Assembly (NCBI RefSeq): GCF_003584165.1
Contig: NZ_QXFJ01000027.1
Coordinates: 1-64,000 of the forward strand
Direction of reading: 5' to 3'
From: Flagellimonas aequoris
GTDB taxonomy: Bacteria; Bacteroidota; Bacteroidia; Flavobacteriales; Flavobacteriaceae
Length of the DNA stretch: 64,000 nt
Shown here: positions 1 to 64,000 of the stretch, piece after piece
How positions within the stretch are numbered: position 1 is the stretch's first letter
How the letters are laid out: each line of letters starts with the position of its first letter
Translations under genes and position numbers: made by a program
Notes under the pieces: generated by a model
What the model saw: only the letters and a program-made list of their open reading frames with translations
Databases searched by the model: none
Told to the model about the DNA's origin: nothing

Positions 1-239
1 AGAAGCAGCATCCCGAACAATCCTATAAATCCTGTCTTGGCGTACTGCACCTTGCTAAGAAATATGGCAGGGACCGTCTTGACAGCGCCTGTAGAAGGGC
101 AACGGAATATGGTGCATATAATTACAATATGGTCGAGCGCATCCTAAAAAAGGGCTGGGACAAGCTTGATGAGGGCGCCGATGATAATCTGGAAATGCCC
201 GAGCACCAGAACATACGGGGCGGAAAATATTATGAATAG
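1..239 (+). CDS. istA: IS21 transposase IstA, C-terminal fragment (5' end outside window)
   Basis: The frame that is open from position 3 ends at a TAG at 237-239. It encodes the last ~78 residues of an IS21-type transposase, with the recognisable ending HPEQSYKSCLGVLHLAKKYG followed by an RATEYGAYNYNMVERIL segment. IstA is the DDE recombinase that works with the ATPase IstB. The catalytic core is not in the window, so completeness cannot be judged. IstB starts 23 bp downstream, the usual istAB layout. Confidence 0.85.
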   Translation, partial: KQHPEQSYKSCLGVLHLAKKYGRDRLDSACRRATEYGAYNYNMVERILKKGWDKLDEGADDNLEMPEHQNIRGGKYYE

Positions 240-262
240 GGACAAATACTTAAATACTACAT

Positions 263-1000
263 ATGAACGAAAGGACAATACAACAGATGAAGGAGCTCAG
301 GCTCCATGGCATGCACAGGGCATTTGAAACGACCTTGGGGCCCAACGGAACGGACACCGACTATACCAATGACGAGATCATTGCCTACCTCGTACAATGC
401 GAGTGGGACGACCGCCATAACCGCAGGATAGAACGCCTGACCAGATCGGCGCGCTTTAGGTATGCTGCCGTTATGGAGGCGGTGGATTACAGACCTTCCA
501 GACAATTGGACAAAAACCAGGTACAGCGCCTTGGCAACTGCGATTTTATCAAAAAGAGGGAGAATGTCCTCATTACCGGGAGCACCGGGGTCGGCAAAAG
601 CTATCTGGCCTCCGCAATCGGCCACCAGGCCTGTTCCATGGGGAAAAAGGTCATGTACTTCAACACGGCCAAGCTCTTTACCATGTTGAAGACCTCAAAA
701 GCTGACGGTTCCTATCCTAAACAGATAGGCAAGCTTGAAAAACAGGACCTACTGATACTTGATGACTTCGGGCTCAAGCCACTGGACAATATCAACAGGC
801 ATGCGCTCATGGAGATCATCGAGGATCGTCACGGACAGAGATCGACCATAATTGCATCACAATTGCCCGTATCAAAATGGCACGACATCATCGGGGAGAG
901 AACTCTGGCCGACGCCATACTCGACCGTTTGGTACACACGGCACACAGAATCGACATAAAAGGTGAATCAATGAGAAGAAAATTGAAAAATAAAAACTAA
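263..1000 (+). CDS. istB: IS21 helper ATPase IstB
   Basis: A 245-aa AAA+ ATPase of the IstB/DnaC-like family, the usual length. The N-terminal IstB_N region is followed by a Walker A motif GSTGVGKS near residue 107 and a Walker B region LLILDDFG near residue 164. The C-terminal part carries the IASQLPVSKWHDIIGERTLADAILDR signature (split here between ASQLPV and the ADAILDRL arginine region) typical of IstB. It loads and activates IstA at the target DNA. It lies directly downstream of the istA remnant on the same strand and looks intact. Confidence 0.95.
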   Translation: MNERTIQQMKELRLHGMHRAFETTLGPNGTDTDYTNDEIIAYLVQCEWDDRHNRRIERLTRSARFRYAAVMEAVDYRPSRQLDKNQVQRLGNCDFIKKRENVLITGSTGVGKSYLASAIGHQACSMGKKVMYFNTAKLFTMLKTSKADGSYPKQIGKLEKQDLLILDDFGLKPLDNINRHALMEIIEDRHGQRSTIIASQLPVSKWHDIIGERTLADAILDRLVHTAHRIDIKGESMRRKLKNKN

Positions 1001-1380
1001 GTTTAACCCACGGACAGGTCAAATCCAAGCAGTTGATTTACACTGCTCACTTTCGTCCGGCGCGGGTGGCTCAGTTTACCCGGCTCATCCACCCTACGAC
1101 CGGATTATTTTTCATCTACAGTGATAAGCATTTCGTAATTGTTCGGATAAGATTCTTTATGCCCGGAAGCTTTCATATTGTCTCATAAGTCCTGTCGCCG
1201 TTTCTCGAAGAATCAGACCCCTAACCTTCCTGAAGTCCCCTCCAAAACAAGGACAGTTGTTTGGGTGTCACAACCTGCGAAGTGTCTCATATACAATTTT
1301 ATTGAAGGTCTTGGCCAACCATGGAGCTGCCAACAACGGCTGAAATATAAGTTAGCCCAAAAAATGGTTCCTCTTTGAAA
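1001..1380. other. Non-coding gap with the IS21 right end
   Basis: This 380-bp stretch between istB and the P-type ATPase gene holds the terminal repeats of the insertion sequence at about 1045-1083. A 66-codon open frame at 1178-1378 has no recognisable composition or motif and was not called. From about 1100 to 1380 nothing else was recognised; it may be the flank into which the element inserted. Confidence 0.5.
1045..1083 (+). repeat. IS21 terminal tandem repeats (right end)
   Basis: Two related units, GCTCACTTTCGTCCGG at 1045-1060 and GCTCAGTTTACCCGG at 1069-1083, are 24 bp apart. IS21-family ends carry several such ~20-bp repeats that bind IstA. The exact outer boundary cannot be fixed because the left end is not in the window. 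Confidence 0.6.
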
Positions 1381-3348
1381 CTAAGTGTTCCACTTCATCC
1401 GCTGAAGTCGAACAGCATTCAATATTGCCAATAAGGCAACCCCCACATCAGCAAAAACTGCTTCCCACATCGTGGCTAGGCCTCCCGCTCCAAGGATGAG
1501 CACAAATGCCTTCACGCCAAAAGCGAGCCCAATATTTTGCCAAACTATCTTTCGGGTGGAGCGTCCTATTTTAATGGCCCGTGCCATCTTGCTCGGTTGG
1601 TCGGTCTGAATGATGACATCTGCTGTTTCAATGGCCACATCACTACCCAAGCCTCCCATGGCAATGCCCACATCGCTGATGGCCAGAACGGGCGCATCAT
1701 TAATGCCATCGCCCATAAAGGCCACTTTGGTGTCTGATTGTTTTTTGAGTTCTTCGACTTCGCCGAGCTTATCTTCTGGTAATAGGCCGCCCTTTGCCCA
1801 ATCAAAGTTCAGCTTTTTCGAGACTTGTTGCGTTATGGAATCTTTGTCACCCGAAAGCATTATGATTTTCGAAATCCCGGCATCCCTGATTTGTTGGATG
1901 GCTAGATGGGCATCTTCCTTGAGTTCATCTGCAATGGTAACATAGCCTGCAAATTTTTCATCAATGGCCAACATTACAATAGAATCTACAATATCATCGG
2001 TTTCTGGAGGCACATCAATGTTGTTTGAGGCCATTAGCGCTTTATTGCCCACCAGCACTGTTTTCCCATTGACCGTTCCCCTTAATCCCTTTCCGGCAAC
2101 TTCCGAAACATCGGTTGCCTTTATATCCGTTCCTTCGGCTTTGTATTCCAAAATTGCTTTTGCTATGGGATGGGTAGATTGTTCCTCCATGGCCATCAAG
2201 TATTTCATAAACTTGGCTTCCTCAAATTGGGCAGTCTTGATCTCCTTGATTTTAAAAACCCCTTTGGTAACGGTTCCCGTTTTGTCCATCACTACCGTGT
2301 TCACTTTGGTGATTGCTTCCAAAAAAGATGCACCTTTGAAAAGAATCCCATTTCGGGATGCCGCTCCCAGACCACCAAAATAGCCGAGCGGAATGGAAAT
2401 GACCAAGGCACAGGGACAGGAAACCACAAGGAATATTAAAGCGCGATAAAGCCAATCCCTAAATACATAGTCATTTAGAAAAAAGTAGGGCAAGAACGTT
2501 AATCCAATGGCAAGGAAAACTACAATGGGCGTATAAATTCTCGCAAATCTTCTAATGAACAGTTCTGTCTTTGATTTTCTGGCTGTAGCGTTTTGTACCA
2601 TATCCAAGATTCGAGTGATGGAACTATCCTTGAATTCTTTGGAGGTTTCTACATCGATAACACCCTCAAGATTAATACTTCCGGCATAGACTTTTTCGTC
2701 TCTATTTATCGTATCGGGCTTACTTTCGCCAGTAATTGCCGCCGTATTGAGGGAAGCTCTTTCGGATAAGAGAATACCGTCCAAGGGGATTTTCTCACCC
2801 ACACGTACTTGTATCCTTTCGCCAATCTCGACGGTTTCGGGGTTTACGGTAACGAAATTCCCGTTACGAAGCACCAAAGCTTCGTCCGGTCGCGCATCCA
2901 AAAGGGCCTTAATATTTCCCTTTGCCCGATTGACTGCTGCATTTTGGAACAGTTCGCCCACGGCGTAAAACAACATTACCGCCACGCCCTCTGGGTATTC
3001 GCCTATGGCAAAGGCCCCTAAAGTGGCAATGGACATCAGGAAAAATTCAGTAAAGAAATCACCATGCTTTATACTGTTCCAACCTTCTTTGATGACAGGA
3101 AAACCAACAGGCAAATAGGCAAGGGTGTACCATGCGATTCTTATCCAGCCCTTGAAAAACGGGAAAGCATCAAAATAGTCCACTGCTATGCCGATGATGA
3201 GCATTACAAAACTGAAAATGGCCGGTAAATAGGTTTTGAATTTAGATACACCTTCAGGACCACCATGGTTATGGCCACTTTCGTGTCCGTTTTCGCCCTG
3301 GCGTTCCTTTGAACCTAGATCACGTAGTTTTACTTTTTTCTTTTTCAT
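1381..3348 (-). CDS. zntA: Heavy-metal translocating P1B-type ATPase (Zn/Cd/Pb type)
   Basis: About 655 aa. It exports divalent soft metals across the inner membrane using ATP. Visible motifs are the metal-path CPC in a helix near residue 311 (SCPCALVISIP), the phosphorylation motif DKTGT near residue 354, the HP motif STHPIAKAI, and the hinge GDGINDAP near residue 546. The last membrane helix has FADVGVALLAILNA, the Asp-containing sequence typical of the Zn/Cd subgroup. There is no N-terminal HMA domain; instead a short His-rich head (HESGHNHGG) precedes the first helices. The ATG at 3348 gives a normal Lys-rich N-terminus; an upstream ATG at 3390 abuts the Fur stop codon and would add 14 residues. 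It is the last gene of the czc-like operon. Confidence 0.93.
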   Translation of the reverse strand: MKKKKVKLRDLGSKERQGENGHESGHNHGGPEGVSKFKTYLPAIFSFVMLIIGIAVDYFDAFPFFKGWIRIAWYTLAYLPVGFPVIKEGWNSIKHGDFFTEFFLMSIATLGAFAIGEYPEGVAVMLFYAVGELFQNAAVNRAKGNIKALLDARPDEALVLRNGNFVTVNPETVEIGERIQVRVGEKIPLDGILLSERASLNTAAITGESKPDTINRDEKVYAGSINLEGVIDVETSKEFKDSSITRILDMVQNATARKSKTELFIRRFARIYTPIVVFLAIGLTFLPYFFLNDYVFRDWLYRALIFLVVSCPCALVISIPLGYFGGLGAASRNGILFKGASFLEAITKVNTVVMDKTGTVTKGVFKIKEIKTAQFEEAKFMKYLMAMEEQSTHPIAKAILEYKAEGTDIKATDVSEVAGKGLRGTVNGKTVLVGNKALMASNNIDVPPETDDIVDSIVMLAIDEKFAGYVTIADELKEDAHLAIQQIRDAGISKIIMLSGDKDSITQQVSKKLNFDWAKGGLLPEDKLGEVEELKKQSDTKVAFMGDGINDAPVLAISDVGIAMGGLGSDVAIETADVIIQTDQPSKMARAIKIGRSTRKIVWQNIGLAFGVKAFVLILGAGGLATMWEAVFADVGVALLAILNAVRLQRMKWNT

Positions 3349-3390
3349 AGACGGTAAGGTCGTAATTAGTTTCGTGCAACGGAAGTGCAT

Positions 3391-3810
3391 TTATTGACCG
3401 CTGCATTTGTCGCAAATTCCCTTAATGACCAAATTGGCATTTTCTGCAACATACCCATCAGGTAGATTGATATGGGGAATCTTATGCTCAGTGAGACAGA
3501 CCGTTTCATCACAGTTATCGCAATGAAAGTGCAGGTGCAGATCTTGTTCCATTTCACAATTGCAACCTGGTTCGCACAGGGCATACTTTGAAATATTGGT
3601 GCCATCATCTATTTGGTGCACAATTCGTTTTTCCTCAAAGGTCTTCAGGGTCCGGTACAATGTGGTTCTGTCCGCTTTTGAGAAAGCGTTCTCCATATCG
3701 GTCAGGGCAATGGCCACTTCCTTTTCAGCCAAATATTTATAGATCAAAATACGCATCGCCGTTGGGCGTACACCTTTGTTTTCCAATGTTTTTTCAATTT
3801 CTGTCATCAT
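3391..3810 (-). CDS. Fur-family metalloregulator (Zur/Fur-like)
   Basis: A 139-aa Fur-superfamily repressor: an N-terminal winged helix with the recognition region DRTTLYRTLKTFEEKRIVHQI, then a dimerisation domain rich in His and Cys. The structural zinc site is visible as a HFHCDNCDETVC segment (CxxC) and a C-terminal CDKC. A second Cys pair (CEPGCNC) is present. It lies 12 bp after the czcB stop and 42 bp before the ATPase start, so it is co-transcribed with the efflux genes it probably controls. Which metal it senses cannot be told; zinc is the best guess from the partners. Confidence 0.88.
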   Translation of the reverse strand: MMTEIEKTLENKGVRPTAMRILIYKYLAEKEVAIALTDMENAFSKADRTTLYRTLKTFEEKRIVHQIDDGTNISKYALCEPGCNCEMEQDLHLHFHCDNCDETVCLTEHKIPHINLPDGYVAENANLVIKGICDKCSGQ

Positions 3811-3822
3811 ATTGTAATTTTA

Positions 3823-5022
3823 TCAATGGCTATGTCCCGCATCCCCTTTTTTCATTTGGGCCATTAAATAGTAGGCATTGTTGTATGCAAATGTAGTATA
3901 TGGCCCAACGGAATCTACAAAATCGATGGCGACCCAATCCCCGTCATTTGGGCCTGTGCTAATTTCGACAGGTTTGAAGCTCCAGTCATTGCCTTCACGC
4001 TCCGCTTTAAAAATATACTTCTTTCCTTCGTTTGAACTTATTGCACTTTCAGGCACCGCAACGGTCTCGGATTTTTGGATTTCAATCCGTCCTTCAACAT
4101 ACATCCCTGGAATCAGCTGCCCTTCCTTGTTCTCGATTTCAGCATGGACGTGTATCGCTTTGGGATTTTGCTCGAAAGTTTTCCCTACGGAATAAATTTT
4201 CGCAGTAAGTTCCTTTCCGGGAATGGATTGCACATTGAAGGATACTTGCTGGCCTACCTTTACTTTGTACACATCCTTTTCAAACACCATTAAATCGGCA
4301 TGGACGTGATGGGTGTCAACGATTTCAAATAGGTCGGTCTGCGGTTCTACGTACTGCCCGGTTTTGACCGCTACTTTTTGGACAAATCCCTCAATGGGAC
4401 TTCGCAATGCCACCCGTTGGTAAATCGTACCGTTTCTGACCCCGGATGCACTAATGTTCAATTGTTCCAACTGTGCTTCCAATCCTTTTGCCAGGCTTTG
4501 GGAGGCCCGGTATTCCGCTTCGGCCTTTTGAAAGTTGGCCCCGCTGCCCACCCCGGCATCATACAGGGTTTTTTGTCTTTCAAATTCCTTTTGCAGAAAC
4601 TGGCTGTTACTGTAGGCGTTCAGGTAATCGGTCTGTTTCTGGATGATATTGGGGTGGGACAAATAGGCGACCGTTTGTCCCTTTTTTACTTTGTCGCCTT
4701 CAATGACCTCTATGGACACCACATTGGCACCCACGACCGTCGTAATGGTCGCTTCATTCTGAGGTGGGACCTCCAGTTGGCCATTGGCTTCCACATACTG
4801 CTTCATAACACGTTGGGCAACGGTATCGATTCTCATGTTAAGGTTCCGGCACTGCGCCTCCGTAAGCATGGCTTCTTTGGCTTCACTTTCTTTGTGCATT
4901 TCGCCCATTTCAGGTTTTTTTTGCTTTGCTTCTTCAGTATCGGCTTTGGAATTCCCACAGGAAGTAAGAACCAAGAGCATCGTCACGAGCCCGATAACGC
5001 TATATTTAAAAAGATTGTTCAT
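3823..5022 (-). CDS. czcB: RND efflux periplasmic adaptor lipoprotein (CzcB/CusB-like)
   Basis: A membrane-fusion protein of about 399 aa bridging the RND pump and the outer-membrane channel. The start at 5022 gives a lipoprotein signal MNNLFKYSVIGLVTMLLVLT followed by an S-C lipobox at Cys22. A His/Met/Glu-rich stretch (MGEMHKESEAKEAM) follows and may handle metal. Next come the biotinyl-lipoyl-like half-motifs (EVIEGDKVKKGQTVAYL and SPIEGFVQKVAVKTGQYV), an alpha-helical hairpin and the beta-barrel/MP domains. The C-terminus ends in HSH. The czcA stop lies 4 bp upstream of this start, so the genes are translationally close. Confidence 0.92.
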   Translation of the reverse strand: MNNLFKYSVIGLVTMLLVLTSCGNSKADTEEAKQKKPEMGEMHKESEAKEAMLTEAQCRNLNMRIDTVAQRVMKQYVEANGQLEVPPQNEATITTVVGANVVSIEVIEGDKVKKGQTVAYLSHPNIIQKQTDYLNAYSNSQFLQKEFERQKTLYDAGVGSGANFQKAEAEYRASQSLAKGLEAQLEQLNISASGVRNGTIYQRVALRSPIEGFVQKVAVKTGQYVEPQTDLFEIVDTHHVHADLMVFEKDVYKVKVGQQVSFNVQSIPGKELTAKIYSVGKTFEQNPKAIHVHAEIENKEGQLIPGMYVEGRIEIQKSETVAVPESAISSNEGKKYIFKAEREGNDWSFKPVEISTGPNDGDWVAIDFVDSVGPYTTFAYNNAYYLMAQMKKGDAGHSH

Positions 5023-5026
5023 TTGT

Positions 5027-8000
5027 CTATTGTTTAAAATATTGTAATTCAAATACTGATTCTAGATAGTTGTCAAGAGCGTCAAGTGCATCCGTTTCCG
5101 TGTTTATGGCATCCCGAATAATCTGTGTGAACGCTGCATAGTCCACCGCACCCTCCGCGTAGGCCAACAACGCTCCCCTGCGCTGCTCTTGGGCAAGCGG
5201 CAAGGCCTTGTCCCTATAAAATTGCCACGATGCGCTCCATTTCCGATAGGCTTGCACCGCCTGCCGATATTCGGATTGCAGCTGGCGTTTGGTATAATCC
5301 GCATTGGTCTTTGCGATTTCACTTTCAATTTTGGCGGCCTTGGCTTGACTACGCTGTCCACCTGAAAACAAAGGAACCGAAATGCCGGCTTGATAGGTGT
5401 AGAACCCGCTATTGCCATTGACCTGTTGCAGTCCGCCCTGAAGGTTGAACTTAGGCAGCAAGTCAGCCCGTGCCGCATCGTATGTCGCCTCGGCCTCCTC
5501 GATGCGCCTTTGTGAAAGTTCCAGCGCTGGGTGTTTTCCCAAATCCCCGTCCCATCCCAAAACCGTTACCGCACTTTCATCAAGTTTTTCTGGAACGGAA
5601 TAGTAGATGTCCGAAACCAACCAAAGATTGAGCTTTTGCAGGGCAATGGCATAATCACTTTCGGCCTGTTGCAGTTGATTGTTGATTTGTAAGGCCTGAT
5701 TTGTGGCCGATGAATATTCCAGCCGGGAAATGGCCTCTACCTTGAAGTTGAGTTCTATTGCTCTTTTAAACTGTGAATAAATGGAATCCAGTTCACGGTA
5801 CAGTTCAAATTTCTGTCGTTGTCGATAGGCTTCTGACCAAGCCTTTTTGACCTCCTGTTCCACTTGCAGTTCGGAAAGGTCAAGAGCTGTCTCGGCCAAA
5901 GCGATGCGTTGTCTCTGCAAACGCCTTTTTGCACTGATGCCCAACAGGTCGATATTCTGTTGTCCAACCCCAACCAAGGTATAAATTCCTTGTCCGTCCA
6001 CAATTTCTTCGCCACCTGTGAAGACTTGGGTATTGCCAAGGTCGTAAGCCATTCCTTTTAGGGCGGTTTGTTTTTGGACCTCCCATTGTTTCGCTTTCAA
6101 CAGCGGGTAGTTTTTCCTGGAAACTTCCACCGCCTCTTCCAATGAAATAGCGGGCAGTGAATCTTTAGGTTGGATCTGTCGTGCATTTTCAAAACCTTTT
6201 TGCGCATGCATTTTGGCAGGCAGTGCGGTGGCGAACAAAAGAAGGACCATGACCACAGGGGTACCCCATTTCGGGTCGGGTTTCCTCATCCGTTTCGAAT
6301 GTCCCTCGACCCATTGGTAAAAGATGGGTAGGATAAAGAGGGTCAAGAGGGTCGAAGTTATCAAGCCACCAATGACCACGGTGGCCAAAGGTCGCTGTAC
6401 CTCTGCCCCGGCCGAAGCCGAAACGGCCATGGGAAGAAACCCTAAAATATCCGTAAAGGCCGTGAGCATAATGGGACGAATCCGTCTTTTGGTGCCTTCT
6501 ATAATTCTACCTTTAAGATTGGTCACACCTTCTTCCTTCAGTTCATTGAGACCACTTATCATGACGAGTCCGTTCAGAACGGCCACGCCAAAAAGCACGA
6601 TAAAGCCGACCCCCGCGGAAATACTAAAGGGCATATCCCTTAACCAGAGGGCGAACACACCGCCAATGGTGGCCATCGGGATGGCGAGGTAGATCATCAA
6701 GGTCTGTGGAAAGGACTTTAGCGCAAAATAAATCAATATGAAAATCAGGAACAAGGCAATAGGGACCACAGTTTGCAATCTATTGCTGGCGCGTTCCAGA
6801 TTTTCGAAAGCTCCACCATACCGAATGTAATATCCTGTGGGCAGGTCAAACTGGGCATCCAATTTTTCTTGGATATCCTCTACCACCGATTTTACGTCAC
6901 GGTCGCGAATATTGATGCCCACATAGGTCCGCCTATTGGTATTGTCACGGCTTATCTGCATCGGGCCTGGTTCATAACTTACCTCGGCAATTTCACGTAA
7001 TGGGATTTGCGAACCATTGGGCAGGTTGATGAACAGGTTCTGGATGTCCTCGATGCCTTGCCGGTTTTCCTTTTGAAGTCTTACGACCAGGTCAAACCGT
7101 TTTTCACCCTCGAAGATTACGCCTGCCTTTCCTCCTGCAAAGGCGGCCTGTACCACTTTATTGAGCTGTTCGATCTTTAGACCGTACTGTGCCAATTTAT
7201 TGCGGTTATAGTCAATGGTGATTTGTGGCAGGCCGTCCGTGGCCTCAACTTTCATATCTGCAACACCGGGAACGGTGGCAATGATTTCCCCCATTTCCTC
7301 AGCCTTGCTTGCCAATATGCCGAGGTCTTCCCCGAACAATTTAATGGCCACATCCTCACGAACACCCGTAAGTAGTTCGTTGAAGCGCATTTCGATAGGT
7401 TGGGTAAACTCAAAATTCACACCGGGAACGATACTGATGGCCTCCTTCATTTTTTCCACCAATTCATCCTTGCTTTCTGCAGATGTCCATTCATCCGTTG
7501 GTTTGAGGATAACGAAGACATCGGCGATATCCATGGGCATCGGGTCCGTTGGTACATCGGCGACACCGATACGGCTGAGAACGGTTTCCGCTTCGGGAAA
7601 TTCGGCCTTCACGATACGTTCAATCTTTGTCGTGGTTTCGATGGTTTCCGACAGGGAACTGCCGGGTTTCAAAATCGCGTGAAAGGCAATATCACCTTCG
7701 TCCAATTGCGGGATAAACTCACCGCCCATTCTCGTAAAGGCGAAAATGGCAATGGCAAAAAGGCCAAGGGCAATGCTTACGACCATTTTGGCCTTGGAAA
7801 GTGATTTGGTCAACAACGGTTCATATTTCTGCTCAATCCAATGCACGAACCTATCGCCATAGGATTGTTTTTTGGATTTTGGCGGCCGTAGGAACAATGC
7901 CGAAACCATGGGCACATAGGTAAGACACAATAGCATGGCCCCGATCATGGCGAAAATGAAGGTGAGGGCCATGGGCCGGAACATTTTCCCTTCGACGCCC

Positions 8001-9406
8001 TCCAAGGCTAAAATGGGCAGGAACACGATCAGAATGATCAGCTGGCCAAAGAAAGCGGCGTTCATCATTTTTTTGGAGGCCTTAGCGGCGATGTCATCCC
8101 GTGTTTCTGCACTAACGCCATTCTTTTTGACCACATAGGAGTACATTAAAAAAACGGTGCCCTCTACGATGATCACCGCACCATCCACAATGATTCCAAA
8201 ATCGATTGCCCCCAAGCTCATCAAGTTTGCCCATACGTCAAAAACATTCATCAGAATAAAGGCAAACAATAGGGATAAGGGTATGGTCGAAGCCACAATG
8301 AGTCCGCCACGCCAATTTCCCAATAACAAGACCAACACGAAGATCACGATAAGCCCACCTTCCAAAAGGTTCCCCGTTACCGTGCCTGTTGTCTCGGCGA
8401 TCAATTCGCTACGGTCAAGGAAAGGTTTGATGGACACCCCTTCAGGAAGGGACCGTTGTATCTGTTCCACACGTCGGGTCACGTTCTCGATCACCTCGTT
8501 GGAATTTGCCCCTTTGAGCATCAAGATCATTCCGCCCACGGCTTCGCCCTTTCCATCTTTGGTAAGCGCACCATAGCGTACCGCACTTCCCATGCTTACC
8601 TTACCTATATCCTTCACTTTGATGGGAATGCCATTAACGGCCTTGACCACCATGTTTTCAATATCCGATATGGTCCTGGCCAGCCCTTCACCACGAATGA
8701 AGTTGGCTTGGTGGTTACGCTCGATGTAGGCCCCACCTGTATTCTGGTTGTTGTTTTCAAGGGCCGAGAACACTTCTGTAATGGTAATACCAATGGCGCG
8801 AAGTTCGTCCGGGTCAACCGCCACTTCGTATTGCTTTTTGTTTCCGCCAAAGGCGTTTACCTCGACCACGCCGGGTACCATGGCCATCTGTCTCCGTACA
8901 ATCCAGTCCTGCATCGTTCGCAGTTCCGTTGCCGAATATTCACCTTGATGTTCATCATCTACTTCAAGGGTATATTGGTAGATTTCACCCAATCCCGTTG
9001 AAATTGGCCCCATAACGGGTTTGCCAAAGCCAGAAGGGATCTGTTCCTGAACCTCGGGCAGTTTTTCGGCTACAAGTTGTCTGGGCAAATAAGTGCCCAC
9101 CTCATCGTCAAATACAATGGTCACCACAGAAAGCCCAAAACGGGAAACAGAGCGGATTTCCTTGACATTGGGTAGGTTGCTCATCGCAACTTCCACGGGA
9201 TAGGTTACAAATTGTTCTATATCCTCCGTTCCCAGGTTGGGTGATTGGGTAATGACCTGTACTTGATTATTGGTGATATCCGGTACGGCATCGATGGGAA
9301 CTTGGGTCATGCTATAAACGCCCGCACCAATCAATGCGAGGGTCAGCAGACCTATAATAAATTTATTATTGATTGAAAAATCAATGATTCTGTTGATCAT
9401 GGACAA
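5027..9406 (-). CDS. czcA: CzcA-type HME-RND metal pump fused to a TolC-like outer-membrane channel domain
   Basis: 1459 aa, against about 1030 for a plain RND pump. Residues 1 to ~1040 are a complete heavy-metal RND transporter; the TM4 signature DFGIIVDGAVIIVE matches the divalent-cation (Czc) class rather than the Cu/Ag (Cus) class. A linker then holds a hydrophobic, signal-peptide-like segment at about 1050-1068 (VVMVLLLFATALPAKMHA). Residues ~1085-1459 are an outer-membrane efflux (TolC/CzcC) domain with long coiled coils and a QAGISVPLFSGGQRSQAKAA strand region. The inserted hydrophobic segment would return the chain to the periplasm. One uninterrupted frame supports a genuine fusion. 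It heads the operon after the small Cys-rich gene. Confidence 0.93.
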   Translation of the reverse strand: MSMINRIIDFSINNKFIIGLLTLALIGAGVYSMTQVPIDAVPDITNNQVQVITQSPNLGTEDIEQFVTYPVEVAMSNLPNVKEIRSVSRFGLSVVTIVFDDEVGTYLPRQLVAEKLPEVQEQIPSGFGKPVMGPISTGLGEIYQYTLEVDDEHQGEYSATELRTMQDWIVRRQMAMVPGVVEVNAFGGNKKQYEVAVDPDELRAIGITITEVFSALENNNQNTGGAYIERNHQANFIRGEGLARTISDIENMVVKAVNGIPIKVKDIGKVSMGSAVRYGALTKDGKGEAVGGMILMLKGANSNEVIENVTRRVEQIQRSLPEGVSIKPFLDRSELIAETTGTVTGNLLEGGLIVIFVLVLLLGNWRGGLIVASTIPLSLLFAFILMNVFDVWANLMSLGAIDFGIIVDGAVIIVEGTVFLMYSYVVKKNGVSAETRDDIAAKASKKMMNAAFFGQLIILIVFLPILALEGVEGKMFRPMALTFIFAMIGAMLLCLTYVPMVSALFLRPPKSKKQSYGDRFVHWIEQKYEPLLTKSLSKAKMVVSIALGLFAIAIFAFTRMGGEFIPQLDEGDIAFHAILKPGSSLSETIETTTKIERIVKAEFPEAETVLSRIGVADVPTDPMPMDIADVFVILKPTDEWTSAESKDELVEKMKEAISIVPGVNFEFTQPIEMRFNELLTGVREDVAIKLFGEDLGILASKAEEMGEIIATVPGVADMKVEATDGLPQITIDYNRNKLAQYGLKIEQLNKVVQAAFAGGKAGVIFEGEKRFDLVVRLQKENRQGIEDIQNLFINLPNGSQIPLREIAEVSYEPGPMQISRDNTNRRTYVGINIRDRDVKSVVEDIQEKLDAQFDLPTGYYIRYGGAFENLERASNRLQTVVPIALFLIFILIYFALKSFPQTLMIYLAIPMATIGGVFALWLRDMPFSISAGVGFIVLFGVAVLNGLVMISGLNELKEEGVTNLKGRIIEGTKRRIRPIMLTAFTDILGFLPMAVSASAGAEVQRPLATVVIGGLITSTLLTLFILPIFYQWVEGHSKRMRKPDPKWGTPVVMVLLLFATALPAKMHAQKGFENARQIQPKDSLPAISLEEAVEVSRKNYPLLKAKQWEVQKQTALKGMAYDLGNTQVFTGGEEIVDGQGIYTLVGVGQQNIDLLGISAKRRLQRQRIALAETALDLSELQVEQEVKKAWSEAYRQRQKFELYRELDSIYSQFKRAIELNFKVEAISRLEYSSATNQALQINNQLQQAESDYAIALQKLNLWLVSDIYYSVPEKLDESAVTVLGWDGDLGKHPALELSQRRIEEAEATYDAARADLLPKFNLQGGLQQVNGNSGFYTYQAGISVPLFSGGQRSQAKAAKIESEIAKTNADYTKRQLQSEYRQAVQAYRKWSASWQFYRDKALPLAQEQRRGALLAYAEGAVDYAAFTQIIRDAINTETDALDALDNYLESVFELQYFKQ

Positions 9407-9464
9407 GGGTATTGATTCAGTTTATATTCTTACTGGGCGCATTGATGAAAAGCAACGCACGATA

Positions 9465-9512
9465 TTGACGTAACCATGAAAAAGTCACGTCAAAACAGGA
9501 TAGTTTTATCCT
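9465..9512. promoter_or_regulatory. Two inverted repeats in front of the efflux operon
   Basis: Between the small Cys-rich gene and czcA lie TTGACGT (9465-9471) with ACGTCAA (9487-9493), 15 bp apart, and a tight hairpin AGGATA-GTTT-TATCCT (9497-9512). Either could be a regulator site for the Fur-type protein of the operon, or the hairpin could act as an attenuator. This is inferred from position and symmetry only. Confidence 0.35.
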
Positions 9513-9524
9513 ATAAAAACTGGA

Positions 9525-9833
9525 TCATGCCCGAGGGGGCTGTAAAAGAGAAGGTGGAATATCCTTGCCGAGGTCATCAAAATGGGCAAAGAATTCGTCT
9601 GGGATTTCTGGCTGGTACGGTTCAAATGCGACAAGCCCAAAATCTATGGTGTGAACGTGGCAACAATGACATTGACAGAAAGGCGAGCAAAGTTCACAAT
9701 CGTCACCTTGGTCGCCGTCAGAATCGACTACCGAAACAGTTTGGCAATCGTCAGAGGCATTCCCTGAATCACTACAAGGCACCACGTTGAGCGCCAAGAA
9801 GTATATTGTTAATATGATTGTCAAAAATTTCAC
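9525..9833 (-). CDS. Small Cys-rich exported protein (DUF6660-like) ahead of czcA
   Basis: About 102 aa, taking a GTG start at 9833 that gives a clean signal peptide (KFLTIILTIYFLALNVVPC). After it comes an acidic stretch and a dense Cys/His motif, CELCSPFCQCHCCHVH, then a Pro-rich tail. Small proteins of this kind commonly precede CusA/CzcA genes in Flavobacteria (DUF6660). The function is unknown; binding of a soft metal in the envelope is the obvious guess. The frame is open further upstream, but those residues do not look like a signal sequence. Confidence 0.7.
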   Translation of the reverse strand: MKFLTIILTIYFLALNVVPCSDSGNASDDCQTVSVVDSDGDQGDDCELCSPFCQCHCCHVHTIDFGLVAFEPYQPEIPDEFFAHFDDLGKDIPPSLLQPPRA

Positions 9834-9837
9834 GGGG

Positions 9838-9845
9838 CAAAGATA
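9838..9845 (-). promoter_or_regulatory. Possible -7 box (TAnnTTTG) immediately before the small Cys-rich gene
   Basis: On the minus strand TATCTTTG matches the Bacteroidota -7 consensus and ends 4 bp before the GTG start at 9833. A TTTG at 9871-9874 could be the -33 element, but the 25-bp spacer is long. If used, the transcript would be almost leaderless, so this call is tentative. Confidence 0.3.
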
Positions 9846-9978
9846 AAAAAATCCAAGTGCAACTCTATTGCAAAGAATGGTTCTTAAAAGGAACTCTTTT
9901 TGGACCAATAAAAAGTAGTTCCAAACTTCATTATTGGAGTTTTCCCCCTAAAATATCAGGTCATTACTAGAGTATGAA

Positions 9979-10055
9979 AAAAGTGACATCGGCAACGGCC
10001 TTATGCCGTCCCTTTCCCGAGAAATATTTTCCGGGTTTATCTTTGCGCAGTATTG
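9979..10055 (+). repeat. Imperfect ~75-bp direct repeat, copy A
   Basis: It shares AAAAGTGACA, then a 5-bp stem hairpin ACGGC-CTTAT-GCCGT followed by CCC, a (t/c)CCGA segment, CGGG(T/C)TTATCTTT and a final TATTG with the copy at 18903-18982. Both copies are in the same orientation. They bracket the block from the dnaE-type gene to the long parB gene. Confidence 0.7.
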
Positions 10056-10079
10056 ATCGGAATACGTCCTTACTCGCTT

Positions 10080-13061
10080 TTATTTGGCCAATAGCGCTCC
10101 CGATCCCACTTGTCTCGGGTCAGGTTTCAAGGGTTGTTTGACGGTCGTAACCACCTCCAGACTGAAATGCCCGAACTCTTCGGTCACCGTTCCATGGCAT
10201 AGATAGGTCCCCTTTCCATGAATGGGTGTGGATGCCATTGTTTGGGGAAAGTGGACACAGTCAAAAAAATGCCCTTCCAGATCGAGCATGGTGGTAAAGC
10301 GCATCGTGTCCCCTTTGGATGTGGTGTTCAGTCGGGTATGCACTAGGGAACCATAGATCCATATCCTTTGGTTGACATGGGCCTCAAAATCACCGGCGGT
10401 CAATCGGCTCCTTACCTTGCCGTCCATCAATTCATAATACCCACATAGCGGAAATCCCAAGAGTTCTATTTGGTCATAGGCATCCTCAATAGGATGGGAA
10501 GGTAAGTTTGGTAATGTAAAATGCCGGTGGTTGGGTTTAAAGAGCAATTTCTGGACCGTATCCTTTCGATGGGCCCTGGTCTTGAACACGGCCTGCCAAA
10601 GCACTTGTTTCTTGGGTACCCCAAACACACGAAAGGCATCGATACGTACCAAGATGGTCAACTGTTCGATGGCAATCGGGACACGGTCGATAAAATCATC
10701 AAAATCCCGGAACTTCCCATGGAGCTGCCTTTCGTTCAGGATGCGTTGGATGACCAAACGTTCCAAACTCCGAAGCTGCCCCAGCCCCAAATAGATGTGC
10801 TTCCCATAGATGACATTGACATGATCACTGCGGTTGATACAGGGCGGATGGATAATTCCTCCCCACATCTTAGCCTCATGGACATAGAGCTCTGTATCAT
10901 AGAACCCTCCCCCATTGTTGAGCACGGCTACCATAAATTCCAGGGGAAAGTAGCATTTCAGATACAGGCTCTGGTAGCTCTCCACCGCATAGGAAGCGGA
11001 ATGTCCCTTGGCAAAGGCATAGCCCGCAAAACTCTCGATCTGTTCCCAGACCATTTGGGTCAAGGCAGCATCGTGCCCCCTTTGTTTGCAGTTTTCAAAA
11101 AACTTGAGTTTCACTGCTTGGAATTCCTCCCGGGAACGGAACTTTCCGCTCATCCCCCGTCGCAACACATCGGCCTCCCCTAGGTCGAGTCCTGCAAAGA
11201 GATGGGCCACCTTGAGCACATCCTCTTGATAGACCATGATCCCATGGGTCTCCGGCATGATCTCCAACAGGATGGGATTGGCCTCCTTGCGGCGTTCCGG
11301 TTCCCGCTCCCTGCGGATATATTCATCCTTCATCCCCGAGGAGGATACCCCTGGACGGATCACGGAGCTGGCCGCCACCAGTCCCAAGTAGTCATGGGTC
11401 CGTAGCTTTTTCATCAGCCCCCGCATGGCTGGGGATTCCACATAATAGGCCCCTATCGCCCTTCCTTGGCTCAACAGCCGATTGATATTGGCATCCTGTT
11501 TCATGGCCTCCACGCTCTTGATGTCCCAAAGCATGGCATCGGGTCGGTTGTCCTTGATCACCTCAACCGCCTCCTTGATCTTGGCCAATCCCCGTTGCCC
11601 AAGGATATCGAACTTGAACAGGCCTACATCCTCGGCAATGATCATATCGAACTGCACCGTCGGAAACCCTTTGGGCGGCAGGGTCGTGGCCGAATAGTAA
11701 TGCTCGGAACGGTCCAGAATCAAGATCCCCGAGGAATGCACACTGATGTAATTGGGCATCCCATGGATATAGGTGGCGTATTTCAGCACCAATCGGGCCA
11801 GTTCGTCCAAGCTTCCTTGCTCATACCGACCTGCACTGAGCTTATCGATTTCCTCGGTGGGCAGACCGAACACCTTGCCCAGTTCCCGAACAGCGGCCCG
11901 GTATTTAAAGGTGTTGTAGGTTCCCAATAGGGCCACATGCTCGAAACGTTCAAAAATATAGGCCGTGACATCGTCCCGGTCCCAGGTGGAAAAATCAATG
12001 TCAAAATCCGGAGGGGAGGCCCTAAAGGGATTGATGAACCGTTCAAAATACAGGTCCAGTTCAATGGGATCCACATCGGTGATCCCGATCAGGTAGGCCA
12101 CCAGACTGTTGGCCCCACTCCCCCTGCCCACATAGGGATACCCTTTGGACTTGGCATAGGAGACGATATCATGGTTGATCAAAAAATAGGACACGAAGTC
12201 CAGTTCCTGAATGGTACGCAGTTCCCGGAACATCCGCTCCTTGACCTTTTCCGTGGGATGGGCATAGCGTCGAGGCAGCCCATCCAATGCCAGTTCCCGC
12301 AACCGCTCCACATCCAAGGCCTTGGACGCCAAAAAACGGGACTGGTTCTGGGAAACCCGCTCACTTCCAAACCCAAAGGCAATGGTACAGGAGTCCATCA
12401 ACCGCTGCGTATTCTCCCAGATATGCGGAAAATCAACCAAGGCTTTTTTTAGTTCCTCCATGGACCGAAGGGTATCAGAGGGTCTGGCCTCCTCGGACTG
12501 GGGAAGTTTACTCAACAGTGTGTTCAATCCTATGGCCCGAAGCAACCGATGGGTATTGAAATCCTTTTTGTTACGAAAGCTCACGGGCTGTAACAACACC
12601 AATCTATCGGTATAATCCCGGTACCGGGAGAACCGTAATTTCCGGAGCTCTTCGACGGATACCCCAATGTACTCATAAGCTCGGAAGTCTGTCCGTTCCT
12701 CCTCCTGGATCTTCTCGAAGGGATAGATGACATGGACATGTTCGAATATTGGAGCCACGGAGGGAATGGATGTTCCCTTATGCAAATGTTCGGATAGAAA
12801 GGCATTGATCTCCCGAAACCCTTCATTGTTTTGTGCCAGGCCCACAAACTCCTGTACGTTCCCGTTCCGAAAATCGATGCCCAGAATGGGACGTATTCCC
12901 TGCTCATGGGCCAGTCGCACAAAGTTCATCCCTGCCGAACTGTTGTTGATATCGGTCAGGGCCAAGGTTTCCACCCCATGGGAACAGGCCAACTCCAAGA
13001 GCTCCGTTTCGGAAAGCACCCCGTAGTTCAAGGAATAATAGGTATGGCAGTTCAAGTACAT
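10080..13061 (-). CDS. dnaE: DNA polymerase III alpha-like polymerase (DnaE2/error-prone type)
   Basis: About 993 aa from the ATG at 13061, shorter than a replicative DnaE (~1150). It has an N-terminal PHP domain (NCHTYYSLNYG, ALTDINN), then the C-family polymerase core with the catalytic Asp pair in PPDFDIDFSTWDRDDV and the third Asp region FKFDILGQRGLAKIKEAV. Next are a helix-hairpin-helix region (INRSDHVNVIY onward) and an OB-fold-like C-terminus (IWIYGSLVHTR). The start is one base after the dinB stop, so the two polymerases form an operon. The pairing with a Y-family polymerase and a nearby SRAP gene suggests damage tolerance (translesion synthesis) rather than replication. Confidence 0.9.
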   Translation of the reverse strand: MYLNCHTYYSLNYGVLSETELLELACSHGVETLALTDINNSSAGMNFVRLAHEQGIRPILGIDFRNGNVQEFVGLAQNNEGFREINAFLSEHLHKGTSIPSVAPIFEHVHVIYPFEKIQEEERTDFRAYEYIGVSVEELRKLRFSRYRDYTDRLVLLQPVSFRNKKDFNTHRLLRAIGLNTLLSKLPQSEEARPSDTLRSMEELKKALVDFPHIWENTQRLMDSCTIAFGFGSERVSQNQSRFLASKALDVERLRELALDGLPRRYAHPTEKVKERMFRELRTIQELDFVSYFLINHDIVSYAKSKGYPYVGRGSGANSLVAYLIGITDVDPIELDLYFERFINPFRASPPDFDIDFSTWDRDDVTAYIFERFEHVALLGTYNTFKYRAAVRELGKVFGLPTEEIDKLSAGRYEQGSLDELARLVLKYATYIHGMPNYISVHSSGILILDRSEHYYSATTLPPKGFPTVQFDMIIAEDVGLFKFDILGQRGLAKIKEAVEVIKDNRPDAMLWDIKSVEAMKQDANINRLLSQGRAIGAYYVESPAMRGLMKKLRTHDYLGLVAASSVIRPGVSSSGMKDEYIRREREPERRKEANPILLEIMPETHGIMVYQEDVLKVAHLFAGLDLGEADVLRRGMSGKFRSREEFQAVKLKFFENCKQRGHDAALTQMVWEQIESFAGYAFAKGHSASYAVESYQSLYLKCYFPLEFMVAVLNNGGGFYDTELYVHEAKMWGGIIHPPCINRSDHVNVIYGKHIYLGLGQLRSLERLVIQRILNERQLHGKFRDFDDFIDRVPIAIEQLTILVRIDAFRVFGVPKKQVLWQAVFKTRAHRKDTVQKLLFKPNHRHFTLPNLPSHPIEDAYDQIELLGFPLCGYYELMDGKVRSRLTAGDFEAHVNQRIWIYGSLVHTRLNTTSKGDTMRFTTMLDLEGHFFDCVHFPQTMASTPIHGKGTYLCHGTVTEEFGHFSLEVVTTVKQPLKPDPRQVGSGALLAK

Positions 13062-13062
13062 G

Positions 13063-14277
13063 CTATTGTTGTCTATGGGCCAATAAGATGGGTGGTTGTC
13101 CGTCAAAGGGGTTTCCGCCTCTTCCTATACTATGGGCCCCCATGGCCGAGGCCCGCATCAAACTGGATTCCCCAAATCGATTCCGTACACGATCCATGGC
13201 CTGATAGAGGTTGAGCAGTTTTTCGTCATCCGCGAACAGGTCGATCTGGTAATACCCACCAACGATATGACTGTAGTTGACCCCAACAAGACGAATCAGC
13301 ATCCTTCGGTCATAAAGGGAGGTAAAGAGTTCCTTCACCAAGGGTACCAACACATGGTCCGCAGAAGTATAGGGAACCCGTTTCTGCTTGGTGTAGGTCT
13401 TGAAATCACTGTACCGGATCTTCACACTCACACAGCCCGTCATCTTATTGGCCCTTCGGAGTTGGTAGGCCAGGTTCTCGGCCATGGCGAACAAGGTGGT
13501 CTCCAGTTTGACCATATCGGTGGTATCCTTTCCATAGGTACGTTCCGTAGAAATGGACTTCCGTTCATGAAACGGGAGCAAGGGGGAATTGTCCAGCCCC
13601 TGGGCCCGCATCCAGATGGTCCGTCCATGCAACCCAAAGGCGCTTTCCAGCATCTCCAAGGGCAGTTGCTGTACGGTCTGTATGGTAGTCACCCCCATAT
13701 TGGACAAAAGCCCATAGGTTTTCTCCCCCACGGAGGGCAGTTTACGAATGTGTAAAGGCGCCAGGAACTCTTTCTCCAGTCCAAGATCGATCTTCATCTG
13801 GTTGTTGGGCTTGGCCTCCCCGGTGGCCACTTTGGAGACCACCTTGTTCTGGGAGAGTCCAAAGGAAATAGGCAATCCCGTTTCCCTCAAGATCCGTTGT
13901 CGAATTTCCGAGGCGTATTTGTAACAGCCAAAGAAACGGTCCATCCCGGAAAGGTCGGCATAGAACTCGTCCACACTGGCCTTTTCAAAGACCGGGACAC
14001 TCTCCTTGATAATCTCGGTCACATTGTCCGAGAACTTCATATAGGTCCCTGCATTGCCCTTAATCACAGTGGCCTCCGGACACAACCTCCGGGCCACTTT
14101 CATGGGCATCCCTGAATGCACCCCAAAACGCCGGGTCTCATAGCTACAGGCCGCGACCACCCCTCTGTCCCCCAACCCACCGACCAAGAGGGGCCGCTTC
14201 ATCAGACGGCTGTCCAGTAGTCGTTCACAGGAGACGAAGAAGGTATCCAGATCGATATGGAGAATGGTGGGTTTCAT
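13063..14277 (-). CDS. dinB: Y-family DNA polymerase (DinB/Pol IV-like)
   Basis: 404 aa. It carries out translesion DNA synthesis. The palm metal ligands are visible in HIDLDTFFVSCERL near residue 8 and SVDEFYADLSGMD near residue 102. ATGEAKPNNQM and the helix-hairpin-helix region KLPSVGEKTYGLLSNMGV follow, then a little-finger domain. It lacks an obvious C-terminal clamp-binding motif. It is the first gene of a two-gene operon with dnaE and diverges from the SRAP gene across a 116-bp region with a palindromic operator and a good flavobacterial promoter. Confidence 0.93.
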   Translation of the reverse strand: MKPTILHIDLDTFFVSCERLLDSRLMKRPLLVGGLGDRGVVAACSYETRRFGVHSGMPMKVARRLCPEATVIKGNAGTYMKFSDNVTEIIKESVPVFEKASVDEFYADLSGMDRFFGCYKYASEIRQRILRETGLPISFGLSQNKVVSKVATGEAKPNNQMKIDLGLEKEFLAPLHIRKLPSVGEKTYGLLSNMGVTTIQTVQQLPLEMLESAFGLHGRTIWMRAQGLDNSPLLPFHERKSISTERTYGKDTTDMVKLETTLFAMAENLAYQLRRANKMTGCVSVKIRYSDFKTYTKQKRVPYTSADHVLVPLVKELFTSLYDRRMLIRLVGVNYSHIVGGYYQIDLFADDEKLLNLYQAMDRVRNRFGESSLMRASAMGAHSIGRGGNPFDGQPPILLAHRQQ

Positions 14278-14300
14278 AAAATGTTGGATTTATTCCTATA

Positions 14301-14346
14301 ATTTGGAAAATATCCAAATGTACGGAAAGGGACGAGCCGTTTCAAA
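14301..14346 (-). promoter_or_regulatory. dinB promoter overlapped by a palindromic operator
   Basis: On the minus strand, TTTG at 14343-14346, a 20-bp spacer and TACATTTG at 14315-14322 match the Bacteroidota -33/-7 consensus (TTTG, TAnnTTTG). The -7 box overlaps the right arm of a perfect inverted repeat ATTTGGA-AAATA-TCCAAAT at 14301-14319. A repressor bound there would block dinB-dnaE and could also affect the divergent SRAP gene. No LexA-like gene is visible in the cassette. Confidence 0.65.
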
Positions 14347-14393
14347 ACTTTAACAATTTTGCCTATCTTAATACGGCATAATTCAACCTCAAC

Positions 14394-15149
14394 ATGTGTT
14401 ACTCGACCAGACAGACCCGGGAACGGAAGGAGCTGGAAAAACTCCTTTCTGTCAAGGCCATGTACGGTGACCTGGACACCGACCTGGAACTCATTTATTT
14501 CCACGCCAACGGCTGGAGCCATCCTGTGATGTGGACTTTGGGCCAGGAAGAGCCCTACAATATGCTCCCTGCGATGTGGGGCATCATGCCCCCAAAGGAA
14601 AAGCAGGAAAATTACACGGAGTATTTCAAGAACCCAAAAACCTTTGGGGGACTGAATGCCAAATCCGAAAAGCTCTTTGACCACTTCGTGTACCGGTACT
14701 GTTGGGAGCACCAACGCTGTATCATTCCCGTGGACGGATTCTTCGAACCACACAATACGAAAGTGAAAGTCAAGGGAAAGGATTTTAAAGTTCCGTTTTA
14801 TTTCCATAGAAAGAACGGCGACCCCATATACCTAGCGGGCATCTATACCAACACGGCCGATGGACGGAGGACCTTTGCCGTACTCACCAAGGACGCCACC
14901 CCCATGTTCGAGGAAATCCACAATGAAAAGAAAAGGCGACCCGTCATCATTGATGATGAAAACTTGGATGCTTGGTTACATAACGGCAACAATAAATCAG
15001 ATGTTCAAGATCTTATCGATGACGATCTATGGGAAGGTGATCTGGAAGCCTATCCCGTCACCAAGGACCTCTATAGTAGAAGTGTGGATTCCAACTATCC
15101 GGGCATCATTGAAAAAGTGGACTACGAAGAGGTGTCCATACCCTATTGA
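14394..15149 (+). CDS. SRAP (SOS response-associated peptidase, YedK/HMCES-like)
   Basis: 251 aa. SRAP proteins crosslink to abasic sites in single-stranded DNA through the amino-terminal Cys. Here the protein begins M-C-Y-S-T-R, placing the catalytic Cys2 correctly. Other family features are an Asn in the NAKSEKLFD segment, the acidic PVDGFFEPHN region (GFYEW in many homologues) and an EEIHNEKKRRPVIID segment with the catalytic His. It diverges from the dinB-dnaE operon, consistent with shared damage control. Confidence 0.9.
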   Translation: MCYSTRQTRERKELEKLLSVKAMYGDLDTDLELIYFHANGWSHPVMWTLGQEEPYNMLPAMWGIMPPKEKQENYTEYFKNPKTFGGLNAKSEKLFDHFVYRYCWEHQRCIIPVDGFFEPHNTKVKVKGKDFKVPFYFHRKNGDPIYLAGIYTNTADGRRTFAVLTKDATPMFEEIHNEKKRRPVIIDDENLDAWLHNGNNKSDVQDLIDDDLWEGDLEAYPVTKDLYSRSVDSNYPGIIEKVDYEEVSIPY

Positions 15150-15260
15150 CCTTTCCTTTTGACCATGTTCATGGGTACGGACAGGGAATATCCCCCATTA
15201 AGGGTTCGCTAGCCCCGGAAGTGCAAGATCTTCAACGGTCAACCCAGACAGATGTACTTA

Positions 15261-15393
15261 TATTTCATGAAAAATATATAAAAATCATCGTTTTTCACGC
15301 CAAGTAATTGTTTTTCATGGTATATTTGTCATTATATTTCACGTCATCATATGAAAAATAATGATTTTTCACAGAAAATAACGGTTTTTCATG
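15261..15393 (+). promoter_or_regulatory. Cluster of TTTTTCA(T/C) motifs around the fic promoter and start
   Basis: Copies of (T)TTTTCA(C/T), mostly followed by G, occur at about 15291, 15311, 15336, 15365 and 15385, with inverted copies at 15267-15275 and 15351-15360. A -7 box TATATTTG at 15321-15328 lies in the middle, about 23 bp before the fic ATG. The motifs continue into the first 15 codons. The arrangement looks like a multi-site operator for autoregulation; the binding protein is unknown. Confidence 0.55.
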
Positions 15394-16898
15394 GCCGCAC
15401 CTTACCTGAGGAAGGTTTCTTGGTAGGTCAGTCCCTTTTGATTGCCACAATGGAGAATCAATTTGATGTAGCGGTTCCCCTGCCTGATATATTGGCCATG
15501 GCAACGGAGAAGCACCAACGCTACGATACGGACCAATGGCAAGTGTTCACCATAAGGCACAAACCCAAGGACGACCTGAAAAGCCATTTGGTCTTTGCCC
15601 TTAAATACGAGCCCTTGGACCTATATCTCCTCAAAAGGTTTTTCGAGTTGACCGGGGATGCCATCATACACCAAATGTTGGAAGAGGAGCCCACGGGGCA
15701 ATACACTAGAAGGGCGTGGTTTCTATACGAATGGCTGACCGGAATAACCCTTGACGTACCGAACCTGAACAAGGGCACTTATGTAACGGTGGTGGACCCC
15801 AACCTACAATATACGGCCGAGCCCGAGAATTCCACACGGCATCGCGTCAAGAACAACCTGCCCGGGGTCCCGGGGTACTGCCCGATGATCCGACGGACGG
15901 CAAAACTGGATGGGTATATTGCCAAGGACCTATCTGAAACCATCGAAAAGGGATTGGGCAAACGGGACAAGGATCTTATTCGAAGGACCGCTGCTTTTTT
16001 ATTGTTGAAGGACTCGAAGGCATCCTTTGCCATAGAAGGGGAACATCCCCCGAGCATGCGGGCAAGGAATTGGGGAAAAGCCATAGGCCAATCGGGCAAG
16101 TCCCCTTTGGGCATACAGGAGATCGAACGGTTACAGCATATTGTCATCGGCAACAAAAAACTGAGGCATATGGGCATCAGGACCGGGGAAGGCTTTATTG
16201 GGGAGCACGATAGGGAGACCCTCTCCCCCTTGCCCGACCACATCTCTGCCAAGGCCAAGGACCTTCCTCTTTTGATGCAAGGGTTGTTCGGCACGAACGA
16301 GCTGTTGCAGAAGTCTCGGTACAATCCTGTATTGGCCGCGGCCACCATCGCATTTGGCTTTGTTTTTATCCATCCCCTATCCGATGGCAACGGGAGGATA
16401 CATCGCTATATCATCCACCATTTGCTTACCCGGATGGGGTATACCAAGAGAGGTATGATATTCCCCATATCCTCTGCCATTCTGGAACGGATTGATGAAT
16501 ATCAGGATATTCTGGAGCATTTTTCCTCGCCAAGGGTCGATTTGATCGAATGGGAGGAAACACAAGACCATAACATCGATATCCTGAACGAAACCATTGA
16601 TCTATACCGGTACTTTGATTTGACCAAACAAGCGGAATTCCTGTATACCTGTGTGGAAGAGACCATTGAAAGGATCATACCGGAAGAATTGGACTATTTG
16701 GAAAAATACGATCGGATGACAAACCTTATCAATGCCCGTGTGACCTTACCGGATACCAAAGTCGATCTTTTGATCAAGTTTCTGAACCAGAATGAAGGTA
16801 TATTGTCCAAAAAAAGAAGGGAAAAGGAATTTGCGGAATTGACAGATGCTGAAATCCAGGAAATTGAAGATTCATTCCAAAGTATTTTCCAAGGTTGA
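15351..16898 (+). CDS. Fic-domain protein with N-terminal inhibitory motif (class II)
   Basis: 515 aa. Fic enzymes transfer AMP or related groups from nucleotides to target proteins. The Fic motif is HPLSDGNGRIHRY near residue 341, with Leu in place of the usual Phe but all catalytic residues (His, Asp, Asn, Arg) kept. An (S/T)xxxE(G/N) inhibitory sequence, SFAIEG, lies near residue 224 ahead of the Fic core, as in class II proteins. The N-terminal ~180 residues are unassigned, and the C-terminal ~110 residues are helical and charged. It follows SRAP after a 201-bp gap containing its own motif-rich promoter. No separate antitoxin gene is visible. Confidence 0.88.
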   Translation: MKNNDFSQKITVFHGRTLPEEGFLVGQSLLIATMENQFDVAVPLPDILAMATEKHQRYDTDQWQVFTIRHKPKDDLKSHLVFALKYEPLDLYLLKRFFELTGDAIIHQMLEEEPTGQYTRRAWFLYEWLTGITLDVPNLNKGTYVTVVDPNLQYTAEPENSTRHRVKNNLPGVPGYCPMIRRTAKLDGYIAKDLSETIEKGLGKRDKDLIRRTAAFLLLKDSKASFAIEGEHPPSMRARNWGKAIGQSGKSPLGIQEIERLQHIVIGNKKLRHMGIRTGEGFIGEHDRETLSPLPDHISAKAKDLPLLMQGLFGTNELLQKSRYNPVLAAATIAFGFVFIHPLSDGNGRIHRYIIHHLLTRMGYTKRGMIFPISSAILERIDEYQDILEHFSSPRVDLIEWEETQDHNIDILNETIDLYRYFDLTKQAEFLYTCVEETIERIIPEELDYLEKYDRMTNLINARVTLPDTKVDLLIKFLNQNEGILSKKRREKEFAELTDAEIQEIEDSFQSIFQG

Positions 16899-16982
16899 TG
16901 GGTAACCTGACCCAGTTTGGGTTCCCTAACTATTCAAATCCCTATCTGTGGTAGGACACCGGCATGGTTCGACCAAAATAAA

Positions 16983-17010
16983 AAGGGTTCGCTTTCCCGA
17001 ACCCTTCTTT
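16983..17010. terminator. Bidirectional terminator between fic and parB
   Basis: A perfect 9-bp stem, AAGGGTTCG (16983-16991) and CGAACCCTT (16998-17006), with a 6-nt loop. It is followed by a T-rich run on the plus strand and A-rich sequence on the other side. It separates the convergent fic and parB-like genes. Confidence 0.8.
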
Positions 17011-17027
17011 TGTACCATTTGGAAGCC

Positions 17028-18824
17028 CTATCCCTCCAATATTTTGGCCTGCCGTTCTAAACTGGCCACCCTTTCCTTGATCCGTTCCTCCCGTTTTTGA
17101 CGCTTTTCAGTATAGGATTTTTCGATTCCCAAAATCTTCTCCTTGTAAAAGGATTGCATTGCCACATAAAAGGATCGGTTGGTCAAATCATTGGAGTGGT
17201 TGCTTTCCCCAAGGTGTACCTGTCGGGTCAACAGGAACCGGAGCAGTTTATACAAGGTCTCCTTTTTGAAACCCTGTTTGAACCGGGCCACCCGTTCCCC
17301 ATCGGATAACTTGGAATCCTCGCCGAAGAATTCCCCAAAATGTTCCCTTTGGCTATAATACCCGATGTTGTTCTCGAACAGGGAAATGGCAATGGCCACC
17401 ATTTCATCCGTGGACAAAGGCTTTTTCAGGTTGATATAATCGGTCTCACGTATCATGTCCACGACTTCCTTGAACTGGTTGTTGTTCTCGATCTGTTTTT
17501 TCCGCAATTCCCGTGTATTGATCTTGATGATCTGCTCCTCCGGGGTACACTCGGACATTTTGCGTTGCTCCAAGGCCTTGGTACCTGAACTTCCACTATG
17601 GGTTTCTTCCCTGACCTTCACAAATACCGGCCGGGTCAAATAGGTGTCCGTTTCCAGCAGGATACCCTTTTCAAATCCAAGGTCCACGGCCTTGTCCCAT
17701 GCCTCCTTTTCCTCCGTGAAGGATTCCAGGGCCTCTTTCAGGAATTCACCCAACTCTTCCTCGGTATATTCATAGTGTCGGTGCTCCTCCCTAATGTGAT
17801 TCATGGTAGGTTCTATGGGCTCCTTTAAAATGTCCAGCCCATTGGTCAAATGCACCGCTAGGCCCTCCTTTTCCATTTGGGCCATGACCCATTGGTTGCG
17901 TTCCTCGTCCACCCGGTATTTGTTGATGTTGGGCACCAGTTTCAATCCTTCCTTTTTCACGCTTTTCAATAGCTGCATAAAGGTCTTGGTCTTTTTGTTC
18001 TCAAAACAGGAGGTCCGGGTACAGACCATCTTCCCATCACCGAACAAATTGCCCTGATTGGCAGCATTGAAGGGACAGGTATGGCAAGCCCCGGCTTTGG
18101 GAAGCAACGTCTTATCCGACAACCCAAAAGGGGCTTTGGACAGATCGAAGGTGCGGCTTTCGATCATCCGTTTGATCCGATGTTCCTGGAATTCGTCTTC
18201 TAGGCTTTCCAACAGCATCAGTTGTTCTCCGGGTTCAAAAAGGGCCACGGCCACCCCTAGGGAGAGGGTCATTTCCCCACTGCGGATAAAGGCCTTGAAT
18301 CCCTCGATCAATCCTGCCAACTTGATGCGTTGCCGGATATAGTTCTCAGATCGGCCCAGACGTTTTGCAATCTCCCCGGGTTCGTAACGATCCAACAAAA
18401 ATTGGATGGCCTCGGCCTCCTCCGTGGGTTCCACATCCTTGCGCTGTAGGTTCTCGATGATCTGGACCTCCAGAATCTCAGTGTCCCTATAGTCCCTTAC
18501 CATGGCAGGGATAGTGGTCAATCCTGCCAATTTACTGGCACGATACCTTCGCTCACCCATGACGATGATAAAACCTTCGTCGGATTTTCGTACGGTGATC
18601 GGCTGCAGCACCCCATGTTCGGCAATGCTCTGTTCCAAATGATTGAGACTTTGCTCATCAAAGGTTTTTCGGGGTTGGTCTGGGTCCGGGAAAACCGAAT
18701 CGATTCCCAACAACTGGATCTGTGGAACGTTTTCCACCTTCTCCACAGTTTTGGTTTGTTCCGACTTTGAACCTTGGTTGTTACCTGCTTTACGTGTCGC
18801 TCTCTTCTTTGTTTGTGCTTCCAT
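17028..18824 (-). CDS. Long ParB/RepB/Spo0J-family protein with Cys-rich insert
   Basis: About 598 aa from the ATG at 18824, twice the length of a chromosomal ParB. The ParB/Srx nuclease-like domain is clear (DPDQPRKTFDE, VMGERRYRASKLAGLTTIPA, IENLQRKDVEPTEEAEA), followed by a KorB-type helix-turn-helix (GEIAKRLGRSENYIRQRI). A zinc-binding-like stretch CHTCPFNAANQG continues with CTRTSC. This Cys arrangement is known in ParB proteins of plasmids and integrative elements. The C-terminus is charged coiled coil. The partner ATPase is not adjacent, so a role in element maintenance or regulation is inferred. The chromosomal parAB pair is elsewhere in the window. Confidence 0.85.
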   Translation of the reverse strand: MEAQTKKRATRKAGNNQGSKSEQTKTVEKVENVPQIQLLGIDSVFPDPDQPRKTFDEQSLNHLEQSIAEHGVLQPITVRKSDEGFIIVMGERRYRASKLAGLTTIPAMVRDYRDTEILEVQIIENLQRKDVEPTEEAEAIQFLLDRYEPGEIAKRLGRSENYIRQRIKLAGLIEGFKAFIRSGEMTLSLGVAVALFEPGEQLMLLESLEDEFQEHRIKRMIESRTFDLSKAPFGLSDKTLLPKAGACHTCPFNAANQGNLFGDGKMVCTRTSCFENKKTKTFMQLLKSVKKEGLKLVPNINKYRVDEERNQWVMAQMEKEGLAVHLTNGLDILKEPIEPTMNHIREEHRHYEYTEEELGEFLKEALESFTEEKEAWDKAVDLGFEKGILLETDTYLTRPVFVKVREETHSGSSGTKALEQRKMSECTPEEQIIKINTRELRKKQIENNNQFKEVVDMIRETDYINLKKPLSTDEMVAIAISLFENNIGYYSQREHFGEFFGEDSKLSDGERVARFKQGFKKETLYKLLRFLLTRQVHLGESNHSNDLTNRSFYVAMQSFYKEKILGIEKSYTEKRQKREERIKERVASLERQAKILEG

Positions 18825-18902
18825 GATCTTTGGATTTTGGTTAAACAATATTTGAGCGGAAACCAAGCGGAAGACAAATTTTTGGAGTGGCAAGGAAACG
18901 GA

Positions 18903-18982
18903 ATAAAAAGTGACAGGGGAACGGCTTTATGCCGTCCCTTGTCCGACAAACCATTTGCGGGCTTATCTTTCGAAAACTATTG
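18903..18982 (+). repeat. Imperfect ~75-bp direct repeat, copy B
   Basis: The counterpart of the copy at 9979-10055. It contains AAAAGTGACA, the hairpin ACGGC-TTTAT-GCCGT, GTCCGA, a CGGGCTTATCTTT segment and CTATTG. It lies about 80 bp upstream of the parB-like start. Agreement between the copies, estimated by eye, is about three quarters. Confidence 0.7.
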
Positions 18983-19290
18983 GAAGATAAAAAAGAAATC
19001 TACCCCTCCAGAAGGCCCATAAGGGTATTATAGTTCCAAACCTTAGATGGATATCCCTTGTACGCATGTTTGAAACCGAAGGTTTTTCTTTGAAAACCCA
19101 TAGAACCCTAAAAACCAAAGGCTACAATATCAATCAGGCACGAACCTAGGTTATGGGAAGCGTATCCGCCGTCCTAGTCCTGAAAATGACTTATTTGAGG
19201 GCGGGGCGGACAAACGAGGGGACGATACGGCATTGGGGTATTGAACGGTAATGAAATACTACTGGGAAGATTGCCAAATTCAAAAAATAG
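18983..19290. other. Non-coding stretch upstream of the parB-like gene
   Basis: About 300 bp with no convincing open frame on either strand. A short inverted repeat AAACC-GAA-GGTTT is present near 19074. No tRNA, known riboswitch or IS end was recognised. Confidence 0.4.
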
Positions 19291-19322
19291 GTAAAACAAA
19301 AGCCCATCGTTTCCGATGAGCT
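19291..19322 (-). terminator. Terminator downstream of the DUF2703 gene
   Basis: The stem AGCCCATCG (19301-19309) / CGATGAGCT (19314-19322), with one G-T pair, has a 4-nt loop. On the minus strand it is followed by TTTTGTTTTAC. It ends the leftward metalloid transcript. Confidence 0.7.
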
Positions 19323-19392
19323 TAATAAGGTCTTTTCTTGTATGAGGTAAATCTCATCTAACAGAACCTAAGGCGGTTCACCCAATCATTCA

Positions 19393-19866
19393 TCAATGGC
19401 ATCCGCAGTTGGAATCCGCGGTCACTTCTCCTTTTAAGTGTTTTAGAATGTAAGGGGACAAGGTTATTTCCCCATGGTCATTTTTGGGTTCAAAATAGCC
19501 TTTGAGCAATACCTCGATTAAGATTTCTTTATTGGGTTCTCCCATTGTAGCTCCATTCCAAACCCATTCCCTGGCTTCCGGACTGTCTTCCAAATGTTCA
19601 GGATGGAAATCGAGGTTGCCGACCCTTATGGTAGGGGAAGCAACAATATGGGCTTTTTCGGCTTCCTCTATCGTTTTAATCATGGTTGAACTGAACAAGA
19701 TTTCGCAGTTCAAATGATCAAAGAGTTCTTGAACTTCTTGAATCGCCGATAGCAATACACCTTGAACAGAATCACAGGCTGAGCAAGTACCTTCCCCAGT
19801 TGTTGGCATTCCCACTTGAAAAAGGGTCACTCTCAATGCATTTTTTGTCTTTACTTCCATGTTCAT
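19393..19866 (-). CDS. DUF2703 thioredoxin-like protein
   Basis: 157 aa (an internal ATG at 19860 is an alternative start). DUF2703 proteins are thioredoxin-fold and recur in mercury and arsenic resistance loci. An active-site-like CSACDSV (CxxC) near residue 28 and a Cys-rich end (SNCGCH) are visible. There is no signal peptide, so it should be cytoplasmic. It lies downstream of a SigZ-like sigma factor and the permease, 68 bp from the former. Its biochemical role is not established. Confidence 0.75.
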   Translation of the reverse strand: MNMEVKTKNALRVTLFQVGMPTTGEGTCSACDSVQGVLLSAIQEVQELFDHLNCEILFSSTMIKTIEEAEKAHIVASPTIRVGNLDFHPEHLEDSPEAREWVWNGATMGEPNKEILIEVLLKGYFEPKNDHGEITLSPYILKHLKGEVTADSNCGCH

Positions 19867-19934
19867 ACGTTTTTAAGATTAAAGTTTACCCCTAAGACAT
19901 GGAAAATGGACAAAGGATGCAGGTTTATACAAAA

Positions 19935-20474
19935 TTATGATAGGCAACAGGATTTTGTAATGGTAAATCTCCACATTTGGTTTTCAGAATATTCAACTTC
20001 ACCACATTCATCAAACTTTGCCCTAACCTTTTTCCTTGCCCTTAAGATCCTTGACTTTGTTGCCGATAATGTCAAGCCCAGATGCGCGGCAATACTTTTC
20101 TGCGGAAGGCCTTCTATATCCGAAAGTCTCAAGGGAGTTGAATAGTCGATAGGGAGACCATTTATAAACTTATCGAGCCAAACAAAGACGTTTTCATCAT
20201 ATTCATCCGGAACAAACAGGTGCAACTGTTCCAGGTCAACAAGTGTGGTCTTTCTTGGCTTCTTGTAAAAGTCAAAAATTGTATGTTGTGCAATCCTGTA
20301 TAACCAAGCCTTTATATATCTTACGTCATTTTTTTTCTCACAATATGTTATGACCTTGATAAGAATCGTTTGCATTATATCATCAACATCATGCTCATTG
20401 TAAACACGCTTGCCCACATAGTTCCTTAAATCAGTCCGAAGGTCTTCCCAAATATTGAATATATCACATTTCAT
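19935..20474 (-). CDS. SigZ-like ECF sigma factor with Cys-containing tail (copy 2)
   Basis: 179 aa. Region 2 is visible as VDDIMQTILIKVITYCEKKNDVRYIKAWLYRIAQHTIFDFYKK (listed here only as a landmark; key part IKAWLYRIAQ), and region 4 as LPQKSIAAHLGLTLSATKSRILRAR. After region 4 the tail ends DECGEVEYSEN...TKSCC, the Cys-bearing tail typical of SigZ-type factors. No membrane anti-sigma gene is adjacent, so the tail may sense metal or thiols. It starts 12 bp after the permease stop and is co-transcribed with it. Confidence 0.85.
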   Translation of the reverse strand: MKCDIFNIWEDLRTDLRNYVGKRVYNEHDVDDIMQTILIKVITYCEKKNDVRYIKAWLYRIAQHTIFDFYKKPRKTTLVDLEQLHLFVPDEYDENVFVWLDKFINGLPIDYSTPLRLSDIEGLPQKSIAAHLGLTLSATKSRILRARKKVRAKFDECGEVEYSENQMWRFTITKSCCLS

Positions 20475-20486
20475 AAGTATAGGTTG

Positions 20487-21461
20487 TTAAAAAAGGAGGT
20501 TGAACAAATAACCGGAAATGATCATTCCAATGGCAATAGTTGAAAAGAAGGCAATGATCAACTGCCTTTGCATCACTTTTTGGAGCAGCAGGCCTTCGGG
20601 GATGGAAAGTCCGATCGAACCCATCATAAAGGCCATGGCCGTCCCTAACGGAACCCCTTTGTCAACGAGCGAATCCAATATGGGCAGGATTCCAACCGCA
20701 TCAATGTACAATGGAATCGATACCAATACGGCAATGGGAATCGCAAAAGGGTTGGATTTTGAAATATAGGTGCCAAAAAATGACTCGGGGACATAGCCGT
20801 GGATAAATGACCCTATTGCAATTCCTATAAAAATATAGGGGACAAGGTTTTTAAGGGTCCGAATGGCCTCCCGATGAATTCCAGGAAATCGTTTCAGCAA
20901 ATTTCTGCTATCCTTTTCCCTCGAATGCGCTTTCCATTCATTGTCCTTGAGCCATTCTGCCACATATTTGGCCATACCCATCTTTTCCAGGATAATTCCA
21001 CCGATCACCCCCAAGACGATTCCTGAAAGTAGGTACACTATTGTAACTTTCCAACCATAGCCCAACCAGAAAATGGCAATAGCGATTTCGTTCACCAAGG
21101 GTGAGGTTATGAGGAAGGAAAGTGAAATTCCCAGTGGGATCCTGACCTGCATCATTCCCACGAACAAAGGAATGGAAGAACACGAGCAAAAAGGTGTCAA
21201 GGCACCCAAAGAGGAGGCCACAACATTCCCAAGACCTGATTTTTTGTGTTTCTCCAAATAATCCCGGATTTTTTCCATGGGCAAATAGCTTGTTACCACT
21301 CCCATTACATAGGTCACCAGCACAACCAGAATGGAAATAGAGCCAAAGGCAATGATGAAATAGTGTAATGCTGAGCCGAATGTATCCGTATCAGGAATAC
21401 CCAAAAGGACATGGACAACATAGTCTGCCAGTCGGGTAAGCAGTTTTGTAAAGATTTCCAT
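20487..21461 (-). CDS. ArsP/YraQ-type permease (DUF318 family)
   Basis: A 324-aa permease with about eight membrane helices. The hallmark GALTPFCSCSSIPLFVGM near residue 85 carries the Cys pair that binds trivalent arsenicals in ArsP; the second half repeats the fold. Known members export organoarsenicals or other soft metalloids. It is flanked by a small CC-type thioredoxin upstream (12 bp) and a SigZ-like factor downstream. An ArsP-like role is likely but the substrate is unproven. Confidence 0.85.
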   Translation of the reverse strand: MEIFTKLLTRLADYVVHVLLGIPDTDTFGSALHYFIIAFGSISILVVLVTYVMGVVTSYLPMEKIRDYLEKHKKSGLGNVVASSLGALTPFCSCSSIPLFVGMMQVRIPLGISLSFLITSPLVNEIAIAIFWLGYGWKVTIVYLLSGIVLGVIGGIILEKMGMAKYVAEWLKDNEWKAHSREKDSRNLLKRFPGIHREAIRTLKNLVPYIFIGIAIGSFIHGYVPESFFGTYISKSNPFAIPIAVLVSIPLYIDAVGILPILDSLVDKGVPLGTAMAFMMGSIGLSIPEGLLLQKVMQRQLIIAFFSTIAIGMIISGYLFNLLF

Positions 21462-21473
21462 CTTAAAAACGTT

Positions 21474-21710
21474 TTAAAGAATTGCTAATAACACCTTGTC
21501 GTTGCTGACTTTTTTATAGTCATAAACCTTCCCGTCAATGACCAATGCAGGAAAGGTAAGGACCCCGTAGGGCATGGTGTCCTTGAGGTCAGAAAACTCG
21601 GTGATGTTTACGTCCAGATGGTTTTCACTGGCAATTTTTTCGATTTGTGCCCTTATGGGGGATGCAGTGGCGCAGCAGGATGAATGTAAAATTTTGACTT
21701 CAGTACTCAT
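21474..21710 (-). CDS. Small thioredoxin-like protein with vicinal cysteines
   Basis: 78 aa of thioredoxin fold: strand VKILHS, then the active site SSCCATAS, a helix, and TFPALVIDGKVYDY with the cis-Pro. Proteins of this size (redox-active disulfide protein family) accompany ArsP/YraQ permeases. Here the CxxC is a CC pair. It starts about 40 bp from a motif shared with the upstream sigma gene promoter. Confidence 0.8.
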   Translation of the reverse strand: MSTEVKILHSSCCATASPIRAQIEKIASENHLDVNITEFSDLKDTMPYGVLTFPALVIDGKVYDYKKVSNDKVLLAIL

Positions 21711-21749
21711 AGTTCAGTAATTTTAAATAAACTTTACTATGTAGTCTAA

Positions 21750-21770
21750 AATGGCGTGTCAAAAGACACA
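21750..21770 (-). promoter_or_regulatory. Shared element of the SigZ-like regulon, copy at the thioredoxin-permease operon
   Basis: AATGGCGTGTCAAAAGACACA (21 bp; the core GTGTC-AAAA-GACAC at 21756-21769 is a perfect inverted repeat) agrees at 15 of 21 positions with 22419-22439 in front of the sigma gene. It lies 40 bp upstream of the thioredoxin start. It is probably part of an ECF-dependent promoter or an operator. Confidence 0.5.
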
Positions 21771-21795
21771 ATTCTCAATAAAAAAATGATTCTAC

Positions 21796-22392
21796 CTATT
21801 TGTACTTTGTGGATGCCTGAAAATCAACCAAGTGGTTTATTAACGGGATACACGATTCCTTAACAGAGCAATTGACGAAGTTGCCATTGGCATCATATAC
21901 GATATCACAGCATTCCACAAATAATTCCCTTAGCTTTGTTCTTGCCCTTTGCACCCGCATTTTTGCAGCCGAATACCCCAAGTTCAGCTTTTCAGCTACA
22001 TCTTTTTGGGATAGTTTGTCGATGTCACTCCATTGTAAAGGCTCGGCATATTTTTTGGGAAGGAACTGGATCATGGGTATCATATGATCATACACGGATA
22101 GCTCCAGATTGGTTGGTTCAGTTGCCTCAAGTATCTTTACATCACTAAGTTCAACAATTGGGGCACTCTTTTTGAAATGGTCATAAATGGTATTTCTGGC
22201 AACTTGAAACAGCCAGGCCTTGATGTTTTCAATTTCCCTATTTTTTTGATAGGACTCGACCAGTTTCAGCATTACCTCTTGCACAATATCTTCCGCAATG
22301 GTTTCATCCCGAACCTTTTTTAAGGTAAAGTATTTTAAATAACTGTAGAAACTTTCGATCTGTTCATTAATATCGCAACATTTCTTTTTCAT
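21796..22392 (-). CDS. SigZ-like ECF sigma factor with Cys-containing tail (copy 1)
   Basis: 198 aa. It has region 2 (IAEDIVQEVMLKLVESYQ, IKAWLFQVARNTIYDHFKK) and region 4 (LSQKDVAEKLNLGYSAAKMRVQRARTKL). A tail ECCDIVYDANGNFVN...KESC follows, with three Cys. Known SigZ factors share this tail and usually lack a membrane anti-sigma factor. It begins the leftward metalloid block, and its own promoter region carries the element shared with the thioredoxin-permease operon, suggesting autoregulation. Confidence 0.88.
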   Translation of the reverse strand: MKKKCCDINEQIESFYSYLKYFTLKKVRDETIAEDIVQEVMLKLVESYQKNREIENIKAWLFQVARNTIYDHFKKSAPIVELSDVKILEATEPTNLELSVYDHMIPMIQFLPKKYAEPLQWSDIDKLSQKDVAEKLNLGYSAAKMRVQRARTKLRELFVECCDIVYDANGNFVNCSVKESCIPLINHLVDFQASTKYK

Positions 22393-22418
22393 GGCTTTGC
22401 TTTTATGGCTTTCGGTTT

Positions 22419-22439
22419 AATGGTGTGCCAGCCTACACA
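22419..22439 (-). promoter_or_regulatory. Shared element of the SigZ-like regulon, copy at the sigma gene
   Basis: The sequence reads AATGG-TGTGCCAGCC-TACACA on the plus strand, 27 bp upstream of the sigma factor start. It matches 21750-21770 in both halves (AATGG.GTG and ACACA). Position and spacing fit a promoter recognised by the sigma factor itself. Confidence 0.45.
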
Positions 22440-22714
22440 GGATATGTATACAAAGAGGTTGGTGAAACTTTTATTTTTCACTCTTCCTATTTCCTTTGTC
22501 AATTAAGGATGAAGCTTTAGTAGTGGTAAAATTTCCCTGTAACTGACCATGGTTTTCAATTCCCTTAAATGCTGATCAAGGGTAGATTTACAATGGAAAA
22601 TATTTCCACCAAGTTGCCTGTTATATTCTTGTACTTACATTGTTCCTTACAAAATTCATCACAGATTTGGATTGTCTTACAAGAAAATATTTAGACTAAG
22701 GCCTTAAAAAATAA
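22440..22714. other. Non-coding stretch between the sigma gene and the arsenic operon
   Basis: No gene was found. It contains a perfect inverted repeat TGGAAA-ATA-TTTCCA at 22594-22608, whose TGGAAAATAT centre resembles the dinB operator; this may be chance. No clear terminator was recognised for the arsenic operon that ends at 22715. Confidence 0.4.
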
Positions 22715-23485
22715 TCAATGGGCCTTTCTCAATGCTCCAGCGTAAGCGTTGGGCAATATGCTGCCCTCAACGGCTTTGGCCGCCTTTTCGACATCATATT
22801 CGAAGCGTACAAACTCCACATGGATGCTATTCTTGTCCGGCCTACGGAAGTTCCCATCCATGTTCAACAGCACATAGCATCCCCTATTGTCGCCATCCTT
22901 GGGCTTTCCGATGGATCCGATATTTATCGCATGGCGGTATATGGTGCCTCCATCATAATCCAAAAGGGCCTTGTGATAGGGTTGGTGTGTATGTCCAAAA
23001 CAGAGGATATCGGCATTTGCATCCCGCAGGATGCGTACCAGGCTCTTCTCCTTCCGGTCCTCGAAAAGATACTCGTTGATTCGTCTTGGGCTTCCATGCA
23101 CCAGGAGTAGGTTCACTGTTTCATCGTTCCTTTTGAACTCCACATTGATATGGGATGGAAGGTTTTTCAGGTAGGCCCTTTCATCATCCCCCATAATGGA
23201 GTTGGTATAGGATATGGAAATTGCCCCGTTCGCCTTTTCCTCATCGCTCTTGTAGGCACAGCCACAATCATCACTGTTGCGTCCGATGCCAAAATCATAG
23301 TTGCCCGCAATGGTGGGTATCCGGCGTTTTCTGATCTCATGGACCACCTCGTTGGGCCAGATGTTATAGCCCACAAGGTCCCCAAGGCAATAGATGGCGT
23401 CCGGCCTATGTTTTTCCACATCCACAAAAAAGGCCTCAAGGGCAGGAAGGTTGGCGTGGATGTCCGAGAAGAGTGCAATTTTCAT
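22715..23485 (-). CDS. Calcineurin-like metallophosphoesterase in the arsenic operon
   Basis: 256 aa. All dinuclear-metal motifs are present: SDIHAN near residue 7, CLGDLVGYN near 34, AGNYD near 62, VHGSPR near 129 and CFGHTHQPYH near 156. It is cytoplasmic, with no signal sequence. It lies 2 bp after the acr3 stop and is the last gene of the arsenic operon. Its substrate is unknown. Confidence 0.85.
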   Translation of the reverse strand: MKIALFSDIHANLPALEAFFVDVEKHRPDAIYCLGDLVGYNIWPNEVVHEIRKRRIPTIAGNYDFGIGRNSDDCGCAYKSDEEKANGAISISYTNSIMGDDERAYLKNLPSHINVEFKRNDETVNLLLVHGSPRRINEYLFEDRKEKSLVRILRDANADILCFGHTHQPYHKALLDYDGGTIYRHAINIGSIGKPKDGDNRGCYVLLNMDGNFRRPDKNSIHVEFVRFEYDVEKAAKAVEGSILPNAYAGALRKAH

Positions 23486-23487
23486 CC

Positions 23488-24534
23488 TTATGCGGTTTGC
23501 GGTTTAAAATACTTTTTGCGCAACCAAAAGGCGACCCTTACCAACAGAATCAGGGCAGGAACTTCCACCAAGGGCCCGATGACCCCTGCAAAGGCCTGGC
23601 CGGAATCCAGTCCGAAGACGGCAATGGCCACGGCAATGGCGAGCTCAAAGTTGTTCCCGGCTGCTGTAAAGGCCACCGAAGCGGTCTTGTCATATTCGGC
23701 ACCCATCGCCTTGGTGAAAAAGAACCCAATGATGAACATCAGGGTAAAGTACACCAAGAGGGGTATGGCGATCACCACCACGTCCATGGGAATCTCCACG
23801 ATAAGTTCCCCTTTGAGGGAGAACATGATCACAATGGTGAACAACAGGGCGATCAAGGTCATGGGAGAAATGGCGGGAACAAACTTTTGGGCATACCACT
23901 GTTCCCCTTTGATCCGGACCAATATCGTTCGGCTAAGGATGCCCATAAGGAAGGGGATGCCCAAATAAATGGCCACACTCTCCGCTATGGTCCCTATGGA
24001 GATGTCCACAATGGCCCCTTCAAAGCCAAAATATGGGGGCAAAACGGTGATAAAGATCCACGCATAGAAACTGTAGGCAAACACTTGGAAGATACTGTTC
24101 AGGGCCACCAGTCCCGCACCATATTCCGCACTGCCCTCGGCCAGGTCATTCCAGACCAGCACCATGGCAATGCAACGGGCCAAACCTATCAATATCAATC
24201 CGACCATATACTCGGGATAGTCCCTCAAAAAGAGGATGGCCAGGACGAACATCAACACGGGGCCGATGATCCAGTTGAGCACCAGGGAAATGGTCAAGAT
24301 CCTGGTGTTCTTGAACACCTTGGGCAACAGTTTATAATCCACTTTTGCCAAAGGTGGGTACATCATCAGGATGAGACCTATGGCAATGGGGATGTTAGTG
24401 GTGCCGCTGTTGAACGAATTGATGATGTCGGGGAAGGACGGGAAGAAGTAACCGATACCGACCCCTACCGCCATGGCGATAAAGATCCAAAGGGTAAGGT
24501 TCCTGTCCAAAAAGCTCAATTTTTTTACTGCCAT
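23488..24534 (-). CDS. acr3: Acr3-family arsenite efflux permease
   Basis: A 348-aa membrane carrier with ten predicted helices that exports arsenite. The Acr3 landmarks are visible: [16 protein letters not shown], containing the essential Cys in helix 4, then [12 protein letters not shown], and [14 protein letters not shown] with [10 protein letters not shown] near the end. It lies 3 bp downstream of the arsenate reductase gene, completing reduction followed by export. Confidence 0.95.
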
Positions 24535-24537
24535 GTG

Positions 24538-25170
24538 TTATGATTTGATCTGTGAAAATACATACCAAAGTTCCGTTGCTATCTGTATGCTCCTTTCAAG
24601 GTATTTCTCGGCCTGTTGCGGGGTATTGTCAAAGGCCTTGGGATCCTCAAAGGTGATGGGGATGCGCTTTTCCGCACCGGGCACAAAGGGACAGGCCTCA
24701 TTGGCCGAATCACAGGTCATGATGGCCCCAAAGCCGGAACTGGGGTTGAAGGCATCGTCCATTTTCTTGGAGAACCCGATCACCGGATGGGCATTTTCCG
24801 CATATTTGATGGCATAGACAGGATTTTGTCCCTGTGAAAGCTGTTGGATCTGGAACCCTTGTTTCCCCAAGGTTTCCGCCACCATCGGGAACAGGGCCGT
24901 GGCTTCGGTCCCCCCCGAATAGCAAAATACGTTCTTGATGTTGAAATGGAAAGCCATGGCCTGTGCCCATATCTGTGACAGGTGGCTCCTCCTGGAATTG
25001 TGGGTGCAAATGAAATTCAGGCGTATTTCCTGATTTTCGGAAACTTTCGACTGTATGAACCCGGCAAGGGGATCAAGGATTTCCCTACGCTCCGGGGAAA
25101 CGGCATCCAGTTTCAAGGTTGTGATGAATCCCGCTATTTCAGGGAACAGGCTAGTTGTGGTCGTAGTCAT
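24538..25170 (-). CDS. arsC: LMW protein-tyrosine-phosphatase-like arsenate reductase
   Basis: 210 aa. The LMW-PTP P-loop is seen as CTHNSRRSHLSQIW near residue 50, the N-terminal Cys being the nucleophile for arsenate. A later MTCDSANEACPFVPGAE provides the redox Cys pair used in thiol-coupled ArsC, ending in an Asp/Pro-containing region (FEDPKAFDNTP). An N-terminal ~40-residue extension precedes the fold. It reduces arsenate to arsenite for Acr3. Confidence 0.92.
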   Translation of the reverse strand: MTTTTTSLFPEIAGFITTLKLDAVSPERREILDPLAGFIQSKVSENQEIRLNFICTHNSRRSHLSQIWAQAMAFHFNIKNVFCYSGGTEATALFPMVAETLGKQGFQIQQLSQGQNPVYAIKYAENAHPVIGFSKKMDDAFNPSSGFGAIMTCDSANEACPFVPGAEKRIPITFEDPKAFDNTPQQAEKYLERSIQIATELWYVFSQIKS

Positions 25171-25186
25171 TATATAGAATTAAGAT

Positions 25187-25657
25187 TTAGCAACAATTGC
25201 CGTCCGGGGAACAGCAGGGCTCACTTTTCAATTGGGACAGTCTTACCTTTGGTTTCTTTTCGGGGACCCCACACTGGTCCTTGGCAAGGCAGTCGGTCAT
25301 CTTGGTGGTCAACAGAAAATGCCCTTCATCAAAGGCAAGGCCATATTTTCCGATAGTAGTGCCCTGGTATTCCACTTCGACTTCCAGTGAGTCCTCTATT
25401 TCCAATACCTTTTGGGACAGTTCGATGATATGAACCAACTTTTCGGGATGCAACCTGTGGTCATAGTCGTTGGCCTCCCACAGTTGGAAACTGACCACTT
25501 CCTCATGGCGCACGGTTCCCCCGCAGTCTATAAAGTGTTTGTGAATCTTCCCCACTTCGGTGACATGGAAATGTCCGGGGACCATTTCCCCGGTGGGCAA
25601 TTGGAAGCCAAGGGTTTCCAATCGGGACAGTACTTCTTTTACTTCTGATAATTTCAT
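25187..25657 (-). CDS. DUF6428 family arsenic-operon protein
   Basis: 156 aa. The family is known from Bacteroidota ars operons but has no assigned function. The sequence has a conserved-looking GHFHVTEVGKIHKHFIDCGG segment (His-rich), and a Cys-rich tail (EPCCSPDGNCC) that could bind arsenite. It is cytoplasmic. Its start overlaps the stop of the upstream secreted protein by an ATGA, and it precedes the arsenate reductase by 16 bp. Confidence 0.75.
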   Translation of the reverse strand: MKLSEVKEVLSRLETLGFQLPTGEMVPGHFHVTEVGKIHKHFIDCGGTVRHEEVVSFQLWEANDYDHRLHPEKLVHIIELSQKVLEIEDSLEVEVEYQGTTIGKYGLAFDEGHFLLTTKMTDCLAKDQCGVPEKKPKVRLSQLKSEPCCSPDGNCC

Positions 25658-26286
25658 GGATTGTTCATTTTAGCTTTGATAATAGCATCGACCTGGGTGG
25701 CGACATAGATCATTTCCCCCGCGATGACGGCCTTGTTTTCAAAAAGGACCTCTGCATTTCGGTCCGTCAGCCCATCCTGTACATATACCTTGACACTGCT
25801 GTCCTCGTCCAAATGTAAGGATTCGAGGGTCTCTCTGTTGATGGTCCAACTATCGGAGCCATAGCGGACCGAATACGTGAACAGGGATTCGCCCTGCGCA
25901 TTGGAGACCCTGAACCCATCGTTCTTCAGCAGGGCCAGACCGGGAAGGGTCTCATTGGCGGTATCCAGACCAGCGGATTCCACCTTGAACCTGTCATATA
26001 ATCCGTAGTACATAAGGCCCGTCCTGAGCCAGATCATGGCCAATTGGCCCATATCGTCATTGTCCTGGTCCACAAATACAACGGTATAAGGGGTCTCCCC
26101 CATATTGGACACCATTCTGGCGGCGAGTTGGTCCAAAAGCTGGATCTTTTCTTTGGGTATCTGGGGAAAAACGGTCTTCAGTTCCTTTACGGAGCGTTGG
26201 ATCTTTCCCCTCAGTTCCTGGGAATGTGTGGTCAATGGGAGGCACAACAGCAGCAGTGCCATGGTTAGGATCATTTTTGTTTTCAT
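25654..26286 (-). CDS. Secreted LMW-PTP/arsenate-reductase-like protein without the P-loop
   Basis: 210 aa with a signal peptide (MKTKMILTMALLLLCLPLTT, ending near HSQ). The body parallels the arsenate reductase of the same operon: VVFVDQDNDDMGQLAMIWLR occupies the place of the P-loop strand and helix, followed by FKVESAGLD, LKNDGFRVSNAQ and VRYGSD. The catalytic CxxxxxR is replaced by DQDNDDMG, so no phosphatase chemistry is expected. It is the first gene after arsR. A role in binding or sensing arsenic compounds in the periplasm is conceivable but unsupported. Confidence 0.6.
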   Translation of the reverse strand: MKTKMILTMALLLLCLPLTTHSQELRGKIQRSVKELKTVFPQIPKEKIQLLDQLAARMVSNMGETPYTVVFVDQDNDDMGQLAMIWLRTGLMYYGLYDRFKVESAGLDTANETLPGLALLKNDGFRVSNAQGESLFTYSVRYGSDSWTINRETLESLHLDEDSSVKVYVQDGLTDRNAEVLFENKAVIAGEMIYVATQVDAIIKAKMNNP

Positions 26287-26316
26287 GGTTTCTATTTTAT
26301 GGTTTCAGTTTATTAG

Positions 26317-26338
26317 TTAATCGCAATAAAACGATTAA
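26317..26338. promoter_or_regulatory. Inverted repeat downstream of arsR, possible internal operator
   Basis: TTAATCG-(8 bp)-CGATTAA lies between the arsR stop and the secreted-protein start. The string ATCGCAA recurs in the arsR promoter region (26699-26705), hinting at a common ArsR site. Confidence 0.45.
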
Positions 26339-26354
26339 TGGGTTCAAAAAAATA

Positions 26355-26687
26355 CTAACAGCACTCTTGGTCCAGTTCAATCCCCTGATCGAGGAATGCC
26401 TTGAACTTATCCTTCATTTCGTTCCAATTTGCCACATTGACACAGTAACAGACACTGGTGCCCTCCACATCGCCCTTGATGAGTCCCATGTTCCGGAGTT
26501 CCTTCAAGTGTTGTGAAACCGTAGGCTGTGCCAGTCCTATCTCGTCCACAAGGTCACCACAGACACAGGCCTTGACCTTGAAGAGGTGCTGCAATATGGC
26601 AATCCGGGCGGGATGGGCAAATACCTTACCGATGAGGGCGAGCTCATTCTGGTTTTCGGTAAATATTTCGGTCTTTGCCAGTCCCAT
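26355..26687 (-). CDS. arsR: ArsR/SmtB-type repressor of the arsenic operon
   Basis: 110 aa. A winged helix with the metalloid site KACVCGDLV (CxC near residue 37), followed by the recognition helix AQPTVSQHLKELRNMGLI. Another Cys (VCYCVNV) and a terminal CC are present. It derepresses when arsenite binds the Cys site. It heads the operon running to the metallophosphoesterase. Confidence 0.93.
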   Translation of the reverse strand: MGLAKTEIFTENQNELALIGKVFAHPARIAILQHLFKVKACVCGDLVDEIGLAQPTVSQHLKELRNMGLIKGDVEGTSVCYCVNVANWNEMKDKFKAFLDQGIELDQECC

Positions 26688-26694
26688 ATCATTA

Positions 26695-26748
26695 TTTTAT
26701 CGCAAAATTACAATATATTGATTCAACATAAAAAGATTTTCGATAAAA
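26695..26748 (-). promoter_or_regulatory. arsR promoter with flanking inverted repeats
   Basis: On the minus strand TAATTTTG (26703-26710) matches the TAnnTTTG -7 box, 16 bp before the arsR ATG. It is bracketed by TTTTATCG (26695-26702) and CGATAAAA (26741-26748), and a small palindrome TTGATTCAA sits at 26718-26726. No clear -33 was found. Confidence 0.45.
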
Positions 26749-26795
26749 ATACTTAGGTTCAAACCAAGGCTTTACAAATTTTCAGGGTCACTTGG

Positions 26796-27008
26796 TCATG
26801 TACCACAACATCCGGATGTTGCCTGAATGGGGGGACAGGCCACCGAACCAAAGGAACAATACACGCAACAATCGCCATTTTTGGGCCTTAGAATGGAGCC
26901 GCAATTTTCACATTCATAAAAGAACTGACAAGAATCCGTAGGCATCTTTTCCTCTTTGGAATTGCCACAATGCGGACAGGTAATTGTAGAGTACAGATTG
27001 ATATCCAT
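26796..27008 (-). CDS. GDCCVxC-domain small protein (mercury operon)
   Basis: 70 aa. Two CxxC zinc-ribbon-like pairs (CPHC, CENC) precede the signature GDCCVYCSFGSVACPP and a terminal CC. Proteins with this GDCCVxC motif, sometimes selenoproteins, travel with merTP genes. Here all positions are Cys codons. The ATG at 27008 is chosen; a GTG at 27014 overlaps the MerTP stop. Confidence 0.85.
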   Translation of the reverse strand: MDINLYSTITCPHCGNSKEEKMPTDSCQFFYECENCGSILRPKNGDCCVYCSFGSVACPPIQATSGCCGT

Positions 27009-27010
27009 TA

Positions 27011-27613
27011 TCACTGGTCCTTTATGGTGTATCCGGTTTTCAAAATGGCGTTCACGATAGCATCCCTGGTGGTTTTGGCGGGATCGTACATTATCTGTGC
27101 ATTGGCTTTTTGGTAATCTGCCTTGACCATGATGATCCCATCAAGTCCATTGACCTCGTGTTCAATATGTGCCTCGCACCCACTGCATGTCATTCCCACG
27201 ACCGGAATATTGATTTCCTTGACATCTTGGCTCGCAAAAAAGTTCGTTTGACCCTTGGCTTCCTGTTTCGGGTACAAAGATTGGGCATAATAGGGAAAGG
27301 CAAGCATCGCTAAGGCAAAGACCGTGATGGTCATCAACCAAATTTTACCCTTCCAAAAGGCCGGCTTTTCGTCCGTATCGCATGCACAGTCTATTTCCTT
27401 TTTGGCGACTGTCCTTAACTGTTGGTACCACGCCACTACCAAAACCAAACCCGTAATTCCGATCAAATACGGTCTGAACGGTTCCAAAAACTTAAAATTG
27501 GACGCCAGGCCAGATGTTCCGGCCACAATGGCCAAAAGTGGTCCTATGCAACAAAGGGAGGTGGCCATGGCCAAAATAATGGAAGATCCCATTAAGGTTT
27601 TCTTGTTATTCAT
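27011..27613 (-). CDS. merTP: MerTP fusion mercuric ion transporter
   Basis: A 200-aa fusion of MerT and MerP. The MerT part has three helices with the Cys pair SLCCIGPLLA near residue 20 and a second pair CAC near residue 76. The C-terminal part is an HMA domain with GMTCSGCEAHIE near residue 140. It takes up Hg(II) and normally hands it to MerA. No merA is visible in the window. Its start overlaps the upstream ArsR-type gene by 8 bp. Confidence 0.92.
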   Translation of the reverse strand: MNNKKTLMGSSIILAMATSLCCIGPLLAIVAGTSGLASNFKFLEPFRPYLIGITGLVLVVAWYQQLRTVAKKEIDCACDTDEKPAFWKGKIWLMTITVFALAMLAFPYYAQSLYPKQEAKGQTNFFASQDVKEINIPVVGMTCSGCEAHIEHEVNGLDGIIMVKADYQKANAQIMYDPAKTTRDAIVNAILKTGYTIKDQ

Positions 27614-27989
27614 GGTTTACTGGTTTTATTTGTTCTTTTTTATCGAGCAGGTCAAAAATTGGAAAAAGTAACGGCGAATGATCGGTCACCAAGGAATAAT
27701 GGATCATCTGGCCTTCCTTTTGGGATGTGATCAAATTTCTGTCCTTGAGCTTGCGCAAATGTTGTGAAATTGCGGATACATTCATTTCCAGTATATCACT
27801 AAGGTCACAGACACATAAGCGTTGCTCTTGGTTCAAAAGGTAGAGAATCTTAAGCCGAACCGGATTGCCCATTAAATTCATTATCCCTGAAAGGGAGTCC
27901 ATGGAATTTTCCAAATTTTGCATAGTTTCCCTGCATTCCATTATCTGTTTGGCATCCGCCTCCAAACGTATGCATATGTTCTTATCCAT
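27606..27989 (-). CDS. ArsR/SmtB-type repressor of the merTP operon
   Basis: 127 aa. It has a winged helix with a Cys site RLCVCDLSDIL near residue 59 and recognition helix NVSAISQHLRKLKDRNLI; further Cys residues (CIRLEA, MECRE) lie in the N-terminus. ArsR-type mercury regulators replace MerR in many Bacteroidota. A near-perfect operator lies 23 bp upstream of its start, and merTP overlaps its end. Confidence 0.88.
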   Translation of the reverse strand: MDKNICIRLEADAKQIMECRETMQNLENSMDSLSGIMNLMGNPVRLKILYLLNQEQRLCVCDLSDILEMNVSAISQHLRKLKDRNLITSQKEGQMIHYSLVTDHSPLLFPIFDLLDKKEQIKPVNHE

Positions 27990-28011
27990 ACTACGAAGTT
28001 ACAGTAATTTA

Positions 28012-28035
28012 TTATTTTAGCAAACTCTAAAATAA
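28012..28035 (-). promoter_or_regulatory. Operator palindrome of the merTP operon
   Basis: A perfect inverted repeat TTATTTTAG-CAAACT-CTAAAATAA (9+6+9). The spacer places TTTG on the minus strand three bases from a TA, one base off the -7 consensus. Size and position fit an ArsR-family dimer site. Confidence 0.65.
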
Positions 28036-28073
28036 ATGGGTGGCAAAAGAACAATATCAAGCCCTGGGTCACA

Positions 28074-29348
28074 TTACCTGATAATCTTTAGGGTCGGATA
28101 TTCCGAATTGTCGTTCGCTTTACTTTGCCCGCTTCCCAATTTCTCCTTCAACTGGGCCATGTCCTTGCTGATTTTCTTTTCCACGACCCTAGCATACTTT
28201 TGGGTCGTTGAAAGCTTGGTATGCCCGAGGAGTTTGGAAACGGTCTCAATGGGCACGTCGTTCATTAAGGTGATTGTCGTTGCAAAGGTATGTCTGGCCA
28301 CATGGAAGGTTAGGTGCTTATCAATATTTGCCCTTTGTGCAATGATCTTTAGGTATTGGTTCACCTTTTGATTGGAATACACTGGAAGAACGGTATTTTC
28401 ATTTTTGGGAAAATCCACATACTTCTCCAAGATTTTCTTGGCTTTGGGCAATAGGGGAACCTTCACTTCGGTCTTGGTCTTTTGGCGTTTTACATCGATC
28501 CAGAGTTCCCCGTCGATACCGGATACGATACCATTGGGATTGAGAAGTTTGATCTCTATGTAGCTGAGTCCGGTATAACAGGCAAAAAGGAAAATATCCC
28601 GGACCAGTTCCATGCCCTTTTCCTCGAATTCCAATTGGTCCAGCGCCAGAATTTCCTCCTCTTCCAAGAAAGCACTGTCATAATCCTCCATTTTCACTTT
28701 ATACAGATTGAAGGGATTCTTGGGGATACAATCAAATTTATAGGCCATGGTCACCAATTTCTTGAACCGCAGCATATGTTTCATGATACCGTTGTTGTTC
28801 AATGTCTGGAACGATTTGATGGGTTCGCAGTTCCGCAGGAAGTTTTCAAACTCGATCAAAAAGGCATAGTCTATCGAGGCCAGCCCAATATCGGGTACCC
28901 GATATTTTTTGGCAATGAAGCGTTTCAGGTAGGTCTCTGTGGAGGAATAGTTCTTGACCGTCCCTTTGGCCAGTTTGGGCAACTCATAGGTTCGGTTGTA
29001 CTCCAAAAGGTCCAATAGGGTGAGCATCACCTTGTCCTTTCCCAGATATCGAAGCTTGATGGATTGTGCCGTTATAAAGTTACTCTCGGCACTAAGTTGC
29101 CGATGGCATTCCAGCAACTTTGCACGGACGTCGTCCAGATATTTGTTTACAACAACGGATTCACTGGCCCTATGGTCCATTTTTCCCAAAATAGGACACC
29201 ATCGTTCTTCAAAAGTTGATCTATGGACACTGAGATCTGCATTTTTTCCTTTACATCTGATCCGGACATAAATTGGAAACCGTCCATCTTTTTTTCTTCC
29301 TGATTTTTTCAGCCAAAAACTGATACTGAAGGAGTTAGAGGTATTCAT
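28074..29348 (-). CDS. Tyrosine-type site-specific integrase (IntDOT-like)
   Basis: About 424 aa from the ATG at 29348. It has an arm-type N-terminal domain (SISFWLKKSGRKKDGRFPIY), a SAM-like core-binding domain and a catalytic domain with Lys (RQKTKTEVKVPLL), HVARHTFAT (HxxR), GHTKLSTTQKYA (His and nucleophile Tyr). Box I reads CYTGLSYIEIKLL, with Ser where most relatives have the first catalytic Arg. The same substitution is known in IntDOT-type integrases of Bacteroides conjugative transposons. It lies beside tRNA-Pro and probably mobilised the island. Confidence 0.92.
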   Translation of the reverse strand: MNTSNSFSISFWLKKSGRKKDGRFPIYVRIRCKGKNADLSVHRSTFEERWCPILGKMDHRASESVVVNKYLDDVRAKLLECHRQLSAESNFITAQSIKLRYLGKDKVMLTLLDLLEYNRTYELPKLAKGTVKNYSSTETYLKRFIAKKYRVPDIGLASIDYAFLIEFENFLRNCEPIKSFQTLNNNGIMKHMLRFKKLVTMAYKFDCIPKNPFNLYKVKMEDYDSAFLEEEEILALDQLEFEEKGMELVRDIFLFACYTGLSYIEIKLLNPNGIVSGIDGELWIDVKRQKTKTEVKVPLLPKAKKILEKYVDFPKNENTVLPVYSNQKVNQYLKIIAQRANIDKHLTFHVARHTFATTITLMNDVPIETVSKLLGHTKLSTTQKYARVVEKKISKDMAQLKEKLGSGQSKANDNSEYPTLKIIR

Positions 29349-29490
29349 GTGTTCTCGCTTTAAGTGAAACATTGGTTGAAGCGAAAGTCAAATCACACGA
29401 AAAATCAATAATGGAAGTACAATTTAGGGAATTTTTCCCGACAAAAATAGGACACTCTATAGGACATCCTCACCGATGGTTTCAGATGGA

Positions 29491-29528
29491 AATAAAAAAA
29501 ACCAGAAAAAATTAATTTTCTGGTTTTC
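29491..29528 (-). terminator. Terminator downstream of tRNA-Pro
   Basis: Perfect 12-bp arms AAAACCAGAAAA (29498-29509) and TTTTCTGGTTTT (29516-29527) with a 6-nt loop. On the minus strand a run of T residues follows. It should end the tRNA transcript; if the island inserted at the tRNA 3' end, this terminator was brought by the island. Confidence 0.8.
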
Positions 29529-29570
29529 AATTAATTAAGGTTTTACTTAGTGTCATAAAACCATGGTTCG

Positions 29571-29644
29571 TCGGGATGACTGGATTCGAACCAGCGACCA
29601 CACGCACCCCATGCGTGTACGCTACCAGACTGCGCCACATCCCG
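29571..29644 (-). tRNA. tRNA-Pro (anticodon GGG)
   Basis: A 74-nt cloverleaf. The acceptor CGGGATG pairs with CATCCCG, discriminator A. The anticodon stem CACGC/GCGTG closes the loop ATGGGGT, giving anticodon GGG with G37. The T-arm GGTTCGAATCC is normal. CCA is not encoded. It is the likely attachment site of the integrase to its left. Confidence 0.93.
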
Positions 29645-29655
29645 AAAATGGATTG

Positions 29656-29663
29656 CAAAAATA
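29656..29663 (-). promoter_or_regulatory. -7 box of tRNA-Pro
   Basis: TATTTTTG on the minus strand matches TAnnTTTG and lies 11 bp upstream of the mature 5' end. A -33 element was not identified with confidence. Confidence 0.45.
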
Positions 29664-29714
29664 TAAATTTTGATGATATTTAACCTACTCCCCTTGCAAC
29701 TTTTACAAATCTAA

Positions 29715-29746
29715 AAATCCCCATTCTTGCACATGAACAGGGATTT
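29715..29746 (-). terminator. Terminator-like hairpin after the giant adhesin gene
   Basis: AAATCCC (29715-29721) pairs with GGGATTT (29740-29746); the 18-nt interval contains a further imperfect pairing (TTCTTGCACATGAA). It lies about 47 bp past the adhesin stop codon on its transcribed side. Confidence 0.55.
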
Positions 29747-29792
29747 ATATTTTGTATTAAGATATCCTCTTGGTTGTCAACACTTAAACTCT

Positions 29793-32700
29793 TTAACGAT
29801 ATAGGGTAAAATGCCCTACAAAGCGCTGTTTTTCCCTGTCATTCGCATTAACCACATACCAATAGTCCCCTGTGGGCAACGGTTTGCCCTCATAGTTTCC
29901 GTCCCATTTCTTCACTTGGTCCAATCGAGCCACTACCCGGCCATATCGGTCATAAATGATGACATCAATATCCGGGAAAAACTCTCGATTTTCCGGATAC
30001 CAATAATCATTTAGGTTATCACCATCGGGAGTAAAGAAATTCGGCATTTCTGGCATTCCTTCAAAATTAAAGGGCATCACCAGATTGGCCACACATCCAT
30101 TTTGGTCACGGACCATGATGTTGATATTGGAATCTACATTAATATTGAAAATATTCACCTCACCATAGGATTCCCCTTGGAAGAAATATTCATATCCTCC
30201 AAATCCTCCCGTGGCCATTGCGGTTACTTCATTAGGCCCAGTTTTTATGGCTTCCAAGGTCAACGGTTCATAGGCGTCGATCTCAAACTCTACGAAGGTT
30301 ACGCATCCGTTTGCATGATAAATATATACCGTATGTTCCCCTGGTGACAAATCTCCATAGGTTCTTTGGTCAGTCGCCAATTGAACATCATCCACATCCA
30401 ACGAAAATAAGAGCTCCGAAAGTTGTGAACTATCCGCAATTTTGATGGTAGTGGTACTATTTGGGAATATTCCTTCGCAGCCATATTCCACAACAGGTTC
30501 GGCCACAATATCCACTCCAATACCGATTTCCGCAATTACATTGGTCTGGCATCCATTGGCATCCCGAACAAAAACCACATAGGTTTCCCCACCTTGCAGG
30601 TTATCAAAGAACATGGTATCATTTTGTACAAAATCGGCATCGTCGGCAGAATTCACACTGGTGAAATACGGAGCTGTCCCCCCTGTTACCTGAAGGGTCA
30701 TGGTGCCATCACCATCGCCCATACAAGTTTCCGGTGTGGTTGAAATTACCCCTGCCAACAATTCCATAGGCTGGGTTATCTCCACCGTTCTGGTAATGGT
30801 ACAACCCAAATCATCCTGAATGATGATATCGTAGGTTCTTGGTGGTAAATCCGTGAACGTTCTTCTGTTCGGATTATTTGGATCATTCCCTTCAAAAAAT
30901 TCACTCAAGTTGTCCGAAATGGAATATCTAATGGCTCCTGTACCTCCACTCGCCTCAATAATGATCTGTCCGTTGGCGTCTCCCGCACACATTACTGGTA
31001 CAGCTTCCAAATACTCCAACACCAATGGTGGTTTTGGGTCGATGACGATGGGGTCCGAAATGGCGGTACATCCTCCACTTTCCGCATATACATAATAGGT
31101 TCCCGGGTTCAATTCCCTAAAGATACCGGAAGCTTGGGCAGGACGAACAATAGTAGATGCATTGGGTGGCACCGTATTCGAATTCACCAAGGTATACACA
31201 TAACTTCCTATACCGCCAAAGGCTTCTGAACGGATGATTCCGGTCGCTTCCCCGGCACAATTGATGGTCGCATTGGTCAAGTCCAAGGCAATGACTAAAG
31301 GCGCGGCGGGGTCCAATGAAATCTGGTTCGATCTTTCGAACGGACAACCGTTGGAATTTTGTACATCATATTGGAATGGCCCTGGGTCCAGAGTAATATC
31401 GGCTGCAATTTCCACACTGGTCATTCCAGCTCCGAACGGCACAAAGGGGTCAGAGGTCCCCGATCTGCGGTAGAAATAATCCACTCCCGGTTCTGGATTG
31501 GTGACCATCAGTTCCATTCTACCCAAATCCCCACAACCCGGAGGTTGAAGTTCCACCAATTCCGCCACCACAATTTCTGGATCCTGAACGGTAATCGGAA
31601 CCGTGGTATAACTACAGTTCCAACCATCAAAAATGGTGATGGTGTAATCCCCAGCCGACAAATTAGCAAAAGTTGGGGTGGTCTGAAGACCACTATTGGT
31701 ACCATCCGTAATCCGGTTCAATTGGTACAGATAATTACCGGGGCCCTGTCCTCCACCTACATTATATGCTTCTATGATACCATTATTATCATTGTTACAT
31801 GCCAGTTGCTGTACGATTTGGATATCCGCGGCAATCGGTGTTGGCAATGGTAGATTGATGTTGGTAGATGATTCGCATCCCCTCAAATCCCTAACATTGA
31901 TAGTGTACGTATCAGTCGACAAGTTCTCAAATACCGGATTGGTATTAGGGTAATCGACCAAGATATTTCCACCCGAATCCATCAATTGGTACTGATAGGT
32001 TCCCCAACCGCCATCGCCAGCCACGGTAATTTCACCGTAACCGGGCACATTACAGGTCACTGGAGAAGTTTGGACAGCACTTACGGTAAGTGCCCTATCC
32101 GGAGACCTGACCGTAACCACATTACTGACCTCATCACAGAATGGGGAATCCATCGCCTCAATATGCACTACAAGATTACCTGCAGGTACATTTGGAATAA
32201 GTTCCGGAGTGTTTAAGGGTGCATTAGTATCAAAAGTGCCCGTAACACCAGTAGAAGTCTCAACTCCTGAACTATTTCTGCTGAATACTTCATAATTATA
32301 CACCCCACTATAATTGTTGATCTGTAGACTGATCACCCCGTCATTTCCATTAAAACAAGTAACAGGTTGAACCTCGGCAATGACCCCTTCGATGTTGTTA
32401 TATTCGGGCATGTTGATGGTGGCAGTCAAATAGGAACATCCCCCACTGCCTACATCGGTAACAGCAAAAATATAGTCTCCGGGAGTCGCAATGTCCCAGG
32501 TAACACGATCGGTCCCTCCTGAACTTCTTGCAGGTTCCGAGCCCAATGGCAAGATTTCAACCTCATAGTTTCCAGGGCCTTCATTTATGATGATATCAAT
32601 GGAACCCGGAGCGACACCCGTACCCGAAGCATCGCAGGTAATTTGGTTCACATTGTAACTAAAAGTGATATCCGTTGGAGTATCGATGGTTACCGTAGAA

Positions 32701-35700
32701 GTCTGCTCACAACCGTTTTGATCTCTTGCGGTCAAAATAATGGTCTGGTTGGTACCGTTATCAATGACCTCAAAAGTATTACTGGTTTGGAAATTGGTAC
32801 CATCAAATTGTGGCGTACCGTCATTCATGCTATAGGTATAAGGACCTGTTCCCGTTGCAGTTCCTGTTCCATCCCCATTGGTATCCGTATAAACGGTAAT
32901 GGTTGCCGTACTGAACTGGTTACTGGACGGGTTGCACGTAAATTGTGTGTTGACCGCAGTAACGGTTAAATCTGCAGGCTCAATGATGATGATATCGGAA
33001 GAACGATCGGTACAGCCTCTATCAGAAACCACCTCCACTTGATAGGTATTGGGTGGAAGGTCATCAAAAACGGGGGAACCTTGGGGTCCCGCCAAGATAG
33101 TTGATCCAGAACCGTCATACAGAATATAGCTCAGTGGAGTATCGGTATCACTACCCGGTTGCAGTTCCACTGATATGGTCCCATTGTTCGATCCATAGCA
33201 AGTGACATCACTACTTGGCGTGGCCGTAATGATCGGACTGTTGACCGTAGATACATTCACGATGGCTTCATCGGAACACAATGGGAAAGTATTGGAACTT
33301 AGGTCTGTAACCAAAATATTATAATCCCCTGGCAATACGCTATTGAAAACATTGGAGCTCTGTGCTGGACCAATATTGGCCAAGGTATTGGCATCCCGAA
33401 GCTGAAACTCAAAATTGCCACTACCTCCAGTGGTGTTCACCGTGATTACTCCATCCCCCGCATTACAAGTTGGAAACGAAGTAGCATCTGCCGTAATGGC
33501 AAAGAAATCGAATACTTCTGCGGTTACCGTATTGGTACAACCATTGCCATCTCGTACTGTGATCAAATAGGTTCCAGGGTTAGGCACGGTAAAAGTGGTG
33601 GCCGTTTGGAATCCGCTACCAATATTGTATTGGAAGGTTTCTTCGGGCAGTCCCGACCCTGTGGATATCGGAGAAACCATATCAATTTGATAACCACTGG
33701 TTGCGGTACACTGGTTCACCACGTTGATAACCGGATTTGGCACTCCGGCTTCCTGGGTCACCGTCAGTGTGGTCAGTGCCGTACAACCGTTGGCATCCTG
33801 AACATAGAAATCATAATCGGCAGGGTATGGACCTGGAATTTCAAAAGTGGTCGCCGATGCAAAAACGGTAGGAGCCGGGCTTCCTGATGGCACATAAGCA
33901 TAATTGAAAGGTTCCGTTCCACCAAAACCTCTAACGGTGACCAAAGCCCCAGCATTACAGGTCGCTTCCACAAAATTATCAATGGTGATGGATGGTGAAC
34001 TAAAGCCAATAAAGACCAAGGTACTTCCACTACAACCATTTACATCGTCGCGGACCACTATTTGGTAATTACCTGGGGCCAATCCGTTAAAGGTACCATT
34101 ATAAGGTATTGTTTCGCCTGTGTAAGCAGTTGGTCCGGAAACAGTTGCGCCTGTGTCGGTATTTTGTAAAGTGAGTGTAAAATTCCCAGCTCCGGATATG
34201 CCACTGACCTCAAAATCGATGGAACCACTACCTGATACATTACAGGATGCAGCGGTGGTCGTGGCCACAACTGCCACTGGATTGGATGGCCCAATAGGAT
34301 CAATTTCTTCAATATAGGTACAGCCATTGGCATCCCTCACTTCAACAAAATAGGTGATACCGGGAACTACTTGACCTGTGAAGTCATACGTATCATTTCC
34401 AGATGTTGGAGGATGAAAAATAGGATCTCCCACCAATCTAAACTCGTAAGGTGCCGTTCCCCCAATAGCTTGAACACGATATGGGAAGGTAGTGTCCGAA
34501 CAATCGGAAGGAATAGGATCTAAAGGAATCAAATCCAACTGATTTTGATCGATGATCACTTCATCACGATCCTCACATCCTGAAGCATCGGTGGTCACCA
34601 CGGTATAATTGCCCAAAGGAAGATTTGGGAAGTTCACGGTAGTACTTGCAGTTCCTGTGGAGGAGGCTACCAAATTACCGGCAACATCCAACAAAATATA
34701 ATCAAATGGTGCTACACCATTGTTGATGGTTGTGGAAATGGAACCGTTCACTGCCCCAGCCGAACAAATGGCATCCGTTGGAGTCACCGTGGCATCCAAA
34801 GGATCACTGGCAGCGATGGTCGCAAAATATTCTGGGCTCACACACCCCCTACTATCACGGATCACAAATCCTCCATGGGTGCCTGGACCATAACCAGAAA
34901 AGAAGTTTTGGCTTCCAAAAGTGGCCCCGTTGTCATTACTGAATTCATATGGAGGCACCCCTTGAGTGGTATCGGGAATCAATTGTACTATTCCGCTCGT
35001 ATTGTTCCCGCACTGGGTATCGATTCCTACTACAGATCCTGCAATGGTCTCAGGTGGTGAAATGGTCACCATATTGGATTCCGTGGTACAACCGCGGCTA
35101 TCCCTAACCATAAACTGGAATGTGGTATCCGAAATAATGGAACCATCATTGGGTATGCTATACACAAAGGAGGTCCCTGTAATATTGTTATTGTCCGAAG
35201 TATACGGTGCCCCGTTGATACTCACTTCATAAATATCATAATTGCCACCTGAAGTATAGCCATTACTAATATTCACCTGGATTTGTCCCGGAGGTCCCGC
35301 ACAATCCAATTCTTGAATGGTGACCGCATTTGCAATAACCTGAGGTGCGATAGTAGCCGTGACTGTATCTCTACAATCGTTGGCATCCACCACTTCAATG
35401 GTATAAGTACCTGGGGTTAATCCAGAAAAGCTATTACTGGCCCCCAAAGCCCCACCATTGATTCGATATTGATATGGTGCCAATCCTCCTGAGGCGTTGA
35501 CCACTAAAGTGGAAGCCGTAAAATTGTCATAACAGAAATCCGAAGCCCCATTATCCAAGGTCAAGGTTGGAGCATCCAAACGGGTCAAGGTAAAACTATC
35601 GGTTACCGTACATCCGTTGGCATCAGTAACACTTACTTGATAGGTTCCATCTTGTGATAGGTTGGAGAACGTGCTTCCATTTTTAGGCCCACGTACGGAA

Positions 35701-38102
35701 CTATCGGGTTGGATCAAGGTATAACGGTTACCTCCCCATCCACCAACGGTATTGATACGCACGGCACCAATATTTCCATTCTGGCAGCTCATGGCGGTAA
35801 CATCCAACCCAGAAATCGCAAATGCCGTGGAAGGTTCTTCGATAACCAAAGTAGCCATATCGGTACAATTGGTTTCTTCGTCGGTAACGGAAATCACATA
35901 ACTTCCTGCGGATAATCCCGTTAAGGGCACTATACCACTACTTTGTCCTGTAAAAACTGATCCACCATCGATACTGTAGCTGTAGGTTGAATTAAATCCA
36001 TCCACCAAATAGCGGCCTTCCCCATCCGAATCGTCTACACAGGTAACCACTTTGGTCTGTTGGGCGGCAACACCAATGGAGCTGATATCGGTAATGGCAT
36101 AATTTTCATCGTAGGAGCAACCTTCGGTATCGGTCACCCTAAAGGTGTAAGTACCCAATCCCAATCCTGTAAAAGTACTGTTAGTACCATTATTGATGGC
36201 GCTAGCTGTTGGTGCAATGATTTCATAAGTGTAAGGACCCGTACCACCAGTTACCGAAACATCAACAGAGGCGGTGGTGGTGATACAATCCAAACTTGAA
36301 ATACTGAAAGCAAGATCCGTTGGTTTGTTCAATGCGTTGAACACCACATCAGGAAGTGCCTGTACACAACCGTTGGCGTCACGCACCATGGGTGTATAAG
36401 TTCCCACACCCAAATTCGGAAATACTGGGTTGGTACCAAAGCCGGAACCAATGCTATACTCATAAGGTGCCGTTCCCCCGGATACCCCGGAAATAGTAAT
36501 TTGTCCTCCAGTTTCATTGGTACAGGAAGGAATAGTATTTGGCGTAGCCGTTGCCGTAATGGTCGATGGTGTGCCAATGGTTGCCGATTGAGGTGCCGTG
36601 GTACAGGTAAAGGAATCCTGCTCATACCTTAACACCACATTATAGGAACCAGGGGCCAAGTTGGAAAACACATTACTTATCTGAAAGGTAGCCCCGTTGT
36701 TGATACTGTATTCGATTTCATAGCCAAATCCATTGGTCACGTTGATGGTAACCCTACCATCATTGGCTCCACCGCAATTGGCATCTTGCTCTACAATGTT
36801 GAAAACGGGTGGTGGAATATCCTGAACGTCTACTGATGCGCTTCGCTGACAGCCATTTGCATCTTCAACCAAAATAGAATAGGTTCCAGCTGCGGTTACC
36901 GAAAAACTAGTGGTTCCAGAGTAAGGCGAACCAAAAGGAGCACCATCCACACTAAAACGATAAGGAGCCGTACCTCCTGAAGTGGTCAGATTTACATTCA
37001 CGGATGTGGCCCCACAGCCAAAACTGTCAGAAGCCGTAGCCGAAACGGCCAAAGGACTGATTCCCCCACCGATTACGATTGGATCACCGTTAACATCATT
37101 AGTGACGGTTTCAGAACAATTATTGGTCTCCACCCTGATGCTATAAGTTCCTGGACTTACATTGGCAAAGGTATAGGTATCCGCACCATTTGGTCCAAAA
37201 GTGTCCACGGTCACCCCGTTTTTCACCAATCGATAGGTATAAAACCCAGGAACGCCAGAAACCTGCACATCGATGCTGCCCAACTCCCCACTACACAAAA
37301 TATCATTTGCCGTAACATCCACATTGATGTCCAGATCACCTACGGTCACCAAGTTGGAAGGGAACACACATGCACTACCTGAAACGTTTTTCAAACGCAC
37401 ATAGACCCGATAGTCGCCGGGAGAAGTAATGTCAAAATAAGGAGTATCTTGGTACGGTCCAGATGGACTGCTCAAACTGTATTCGTACCCAGCAGGTACA
37501 TTGGTGACCTCTACCCTTCCCGGATTTCCACAGATGATATCCTCTTTGATCAATTGCGGATCCAATGGATTGAGTGTGGATTTAAAGTAATAGTACTGCC
37601 CTGAATTTACCCGCACCCTAAACTCGCCTGCGGTAGAAAGGTTATAAGTTGCACCGGTACCCACAGTATTCCAAGTACAGGCTCCGTTAATGGTAGGGCA
37701 ATCATCCACAACCGTGGCCGCACAAGTATTGGGATCCAATTTCTGCCATTGGTACGTACTTCCGGATTGGGAAAGGGAAATGGTTCGGATATCACTGGTC
37801 CCGCACAAAAAGAACTTGGCCAATGTGCTACCATCGTTGGGACACACCACCTCTTCATTGGCGCCCATGATAATGGTCGCGAACATCGCCGTACTTGTCG
37901 GGAACTGATCTTCCCCGGTTTCCGTGGGGGCTTCGGCCGTGTTGACCGATGCTTTTTCTTCTGTAACTGTCTCGGTGATGGAGGATACCACTTTGGTCAG
38001 TATCCCGTTGACACCTGTTTTTGCTAATACCGTGGAACCGAAGATTGATATGAACACCAACAACACGACATATAGCAAATGCCTTGTTTTCTGTGGGAGC
38101 AT
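29793..38102 (-). CDS. Giant T9SS-secreted adhesin with SprB-type repeats
   Basis: 2769 aa. A signal peptide (KTRHLLYVVLLVFISIFGST) is followed by an Ig/PKD-like N-terminal region and about 25 repeats of roughly 70-100 residues. Each repeat has a GG-x-x-PY-x-(Y/F) strand (for example GGTAPYEYSI, GGTGPYTYEI, GGWGTYQYQL) and a closing GTYT-I-V-x-D-x-NGC strand. These match SprB-repeat proteins involved in surface adhesion and gliding. The last ~85 residues (FFTPDGDNLNDYWYP, IIYDRYGRVVARL, LPTGDYWYVV) are a gliding-motility-associated/T9SS type B sorting domain. No PorP/SprF-like partner gene is next to it. Cys pairs in each repeat are regular. Confidence 0.93.
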   Translation of the reverse strand: MLPQKTRHLLYVVLLVFISIFGSTVLAKTGVNGILTKVVSSITETVTEEKASVNTAEAPTETGEDQFPTSTAMFATIIMGANEEVVCPNDGSTLAKFFLCGTSDIRTISLSQSGSTYQWQKLDPNTCAATVVDDCPTINGACTWNTVGTGATYNLSTAGEFRVRVNSGQYYYFKSTLNPLDPQLIKEDIICGNPGRVEVTNVPAGYEYSLSSPSGPYQDTPYFDITSPGDYRVYVRLKNVSGSACVFPSNLVTVGDLDINVDVTANDILCSGELGSIDVQVSGVPGFYTYRLVKNGVTVDTFGPNGADTYTFANVSPGTYSIRVETNNCSETVTNDVNGDPIVIGGGISPLAVSATASDSFGCGATSVNVNLTTSGGTAPYRFSVDGAPFGSPYSGTTSFSVTAAGTYSILVEDANGCQRSASVDVQDIPPPVFNIVEQDANCGGANDGRVTINVTNGFGYEIEYSINNGATFQISNVFSNLAPGSYNVVLRYEQDSFTCTTAPQSATIGTPSTITATATPNTIPSCTNETGGQITISGVSGGTAPYEYSIGSGFGTNPVFPNLGVGTYTPMVRDANGCVQALPDVVFNALNKPTDLAFSISSLDCITTTASVDVSVTGGTGPYTYEIIAPTASAINNGTNSTFTGLGLGTYTFRVTDTEGCSYDENYAITDISSIGVAAQQTKVVTCVDDSDGEGRYLVDGFNSTYSYSIDGGSVFTGQSSGIVPLTGLSAGSYVISVTDEETNCTDMATLVIEEPSTAFAISGLDVTAMSCQNGNIGAVRINTVGGWGGNRYTLIQPDSSVRGPKNGSTFSNLSQDGTYQVSVTDANGCTVTDSFTLTRLDAPTLTLDNGASDFCYDNFTASTLVVNASGGLAPYQYRINGGALGASNSFSGLTPGTYTIEVVDANDCRDTVTATIAPQVIANAVTIQELDCAGPPGQIQVNISNGYTSGGNYDIYEVSINGAPYTSDNNNITGTSFVYSIPNDGSIISDTTFQFMVRDSRGCTTESNMVTISPPETIAGSVVGIDTQCGNNTSGIVQLIPDTTQGVPPYEFSNDNGATFGSQNFFSGYGPGTHGGFVIRDSRGCVSPEYFATIAASDPLDATVTPTDAICSAGAVNGSISTTINNGVAPFDYILLDVAGNLVASSTGTASTTVNFPNLPLGNYTVVTTDASGCEDRDEVIIDQNQLDLIPLDPIPSDCSDTTFPYRVQAIGGTAPYEFRLVGDPIFHPPTSGNDTYDFTGQVVPGITYFVEVRDANGCTYIEEIDPIGPSNPVAVVATTTAASCNVSGSGSIDFEVSGISGAGNFTLTLQNTDTGATVSGPTAYTGETIPYNGTFNGLAPGNYQIVVRDDVNGCSGSTLVFIGFSSPSITIDNFVEATCNAGALVTVRGFGGTEPFNYAYVPSGSPAPTVFASATTFEIPGPYPADYDFYVQDANGCTALTTLTVTQEAGVPNPVINVVNQCTATSGYQIDMVSPISTGSGLPEETFQYNIGSGFQTATTFTVPNPGTYLITVRDGNGCTNTVTAEVFDFFAITADATSFPTCNAGDGVITVNTTGGSGNFEFQLRDANTLANIGPAQSSNVFNSVLPGDYNILVTDLSSNTFPLCSDEAIVNVSTVNSPIITATPSSDVTCYGSNNGTISVELQPGSDTDTPLSYILYDGSGSTILAGPQGSPVFDDLPPNTYQVEVVSDRGCTDRSSDIIIIEPADLTVTAVNTQFTCNPSSNQFSTATITVYTDTNGDGTGTATGTGPYTYSMNDGTPQFDGTNFQTSNTFEVIDNGTNQTIILTARDQNGCEQTSTVTIDTPTDITFSYNVNQITCDASGTGVAPGSIDIIINEGPGNYEVEILPLGSEPARSSGGTDRVTWDIATPGDYIFAVTDVGSGGCSYLTATINMPEYNNIEGVIAEVQPVTCFNGNDGVISLQINNYSGVYNYEVFSRNSSGVETSTGVTGTFDTNAPLNTPELIPNVPAGNLVVHIEAMDSPFCDEVSNVVTVRSPDRALTVSAVQTSPVTCNVPGYGEITVAGDGGWGTYQYQLMDSGGNILVDYPNTNPVFENLSTDTYTINVRDLRGCESSTNINLPLPTPIAADIQIVQQLACNNDNNGIIEAYNVGGGQGPGNYLYQLNRITDGTNSGLQTTPTFANLSAGDYTITIFDGWNCSYTTVPITVQDPEIVVAELVELQPPGCGDLGRMELMVTNPEPGVDYFYRRSGTSDPFVPFGAGMTSVEIAADITLDPGPFQYDVQNSNGCPFERSNQISLDPAAPLVIALDLTNATINCAGEATGIIRSEAFGGIGSYVYTLVNSNTVPPNASTIVRPAQASGIFRELNPGTYYVYAESGGCTAISDPIVIDPKPPLVLEYLEAVPVMCAGDANGQIIIEASGGTGAIRYSISDNLSEFFEGNDPNNPNRRTFTDLPPRTYDIIIQDDLGCTITRTVEITQPMELLAGVISTTPETCMGDGDGTMTLQVTGGTAPYFTSVNSADDADFVQNDTMFFDNLQGGETYVVFVRDANGCQTNVIAEIGIGVDIVAEPVVEYGCEGIFPNSTTTIKIADSSQLSELLFSLDVDDVQLATDQRTYGDLSPGEHTVYIYHANGCVTFVEFEIDAYEPLTLEAIKTGPNEVTAMATGGFGGYEYFFQGESYGEVNIFNINVDSNINIMVRDQNGCVANLVMPFNFEGMPEMPNFFTPDGDNLNDYWYPENREFFPDIDVIIYDRYGRVVARLDQVKKWDGNYEGKPLPTGDYWYVVNANDREKQRFVGHFTLYR

Positions 38103-38257
38103 AGGGTTAAGTCTTGTTAAGAGAATATTTCAGATTTGGGACCTTAATATTCTATAAAGTAATTATCTATTCTTATAAAAATCTCTTTATCTTCAACACA
38201 CCCGATTACCAAAAAGTAACCGTTTATCTATAAAATCTGTTATTTCAACGTAAAACT

Positions 38258-39376
38258 ATGAAAAAAAGTCTGTCAATTGCCTATTTTTTCGTTGTACTGC
38301 TCAGTACATCCTGTGCCCAACAGCCAGATAAAAGCGTAAATCTTCCCAAAACCCTTGATTTTACTGTAGAATCCGTGGTTGAAGGCATCCAGAACCCTTG
38401 GGGCATGGCTTTTCTTCCAGATGGTGGAATTCTTGTTTCGGAGAAGTCAGGGAAATTGATTTTACACAAGTCAGGAAAAAATATAGAAATTGAGAATGTT
38501 CCAGAAGTATACAATCGTGGTCAGGGAGGATTATTGGATATTGAACTGCATCCCAAATACAAGGAGAATGGTTGGATCTATTTTTCGTATGCCTCCAGTG
38601 ACGGCGATGGGAAAGGTGGAAACACGGCCATCTTGCGAGCCAAGCTTTCCAATAATAAGCTTGTGGACCAACAACTGTTGTACAAAGCAGTGCCCAACTC
38701 CACTCGCGGGCAACATTTTGGTTCTAGGTTGGAGTTTGACCGTAACGGCTATCTTTTCTTTTCTGTTGGGGAACGGGGCGATAGGGATGTAAATCCGCAG
38801 GACATTAAAAGGGATGGCGGAAAAATTTACAGGATAAATGACGATGGCAGCATTCCAAAAGACAATCCTTTCGTTGGAATCAACAATGCCAAAAAGGCCA
38901 TATACAGTTATGGGCACCGAAACCCCCAAGGTTTGGCACTCCATCCAGAAACGGGAGAACTTTGGGAGCACGAACATGGCCCTAGGGGTGGTGACGAAAT
39001 CAATATTATCCAAAAAGGAAGAAATTACGGCTGGCCGGTCATCACCTATGGAATCAATTATAGTGGAACAAAAATTACCGACGAGACTTCCAAGCCTGGA
39101 ATGGAACAACCTATCTATCAATGGACACCTTCCATTGCTCCCTCTGGGATGACATTTGTAACCTCTGACAAATATCCAAAATGGAAAGGAAATCTATTGG
39201 TTGGATCACTGGCCTTTCAATATTTGGAACGATTGGAACTCAAGAATAACAAGGTCGTCTATCGGGAAAAGTTATTGGATGGTATGGGTAGGGTCCGAAA
39301 TGTTCGCCAAGCACCCGATGGCTACATTTATGTAGGTATTGAAGGCAAAGGCATTGTCAAATTGGTCCCTAAATAG
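38258..39376 (+). CDS. PQQ-type sugar dehydrogenase lipoprotein (GSDH family)
   Basis: 372 aa, with a lipoprotein signal ending LSTSCAQQ (Cys near residue 20). It folds as the six-bladed propeller of soluble glucose/sorbosone dehydrogenases: NPWGMAFLPDGGILVSEK, YNRGQGGLLDIELHPKY, GQHFGSRLEFDRNGYLFFSVGERG, YGHRNPQGLALHPETGELWEHEHGPRGGDE are the landmarks (split, key parts SRLEFD and EHGPRGGDE). It oxidises aldoses at the cell surface or periplasm. The catalytic His/Arg region appears intact. It is a single gene, convergent with murQ. Confidence 0.88.
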   Translation: MKKSLSIAYFFVVLLSTSCAQQPDKSVNLPKTLDFTVESVVEGIQNPWGMAFLPDGGILVSEKSGKLILHKSGKNIEIENVPEVYNRGQGGLLDIELHPKYKENGWIYFSYASSDGDGKGGNTAILRAKLSNNKLVDQQLLYKAVPNSTRGQHFGSRLEFDRNGYLFFSVGERGDRDVNPQDIKRDGGKIYRINDDGSIPKDNPFVGINNAKKAIYSYGHRNPQGLALHPETGELWEHEHGPRGGDEINIIQKGRNYGWPVITYGINYSGTKITDETSKPGMEQPIYQWTPSIAPSGMTFVTSDKYPKWKGNLLVGSLAFQYLERLELKNNKVVYREKLLDGMGRVRNVRQAPDGYIYVGIEGKGIVKLVPK

Positions 39377-39396
39377 CCCTAGACTTATTTTAGGGC
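39376..39396. terminator. Small convergent hairpin between the sugar dehydrogenase gene and murQ
   Basis: GCCCTA (39376-39381) pairs with TAGGGC (39391-39396) across the 8-bp gap between two convergent stop codons. The stem is short, so the terminator call is weak. Confidence 0.4.
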
Positions 39397-40200
39397 ATCA
39401 ACGGCCAGTTTAACGGAACCATATTTTTTAAGGGCCTTTTCCGCATCTTCGTAGCTCAAGCCCAACTCTTCCATAATGTATCGGGTTCCACGATCCACCA
39501 ATTTGGTATTGCTGAGCTGCATGTTCACCATTTTATTGCCTTTCACACGCCCAATGCGGATCATAAGTCCGGTGGAAATCATATTGAGTACCAACTTTTG
39601 ACTGGTACCACTCTTCATACGTGTGCTGCCTGTCAAGAACTCCGGTCCAACATTTATTTCTATCGGAATGTCCGAATCCAAGGCCAATGGCGACCCTGGG
39701 TTGTTCGTGATACCTACCGTCAAGATACCGTGTGCCTTGGCATCTGCTATACCACCCAATACATAAGGTGTGGTTCCTGATGCGGCAATCCCTACCAAAA
39801 CATCGTTGTCATTAATATCATACTCCTGAAGATCTTTCCAAGCCTGCTTTGTATCGTCTTCGGCAAATTCCACCGCCTTACGAATGGCACTGTCACCTCC
39901 GGCAATCAAACCAATCACACGATCATAGGGCATCCCAAAGGTGGGTGGAATCTCTGAAGCGTCCAAAATGCCCAACCTACCACTAGTGCCCGCTCCAATG
40001 TAAAATAAACGACCTCCCTTTTCAAAGCGCTTTGCGGTTTCTTCCACCACTTGGGCCACATTGGGCAAAACCTGCTCCACGGCATGGGCCACTTTCTTAT
40101 CCTCATTATTGATGTTGGCCACGATCTCCAACGCATCCATCTCCTCCAGTCGGTCGTACAAAGACGGTTTCTCCGTTATCTTAATGTGTTTTTCCACCAC
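39385..40200 (-). CDS. murQ: N-acetylmuramic acid 6-phosphate etherase
   Basis: 271 aa, usual length. It cleaves the lactyl ether of MurNAc-6-P to give GlcNAc-6-P and D-lactate in peptidoglycan recycling. It is a SIS-domain protein: YIGAGTSGRLGILDASEIPP near residue 68, IAASGTTPYVLGG near 138, GPEFLTGSTRMKSGTSQKL near 190 and a C-terminal helical cap (EELGLSYEDAEKAL). It is co-directional with the DeoR regulator gene, 2 bp downstream of its stop, and opposite the nagB-anmK block. Confidence 0.95.
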   Translation of the reverse strand: MVEKHIKITEKPSLYDRLEEMDALEIVANINNEDKKVAHAVEQVLPNVAQVVEETAKRFEKGGRLFYIGAGTSGRLGILDASEIPPTFGMPYDRVIGLIAGGDSAIRKAVEFAEDDTKQAWKDLQEYDINDNDVLVGIAASGTTPYVLGGIADAKAHGILTVGITNNPGSPLALDSDIPIEINVGPEFLTGSTRMKSGTSQKLVLNMISTGLMIRIGRVKGNKMVNMQLSNTKLVDRGTRYIMEELGLSYEDAEKALKKYGSVKLAVDALK

Positions 40201-40202
40201 TA

Positions 40203-40952
40203 CTACAATAATTGTATGTTCATATTCTTAAAGGCATCGAGCTTTTTGTCCCAAGGTTCCAGTTCGGTCACCATGGTACTGATCACATTCAAATCACAGG
40301 TCTTGAAACGATGCTGGGAATTCAATTTTTCCGATATGCACAAAAGTACCGTTTTCTTGGAAGCATTGATCACCGCCTTTTTTGTCTGTACCACTTCCCA
40401 ATCAAACTCGGTCAACCCAAACTCCGCGTCCACATATCCGGTCCCGATGAAGCTATAATCCACTTTTATCTGTGCCAGTGCATTTATGGTATTGGATCCC
40501 ACGGCAATCTGTGAATCCCTGGAAAGTGTGCCCCCAATAAATATGGTTTCCACATTGGGCTTACCTAACAATTCCATGGCCACGGGAAGACTAAGGGTAA
40601 AACAGGTAAGCTTGATGTTGGTCGGCAACAATCTGGCCAATTCCAGGCAAGTGGTCCCTCCATCGATCAAAATCACACTGTTATTTCTTAGCAATGTTGA
40701 CGCCTTTTTGGCGATGCTCACTTTCTTATCCAGGGCATAAACGTTACTCCTGGCAGGACTATGGTTGACAAAACCCAATGATACCGCTCCGCCGTGCACC
40801 TTTGTCAACAGATTCTCCGCATCCAATTCCTTGACGTCCCTCCTGACCGTATCAATGGACACATCCAGTTTTTCCGCCAAATCCGTCAATAGCACCCTGT
40901 TGTGGAGTTCCACTTCATTTAGGATGGCATGTTGTCGTTCTTCCTTGAGCAT
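40203..40952 (-). CDS. DeoR/GlpR-family regulator of the peptidoglycan-recycling locus
   Basis: 249 aa from the ATG at 40952. The N-terminal DeoR winged helix is clear (MLKEERQHAILNEVELHNRV, VSIDTVRRDVKELDAENLL), followed by the sugar-phosphate effector domain (VILIDGGTTCLELARLLP, FIGGTLSRDSQIAVG). Such regulators sense phosphosugars. The gene diverges from nagB, and direct repeats suited to a DeoR-type protein lie in the intergenic promoter. Confidence 0.9.
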   Translation of the reverse strand: MLKEERQHAILNEVELHNRVLLTDLAEKLDVSIDTVRRDVKELDAENLLTKVHGGAVSLGFVNHSPARSNVYALDKKVSIAKKASTLLRNNSVILIDGGTTCLELARLLPTNIKLTCFTLSLPVAMELLGKPNVETIFIGGTLSRDSQIAVGSNTINALAQIKVDYSFIGTGYVDAEFGLTEFDWEVVQTKKAVINASKKTVLLCISEKLNSQHRFKTCDLNVISTMVTELEPWDKKLDAFKNMNIQLL

Positions 40953-41048
40953 CAAATTCTTGTTTGGGTTCAAAATCAAAAGTAGAAAACAATTCCAGAT
41001 TATGCCGTTTACTTTCAAACCAATGTTAACTTTTGATTAAAAAAGCAT

Positions 41049-41110
41049 AAAACAGCAAATATATTGCAAAAAACAGCAAAATTAAATTATATTTGTCGAG
41101 TTTTAAACTC
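41049..41110 (+). promoter_or_regulatory. nagB promoter with paired operator-like repeats
   Basis: TTG at 41064-41066, a 21-bp spacer and TATATTTG at 41088-41095 match the flavobacterial consensus. AAAACAGCAAA occurs twice, at 41049-41059 and 41070-41080, exactly 21 bp apart (two helical turns), flanking the -33. A GAGTTT-T-AAACTC palindrome follows at 41098-41110. The DeoR protein encoded next door is the likely binder. Confidence 0.65.
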
Positions 41111-41126
41111 TTAATCCCGACAAAAC

Positions 41127-43064
41127 ATGCAAGAATTGGTCAAAAACCCCTTAAAACACGAGCCCATAGATGCAGAAACCGTAAAGTTTGAAAAGGTAAA
41201 CACCCATATTTATCAAGATTCGGAAAGTGCATCATGGTATGTTGCCAATGAAATTGCCGGCCTCATCAAACAAAAGCAAGAACAAGGCAAAAAAGCAGTG
41301 CTTGGCTTGGCCACTGGATCCACCCCCACAAAAGTGTACGATTACTTGGTACAGTTTTACAAAGAAGGTAGGTTGAGCTTCAAAAACGTGGTCACCTTCA
41401 ATTTGGACGAATACTTTCCGATGGATCCAACTTCCATCCACAGCTATAAGCGTTTCATGAACGAACACCTATTTGACCATATCGACATTGAACCTTACAA
41501 CATCCATATCCCAGACGGAAGCCTGTCCAAAGATGATGTCAGGAAATATTGTGCAGACTACGAGGAAAAAATCCAAAATGTTGGGGGAATCGACATCCAA
41601 ATTTTGGGGATCGGTAGAACCGGGCATATCGGGTTCAACGAACCTGGATCCTCGCTGAACTCCAAAACACGATTGGTACGTTTGGATAGGGTTACCCGTT
41701 TGGATGCCGCCAGTGATTTCTTCGGGGAAGAAAATGTTCCCAAAAGAGCTATTACCATGGGGGTAGGGACCATCATGGGAGCCAAAAAAATCATCTTGAT
41801 GGCTTGGGGAGAAGGAAAATCAAACATTATACACCAAGCGGTTGAGGGCAAAATCAAAGAGTCTGTACCGGCTACTTTCCTACAACACCATGAGAATTGT
41901 GATTTTGTAGTGGATAGCGCCGCAGCTTCCAACCTGACCAGGATAAAGACGCCATGGCTGGTTACGGAATGTGAATGGAACGACAAACTCATCAAAAGTG
42001 CCACCATCTGGCTTTCCGAAAAATTGGGCAAGGCCATTTTGAAATTGACCAACGAGGATTACAACGAATATGGAATGGGCAATCTGATCGCGGAAATCGG
42101 TTCTGCCGAACAAATCAACCTTAATGTGTTCAATGAACTGCAACGCACCATTACGGGTTGGCCTGGAGGAAAACCCAATGCGGATGATAGCCAAAGACCT
42201 GAGAGAGCGGAACCATACCCAAAAACCTCGCTCATCTTTAGTCCACACCCTGATGATGACGTTATTTCCATGGGAGGTACTTTGCTTAGACTAGTAGACC
42301 AAGGGCATCACGTGCACGTAGCGTACCAAACTTCAGGAAACATCGCAGTGTTTGATGATGAGGTAATCCGCTTTTTGGATTTCGCGACCGATATTCAAAG
42401 AGAGAACAAAGAGCTTAAAAAGAAATTCAAGGAGGTACGTGAGTTCTTGGCCAACAAGAAACCCGGTGATGTGGACAGCCCTGAGGTGCAACAATTTAAA
42501 GGGCTCATCAGAAAAGGAGAAGCCTTGGCAGCCTGTAGATATTGCGGGGTGAAAGAAGATAATGCACACTTCCTCAACCTTCCTTTCTACGAAACCGGAG
42601 CGGTCAGAAAAAAACCCTTGTCCGATGAGGATATTCAGATTACTTACGATTTGTTGAACAGATTGAAACCCCATCAAATTTTTGCCGCAGGGGACCTTTC
42701 CGACCCTCATGGCACACACAGGGTCTGTTTGGAAAGTGTTTTTAGGGCCTTGCAAAAGTTGAAGGATGATAGGGTGGATTGGATCAGAAATTGTTATGTA
42801 TGGTTATATAGGGGCGCTTGGCAGGAATGGGACATTGCCGATATGGAAATGGCCATCCCGATTGGACCCAAGGACATGGCCAGAAAGAAGAATGCCATCT
42901 TTAAACACCAATCCCAAAAGGATAGCGCCATGTTCCCCGGTAATGATGAAAGGGAGTTTTGGCAGCGTGCAGAGCAAAGGAACAAAGAAACCGCCAACCG
43001 ATACAATGCATTGGGTATGGCCGAATACGAAGCCATGGAAGGCTTTGTACGATACCATTTCTAA
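41127..43064 (+). CDS. nagB: Glucosamine-6-phosphate deaminase with C-terminal LmbE/PIG-L domain
   Basis: 645 aa, the long NagB form of Bacteroidota. Residues ~1-270 are the deaminase (LGLATGSTPTKVYDYL, FNLDEYFPMDP, GIGRTGHIGFNEPGSSL), converting GlcN-6-P to fructose-6-P and ammonia. Residues ~370-640 form an LmbE-like deacetylase domain with the zinc motif SPHPDDDVISMGG and a later DLSDPHGTHR. The second domain may deacetylate GlcNAc-6-P or a relative, which would join two recycling steps; that is inference. It heads the plus-strand recycling block and is followed by a strong terminator. Confidence 0.94.
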   Translation: MQELVKNPLKHEPIDAETVKFEKVNTHIYQDSESASWYVANEIAGLIKQKQEQGKKAVLGLATGSTPTKVYDYLVQFYKEGRLSFKNVVTFNLDEYFPMDPTSIHSYKRFMNEHLFDHIDIEPYNIHIPDGSLSKDDVRKYCADYEEKIQNVGGIDIQILGIGRTGHIGFNEPGSSLNSKTRLVRLDRVTRLDAASDFFGEENVPKRAITMGVGTIMGAKKIILMAWGEGKSNIIHQAVEGKIKESVPATFLQHHENCDFVVDSAAASNLTRIKTPWLVTECEWNDKLIKSATIWLSEKLGKAILKLTNEDYNEYGMGNLIAEIGSAEQINLNVFNELQRTITGWPGGKPNADDSQRPERAEPYPKTSLIFSPHPDDDVISMGGTLLRLVDQGHHVHVAYQTSGNIAVFDDEVIRFLDFATDIQRENKELKKKFKEVREFLANKKPGDVDSPEVQQFKGLIRKGEALAACRYCGVKEDNAHFLNLPFYETGAVRKKPLSDEDIQITYDLLNRLKPHQIFAAGDLSDPHGTHRVCLESVFRALQKLKDDRVDWIRNCYVWLYRGAWQEWDIADMEMAIPIGPKDMARKKNAIFKHQSQKDSAMFPGNDEREFWQRAEQRNKETANRYNALGMAEYEAMEGFVRYHF

Positions 43065-43090
43065 TCTTGCACAATAGATTGATTTTATTT

Positions 43091-43127
43091 AAAAAGGCCT
43101 ACATTTAGTACATCGTAGGCCTTTTTT
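43091..43127 (+). terminator. Terminator after nagB
   Basis: AAAAAGGCCTAC (43091-43102) and GTAGGCCTTTTTT (43115-43127) form a 12-bp stem with a 12-nt loop and a T run. The A/T symmetry makes it usable from both sides. Confidence 0.85.
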
Positions 43128-43137
43128 ATTCGCCTTT

Positions 43138-44628
43138 ATGAGAAGAATTCTTTATTTAATTCCTTTTATCTTCCTTTTGTCCTGTGCAACGACTAAGGTG
43201 CCCAAAGAAGAATTTAGGGGGGTATGGATCGCCACCGTGGCCAATATTGACTGGCCTAAACACCCAGAAGATGATGTTGAGAAGAAAAAAAAGGACTTCA
43301 TTGCCATACTGGATTTTTATAAGAAACTAAATTTCAACGCAGCCATAGTCCAAGTGCGAACAGCCGGAGATGCACTTTACCAAACAGACCTTGCCCCGTG
43401 GTCCAAATACCTTTCAGGGAAGGAAGGTGAAGCTCCAAAAGGATTTGACCATCCCTTAAAATGGATGATCGAAGAGACCCACAAACATGACATGGAATTC
43501 CATGCTTGGTTGAATCCATATCGGGCCACGGTAAATTTGGACACCACCGTCTTGGCCAAAACCCACGATTTTTACCTACATCCCGATTGGATGTTGAAAT
43601 ACGGACAAAAATACTACTACAATCCAGGACTGCCAGAAGTTCGAAACAAATTCAATCAGATCATAAAGGAACTGGTTTCGAATTATGACGTGGATGCCAT
43701 CCATTTTGATGATTATTTCTATCCTTATAAGGTGGAAGGGAAAGTTTTCAAGGATTCCGTCACCTATGCCCAATATGGCCTCCCCAGACAGACCTTGGAA
43801 GATTGGCGGAGAAGCAATGTGGACTCTTTGGTGAGCATGGTCCACAAAACCATCAAAACAACAAAACCCTGGGTGCAGTTCGGCATTAGTCCGTTTGGGG
43901 TATGGAAAAACCGTAGCACGGACCCCAAGGGTTCGGATACCCAAGCAGGCCAGACCACCTATGAAGATCTTTACGCCGACCCCCTCCTTTGGGTCCAAAA
44001 AGGGTGGTTGGACTATTTGGCTCCCCAAGTATATTGGAGCATGGATTTTTCTGTTGCTTCTCACAAAAAAATCACTTCGTGGTGGAACAATGCCACGCCC
44101 AACACCCATCTGTACATAGGGAATGGTGCCTATAAAATCAAAAATAACAGCGACAAAGCCTGGACCAAAAACAACGAAATCCCCAAACAGCTCAAATTCT
44201 CAAGAAATTTGGATCATGTGAACGGAAATATCTTTTTCAGTGCCAAATCATTGATGGGCACCCATGAAAAAGTCAACCAAAAACTGGAGAAGAAATTTTA
44301 CAGGTATCCATCAAACAACCCCGGTCCCTTAAATAAAATTAAGCGAACCGTTCCATTACCTGCCATTGTATCCGCCAAAAACCAAAATGACCAATTGGAC
44401 ATCTGTATTTCCCATACTGATAGCATTCCCAGGTTTCTGAATTTTTACGAAATCCATGGTGATAAACGCAAACTTATCGCAAAGGCATATCTTTCAGAAA
44501 GTAAAAAATCGGAATGTTATCAGATTGAAATGTCAAAAAAACAATCCAAAAAGAGTTTGGGAATCACCATTATGGACACCTACGGAAATGAAAGTACCCT
44601 ACAAACCCTCAACCTAATACCGAATTGA
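43138..44628 (+). CDS. GHL10-family glycoside hydrolase lipoprotein
   Basis: 496 aa, with a lipoprotein signal MRRILYLIPFIFLLSC (Cys16). It is a glycosyl-hydrolase-like 10 (YngK/DUF187) protein: EFRGVWIATVANIDWP at the start, FNAAIVQVRTAGDALY, ILSG-type loops, MEFHAWLNPYR and VDAIHFDDYFYPY (catalytic-type Asp/Glu region), and WVQFGISPFGVW. Relatives act on peptidoglycan-like or other cell-surface glycans. The position before ampG-nagZ-anmK suggests a part in releasing or trimming peptidoglycan fragments. It starts 10 bp after the terminator, so its promoter must overlap that region. Confidence 0.85.
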   Translation: MRRILYLIPFIFLLSCATTKVPKEEFRGVWIATVANIDWPKHPEDDVEKKKKDFIAILDFYKKLNFNAAIVQVRTAGDALYQTDLAPWSKYLSGKEGEAPKGFDHPLKWMIEETHKHDMEFHAWLNPYRATVNLDTTVLAKTHDFYLHPDWMLKYGQKYYYNPGLPEVRNKFNQIIKELVSNYDVDAIHFDDYFYPYKVEGKVFKDSVTYAQYGLPRQTLEDWRRSNVDSLVSMVHKTIKTTKPWVQFGISPFGVWKNRSTDPKGSDTQAGQTTYEDLYADPLLWVQKGWLDYLAPQVYWSMDFSVASHKKITSWWNNATPNTHLYIGNGAYKIKNNSDKAWTKNNEIPKQLKFSRNLDHVNGNIFFSAKSLMGTHEKVNQKLEKKFYRYPSNNPGPLNKIKRTVPLPAIVSAKNQNDQLDICISHTDSIPRFLNFYEIHGDKRKLIAKAYLSESKKSECYQIEMSKKQSKKSLGITIMDTYGNESTLQTLNLIPN

Positions 44629-44630
44629 TC

Positions 44631-45113
44631 ATGCAGGATATGCTTGTGCGCCTTTTGGACCTACCCGATATCACCAAAGCAGAAAAACAGCTTTTGGAAA
44701 AGGAACATATCGTGTTCAGAAAGCCCATCCCTCCAGAAAAAAGCATTGTGGTAAATTGGGTGCGGGAAAATTTCAGTGTCAACTGGGCCGATGAGACTGC
44801 TGCGGCATTCTCCAACCTTCCCACAACCTGTTTTATCGCGCAAAAGGAACAATCCATTTTGGGCTTCGCCTGTTTTGAAAGTACGGCCAAGAATTTTTTC
44901 GGGCCAACAGGGGTGCTTCCTTCGGAACGAGGAAAGGATATTGGCAAGGTGTTGCTTGTAAAATCCTTAATGGCCTTGCATGAAATGGGCTATGCCTATG
45001 CCATCATTGGAGGGGTCGGTCCAGCAACCTATTACGAAAAAACGGTGGGTGCCAAAATCATAGAGAAATCCGAGAGGAGCATTTATCAAAACCTATTAAA
45101 ACATCCCAAATGA
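44631..45113 (+). CDS. GNAT-family N-acetyltransferase
   Basis: About 160 aa from the ATG at 44631 (a TTG at 44625 overlaps the upstream stop). It has a GNAT fold with the acetyl-CoA motif VLPSERGKDIGKVLLVKSL (Q/RxxGxG/A form) near residue 103 and YAIIGGVGPATYYEKTVGA. The substrate is unknown; location in the recycling operon suggests an amino sugar or peptide. It overlaps ampG by ATGA. Confidence 0.82.
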   Translation: MQDMLVRLLDLPDITKAEKQLLEKEHIVFRKPIPPEKSIVVNWVRENFSVNWADETAAAFSNLPTTCFIAQKEQSILGFACFESTAKNFFGPTGVLPSERGKDIGKVLLVKSLMALHEMGYAYAIIGGVGPATYYEKTVGAKIIEKSERSIYQNLLKHPK

Positions 45114-46390
45114 ATGTAGCGCCGAAAGACAAAAATGCCTGGCTTTGGATTCCCTTCCTGTATTTTACACAAGGAATCCCCTATATTTTAGTGGTGACCG
45201 TTTCCGTGATCATGTACAAGCGGTTGGGGATTGGCAATGCGGAAATAGGTCTATACACCAGTTGGTTGTACCTGCCTTGGGTCATCAAACCGTTATGGAG
45301 CCCTATTGTAGATCTTAACGGCACCAAACGCAAATGGTTTTTGATGATGCAACTGGTCATTTCCTTGGCCTTTTTGGGAATCGGTCTCTTTATGGGGTCC
45401 AATTCCTTTTTCACCATTACCCTCGCCTTTTTTTGGATGGCCGCCTTTGCTTCGGCCACCAACGACATTGCTTCCGATGGCTATTACATGATCGGGCTTA
45501 CCCAGAAAAAACAATCCTTTTTTATTGGCTTGAGGAGCACTTTTTATCGCCTGGCCATGATTACCGGACAGGGACTCCTCGTCATCTTTGCAGGTTACCT
45601 GGAAAACAAATATGGGGACAATACCAAAGCGTGGTCCCTTACTATGATCAGTGCTTCCGTTTTAATGTTGGTCCTGACCATTTCCAATTTCTTCACCACT
45701 CCAAAGTTTGAGGGATCTTCCAGTGAAAAAGAAGCCAAACCAGTCGGGTTTTTGGAAGTTTTCACCTCCTTTTTCCAAAAAAAACAGATCGGTTGGGGAC
45801 TGCTGTTCATACTAACCTACCGATTGGGCGAATCGCAATTGGTAAAAATGGCCTCGCCTTTTCTTTTGGACAAATGGGAAGTGGGCGGTCTTGCCTATTC
45901 CACGGAAGCCGTGGGTACCATTTATGGAACGGTGGGCATCATTATGCTTTCTTTGGGCGGGATCGTTGGAGGTATTTTAATCTCACGGGATGGCCTTAAA
46001 AAATGGATGCTCCCCATGTTGTTGGCCCTTAACCTTCCCAACTCACTGTACGCCCTGTTAGCTATTACCCAAAGCACCAGTATTTATGCTGTGGTAGGCA
46101 CGGTAATCTTGGAGCAATTTGGTTATGGATTTGGCTTTGCCGCATTTATGATGTATCTCATATACGTGGCCGATGGGGCTTCCAAAACCTCCCACTATGC
46201 CATTGCCACCGGATTTATGGCTCTTGGGATGATGTTGCCCGGAATGCTCAGCGGCTATATTCAGGAATGGTTGGGCTACGATGGATTTTTCATTTGGGTG
46301 GTCATCGCTGCCGTTCCGGCATTCATTGTATTGAGATATTTGGATTACCCCGCCGATTACGGCAAAAAAACCGTGGAAACTGATGAATAA
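45110..46390 (+). CDS. ampG: AmpG-like MFS muropeptide permease
   Basis: 426 aa, about 12 membrane helices. The AmpG start is recognisable (WLWIPFLYFTQGIPYILV) with the loop SPIVDLNGTKRKWF, then ASATNDIASDGYY near residue 118. It imports anhydro-muropeptides into the cytoplasm for NagZ and AnmK. Both junctions overlap: 4 bp with the GNAT gene and 8 bp with the GH3 gene. Confidence 0.92.
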   Translation: MNVAPKDKNAWLWIPFLYFTQGIPYILVVTVSVIMYKRLGIGNAEIGLYTSWLYLPWVIKPLWSPIVDLNGTKRKWFLMMQLVISLAFLGIGLFMGSNSFFTITLAFFWMAAFASATNDIASDGYYMIGLTQKKQSFFIGLRSTFYRLAMITGQGLLVIFAGYLENKYGDNTKAWSLTMISASVLMLVLTISNFFTTPKFEGSSSEKEAKPVGFLEVFTSFFQKKQIGWGLLFILTYRLGESQLVKMASPFLLDKWEVGGLAYSTEAVGTIYGTVGIIMLSLGGIVGGILISRDGLKKWMLPMLLALNLPNSLYALLAITQSTSIYAVVGTVILEQFGYGFGFAAFMMYLIYVADGASKTSHYAIATGFMALGMMLPGMLSGYIQEWLGYDGFFIWVVIAAVPAFIVLRYLDYPADYGKKTVETDE

Positions 46391-47978
46391 AGTTCATTTG
46401 CCCCCAAAAGACCAGCTTACGTTGTCCCAAAAAGTGGGGCAACTGTTCATGCCCGCTGTCTTTATCAACGATACCGAGGAGGAAGTCCAAAAAATGGAGC
46501 TACTTATCTCGGAACACCATATTGGGTCCATTTGTTTTTTCCATAGCCGTGCCAGTGCGGCCACCAATTTTGAGGGCAAGAAGAAGGTAGTCCACAATGA
46601 GAAAAGTTACGACCGTTTAAAGCAGCTCATCGCCCGATACCAAAAAGCGGCCAAAATCCCGCTTTTGATTGCCATTGATGCGGAATGGGGATTGGCCATG
46701 CGCATTGAAAATACGCCACAATACCCCTATGCCATTACTTTGGGAGCCTTAAAAAATGGCAACGACCTCATCCATCAAATTGGCAAAGCCATTGGTTCCG
46801 ATTGCCTAAATGCTGGCATCCATTGGAATCTGGCACCAGTGGTGGACATCAATAACAATCCTGAAAATCCAGTAATCGGTTATCGTTCTTTTGGGGATGA
46901 CAAGGAAGATGTTTTTACCAAAGCCCAAGCTTTCACTAGAGGAATGTCCGATTCCGGAATTTTAAACTCCATCAAGCATTTCCCAGGTCACGGGGACACA
47001 GCAACCGATTCCCATTTAGGATTGCCCGTGATCGATAAGTCCTTGCAGGAATTAAAAGAAAACGAGCTCTTTCCCTTCCAACAATTGATACAAAAAGGTG
47101 TCGATTCGGTTATGGTCGGACATTTGCTACTTCCGCAATTGGATAACGAGGGACCTGCGACCACTTCCCACAAAATCATATCCAATTTGTTACGGGAGCA
47201 AATGGGTTTTGAGGGTGTTATCATTTCCGATGCACTGAACATGCATGCCGTATCCAAAACCTTTAGCAAGAAAGGGGATTTGGAAGCCAAGGCCTTTGCT
47301 GCTGGAATGGATGTCCTCTGTTTTAGTGAAAATGTGAATGAAGGCATTCAGACCATCTTAAAACAGGAAAAATCAGAACGAATTGAAGAAAGCTTCCATC
47401 GGATCTGGAAGTTGAAGGAAAAAGCATTCTCCAACACAACAGCAACCGAAGGTCTTGGTTGGGAAACCGCCGCCTCCATCAATGCGGATGTGGCCCAGAA
47501 TTGCATAACCGAACTATACGGGTCACCAAGTTCCTGCAGAGCATTAAAGACGTCTCCATTTCTCAACCTATCCCTCAGCAACGACAAAAAGAACCTCTTT
47601 TCCCAAGGATTGCAGGACGCTTATGGTTCGATGGCTTTGGATATTGCCTGGGGTCTGGATCAAATCAATGTCCAAATTGCAGAACATGAAAATATAGTCT
47701 TAGCTATTTTCCCTCCTGCCGTGAAACCTAAAAACCTGTTCGGTTTTGATGAAAAGGTACTGGAAACCATCAAATCGTGGATCGCAAATAAAAACGTGCT
47801 CCTCTATTTGTTTGGAAATCCTTATGTATTGGACATTTTAGGGTTGAGGGGCAACTCCAACATCGTTTTGGTGTATCAGGATTTTACAGAATTCCAGGAA
47901 GTGGCTTTGCAACATTTCATGGGAAAAGTTCCTGCCAAAGGGTCGCTTCCCATCCAACTTAAAACTTTTGGTCTATGA
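46383..47978 (+). CDS. nagZ: Glycoside hydrolase family 3 beta-N-acetylhexosaminidase (NagZ-like)
   Basis: 531 aa, longer than E. coli NagZ (341) because of an added C-terminal GH3-type domain. The KHFPGHGDTATDSH loop near residue 200 holds the catalytic His/Asp dyad of NagZ enzymes, and the nucleophile Asp lies in GVIISDALNMHAVS near residue 283. No signal peptide is present, so it should act in the cytoplasm on GlcNAc-anhydroMurNAc imported by AmpG. The start overlaps ampG, and the end overlaps anmK. Confidence 0.93.
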   Translation: MNKVHLPPKDQLTLSQKVGQLFMPAVFINDTEEEVQKMELLISEHHIGSICFFHSRASAATNFEGKKKVVHNEKSYDRLKQLIARYQKAAKIPLLIAIDAEWGLAMRIENTPQYPYAITLGALKNGNDLIHQIGKAIGSDCLNAGIHWNLAPVVDINNNPENPVIGYRSFGDDKEDVFTKAQAFTRGMSDSGILNSIKHFPGHGDTATDSHLGLPVIDKSLQELKENELFPFQQLIQKGVDSVMVGHLLLPQLDNEGPATTSHKIISNLLREQMGFEGVIISDALNMHAVSKTFSKKGDLEAKAFAAGMDVLCFSENVNEGIQTILKQEKSERIEESFHRIWKLKEKAFSNTTATEGLGWETAASINADVAQNCITELYGSPSSCRALKTSPFLNLSLSNDKKNLFSQGLQDAYGSMALDIAWGLDQINVQIAEHENIVLAIFPPAVKPKNLFGFDEKVLETIKSWIANKNVLLYLFGNPYVLDILGLRGNSNIVLVYQDFTEFQEVALQHFMGKVPAKGSLPIQLKTFGL

Positions 47979-49057
47979 GCATGTACAAAGTATTGGGATT
48001 AATGTCAGGCACTTCTTTGGATGGACTCGACATGGCCTATTGCCACATTTGGGAGGAAGACGGTCATTGGTATTTTTCCATAAAACAGACCAAGGATGTA
48101 TCGTATTCCGATGAGATGAGGGAATATCTCAAGAACGCCATTTACCTGTCCGATATGGATCATGCACAATTGCATAAAAACTATGGCATATGGCTAGGGG
48201 AACAATCCAAACTTTTTATTGACGAGCTGGCGGAAGAAATTGATTTTATTGCCAGCCACGGACACACTTCGCATCATCGGCCGGAAGAAGGGATAACGTT
48301 TCAATTGGGCGATGGACAACTCCTGGCCAACACCAGTGGCAAACAAGTGGTGTGCGATTTCCGTACCAAAGATGTGTCCCTAAAGGGACAAGGCGCACCC
48401 TTGGTGCCTATCGGAGATCGGCTTTTGTTCCATGAGTTTGATTTTTGCTTGAATTTGGGCGGTATCAGTAATATATCCTTTGAAAAGAACGGTGAACGTA
48501 TTGCCTATGATATCGGTATGGCCAATATGCCCTTGAACTACATCACCCATAAAATGGGCCTGCCCTATGACGAGAATGGAAATTTGGCCCGTTCCGGAAA
48601 ATTGGACCATGGCTTATTACAGAAGTTGAACCGTTTGGAATACTACCGTTTGCCCTACCCCAAATCCACAGGCTATGAATGGTTTACAGAAAAAGTGATC
48701 CCCTTGATCGATGCTTCTGCAAGTACAAACATTGATTTATTGCACACCCTGACACACCACAATTGCGAGCAGATTGCCTTTTCGGCACACAAATACAGTA
48801 GCAAACCCCAAAACAAATTGTTAGCTACAGGGGGCGGTGCCCTAAATCATTTTTTTATGGATATCCTTCAAGAAAAATTGGGACCCGATATTGAAGTGGT
48901 CATACCCACTAAGACCCTTATTGCTTATAAAGAAGCATTGGTGTTCGCATTGATGGGCGTTCTCCGTTTAGAAGGCAAAACCAATGTACTAAAATCTGTT
49001 ACCGGAGCCACGTCGGATTCCTGTAGCGGAGAAGTTTTCTTTCCCCAAGGGGATTAA
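47975..49057 (+). CDS. anmK: Anhydro-N-acetylmuramic acid kinase
   Basis: 360 aa, family length. It converts anhydroMurNAc plus ATP to MurNAc-6-P, the MurQ substrate. Signature GLMSGTSLDGLDMAY near residue 9, GHTSHHRPEEGITFQLGDG near 96, FRTKDVSLKGQGAPLVP, and NLGGISNIS near 167. It is the last gene of the recycling block; its stop codon directly abuts the convergent exporter gene. Confidence 0.95.
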   Translation: MSMYKVLGLMSGTSLDGLDMAYCHIWEEDGHWYFSIKQTKDVSYSDEMREYLKNAIYLSDMDHAQLHKNYGIWLGEQSKLFIDELAEEIDFIASHGHTSHHRPEEGITFQLGDGQLLANTSGKQVVCDFRTKDVSLKGQGAPLVPIGDRLLFHEFDFCLNLGGISNISFEKNGERIAYDIGMANMPLNYITHKMGLPYDENGNLARSGKLDHGLLQKLNRLEYYRLPYPKSTGYEWFTEKVIPLIDASASTNIDLLHTLTHHNCEQIAFSAHKYSSKPQNKLLATGGGALNHFFMDILQEKLGPDIEVVIPTKTLIAYKEALVFALMGVLRLEGKTNVLKSVTGATSDSCSGEVFFPQGD

Positions 49058-50269
49058 TCAAACCGTTGCCACCTTTTTCTTGGGTCTGTGCACCAAAAGA
49101 AAAATGGCAAGCGCACATAGACCACAAATGGCCAATCCCGCGAACAAAGGCCAAACACTGTCTTTTACAAATTCTCCGATAAATGTGGCAATGGGAATTG
49201 ACAATACCGTGGAGATAAATCCATTTATGGCTGCCCCAATACCTGCAATATGACCAACAGGTTCCATGGCAATGGACCTGAAATTCCCCCACATAAACCC
49301 TAAACAGAAAAATTGTACGGACAAAAAGCCTACCAGCACATAAATATTGGGGTTCGGAGAATTCAAAAACATAATGGTATAGGTAATCGCCACCAAACAG
49401 AAAACAATAGTGGCCATCAACGATAGTTTTCGCATCCCAAAACGCATGACCAAAGTACCGTTCAAAAAAGTGGACAATCCAATAGAAATGGCCAATCCAG
49501 CAAAAATGTAAGGAAACATCTCCTTTAGCGCATATTGATCTTCAAAAATATGTTGGGCCGAACTCAGATACACCAAAAAAGCCCCGGTTACCAAACCAGA
49601 GGTTAGAGTAAACGCCACCGTTTCCTTGTACCGGAAAAACTCCCGCAACCCATCGATGAACACGTGGCTTGTAAATGGGATTTTATATTCGGGGTGTAAG
49701 GTTTCCTTTTGTCGCTTCCAAAACCAAAAGGACACCACCAGTACAAAGAACATTTGAACATAGAAAATAGCTTGCCATCCTGCTGCATCCAATATCAACT
49801 TACCAATGGCAGGTGCCACTACGGGAACCAAGATAAAAAATGCCACTACAAAAGACATGACTTTGGCCATATAGTCTCCCTCATAGGTGTCTCGGATGAT
49901 AGAGATTGCAATGGTACGCGGTGCCGAAAGGCCTATTCCCTGTAAAATTCTTCCAACGACCATAATCTCAAGGGAAGGTGCCACCAAACAAATGACGCTC
50001 GCCATCAAAAAAATGGTAAAGCCTACATACACCACAGGTTTCCTGCCAAAGCTATCGGAAATAGGGCCAAAAAATAATTGTCCAACTCCAAGTCCCAAAA
50101 AAATCATGGTGACCAACAATTGGTTGTCCGTAGAGTCATAACTTTTGATTGCTTCCCCAATGTTGGAAATGGCAGGTAGAATAGCATCAATGGCCAAGGC
50201 TACGATGGACATCAATGCAGCCATTAGGGCTACAAATTCAAAGTTGGGTTTTTGGGCTGTTTTTTGCAT
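49058..50269 (-). CDS. Bcr/CflA-type MFS drug exporter
   Basis: 403 aa, 12 helices. It has the DHA1 motif A loop GPISDSFGRKPVVYVG near residue 68 and motif C GIGLSAPRTIAISIIRD near residue 110. Bcr/CflA members export bicyclomycin, sulfonamides, cysteine or other small compounds; the substrate here is unknown. It is convergent with anmK with no gap and has its own upstream region (50270-50458) shared divergently with the oxidoreductase gene. Confidence 0.88.
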   Translation of the reverse strand: MQKTAQKPNFEFVALMAALMSIVALAIDAILPAISNIGEAIKSYDSTDNQLLVTMIFLGLGVGQLFFGPISDSFGRKPVVYVGFTIFLMASVICLVAPSLEIMVVGRILQGIGLSAPRTIAISIIRDTYEGDYMAKVMSFVVAFFILVPVVAPAIGKLILDAAGWQAIFYVQMFFVLVVSFWFWKRQKETLHPEYKIPFTSHVFIDGLREFFRYKETVAFTLTSGLVTGAFLVYLSSAQHIFEDQYALKEMFPYIFAGLAISIGLSTFLNGTLVMRFGMRKLSLMATIVFCLVAITYTIMFLNSPNPNIYVLVGFLSVQFFCLGFMWGNFRSIAMEPVGHIAGIGAAINGFISTVLSIPIATFIGEFVKDSVWPLFAGLAICGLCALAIFLLVHRPKKKVATV

Positions 50270-50458
50270 GGTGCAAAAATAGGCATACCCTTTGGACGAA
50301 TAAAGCTTTTAGGAAAGGTTTAATGTAATGGAAACACATCTACACAATAGTTTATAGATTTAAGTCATTTTGCTTGGTTTCAATAACAATCATTAATCCA
50401 TAAAGACCACCATACAATTGGGATAATCTTATCTTTAAATGGTAAATCATAAAAAGTA

Positions 50459-51520
50459 ATGGGAAAATTAAAAACTTTGGTCGTGGGTTGTGGCAACATG
50501 GGAACCTCCCATGCTCGGGCCTATCACCAATTGGATGGGTTTGAAATCGTGGGATTGGTCAGCCGCGGGGAAGAAAGTAGGGAACGTCTTTCCAATGAAT
50601 TGGGAAGAGTTGCCACCTTTTCCGATTATACCCACGCCTTGGAAGTCACAAAGCCTGATGTGGTTTCCATCAACACTTATCCCGACACCCACTTTAATTA
50701 TGTAAAAATAGCCTTGGAGGCCAATGCCCATGTTTTTGTGGAAAAACCACTCGCCCTTACTGTGGAAGAAGCCCAAACCTTAGTGGATTTAGCGAAAAAA
50801 AAGGGCAAGAAAATGGTAGTGGGCTATATTTTAAGGGTACACCCTACCTGGGCCAAGTTTACCCGAATGGCCCAAACCCTGGGAAAACCTTTGGTCATGC
50901 GAATGAACCTGAACCAACAGAGTTCCGGAAGCCATTGGTATACCCACAAACAACTCATGAAATCCATGTCTCCCATTGTGGATTGTGGTGTACATTATGT
51001 TGATGTCATGTGTTCCATGACACGTTCTAACCCAGTAAGTGTCTCTGCTATTGGGGCAAGATTATCCAATGAGATTGATGCCGACATGTACAACTATGGA
51101 CAATTACAAGTCCGGTTTGAAGACGGTTCCGTAGGATGGTACGAAGCTGGTTGGGGACCCATGATGAGCGAAACTGCTTTTTTCATCAAAGATGTGATCG
51201 GACCAAACGGATCTGTTTCCATAAGTGACTTAAACAAAGGAGCCTCCGATGATGTTGAAGGTCATTCCAAAACGGGCAGTTTAAAATTGCATCATAGCAA
51301 ATTGGATACAGAGGGCCACTTCACAAAAAAAGATGAAATCATCAGTACGGAAGATGAGCCCGACCACGATGGCCTGTGTTTGTTGGAACAAGAGTATTTT
51401 CTCAACGCTATTGTCAATAATGTGGACTTAACCCATCATTTGAACGACGCCATCAATAGCCTAAAAATTGTTTTGGCGGCAGATGCATCCGTTAGGACGG
51501 GAAAGACCATAGATTTGTAG
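50459..51520 (+). CDS. Gfo/Idh/MocA-family oxidoreductase
   Basis: 353 aa. It has an N-terminal Rossmann fold with GCGNMGTSHARAYHQL, and the EKP motif (VFVEKPLALTVEEA) near residue 96 containing the catalytic Lys. The C-terminal beta-sheet domain has the HYVDVMCSMT and GSVGWYEAGWG segments. It acts with NAD(P) on sugars or cyclitols; the exact substrate is not evident. It is monocistronic. A weak TATCTTTA box lies about 30 bp upstream. Confidence 0.88.
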   Translation: MGKLKTLVVGCGNMGTSHARAYHQLDGFEIVGLVSRGEESRERLSNELGRVATFSDYTHALEVTKPDVVSINTYPDTHFNYVKIALEANAHVFVEKPLALTVEEAQTLVDLAKKKGKKMVVGYILRVHPTWAKFTRMAQTLGKPLVMRMNLNQQSSGSHWYTHKQLMKSMSPIVDCGVHYVDVMCSMTRSNPVSVSAIGARLSNEIDADMYNYGQLQVRFEDGSVGWYEAGWGPMMSETAFFIKDVIGPNGSVSISDLNKGASDDVEGHSKTGSLKLHHSKLDTEGHFTKKDEIISTEDEPDHDGLCLLEQEYFLNAIVNNVDLTHHLNDAINSLKIVLAADASVRTGKTIDL

Positions 51521-51526
51521 GAAGTT

Positions 51527-51546
51527 TGTCAGGTCGAGCGAAGTAG
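51527..51546 (+). repeat. Degenerate third copy of the GIY-YIG flanking repeat
   Basis: TGTCAGGTCGAGCGAAGTAG matches the first 20 positions of the repeat at 51578-51602 except for two bases. It lies directly after the oxidoreductase stop codon. Confidence 0.6.
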
Positions 51547-51577
51547 TTATCGTATCTTAAAACTTCACTATGTTTGG

Positions 51578-51602
51578 TGTCAGGTCGAGCGCAGTCGAGA
51601 CC
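51578..51602 (+). repeat. Left inverted repeat of the GIY-YIG unit
   Basis: TGTCA followed by GGTCGAGCGCAGTCGAGACC. Its reverse complement, with one mismatch over 25 bp, is at 51934-51958. The two copies bracket the nuclease gene closely: 10 bp before the ATG and directly after the stop. Confidence 0.85.
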
Positions 51603-51612
51603 CGCCCAAATC

Positions 51613-51933
51613 ATGAACCTATATTATGTTTACATACTAAAATGTGCCGATGGACTAACTTACACTGGCATCACGGATGACTTGAACCGTAGGTTTAAAG
51701 AACATCAAGACGGTTTGAATAGCTCTGCATTTACTTTTCGAAGAAGACCTGTACAACTTATTTTTCAACAAGAATTCAATGATGTATTGCAAGCCATTTA
51801 TTTTGAAAAGAAAATTAAAAAATGGAGCGCAAAAAAGAAGCTGGCCTTGGCAAATGGAAACTTTGATCTAATACAGATATTGGCCGAATGTAGAAATGCT
51901 TCGCACTACAAGTATAATCCTGACCAAGACTGA
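51613..51933 (+). CDS. Small GIY-YIG nuclease (UPF0213/YhbQ-like)
   Basis: 106 aa from the ATG at 51613. The catalytic module is visible: YYVYILKCADGLTYTGITDD (the GIY..YIG strand pair appears as YVY and YTG), Arg in LNRRFKEHQDG, and a Glu in YFEKKIKKWSAKKKLALANG near residue 75. Proteins of this size are common in Flavobacteria and are often repeat-associated. The flanking 25-bp inverted repeats suggest that gene and repeats move or spread together. Confidence 0.88.
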   Translation: MNLYYVYILKCADGLTYTGITDDLNRRFKEHQDGLNSSAFTFRRRPVQLIFQQEFNDVLQAIYFEKKIKKWSAKKKLALANGNFDLIQILAECRNASHYKYNPDQD

Positions 51934-51958
51934 GGTCTCGACTGCGCTCGACCAGACA
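51934..51958 (-). repeat. Right inverted repeat of the GIY-YIG unit
   Basis: GGTCTCGACTGCGCTCGACC followed by AGACA; the first 20 bases are the exact reverse complement of 51583-51602. It begins at the base after the nuclease stop codon. Confidence 0.85.
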
Positions 51959-52040
51959 ATTTTGAGCCAATTGTTATAAGGTATACGTGGGAATTGGTGA
52001 AATTCGTGTCAAACCCCTTTACCTTTTATACATAAAATAG

Positions 52041-52064
52041 ATTCTTCGCTTTGCTCAGAATGAC
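52041..52064 (+). repeat. Short TTCGCTTTGCTCAGAATGAC-type repeat
   Basis: A string of the form ATTCTTCGCTTTGCTCAGAA followed by TGAC, familiar as a dispersed intergenic repeat in marine Flavobacteria. Only one copy was noticed here. It lies between the GIY-YIG unit and pccB. Confidence 0.5.
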
Positions 52065-52083
52065 TTATGCAAACCAGAACCTT

Positions 52084-53625
52084 TTACAAAGGAATATTCC
52101 CGTGTTTCCGTTTAGGTGGTTCCACATGTTTTTTCTCCAGCATGGCAAAAGCCTTCAAAAGTTTGCGCCTTGTATCTTGGGGAAGTATCACCTCATCAAT
52201 AAAACCACGTCGTGCCGCTCTATACGGATTGGCAAATTTCTCGGCATATTCGGTTTCCTTTTCTTTTAATTTGGCCTCTGGGTCATCCGCCTCGGCGATT
52301 TCGCGTCTAAAAATAATCTCACTCGCACCTTTGGCACCCATTACGGCAATCTCGGCACTGGGCCAAGCAAAGTTAAAATCGGCACCAATGTGTTTGGAGT
52401 TCATCACATCATACGCGCCACCATAAGCTTTACGCGTTATGACAGTTACACGAGGCACTGTAGCTTCGCTTAAGGCATATAGCAACTTGGCCCCATGCAT
52501 GATAATGCCACTCCACTCCTGATCGGTACCTGGCAAGAACCCAGGTACATCCACCAAAACCAATAAAGGGATGTTGAACGCATCACAAAATCTAGTAAAA
52601 CGTGCTGCCTTTCTGGAGCTTTTCACCCCCAAAACCCCCGCCAAAAACATGGGCTGGTTGGCAATGATACCAATGCTCCGGCCTCCCAATCGGGCAAAAC
52701 CCGTAATGATGTTCTCCGCATAATCCTTATGGATTTCATAAAACGTATCCGAATCGATGATTCCTTTGATTACATCGTGCATATCATAAGGCTTGTTGGG
52801 GTTATCGGGAACAATGCCACAGAGTTCTTCCCTTATTTCATCCCCGACAACATAAGGTTTCAACTCGGGGAGTTGGGTATTATTCTGTGGAAGATAATCC
52901 AACAATTTTTTAATATCTTCCAAGCAAGCTGCATCGTTTGCGGAAGTCTTGTGGGCCACTCCAGATTTGATGGCATGCGTGCTGGCTCCACCCAATTCCT
53001 CAGAGGTCACTTCTTCATTGGTAACGGTTTTTACCACATTTGGACCGGTCACGAACATATAACTGGTTTCTTCCACCATGATGATAAAATCCGTCATGGC
53101 AGGGGAATACACTGCTCCTCCGGCACAGGGGCCCATAATGGCAGAAATCTGAGGGATTACACCTGAGGCCTGCACGTTTCGATAAAAAATATCGGCATAA
53201 CCGCCTAATGATCGCACTCCTTCCTGGATTCTAGCCCCACCAGAATCATTCAATCCGATGACAGGAGCTCCGACCTTCATGGCCAAATCCATCACCTTAC
53301 AAATTTTCTCTGCATGGGTCTCGGAAAGGGCACCACCAAACACGGTAAAATCCTGTGCATATACATAGACCAGTCTTCCGTTTACGGTTCCATATCCGGT
53401 TACCACTCCATCGCCATAATAGATTTCTTTGTCCATGCCGAAATCCTTGGTGCGATGGGTGACCAAAATACCCATTTCTTCAAAAGAGCCTTCGTCCAGC
53501 AAGTAAAGAACTCGCTCCCGAGCGGTCAATTTTTTCTTTTGATGCTGCTTTTCTATTCTCTTGATACCGCCACCCAAGTGGGCTTCGGTAATTTTTTCCT
53601 GTAGTGTCTTTATCTTGGAATCCAT
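52084..53625 (-). CDS. pccB: Acyl-CoA (propionyl-CoA) carboxylase carboxyltransferase subunit
   Basis: 513 aa from the ATG at 53625 (a TTG two codons earlier overlaps the upstream stop). It transfers CO2 from carboxybiotin to the acyl-CoA. It has the crotonase-fold landmarks [19 protein letters not shown] near residue 125, [16 protein letters not shown] near 165, and [18 protein letters not shown] near 360 with [12 protein letters not shown]. The propionyl-CoA assignment rests on the methylmalonyl-CoA mutase genes nearby. It starts 5 bp after the biotin carboxylase stop. Confidence 0.9.
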
Positions 53626-53630
53626 AGGGT

Positions 53631-55073
53631 TCAATTTGAAGGTAATCTCACTATATTTTTATCTTCCAAATACTGCTGAAGCGCCACTAAAGCAGCTATC
53701 TCAGCATGTTTGGAGTTTTCCTCGTGAATCTTGTCCGGGGAATAATAGTTTTTTACAAAATGGGTGTCAAAATTTCCGGAACGGAAGGCTTCATGTGCAA
53801 ATACAAAACTGCCGAAAGGCAAAGTTGTCTGCACCCCTTTTACTTTGTAATGGTTGATGGCTTCCAACATCAATTCAATGGCTTCCTCTCGGGTCTTACC
53901 ATAAGCAATCAACTTGGACAGCATGGGGTCGTAATAGATGGGAATGTCCATACCTTCCTCAAAACCATTGTCTACCCGGACGCCTTCTCCAACAGGAAGT
54001 TTATACGTTTCCAAATTCCCAACGCTGGGCAAGAAATCATTTAAAGGATCTTCTGCATACACCCGAAGCTCCACGGCATGACCATGAATGGAAAGGTCTT
54101 CCTGTTTCATGGGTAAAGCCTCTCCCCTTGCTATTTTGATCTGCAATTCCACCAAATCCACGCCCGTAATCATTTCGGTAACAGGATGTTCCACTTGCAA
54201 ACGGGTGTTCATTTCCAAAAAGTAGTAGTTGTGGTCGGCATCCATCAAAAACTCCACGGTTCCCGCTCCAATATAGTCACAGGCTTGAGCCACCTTGGTA
54301 GCCGCAATGCCCATCTCTTTTCTCTTTTCTGGAGTTAAAATAGAGGATGGTGCTTCTTCCACTACTTTTTGATGGCGACGTTGCACACTGCATTCCCGTT
54401 CGAAGAAGTGCAGCACATTTCCGTGCGTATCGGCCATGACCTGCACCTCTATATGCCTTGGTGATTTTACATATTTCTCCACAAAAACGGAACCGTCCCC
54501 AAAAGCCGAAGTTGCCTCACTGATGGCACGTTTCATTCCGGATTCCAAGTCTTCTTCTCGCTCCACAATACGCATACCTTTACCTCCACCTCCGGCAGAG
54601 GCCTTTATTAAGATCGGATACCCCACTTCATTGGCAATTTCATGGGCCTTGGCCACATCGGTAATGGCCTCATCAATCCCCGGCACCATGGGAATGTTGT
54701 ACGCTTTTACGGCTTCCTTGGCCGCCAATTTGCTTCCCATCATCCGAATAGCCTTGCTTTTGGGACCAATAAACGTAATTCCACTCTTTTCAACGGCTTC
54801 GGCAAAATCAGCATTTTCACTCAAGAAACCATATCCAGGGTGAATCCCATCCACATGGAGTTGTTTGGCCACCTCAATAATCTTGTCACCACACAGGTAC
54901 GATTGGTTGGATGGAGCTTCGCCGATGCAAACGGCCTCGTCCGCAAATTGCACATGTGGAGCATTCCTATCCACCGTGGAATAGACCGCCACGGTACGGA
55001 TTCCCATTTTTTTTGCGGTCTTCATCACACGGACCGCAATTTCGCCACGATTGGCAATCAATATTTTTTTCAT
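53631..55073 (-). CDS. pccA: Biotin carboxylase subunit of acyl-CoA carboxylase
   Basis: 480 aa. It uses ATP and bicarbonate to carboxylate biotin. Landmarks are [20 protein letters not shown] at the N-terminus, the ATP-grasp glycine loop [12 protein letters not shown] near residue 164, [20 protein letters not shown] near 205 and [19 protein letters not shown] near 287. The separate BCCP gene is 6 bp upstream and pccB is downstream: a three-gene operon on the minus strand. Confidence 0.92.
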
Positions 55074-55079
55074 GATATC

Positions 55080-55580
55080 TTATTGAAATTCAATCAACAA
55101 TTGTTTTTTGTCAACTGCATCTCCCTTCTTGACGGCTATTTTTTTGATGACCCCATTACGAGGCGAAGTGATGATGTTTTCCATCTTCATGGCTTCTAAG
55201 ATCACCAATTGATCTTCCTCTTTCACCTCTTGCCCTTCGTTGACCAAAATATCCAAGATCAATCCTGGCATAGGCGCCTCAATGGAATCGATGTTCTTGT
55301 TGGAATTGGTAGCAAAGCCCATTTTCTCAATGAGTTCATCCAAAGGAGTGCTGATCAAGGCTTGATGTTCACTGCCATTGATGCCGATGGTGTACATTCC
55401 ACTGCAAAAATCGGCGGCCAAAATCTCAATGTGGTAGGAGATGCCATCCTTCAACAAGTGATAGGCGTTTTCGCCAGTTTTTATCAAATCCAAGGAGGAA
55501 ATTTGGTCTTTGGAAAGTTTAAAGTCAAAGTCGGCATCAACCTTGACCGAATAAGAGTTATCCATAAAAAGTGTTTCCAT
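55080..55580 (-). CDS. Biotin carboxyl carrier subunit
   Basis: 166 aa. The C-terminal ~75 residues are a biotinyl domain: PMPGLILDILVNEGQEVKEE, the biotinylation site EAMKMEN (Lys near residue 132), and VKKGDAVDKKQLLIEFQ. The N-terminal part is a carboxylase linker domain. First gene of the operon BCCP-biotin carboxylase-carboxyltransferase. Its promoter region is shared divergently with udk and shows a TATCTTTA box near the start. Confidence 0.9.
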   Translation of the reverse strand: METLFMDNSYSVKVDADFDFKLSKDQISSLDLIKTGENAYHLLKDGISYHIEILAADFCSGMYTIGINGSEHQALISTPLDELIEKMGFATNSNKNIDSIEAPMPGLILDILVNEGQEVKEEDQLVILEAMKMENIITSPRNGVIKKIAVKKGDAVDKKQLLIEFQ

Positions 55581-55758
55581 AGGTTACCCTGATAAAGATA
55601 AGATTAATGCATTAGAATGCCACAAAGCTACCAGCATTAAGTTTGAATGGTTATGACTTTGGTCATTATTTAATTGATAAATGGTAACTAATTATGTAAC
55701 GTTTTAAACCAAGGGCAGATCTAATCAATTGCTTATTTTTGGTACCAAAATTAAAAGT

Positions 55759-56367
55759 ATGCTGATCTTAGGGATTGCCGGGGGCACTGGTTGTGGTAAA
55801 ACCACCGTGGTCAACCAAATTGTTGACCAACTTCCCAAAAATGAAGTGGGGGTCATATCCCAGGATTCCTATTATAACGACCTATCCCATATGGATCGGC
55901 AGGAAAGGGCAAAAATCAATTTTGATCATCCGAATTCCATCGATTTTGATCTGCTCATTGACCATATTGAGCAATTACGAGAAGGCAAGACCATCGACAC
56001 GCCTATTTATTCTTTTGTGGAGGAAACACGGTTGCAGGAAACCATACCTACTCCACCTAGAAAAGTGATGATTGTGGAAGGTATTCTGGTCTTGAGCAAC
56101 CCCAGGCTGCGAGATATGTTCGACATCAAGATTTTTGTGCATGCCGATTCCGATGAGCGTTTGATCCGCAGGTTGCAAAGGGACATCAGGGAACGTGGCC
56201 ATGATCTTGACAAGGTTTTGACACGCTATCAAACTGCGGTAAAACCCATGCACGAACAGTTCATTGAACCATCAAAGGAGTTTGCGGACATCATCATCCC
56301 GAACAACCATTACAATACGGTGGCCGTGGATATGGTACGTACCATCATCAACAATAAATTGACATAA
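55759..56367 (+). CDS. udk: Uridine kinase
   Basis: 202 aa from the ATG at 55759, the family length; the frame is open 10 codons upstream but those residues are atypical. It phosphorylates uridine/cytidine in pyrimidine salvage. Walker A GIAGGTGCGKTT near residue 5, SQDSYYNDLSHMDRQER near 35, FDHPNSIDFD, and RDIRERGHDLDKVLTRYQ near 150. A TATTTTTG -7-like box lies at 55734-55741. The divIC/ftsB gene follows after 2 bp. Confidence 0.93.
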   Translation: MLILGIAGGTGCGKTTVVNQIVDQLPKNEVGVISQDSYYNDLSHMDRQERAKINFDHPNSIDFDLLIDHIEQLREGKTIDTPIYSFVEETRLQETIPTPPRKVMIVEGILVLSNPRLRDMFDIKIFVHADSDERLIRRLQRDIRERGHDLDKVLTRYQTAVKPMHEQFIEPSKEFADIIIPNNHYNTVAVDMVRTIINNKLT

Positions 56368-56369
56368 CC

Positions 56370-56702
56370 ATGGGTCTCAAGGAACTCAAACAGAAAAAAT
56401 GGTTTAAGATGATGACGAACACGTACATCCTTGTGTTGACCATTTTTGTGATTTGGATGGCCTTTTTTGATACCAATTCCCTATTGATCCATTTGGAACT
56501 GAGGGACGAAATCCAAAAACTGGAAAAACAAAAGGAGTTTTTGAAGGGGGAAATTGCCAAGGACCAGGAAATTCTGGAAAAAATGTCGGATGAAAAGGAA
56601 ATCGAGAAGCTTGCCCGGGAAAAATATTACATGAAAAAAGATAAGGAAGAAATCTTTTTAATTGAATACGAAGACAGCATAAAGAACAAACAAGATGAGT
56701 AA
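56370..56702 (+). CDS. Septum formation initiator family protein (DivIC/FtsB)
   Basis: 110 aa. A short cytoplasmic N-terminus, one membrane helix (TYILVLTIFVIWMAFFDTNS), then a periplasmic coiled coil (LELRDEIQKLEKQKEFLKGE) and the conserved KLAREKYYMKKDKEEIF element of FtsB/DivIC. It helps assemble the division complex. It overlaps the mutA start by 8 bp, so it sits in a udk-divIC-mutA-mutB transcript, a common flavobacterial order. Confidence 0.88.
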   Translation: MGLKELKQKKWFKMMTNTYILVLTIFVIWMAFFDTNSLLIHLELRDEIQKLEKQKEFLKGEIAKDQEILEKMSDEKEIEKLAREKYYMKKDKEEIFLIEYEDSIKNKQDE

Positions 56703-58101
56703 CACTGGCCTATTTGATGGGTTTCCTGAAGTTTCCGCCAAACAATGGAAACAAAAGATCCAATACGACCTAAAAGGTGCCGACTACAACGAAGCCTTGG
56801 TATGGGAATCCTTGGAGGGAATCAAGGTGAAGCCCTTTTACAACCACGAGGACGTTGAGGGCATTCCTACCTTTTCGATTGGTAAGGGGCATCCTTGGAC
56901 CATTGCCCAAACCATTTACGCAGGTGATGCCAAAAAGGCCAATGGTAAGGCACGGGAAATCCTTCAAAAGGGAGTGGAAAGCTTGATTTTTACTGTTCCA
57001 AACGAAGGGACCGATTTTAATGTACTACTCTCCGAAATCGATTTAGCAAGTGTTCCGATCCATTTTCATTTTGAGTTTTTGGCTGTGGAACCTATCCAAA
57101 AGTTATTGGCGGCCACAAAAGGTCACCAAGCCCCTATCCATCTGTATATCGACTTGATTGGTCATCTGGCCAAAGATGGCAATTGGTTCCATAATTTGGA
57201 GACTGACCATAAAATTTTGGAAGAGATTGTCCGATTGACCCAATCTGACGCCAAAGTATCTGTGGTGGGGGTAGACCTGTCACTTTATCAAAATGCAGGG
57301 GCCAACATGGTACAACAATTGGCCTATGGGTTGGCGCACGCACACGAATATCTGAACCATTTTGCAAATGTCAACTCGAGCGTAGTCGAGAAGTCATTCC
57401 CCATCACCTTCAAAGTGGCTGTGGGTAGCAACTATTTCTTTGAAATAGCCAAGTTAAAGGCCTTACGTTGGCTTTGGAAAACCGTAGCGATGGAATATGG
57501 CATCCAGAACGATTGCCATATCTTGGCCGTTCCATCCAAGCGTAACAAAACGTTGTACGATTACAATGTGAACATGTTACGAACCACCTCAGAATGCATG
57601 TCGGCCGTTTTGGGAGGAGCGGATACGGTATGCAATATGCCCTACGATGCCATTTATCACAAGGACAATGCCTTTGGCGAACGCATTGCCAGAAACCAAT
57701 TGTTGTTATTAAAGGAAGAAGGGTATTTCAACGAAGCTGCTGAAATCTCGGAAGGCACCTATTACATTGAATCGTTGACGAAGCAATTGGCGGAAAAAGC
57801 CTTGGCGCTTTTCAAACAGTTGGAAGCTTCCGGAGGATTTTTGGATGCGTTGAAAAAAGGGACCATCCAACAAAAAATCAAGGAAAGTGCCGCCAAAGAG
57901 CAAGAACTGTTTGATGAAGGCAAAATCATATCATTGGGCACCAACAAGTACCAAAACTCACAGGACCGCATGAAGGATGACCTGGAATTGTATCCTTTCA
58001 TAAAGACCCTGCCCAGAAAGACCATCATTGTGCCCATTATAGAAAAGCGATTGGCGGAAGCTACCGAACAAGAAAGGATTAAAAATGAACAATATGGATG
58101 A
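56695..58101 (+). CDS. mutA: Methylmalonyl-CoA mutase small (beta) subunit
   Basis: 468 aa. The non-catalytic, B12-lacking subunit resembles the TIM barrel of the large subunit: WKQKIQYDLKGADYNEALVW at the start, VAVGSNYFFEIAKLKALRWLW near residue 240, MLRTTSECMSAVLGGADTVC near 300. There is no C-terminal cobalamin domain, as expected. A 25-bp match to the GIY-YIG flanking repeat lies in the coding sequence at 57369-57393 and adds about eight residues in a loop. It overlaps both neighbours. Confidence 0.92.
   Translation: MSNTGLFDGFPEVSAKQWKQKIQYDLKGADYNEALVWESLEGIKVKPFYNHEDVEGIPTFSIGKGHPWTIAQTIYAGDAKKANGKAREILQKGVESLIFTVPNEGTDFNVLLSEIDLASVPIHFHFEFLAVEPIQKLLAATKGHQAPIHLYIDLIGHLAKDGNWFHNLETDHKILEEIVRLTQSDAKVSVVGVDLSLYQNAGANMVQQLAYGLAHAHEYLNHFANVNSSVVEKSFPITFKVAVGSNYFFEIAKLKALRWLWKTVAMEYGIQNDCHILAVPSKRNKTLYDYNVNMLRTTSECMSAVLGGADTVCNMPYDAIYHKDNAFGERIARNQLLLLKEEGYFNEAAEISEGTYYIESLTKQLAEKALALFKQLEASGGFLDALKKGTIQQKIKESAAKEQELFDEGKIISLGTNKYQNSQDRMKDDLELYPFIKTLPRKTIIVPIIEKRLAEATEQERIKNEQYG
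57369..57393 (+). repeat. Copy of the GIY-YIG flanking repeat inside mutA
   Basis: TGTCAACTCGAGCGTAGTCG plus AGAAG agrees with 51578-51602 at 20 of 25 positions, including TCGAGCG-AGTCGAGA. It is read in frame as VNSSVVEK, between the AHEYLNHF and ITFKVAVGSNYF segments. Confidence 0.65.
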
Positions 58102-58306
58102 GTTTTCACAAAAATACTGGTTCATCGGATTTATTCTCATCAGTATAGGTTTATTGTATTTTGTTTTTGAAGGGAAGAATCTATTTAACTGGCTACAAGA
58201 CAAAGATTATATACTGGCTTCCAATTCGATAAAAAAATTTGGAGCATCAATTATTTTGATAGCCGCAGGATTAGTGCTAATTAATCAAAAACTCGGATTA
58301 ATATGA
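58085..58306 (+). CDS. Small two-helix membrane protein between mutA and mutB
   Basis: 73 aa (an ATG at 58094 is an alternative). Two hydrophobic segments, [19 protein letters not shown] and [16 protein letters not shown], are joined by a charged loop. It overlaps the mutA end by 17 bp and the mutB start by 4 bp (ATGA), so it is translationally coupled to both. No family was recognised. Its base composition is more A+T-rich than the mutase genes. Confidence 0.65.
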
Positions 58307-60375
58307 GTAGAAAAGACCTTCAACAATTGGAACTTATCCAAGAGTCAAATACCAGCGAATCCCAAAACCTCGGTCACGAAAACTTCGCCGCCGGAATTTC
58401 CCCTTTTCTTAGAGGGCCCTACTCCACCATGTATGTCCGGAGACCATGGACCATCCGACAATATGCCGGGTTTTCCACCGCCGAGGAGAGCAACGCCTTT
58501 TACCGTAGAAATTTGGAAGCAGGCCAAAAAGGACTTTCGGTAGCCTTCGACCTTCCTACTCACCGGGGCTATGATTCCGACAATGACCGAGTTGTAGGAG
58601 ATGTAGGCAAGGCAGGGGTAGCCATCGATTCTGTGGAGGACATGAAAATCCTTTTTGATGGCATTCCGTTGGATGAAATGTCCGTTTCCATGACCATGAA
58701 CGGGGCCGTAATCCCAATCATGGCCTTTTACATTGTGGCTGCCGAGGAACAAGGCGTGCCCATGGAAAAATTGGCGGGAACCATCCAAAATGACATTCTG
58801 AAGGAATTCATGGTGCGGAACACCTACATCTATCCTCCTACCCCTTCCATGCAGATTGTGGCCGATATTTTTGAGTTTACCAGCAAAAAGATGCCCAAGT
58901 TCAACAGTATTAGTATTTCGGGCTACCACATGCACGAAGCAGGTGCCCCTGCGGCCATGGAACTGGCTTACACCTTGGCCGATGGTATCGAATACATCCG
59001 AACCGGAATCAAGGCAGGATTAAAAATTGATGAATTTGCACCGCGACTTTCCTTCTTTTGGGGTATTGGGATGAACCATTTTTCGGAAATCGCAAAAATG
59101 AGAGCGGGCCGTATGCTCTGGGCCAAATTGGTAGAACAGTTCGAGCCACAAAGTGACAAATCGCTGATGCTTCGCACCCATAGCCAGACCAGTGGTTGGA
59201 GTTTAACGGAGCAGGATCCCTTCAACAATGTGGCCAGGACCACAATCGAAGCCATGGCCGCCGCTTTTGGCGGAACCCAAAGTCTGCATACGAACGCTTT
59301 GGATGAGGCCATTGCCCTACCTACAGATTTTTCGGCAAGGATTGCCAGAAACACCCAGATTTTCCTTCAATTGGAGACCCACATCACCAAAACCGTGGAT
59401 CCTTGGGCAGGTAGCCATAAAGTGGAAAAACTAACCCATGACATTGCCGAGGAAGCTTGGAAACTTATCCAAGAAGTGGAGAAATTGGGAGGTATGACCA
59501 AGGCTATCGAGGCAGGTATCCCCAAAATGCGAATCGAGGAAGCCGCGGCCAGAAAACAGGCCCGAATCGACAGTGGACAGGATGTTATCGTGGGCGTGAA
59601 CAAATATCAATTGGAAAACGAGGACGACCTCCAGATTTTGGAAGTGGACAACGCCAAAGTGCGCAAACAGCAGATGGAGCGACTTCAGCAAATCAAGTCC
59701 ACCAGAAATACAAAAGCGGTGGAGCAGGCCTTGGAAGAGATACGGATAGTGGCCAAAAAAGCGACCCAAAATACAGCCGACCGGGAAAATTTGCTAGCTT
59801 TAGCCGTACAAGCTGCCAAAGAACGTGCCACTTTGGGCGAAATCAGTGACGCCATGGAAAGTGCCTTTGGCCGATATAAAGCAAAAATCCAATCCTTTAC
59901 CGGCGTGTATTCCAAAGAGATCAAGAACGACGAAAGTTTTGAAAAGGCCCAAAAATTGGCCGATGAATTTGCCCTACAGGAAGGGCGAAGACCTCGAATC
60001 ATGGTGGCCAAAATGGGTCAGGATGGGCACGACCGTGGTGCCAAGGTAGTGGCCACTGGCTATGCCGATCTAGGCTTTGATGTAGATATCGGACCCCTTT
60101 TCCAGACCCCAGCCGAAGTGGCCAAACAGGCCGTGGAGAACGATGTACACATTTTGGGTATCTCTTCCTTGGCTGGTGGGCACAAGACATTGGTACCCGA
60201 AGTGGTACAAGAACTGAAAAAACTGGGTCGGGAAGATATTATGGTCATCGTTGGCGGTGTCATCCCAAAACAGGATTACAAGCACTTATTGGACCATGGA
60301 GCAGTGGCCGTTTTTGGACCCGGTACCAAGATTGCGGATGCAGCCATGGAAATCTTGAACATTTTGATGGATTGA
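58303..60375 (+). CDS. mutB: Methylmalonyl-CoA mutase large (alpha) subunit
   Basis: 690 aa. It interconverts methylmalonyl-CoA and succinyl-CoA with adenosylcobalamin. The N-terminal barrel has [40 protein letters not shown] and [19 protein letters not shown]. The C-terminal B12 domain shows [20 protein letters not shown] with the cobalt-ligand His near residue 578, then [12 protein letters not shown] and GGVIPKQD. It pairs with mutA and with the propionyl-CoA carboxylase operon upstream. No epimerase or MeaB chaperone gene is seen in the window. Confidence 0.95.
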
Positions 60376-60510
60376 ACCCGCTTAACTAGCTTGTAAATAC
60401 AACTTTAACTTTCTTTAACGCATAATAGCGGGTTTATTCACCCACTGTTAACAATTTACATTTTTTAGCATCTTAAATAATCGTATTTTTAGCACCTAAC
60501 TTACTATGAA

Positions 60511-61284
60511 ATGGGCAAGATTATTGCTATTGCAAACCAAAAGGGCGGTGTGGGAAAAACGACCACTACGGTAAATCTCGCGGCCTCTCTTGGTGTATTG
60601 GAAAAGAAAGTTTTATTGATCGATGCCGACCCCCAAGCCAATGCAACATCCGGCTTAGGTATCGATGTGGATTCCGTGGAGCAAGGAACCTACCAACTGC
60701 TCGAACATACGATGAGTGTGGATGAAGTCATCATTCCGACCGATTCCCCCAATGTGGACCTTATTCCGGCACATATTGACCTTGTGGCCATTGAAATCGA
60801 ATTGGTGGACAAAGACAATAGGGAATATATGTTGAAGGAGGCCCTGAAAGGTCTTGGTGACCGATATGATTTTGTACTGATCGATTGTGCCCCTTCCTTG
60901 GGTCTTTTAACGTTGAACGCCCTTACCGCTGCAGATTCTGTGATGATACCCATCCAATGTGAATATTTTGCGCTTGAAGGTTTGGGAAAACTGTTGAACA
61001 CCGTAAAAAGTGTCCAAAAAATACACAACAACGACCTGGATATCGAGGGCATGTTATTGACCATGTACGATTCAAGGCTACGCCTATCCAACCAAGTTGT
61101 TGAAGAAGTGAAAAAACACTTCGCGGATATGGTTTTCGATACCATCATCCAAAGAAACGTAAGGCTGAGTGAAGCACCAAGTTATGGGGAAAGCATCATA
61201 AAATACGATGCCAGCAGCAAGGGTGCCTCGAATTATCTTAACTTGGCCAACGAAATTTTGAAGAAAAACAAGGAGAAAGTTTAA
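60511..61284 (+). CDS. parA: Chromosome-partitioning ATPase ParA (Soj)
   Basis: 257 aa. It has a deviant Walker A KGGVGKTTTTVNLAASLG near residue 10, Walker A' region LLIDADPQANATSGLG, and Walker B VLIDCAPSLGLLTLNAL near residue 120. It works with ParB in chromosome segregation. parB follows with no gap. Upstream 60376-60510 is non-coding with no clear promoter consensus. Confidence 0.94.
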   Translation: MGKIIAIANQKGGVGKTTTTVNLAASLGVLEKKVLLIDADPQANATSGLGIDVDSVEQGTYQLLEHTMSVDEVIIPTDSPNVDLIPAHIDLVAIEIELVDKDNREYMLKEALKGLGDRYDFVLIDCAPSLGLLTLNALTAADSVMIPIQCEYFALEGLGKLLNTVKSVQKIHNNDLDIEGMLLTMYDSRLRLSNQVVEEVKKHFADMVFDTIIQRNVRLSEAPSYGESIIKYDASSKGASNYLNLANEILKKNKEKV

Positions 61285-62199
61285 ATGGCGAAAGCAACAA
61301 AAAAACAGGCTTTGGGTAGAGGCCTGTCCGCTCTTTTGAAAGACCCCGAGAACGATATCCAATCGGTTTCGGACAAGAATGCGGACAAGGTCATCGGGAA
61401 TGTAGTGGAATTGGATATCGAATCCATAGAGATGAACCCCTTTCAGCCGCGTTCCAATTTTAATGACGAAGCCCTTGAAGAACTGGCCAGTTCCATTCGT
61501 GAGCTCGGCATCATACAACCCATAACCGTTCGCAAGCTCGATTTCAACAAATTTCAGTTGGTTTCGGGCGAACGTAGGTACCGTGCCTCCAAGTTGGTGG
61601 GACTTACAACCATTCCAGCCTACATCCGTATTGCCAACGACCAGGAATCCTTGGAAATGGCCTTGGTGGAGAACATCCAAAGGCAGGACCTTGACCCCAT
61701 TGAAATTGCACTGTCTTATCAACGCCTGATCGATGAGATTCAGATCACACAGGAAAAATTGAGTGATCGCGTGGGTAAAAAACGTTCTACCATCACCAAT
61801 TATCTGAGACTATTGAAACTGCATCCGATCATTCAAACCGGAATGCGAGATGGGTTCATCAGTATGGGTCATGGCAGAGCCTTGATCAACATCGACAAGA
61901 AAAAGGACCAAATCGCCATTTACGAAAAAATTGTTTCCGATGGCCTTTCCGTTCGCGATACCGAAAGGATCGTGAAGGATTATAAGGAACCTTCGGACAA
62001 TCCTGGTGTAGAAAAAAACAAGAATGGCAAGCCCGCACAAGTGCCCAGCTTTGTTTCCAACGGAATCGATGCCTTAAAAGATTATCTTTCCACCAAAGTG
62101 GATGTAACCGCATCCAGCAACGGAAAAGGAAAAATTGTGATTCCCTTCCATTCCGAGGAAGAGTTCAAGCGTATCAAAAAACTATTGACAGGTGAGTAA
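61285..62199 (+). CDS. parB: Chromosome-partitioning CTPase ParB
   Basis: 304 aa, the normal chromosomal length. Start AKATKKQALGRGLSALLKD, then IEMNPFQPRSNFNDEALEEL, the CTP-binding GERRYRASKLVGLTTIPAYI near residue 94, ENIQRQDLDPIEIA and the helix-turn-helix SDRVGKKRSTITNYLRLLKL, with a C-terminal dimer domain. It starts directly after parA and overlaps the DUF5683 gene by 8 bp. Confidence 0.94.
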   Translation: MAKATKKQALGRGLSALLKDPENDIQSVSDKNADKVIGNVVELDIESIEMNPFQPRSNFNDEALEELASSIRELGIIQPITVRKLDFNKFQLVSGERRYRASKLVGLTTIPAYIRIANDQESLEMALVENIQRQDLDPIEIALSYQRLIDEIQITQEKLSDRVGKKRSTITNYLRLLKLHPIIQTGMRDGFISMGHGRALINIDKKKDQIAIYEKIVSDGLSVRDTERIVKDYKEPSDNPGVEKNKNGKPAQVPSFVSNGIDALKDYLSTKVDVTASSNGKGKIVIPFHSEEEFKRIKKLLTGE

Positions 62200-62836
62200 A
62201 AACCTTCTTTTTTGGTTCTTTTCCATATTGTTCCTTCACATTGGCTTTTCCCAGGAAAAACAAGAAAACCCGGAAAAAGAACAACCTCAGACCAAAGAAG
62301 TGGATTCCTTGACCCAAGGTTTGAACGGAGAGGGTATCACCTTTGAGGAAGTGAGCAAAAGGGAAAGCGTAAACCCTCTGGCTCCCAGTAAGGCTGCCTT
62401 TTACTCCGCTATTCTACCAGGCTTGGGGCAAATCTACAACAAGCGATACTGGAAGGCACCGATCGTGTGGGGTGCCATGGGTACGGCCATTTATGCCTAT
62501 TCCTACAACAACACCGAGTATAGGAGGGCAAGAAATGCCTTTAAACGTAGGCTGGCAGGATTCACGGACGATGAATTTTATGGCGATGGAACTACACCAC
62601 GTATATCAGACGATGCCCTCCAAGAAGCTCAGGAAAGCACTCAACGTGACCGAGATCTATCTTTGGTCATCACCATTGCTCTTTATGCCTTGAACATCAT
62701 CGATGCCAACGTGGACGCCCACTTGAAACAATACAATGTGGATGATGATTTGGTAATCGATTTTAAACCTTATTTGGAATTGAACCCCCTGACCAACCAA
62801 CCCAACTATGGAATGGCCTTGGTCGTTAAATTTTAA
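62192..62836 (+). CDS. DUF5683 family envelope protein
   Basis: 214 aa from a GTG at 62192. A signal peptide (KNLLFWFFSILFLHIGFS) is followed by a charged linker and the DUF5683 core: SKAAFYSAILPGLGQIYNKR (the PGxGQ-Y element), IVWGAMGTAIYAYSYNNTEY and a late hydrophobic ALNIIDANVDAHL. The function is unknown; the gene is conserved between parB and dapB in Flavobacteria. Confidence 0.85.
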   Translation: MSKNLLFWFFSILFLHIGFSQEKQENPEKEQPQTKEVDSLTQGLNGEGITFEEVSKRESVNPLAPSKAAFYSAILPGLGQIYNKRYWKAPIVWGAMGTAIYAYSYNNTEYRRARNAFKRRLAGFTDDEFYGDGTTPRISDDALQEAQESTQRDRDLSLVITIALYALNIIDANVDAHLKQYNVDDDLVIDFKPYLELNPLTNQPNYGMALVVKF

Positions 62837-62839
62837 GAA

Positions 62840-63541
62840 ATGAACATTGGTCTTTTTGGATATGGTAAAATGGGAAAAATGATCGAGCATATCGCTCAGG
62901 AAAGAGGCCATACCATCGTTGCCAAAATTGATGCCGGTACGGAAAATATCGATTTCAAATCAATGGACGTAGCCATCGACTTCAGTACTCCCGATGCTGC
63001 GTTTGAAAATATTACGAATTGTTTTAAAAATGGCGTTCCCGTAATCAGTGGCACTACAGGTTGGTTGTCCAATTATGCCGATGCCGTGGAACTATGCCAA
63101 AAGCATGATGGAGGGTTCATCTATGCCTCCAACTTCAGCTTGGGCGTTAATATCTTTTTTGAACTCAATGCCCATTTGGCCAGAATGATGGCCGGGTTGG
63201 AACAATACAAGGTTTCCATGGAAGAAATCCACCATACCCAAAAATTGGATGCCCCGAGTGGTACCGCCATTACCTTGGCCGAAGGAATCATCAAAAATTC
63301 TTCCTATGAAAATTGGAAGTTGCACGAAACCGCAGATAAGGCCATTACCATAAATTCCATCCGCGAAGGTATGGTACCTGGAACCCACTGTATTTCCTAC
63401 GAAAGTGCCGTAGACAAAATTGAAATAAAACACGTGGCACACAATCGCGAGGGATTTGCTCTGGGAGCTGTTATCGCTGCAGAGTGGATCAAGGGAAAAA
63501 CTGGAGTTTTCACCATGAAGGATGTGTTAAACCTAAGCTAA
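62840..63541 (+). CDS. dapB: 4-hydroxy-tetrahydrodipicolinate reductase
   Basis: 233 aa. It catalyses an NAD(P)H-dependent step in lysine and diaminopimelate synthesis, needed for peptidoglycan. The nucleotide-binding GLFGYGKMGKMIE, the VISGTTGW motif, ASNFSLGVN and the catalytic EEIHHTQKLDAPSGTAITLA near residue 130 are visible. It starts 3 bp after the DUF5683 stop. Confidence 0.95.
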   Translation: MNIGLFGYGKMGKMIEHIAQERGHTIVAKIDAGTENIDFKSMDVAIDFSTPDAAFENITNCFKNGVPVISGTTGWLSNYADAVELCQKHDGGFIYASNFSLGVNIFFELNAHLARMMAGLEQYKVSMEEIHHTQKLDAPSGTAITLAEGIIKNSSYENWKLHETADKAITINSIREGMVPGTHCISYESAVDKIEIKHVAHNREGFALGAVIAAEWIKGKTGVFTMKDVLNLS

Positions 63542-63589
63542 AAAACGTAACAACAATTTAGGCATCAAGTCTAACTAAGAAACTTTTAT

Positions 63590-64000
63590 ATGGACGGAAT
63601 ACAATGGATCATTTTCATCTTGGTCATTCAAGTCATCCACTTTTTAGGAACCTGGAGGCTATATGTAAAGGCAGGTAGAAAGGCCTGGGAAGCTGCAATT
63701 CCGGTTTATAACGGCATCGTTTTGATGAAAATCATCAAAAGGCCATGGTGGTGGGTACTGTTGCTCTTCATTCCTATAATCAATTTATTGATGTTCCCCG
63801 TAGTTTGGGTGGAAACCATCCGAAGTTTTGGAAAACATTCCCTTTTAGATACTTGGTTGGTGATCCTTACCCTTGGGTTTTACATCTACTATATCAACTA
63901 TTTTGAAGATGTAGCCTACATTGAGGATAGAAGCCTGAAACCACGCACCGGACTTGGGGAGTGGGTAAGTTCCATTGTTTTTGCCATTGTGGCCGCTACC
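63590..64000 (+). CDS. lepB: Signal peptidase I, N-terminal part (3' end outside window)
   Basis: The first 137 residues are in the window. They form the membrane-embedded N-terminal region found in flavobacterial LepB: IFILVIQVIHFLGTWRLYVK, AGRKAWEAAIPVYNGIVLMK, a WWWVLLLFIPIINLLMFPVV helix, and LGFYIYYINYFED. The GLGEWVSSIVFAIVAAT segment begins the catalytic transmembrane anchor; the Ser/Lys dyad lies beyond the window. Position after dapB supports the call. Confidence 0.85.
   Translation, partial: MDGIQWIIFILVIQVIHFLGTWRLYVKAGRKAWEAAIPVYNGIVLMKIIKRPWWWVLLLFIPIINLLMFPVVWVETIRSFGKHSLLDTWLVILTLGFYIYYINYFEDVAYIEDRSLKPRTGLGEWVSSIVFAIVAAT

Follow-up and report, generated by a model that had tools for sequence, protein, structure and literature searches.

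A recurrent inverted repeat ahead of parB and DUF932 genes is a likely single-stranded-DNA promoter of flavobacterial conjugative elements

Gene block and paired repeats in the Flagellimonas aequoris island

The window analysed here, a stretch of 64,000 nt from Flagellimonas aequoris, carries genes for a DnaE-type polymerase, a Y-family polymerase, an SRAP protein, a Fic protein and a long ParB between two imperfect repeats of the same orientation (Table 1). Pfam bore out all five names given in the initial annotation, and the dnaE product is probably an error-prone polymerase. An open frame of 621 aa begins at a TTG upstream of the parB ATG at 18824; this ATG gives 598 aa and lies 21 nt past the base of the hairpin at the second repeat (REP2). 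The gene that the intact REP2 would drive is parB.

Table 1. Features of the window around the polymerase-SRAP-Fic-ParB block
Feature	Position	Strand	Evidence and remarks
Metal-efflux cargo (P-type ATPase, Fur-like, HlyD, RND-OEP)	1381-9406	-	
Stretch replacing the REP1 5' arm	9955-9978	+	Resembles the right end of IS110-family insertions at the same position in other copies (judged by eye)
REP1, spacer and 3' arm only	9979-10056	+	5' arm missing; arm duplex -7.1 kcal/mol, the shuffled-arm level
DnaE-type polymerase	10080-13106	-	Pfam; TIGR00594 above cut-off; error-prone subfamily model under its cut-off
DinB/Pol IV-type (Y-family) polymerase	13063-14277	-	Pfam; PRK02406 above cut-off
SRAP (SOS response associated peptidase)	14394-15149	+	PF02586; divergent from dinB
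Fic/DOC protein	15351-16898	+	PF02661; accessory gene between SRAP and parB
parB, 598 aa	17028-18824	-	Pfam ParB_N, HTH_ParB; TIGR00180 above cut-off
REP2, putative intact single-strand promoter hairpin	18846-18982	+	5' arm 18846-18906; spacer/loop 18907-18925; 3' arm 18926-18982
REP2 promoter	TTG 18939-18941; TATCTTTC 18964-18971	+	22-nt spacer; predicted transcription start ~18976, near the base of the hairpin
Tyrosine integrase of the island	28074-29372	-	Adjoins tRNA-Pro 29570-29644

The proposal that the block is a module within a conjugative island held up among 21 large loci selected for holding the repeat: dnaE, dinB, SRAP and parB were all called in 8 of them (window included) and three of the four genes in 3 more. 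The fic gene occurred in 4 of the 21, exclusively the near-identical island, and the cargo between SRAP and parB differed among loci. One complete element (G017) carries a T4CP, a relaxase, RadC, SSB and metal cargo, followed by the polymerase-SRAP-ParB block; a TraG-type ATPase frame lies about 30 kb from its relaxase and may belong to the same element. Joining another contig of the window's own genome (C29, with relaxase and T4CP) to the left end of the window via a shared IS21 was rejected, because both contig ends bear the same IstB side of the insertion sequence.

The two repeats align without gaps over 54 bp (9991-10044 and 18917-18970, 81% identity) at a spacing of 8,926 bp and are the longest direct-repeat pair among those listed for 9000-20000; blastn widened them to 9978-10044 and 18905-18970 (82%, ~67 bp). 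Both contain the ACGGC-n5-GCCGT hairpin and TTATCTTT, as initially annotated. This hairpin is a mere part of a longer, imperfect inverted repeat of which full family copies measure ~137 nt. The two copies are not equivalent, since REP2 keeps its 5' arm (arm duplex -18.2 kcal/mol) and REP1 lacks it. The stretch in place of the missing arm is, from its sequence, a probable IS110-family relic, and the arm was probably lost to an IS110 insertion. Only REP1 and REP2 scored in the window's own assembly, where two extra matches (E 0.06-0.08) were noise-like. An Rfam search of 9300-19500 gave a single match (E 0.38), far under its gathering score.

Distribution and polarity of the repeat

The same sequence recurred above chance in 30 of 99 related genomes, the own genome counted. 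The repeat family extended to 44 of the 71 genus genomes (Flagellimonas/Allomuricauda, judging from how relatives are named) and, at the level of the family, to 63 of 397, with up to nine matches per genome. In a hand tally, the repeat was present in 43 of 56 genus genomes with a DUF5712 relaxase compared to 1 of 15 without. A plasmid of F. marinaquae encoding a 50% ParB relative lacked the repeat (best E 0.06).

Of 147 copies examined for their position, 68 had a listed DUF5712 relaxase gene no more than 15 kb away; 66 of these were on the strand opposite to it, and 60 of the 66 were also on its 5' side. On a presumed oriT position, these 60 of 68 copies lie where a leading region would, the setting of the Frpo/ssi promoters discussed below. 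Repeats within 40 kb of each other shared orientation in 68 of 71 pairs, and this common orientation of the copies on an element accounts for the direct arrangement of the window repeats.

Genes behind the repeat

Among 121 distinct copies, each assigned the longest frame with a start no more than 700 nt away, 93 had a member of one of four families: ParB (44), DUF932 (25, with 5 of them beginning over 500 nt from the repeat), c8 (16) and c26 (8). Searches of PHROGs and NCBIfam yielded no name for c8 and, for c26, only a weak PHROG match of unknown function. The repeats precede these genes regardless of whether the polymerase set is present in the stretch. Consistent with this association, the repeat was found upstream in 30 of 32 loci that had been retrieved by ParB protein similarity alone.

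The spacing to the start codon was nearly constant. In 72 of 78 copies, the first ATG to open at least 50 codons was 20-23 nt away from the base of the hairpin, on its far side (86 copies had a readable base, 8 of them with no frame within 400 nt). This held for ParB (31/33), DUF932 (15/16), c8 (13/15), c26 (12/12) and other genes (1/2).

Pairing and co-evolution of the arms

Arms were parsed in 85 of 87 copies, of which 65 were scored as having a 5' arm and 20 as arm-less by a motif rule that put a few full copies (e.g., L037, -18.1 kcal/mol) among the arm-less. In the full copies, the own arms paired at -20.4 kcal/mol compared to -9.9 kcal/mol with a shuffled 5' arm, and 58 of the 65 outdid all 20 of their own shuffles. 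At least a dozen copies without the 5' arm paired at background level. The two arms co-evolve: native pairing exceeded that of arms swapped between 7 families (-21.3 vs -14.9 kcal/mol; 8 of 10,000 permutations as low), among 17 families (0/10,000) and among 12 families of the family-wide set (-19.8 vs -15.4 kcal/mol; 0/10,000), with a weaker effect at the coarsest grouping (4 families, 407/10,000; 3 families, 1,626/10,000). The central stem was 98.6% paired. One of its pairs was CG in 18 of 33 copies and altered on both sides in 13 (mostly to AU). Most core-stem pairs showed slight variation or none. For the local ACGGC/GCCGT hairpin, pairing was likewise high (97.9%), yet there was no two-sided change.

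Alifold on two alignments (A2 and A3) recovered the left-right stem, so that arm duplexes, swap tests and alifold all point to a long imperfect hairpin of the Frpo/ssi kind. Minimum-energy folding of single copies favoured small local hairpins barely above shuffles (z -1.14 for REP2 and -1.03 for REP1), and the long hairpin was absent from the minimum-energy folds of both window copies. The strand signal was mixed: the duplex on the presumed transferred strand (T-strand) was the more stable one in 55 of 57 copies, and the asymmetry between strands was 3.2 kcal/mol vs 0.7 kcal/mol in shuffled arms; a plain mismatch count gave no G.T excess on the T-strand (153 vs 183 A.C).

A promoter that faces away from the gene

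The motif TTG/TTT-N19-24-TAnnTTK, a Bacteroidota-type -33/-7 promoter, was present in the 3' arm of 63 of the 65 full copies, where shuffles lead to an expectation of 5.5; Frpo/ssi likewise carry promoter elements for the host sigma factor in their stems. The -7 numbering follows the available text of PMC6847099. The -7 box as scanned was absent from two full copies, those closest to the relaxase. In the gene-ward sense of the 5' arm, the same motif occurred in 3 of 65 (expected 8.3). The 3'-arm promoter faces away from the gene in double-stranded DNA and into the gene on the folded strand. Gene orientation agrees with the folded strand serving as template; which strand is transferred we infer from the side of the relaxase.

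Proposed mechanism and competing explanations

Taken together, these data suggest that the repeat is probably a single-stranded-DNA promoter of a flavobacterial conjugative-element family, working like Frpo/ssi of F and ColIb-P9. During conjugation, the + strand of the window would enter the recipient 5' end first, and every full repeat on the entering strand would fold up as a long, imperfectly paired hairpin. The template would be the 5' arm of this hairpin; the 3' arm would contribute the other, non-template strand of a housekeeping promoter of the Bacteroidota type, with RNA polymerase initiating near the paired hairpin base and running off into the gene 5' of the hairpin, here parB. Downstream of parB, dinB and dnaE lie in the same direction, with fic and SRAP between them on the opposite strand, and a single transcript might reach dinB-dnaE. 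Once the complementary strand is made, the hairpin would be lost and the promoter would face the wrong way; expression would therefore be a pulse on entry. Such a switch would probably allow the element to express the genes it needs first during its single-stranded entry into a new marine bacterium. If so, the block is part of a leading region of establishment genes rather than a cassette bounded by recombination.

The fixed place upstream of four gene families would also suit an island regulon controlled from ordinary double-stranded DNA, with the inverted repeat as operator plus promoter, and operators are commonly inverted repeats. Moreover, a co-directional frame follows part of the copies on their right side (47 of 95, counting any frame of at least 60 aa within 300 nt); the largest groups of such frames number 7, 6 and 5, the group of 6 being probably antisense frames of dnaE. 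We nevertheless consider this reading unlikely, because the gene-ward sense is promoter-poor with just ~21 nt left ahead of the start codon, the single good promoter is directed away from the gene (in 12 of 95 copies at the 3' end of dnaE, in 10 at that of an integrase), and an operator has no need of compensatory change across arms of ~55 nt. Less probable still is that the repeat acts mainly as a single-strand initiation site (ssi), where synthesis of the complementary strand is primed, and that gene expression is a secondary effect. Polarity and folding are compatible with priming and promoter alike, and Frpo transcripts reportedly serve translation or priming (available text of PMC8406263); priming alone, however, requires neither a fixed spacing of 20-23 nt to the start codons of four unrelated gene families nor multiple copies per element.

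The initial annotation had read the five genes as a unit perhaps exchanged by recombination at the repeats. Direct repeats on both sides of the block, variable cargo between SRAP and parB, and a breakpoint inside a repeat, as expected under that reading, are indeed found, the last at REP1. However, wherever a comparable junction in another copy was resolvable, it proved to be an insertion of the IS110 family into the arm. Rather than always bordering the same gene set at both ends, copies precede DUF932, c26, c8 and parB genes with or without the polymerases, so that the independence of repeat and gene set named beforehand as contrary evidence was found in part. Homologous recombination also has no need of the promoter and pairing features that the copies keep. 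Judged from the junctions and gene sets compared, we regard an exchangeable cassette as highly improbable. The single-strand promoter reading would also correct a tempting misreading, in which direct repeats are taken for transposition borders.

Comparison with known leading regions

Single-strand promoters are documented for enterobacterial plasmids and best known from those of E. coli. The available text of PMC9849209 and PMC8406263 describes Frpo/ssi as imperfect inverted repeats in the leading region, where the T-strand folds and promoter boxes lie in the stem. Like the flavobacterial repeat, Frpo1/Frpo2 of F and the ColIb-P9 equivalents are similar copies a few kb apart in the leading region, and Frpo of F lies upstream of genes for SSB, a long ParB and DUF932; the F leading region encodes SSB, a 652-aa ParB and DUF932. 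Its T-strand folds at -119 kcal/mol upstream of ssb and -124 kcal/mol upstream of the DUF932 pair, compared to -112 and -114 kcal/mol for the other strand. The two differ in length (~137 nt vs >300 nt for Frpo), and the flavobacterial repeat, unlike Frpo, has the Bacteroidota promoter, its high copy number and a location in integrated elements with DUF5712 relaxases. Frpo of F is also experimentally known, whereas the flavobacterial repeat is known from sequence. The F leading region had no similarity to the repeat (best E 0.15 with nhmmer and 1.0 with blastn), which makes the repeat an analogue and not a sequence relative of Frpo. A -35/-10 scan found a promoter on neither strand of F Frpo, so that the arm geometry is drawn from the flavobacterial copies.

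DinB-DnaE2-SRAP mutagenesis operons hold three gene families side by side. The same three are adjacent in the window; unlike in those operons, they belong to a conjugative element and are linked to a long ParB, whose gene follows a putative single-strand promoter. The flavobacterial element also resembles the leading-region anti-defence islands of conjugative plasmids, for which the available text of Samuel 2024 (PMC11541004) describes genes encoded for T-strand reading, SSB and Frpo-like promoters, with umuCD translesion polymerase genes common at the island edge; the likeness extends to SSB and a translesion polymerase and would include leading genes read from the T-strand and Frpo-like promoters. 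According to the same text, five known Frpo/ssi sequences and a sigma-70 consensus were used for searching, and an element from an insect-gut metagenome was among the sources of candidates. The main text of that study contains none of the words Bacteroid-, Bacteroidota or Flavobact-, and searches of the open PMC library returned no title or abstract opening on a Bacteroidota single-strand promoter.

We lean towards the view that Bacteroidota elements evolved multi-copy single-strand promoters independently of F/ColIb, with their own sigma consensus, to switch on the same gene core at entry (SSB, long ParB and DUF932) together with error-prone polymerases. Transcribing single strands would in that case be a solution of general use to conjugative DNA. 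That ParB and DUF932 recur in two phyla behind single-strand promoters with no relation to each other suggests a common requirement when DNA enters a cell, and both would be core establishment proteins across phyla. Such promoters could then be found in further phyla by an arm rule, under which the 3' arm has a host -7 box directed away from the gene, the 5' arm is the template and ~21 nt separate the ATG from the base of the hairpin. The rule would also yield a list of genes for establishment and anti-defence, among them those of the unknown families c8 and c26.

A minor observation concerns the position of c8: the metal-efflux cargo of the window sits on the side where several other elements carry this unknown gene.

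Repeats and gene content of the island

Two direct repeats and five genes (dnaE, dinB, SRAP, fic and parB) had been proposed in the initial annotation, and sequence and gene inspection bore both out. The polymerase genes and parB are encoded on the minus strand and the other two, SRAP and fic, on the plus; dinB and dnaE follow parB in order, but two opposite-strand genes stand between. The island also carries metal-efflux and arsenic/mercury-type genes, and its tyrosine integrase adjoins tRNA-Pro. An IS21 element is cut by the contig start, placing the left side of the island outside the window, and the same end of that IS also terminates contig C29 of the assembly. Five loci of named Flagellimonas and Allomuricauda genomes encode exactly the window's ParB, which makes a recent spread of the island probable.

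Coordinates of features in the window and in fetched loci (L numbers)
Feature	Location	Strand	Remark
IS21 element	window 1-1000		cut by contig start
RND-OEP gene	window 5027-9406		single 1459-aa frame, RND transporter fused to outer-membrane efflux (OEP) domain
RND efflux operon	window 5027-9908		by dnaE-side repeat
Sequence replacing 5' arm of REP1	window 9955-9978		ends TACTAGAGTATG
REP1 (copy 1)	window 9979-10056	+	without 5' arm
Motif set	window 15261-15392		before and across fic start
parB start codon	window 18824	-	598-aa CDS
REP2 (copy 2)	window 18846-18982	+	intact
RND efflux operon	L030:12973-17999		by parB-side repeat
RND efflux operon	L026:7081-11427		by parB-side repeat
Second element of G017	L109:10028-17617		includes Fic
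Copies with palindrome in spacer	L031:14040-14149, L020:1466-1575, L035:9338-9448		CCTGCCTGCCGGCAGGCAGG type, inserted

A blastn-type search recovered the repeat in 30 of 99 genomes, the window's own counted, all of one genus. With a sequence-only model built from 27 copies, 44 of 71 genus genomes were positive (147 matches listed), as were 63 of 397 genomes in a family sample (54 of 237 genera) and 7 of 296 in an order-wide sample, all seven in the same family. The window's own assembly holds two copies and no others by this model.

Genes beside the repeat were examined in 20 large loci, 60 copies with flanks and six further stretches. The left-side gene, taken as the longest frame starting at most 700 nt behind the 5' arm, encoded ParB in 44 of 121 distinct copies, DUF932 in 25, and the families of unknown function c8 and c26 in 16 and 8; the remaining 28 had singletons, small other groups, cargo or no gene, some with a replaced 5' arm. 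Nineteen of the 25 DUF932 frames start within 200 nt of the far end of the repeat, and five more than 500 nt away. In several loci c8 is followed by gene family c21, SSB and RadC, or part of that set. The right side is heterogeneous: a co-directional frame of at least 60 aa lies within 300 nt in 47 of 95 copies (biggest groups 7, 6 and 5), and 3' ends facing it belong to dnaE in 12 and to an integrase in 10. Searching in reverse from the ParB protein, we found the repeat directly upstream in 30 of 32 loci (exceptions L149 and L168). On the Flagellimonas plasmid NZ_CP092416.1 no repeat of this family was detectable, despite a ParB 50% identical; its order is leading-region-like (Y-family polymerase, UmuD, SRAP, JAB-domain protein, methylase, SSB, ParB).

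A predicted hairpin with a putative single-strand promoter

Full copies read CAATATT...GGCAAGGAAACGGAATAAA, a spacer AGTGAC...ACGGC, and TTTATGCCGTCCCTTGTCC...TAnCTTTCGGGAATATTG, the end part having a reverse complement that matches the first part imperfectly. With DNA parameters, own arms pair at a mean of -20.4 kcal/mol versus -9.9 with the 5' arm shuffled; in the window, the values are -18.2 for REP2 and -7.1 for REP1. Arms exchanged between families pair clearly worse than own arms, also when repeated family-wide on 57 non-redundant copies, the test being weaker under the coarsest groupings. Compensation is visible in GGCAAGG/CCTTGTCC versus TCAAAAGG/TCTTTTGA and in CAAAATTTTG/ATTTTGCG versus CAGGCTGTG/ACAGGCTGCG. 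In alignment A3, pairing reached 98.1% in two counted stems versus 35-49% when slid, and in 13 of 33 sequences both partners of one pair had changed; the core varies little. The long hairpin was absent from single-sequence MFE folds of the window copies. Pairing energy favours the T-strand, the presumed transferred strand, in 55 of 57 copies, beyond the composition effect; mismatch types favour neither strand.

Flavobacterial promoters are described as having a -7 box TAHHTTTG at -12 to -5, a far less evident -33 motif and a mean leader of 33 nt (PMC6847099). The 3' arm contains TTG/TTT-N19-24-TAnnTTK in 63 of 65 full copies (5.5 expected), its boxes 21-23 nt apart and nn variable, and the stricter TTG...TAnnTTT in 47 of 65 (2.1 expected). 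Read toward the gene, the 5' arm has the looser motif in 3 of 65 (8.3 expected). On double-stranded DNA, the 3'-arm promoter would be directed away from the gene. On the folded strand, the 3' arm would be non-template and the 5' arm template, and polymerase would exit the hairpin base into the gene, with a predicted start at or beside the paired AATATTG/CAATATT base and a leader of ~27 nt.

The first ATG opening a frame of at least 50 codons lies 20-23 nt past the hairpin base in 72 of 78 copies (ParB 31/33, DUF932 15/16, c8 13/15, c26 12/12, other 1/2). The sample comprised 100 copies above 38 bits; the TATTG base was readable in 86, and 8 of these lacked a frame of that length within 400 nt. 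We regard the constancy of this spacing in four gene families that are unrelated to one another as the strongest single argument for the putative single-strand promoter.

On plasmid F, the single-strand promoters Frpo1 and Frpo2 precede ygeAB and ssb, are 92% alike with ~5 kb between them, and are both required for early expression in recipients (PMC9849209). In the F record, SSB and a 652-aa ParB come first, and a 95-aa protein and DUF932 lie farther on; by gene order, the latter two would be ygeA and ygeB behind Frpo1. ParB and DUF932 of F are distantly related to their flavobacterial counterparts (24% identity over 179 aa and 26% over 144 aa, respectively), whereas the repeat and Frpo are unrelated in sequence. 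The flavobacterial repeat is a putative Frpo-like promoter in its working and stands outside Frpo by sequence. No Bacteroidota single-strand promoter was described in the titles and abstract openings listed from the open PMC literature.

A broken copy and an IS110-family element

In REP1 the spacer and the 3' arm remain, and other sequence replaces the 5' arm. In other copies, an IS110-family element breaks the 5' arm at one fixed position, after ACGGAAT (L018/L052, L074, L075). Its right end is AATAGAGTAT; L074 encodes an IS110-family transposase (Pfam), and both junctions are visible in genome G045 (L018/L052). The left end contains AGAAACGGAAT, matching the target in 10 of 11 letters, and this near-copy, such as a guide RNA would have, suggests that insertion is guided. 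REP1, with the sequence at window 9955-9978, is probably what an insertion of this kind left behind, and the island therefore has one putatively working copy. A similar right end lies behind ArsR/MerT-type genes in L028.

Polarity relative to the relaxase

A DUF5712 relaxase gene is present in 56 of 71 genus genomes, and elements with the repeat also bear a BfmA-type mobilization gene and T4CP. Using the first 150 relaxase matches listed, 79 of 147 copies have no listed relaxase within 15 kb. Among the matches listed, 66 of the 68 copies within that distance lie on the opposite strand and two share the relaxase orientation; 60 of the 66 are on its 5' side, and the other six on its 3' side (five ~4.7 kb off, one 11 kb). 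The complete genome G017 contains the window's island, arranged as T4CP(-), relaxase(-), diverged repeat(+), RadC(-), SSB(-), metal cargo, REP1(+), dnaE(-), dinB(-), SRAP(+), fic(+), parB(-), REP2(+), arsenic/mercury genes, integrase. Read from the presumed incoming strand, this is a leading-region layout.

Fic recurs in leading regions, as the second, adjoining element in G017 also has a Fic (47% identity to that of the window) before SSB, RadC, relaxase and T4CP. The window's motif set comprises six TTTTTCAC/T or TATTTCAC/TG motifs spaced 20-30 nt, two adjoining ATGAAAAA, and is a possible operator array. The RND efflux operon is directed away from the repeat in L030, L026 and the window alike, and the gene ahead of it is DUF6660 in L030 and its relative, gene family c13, in the window.
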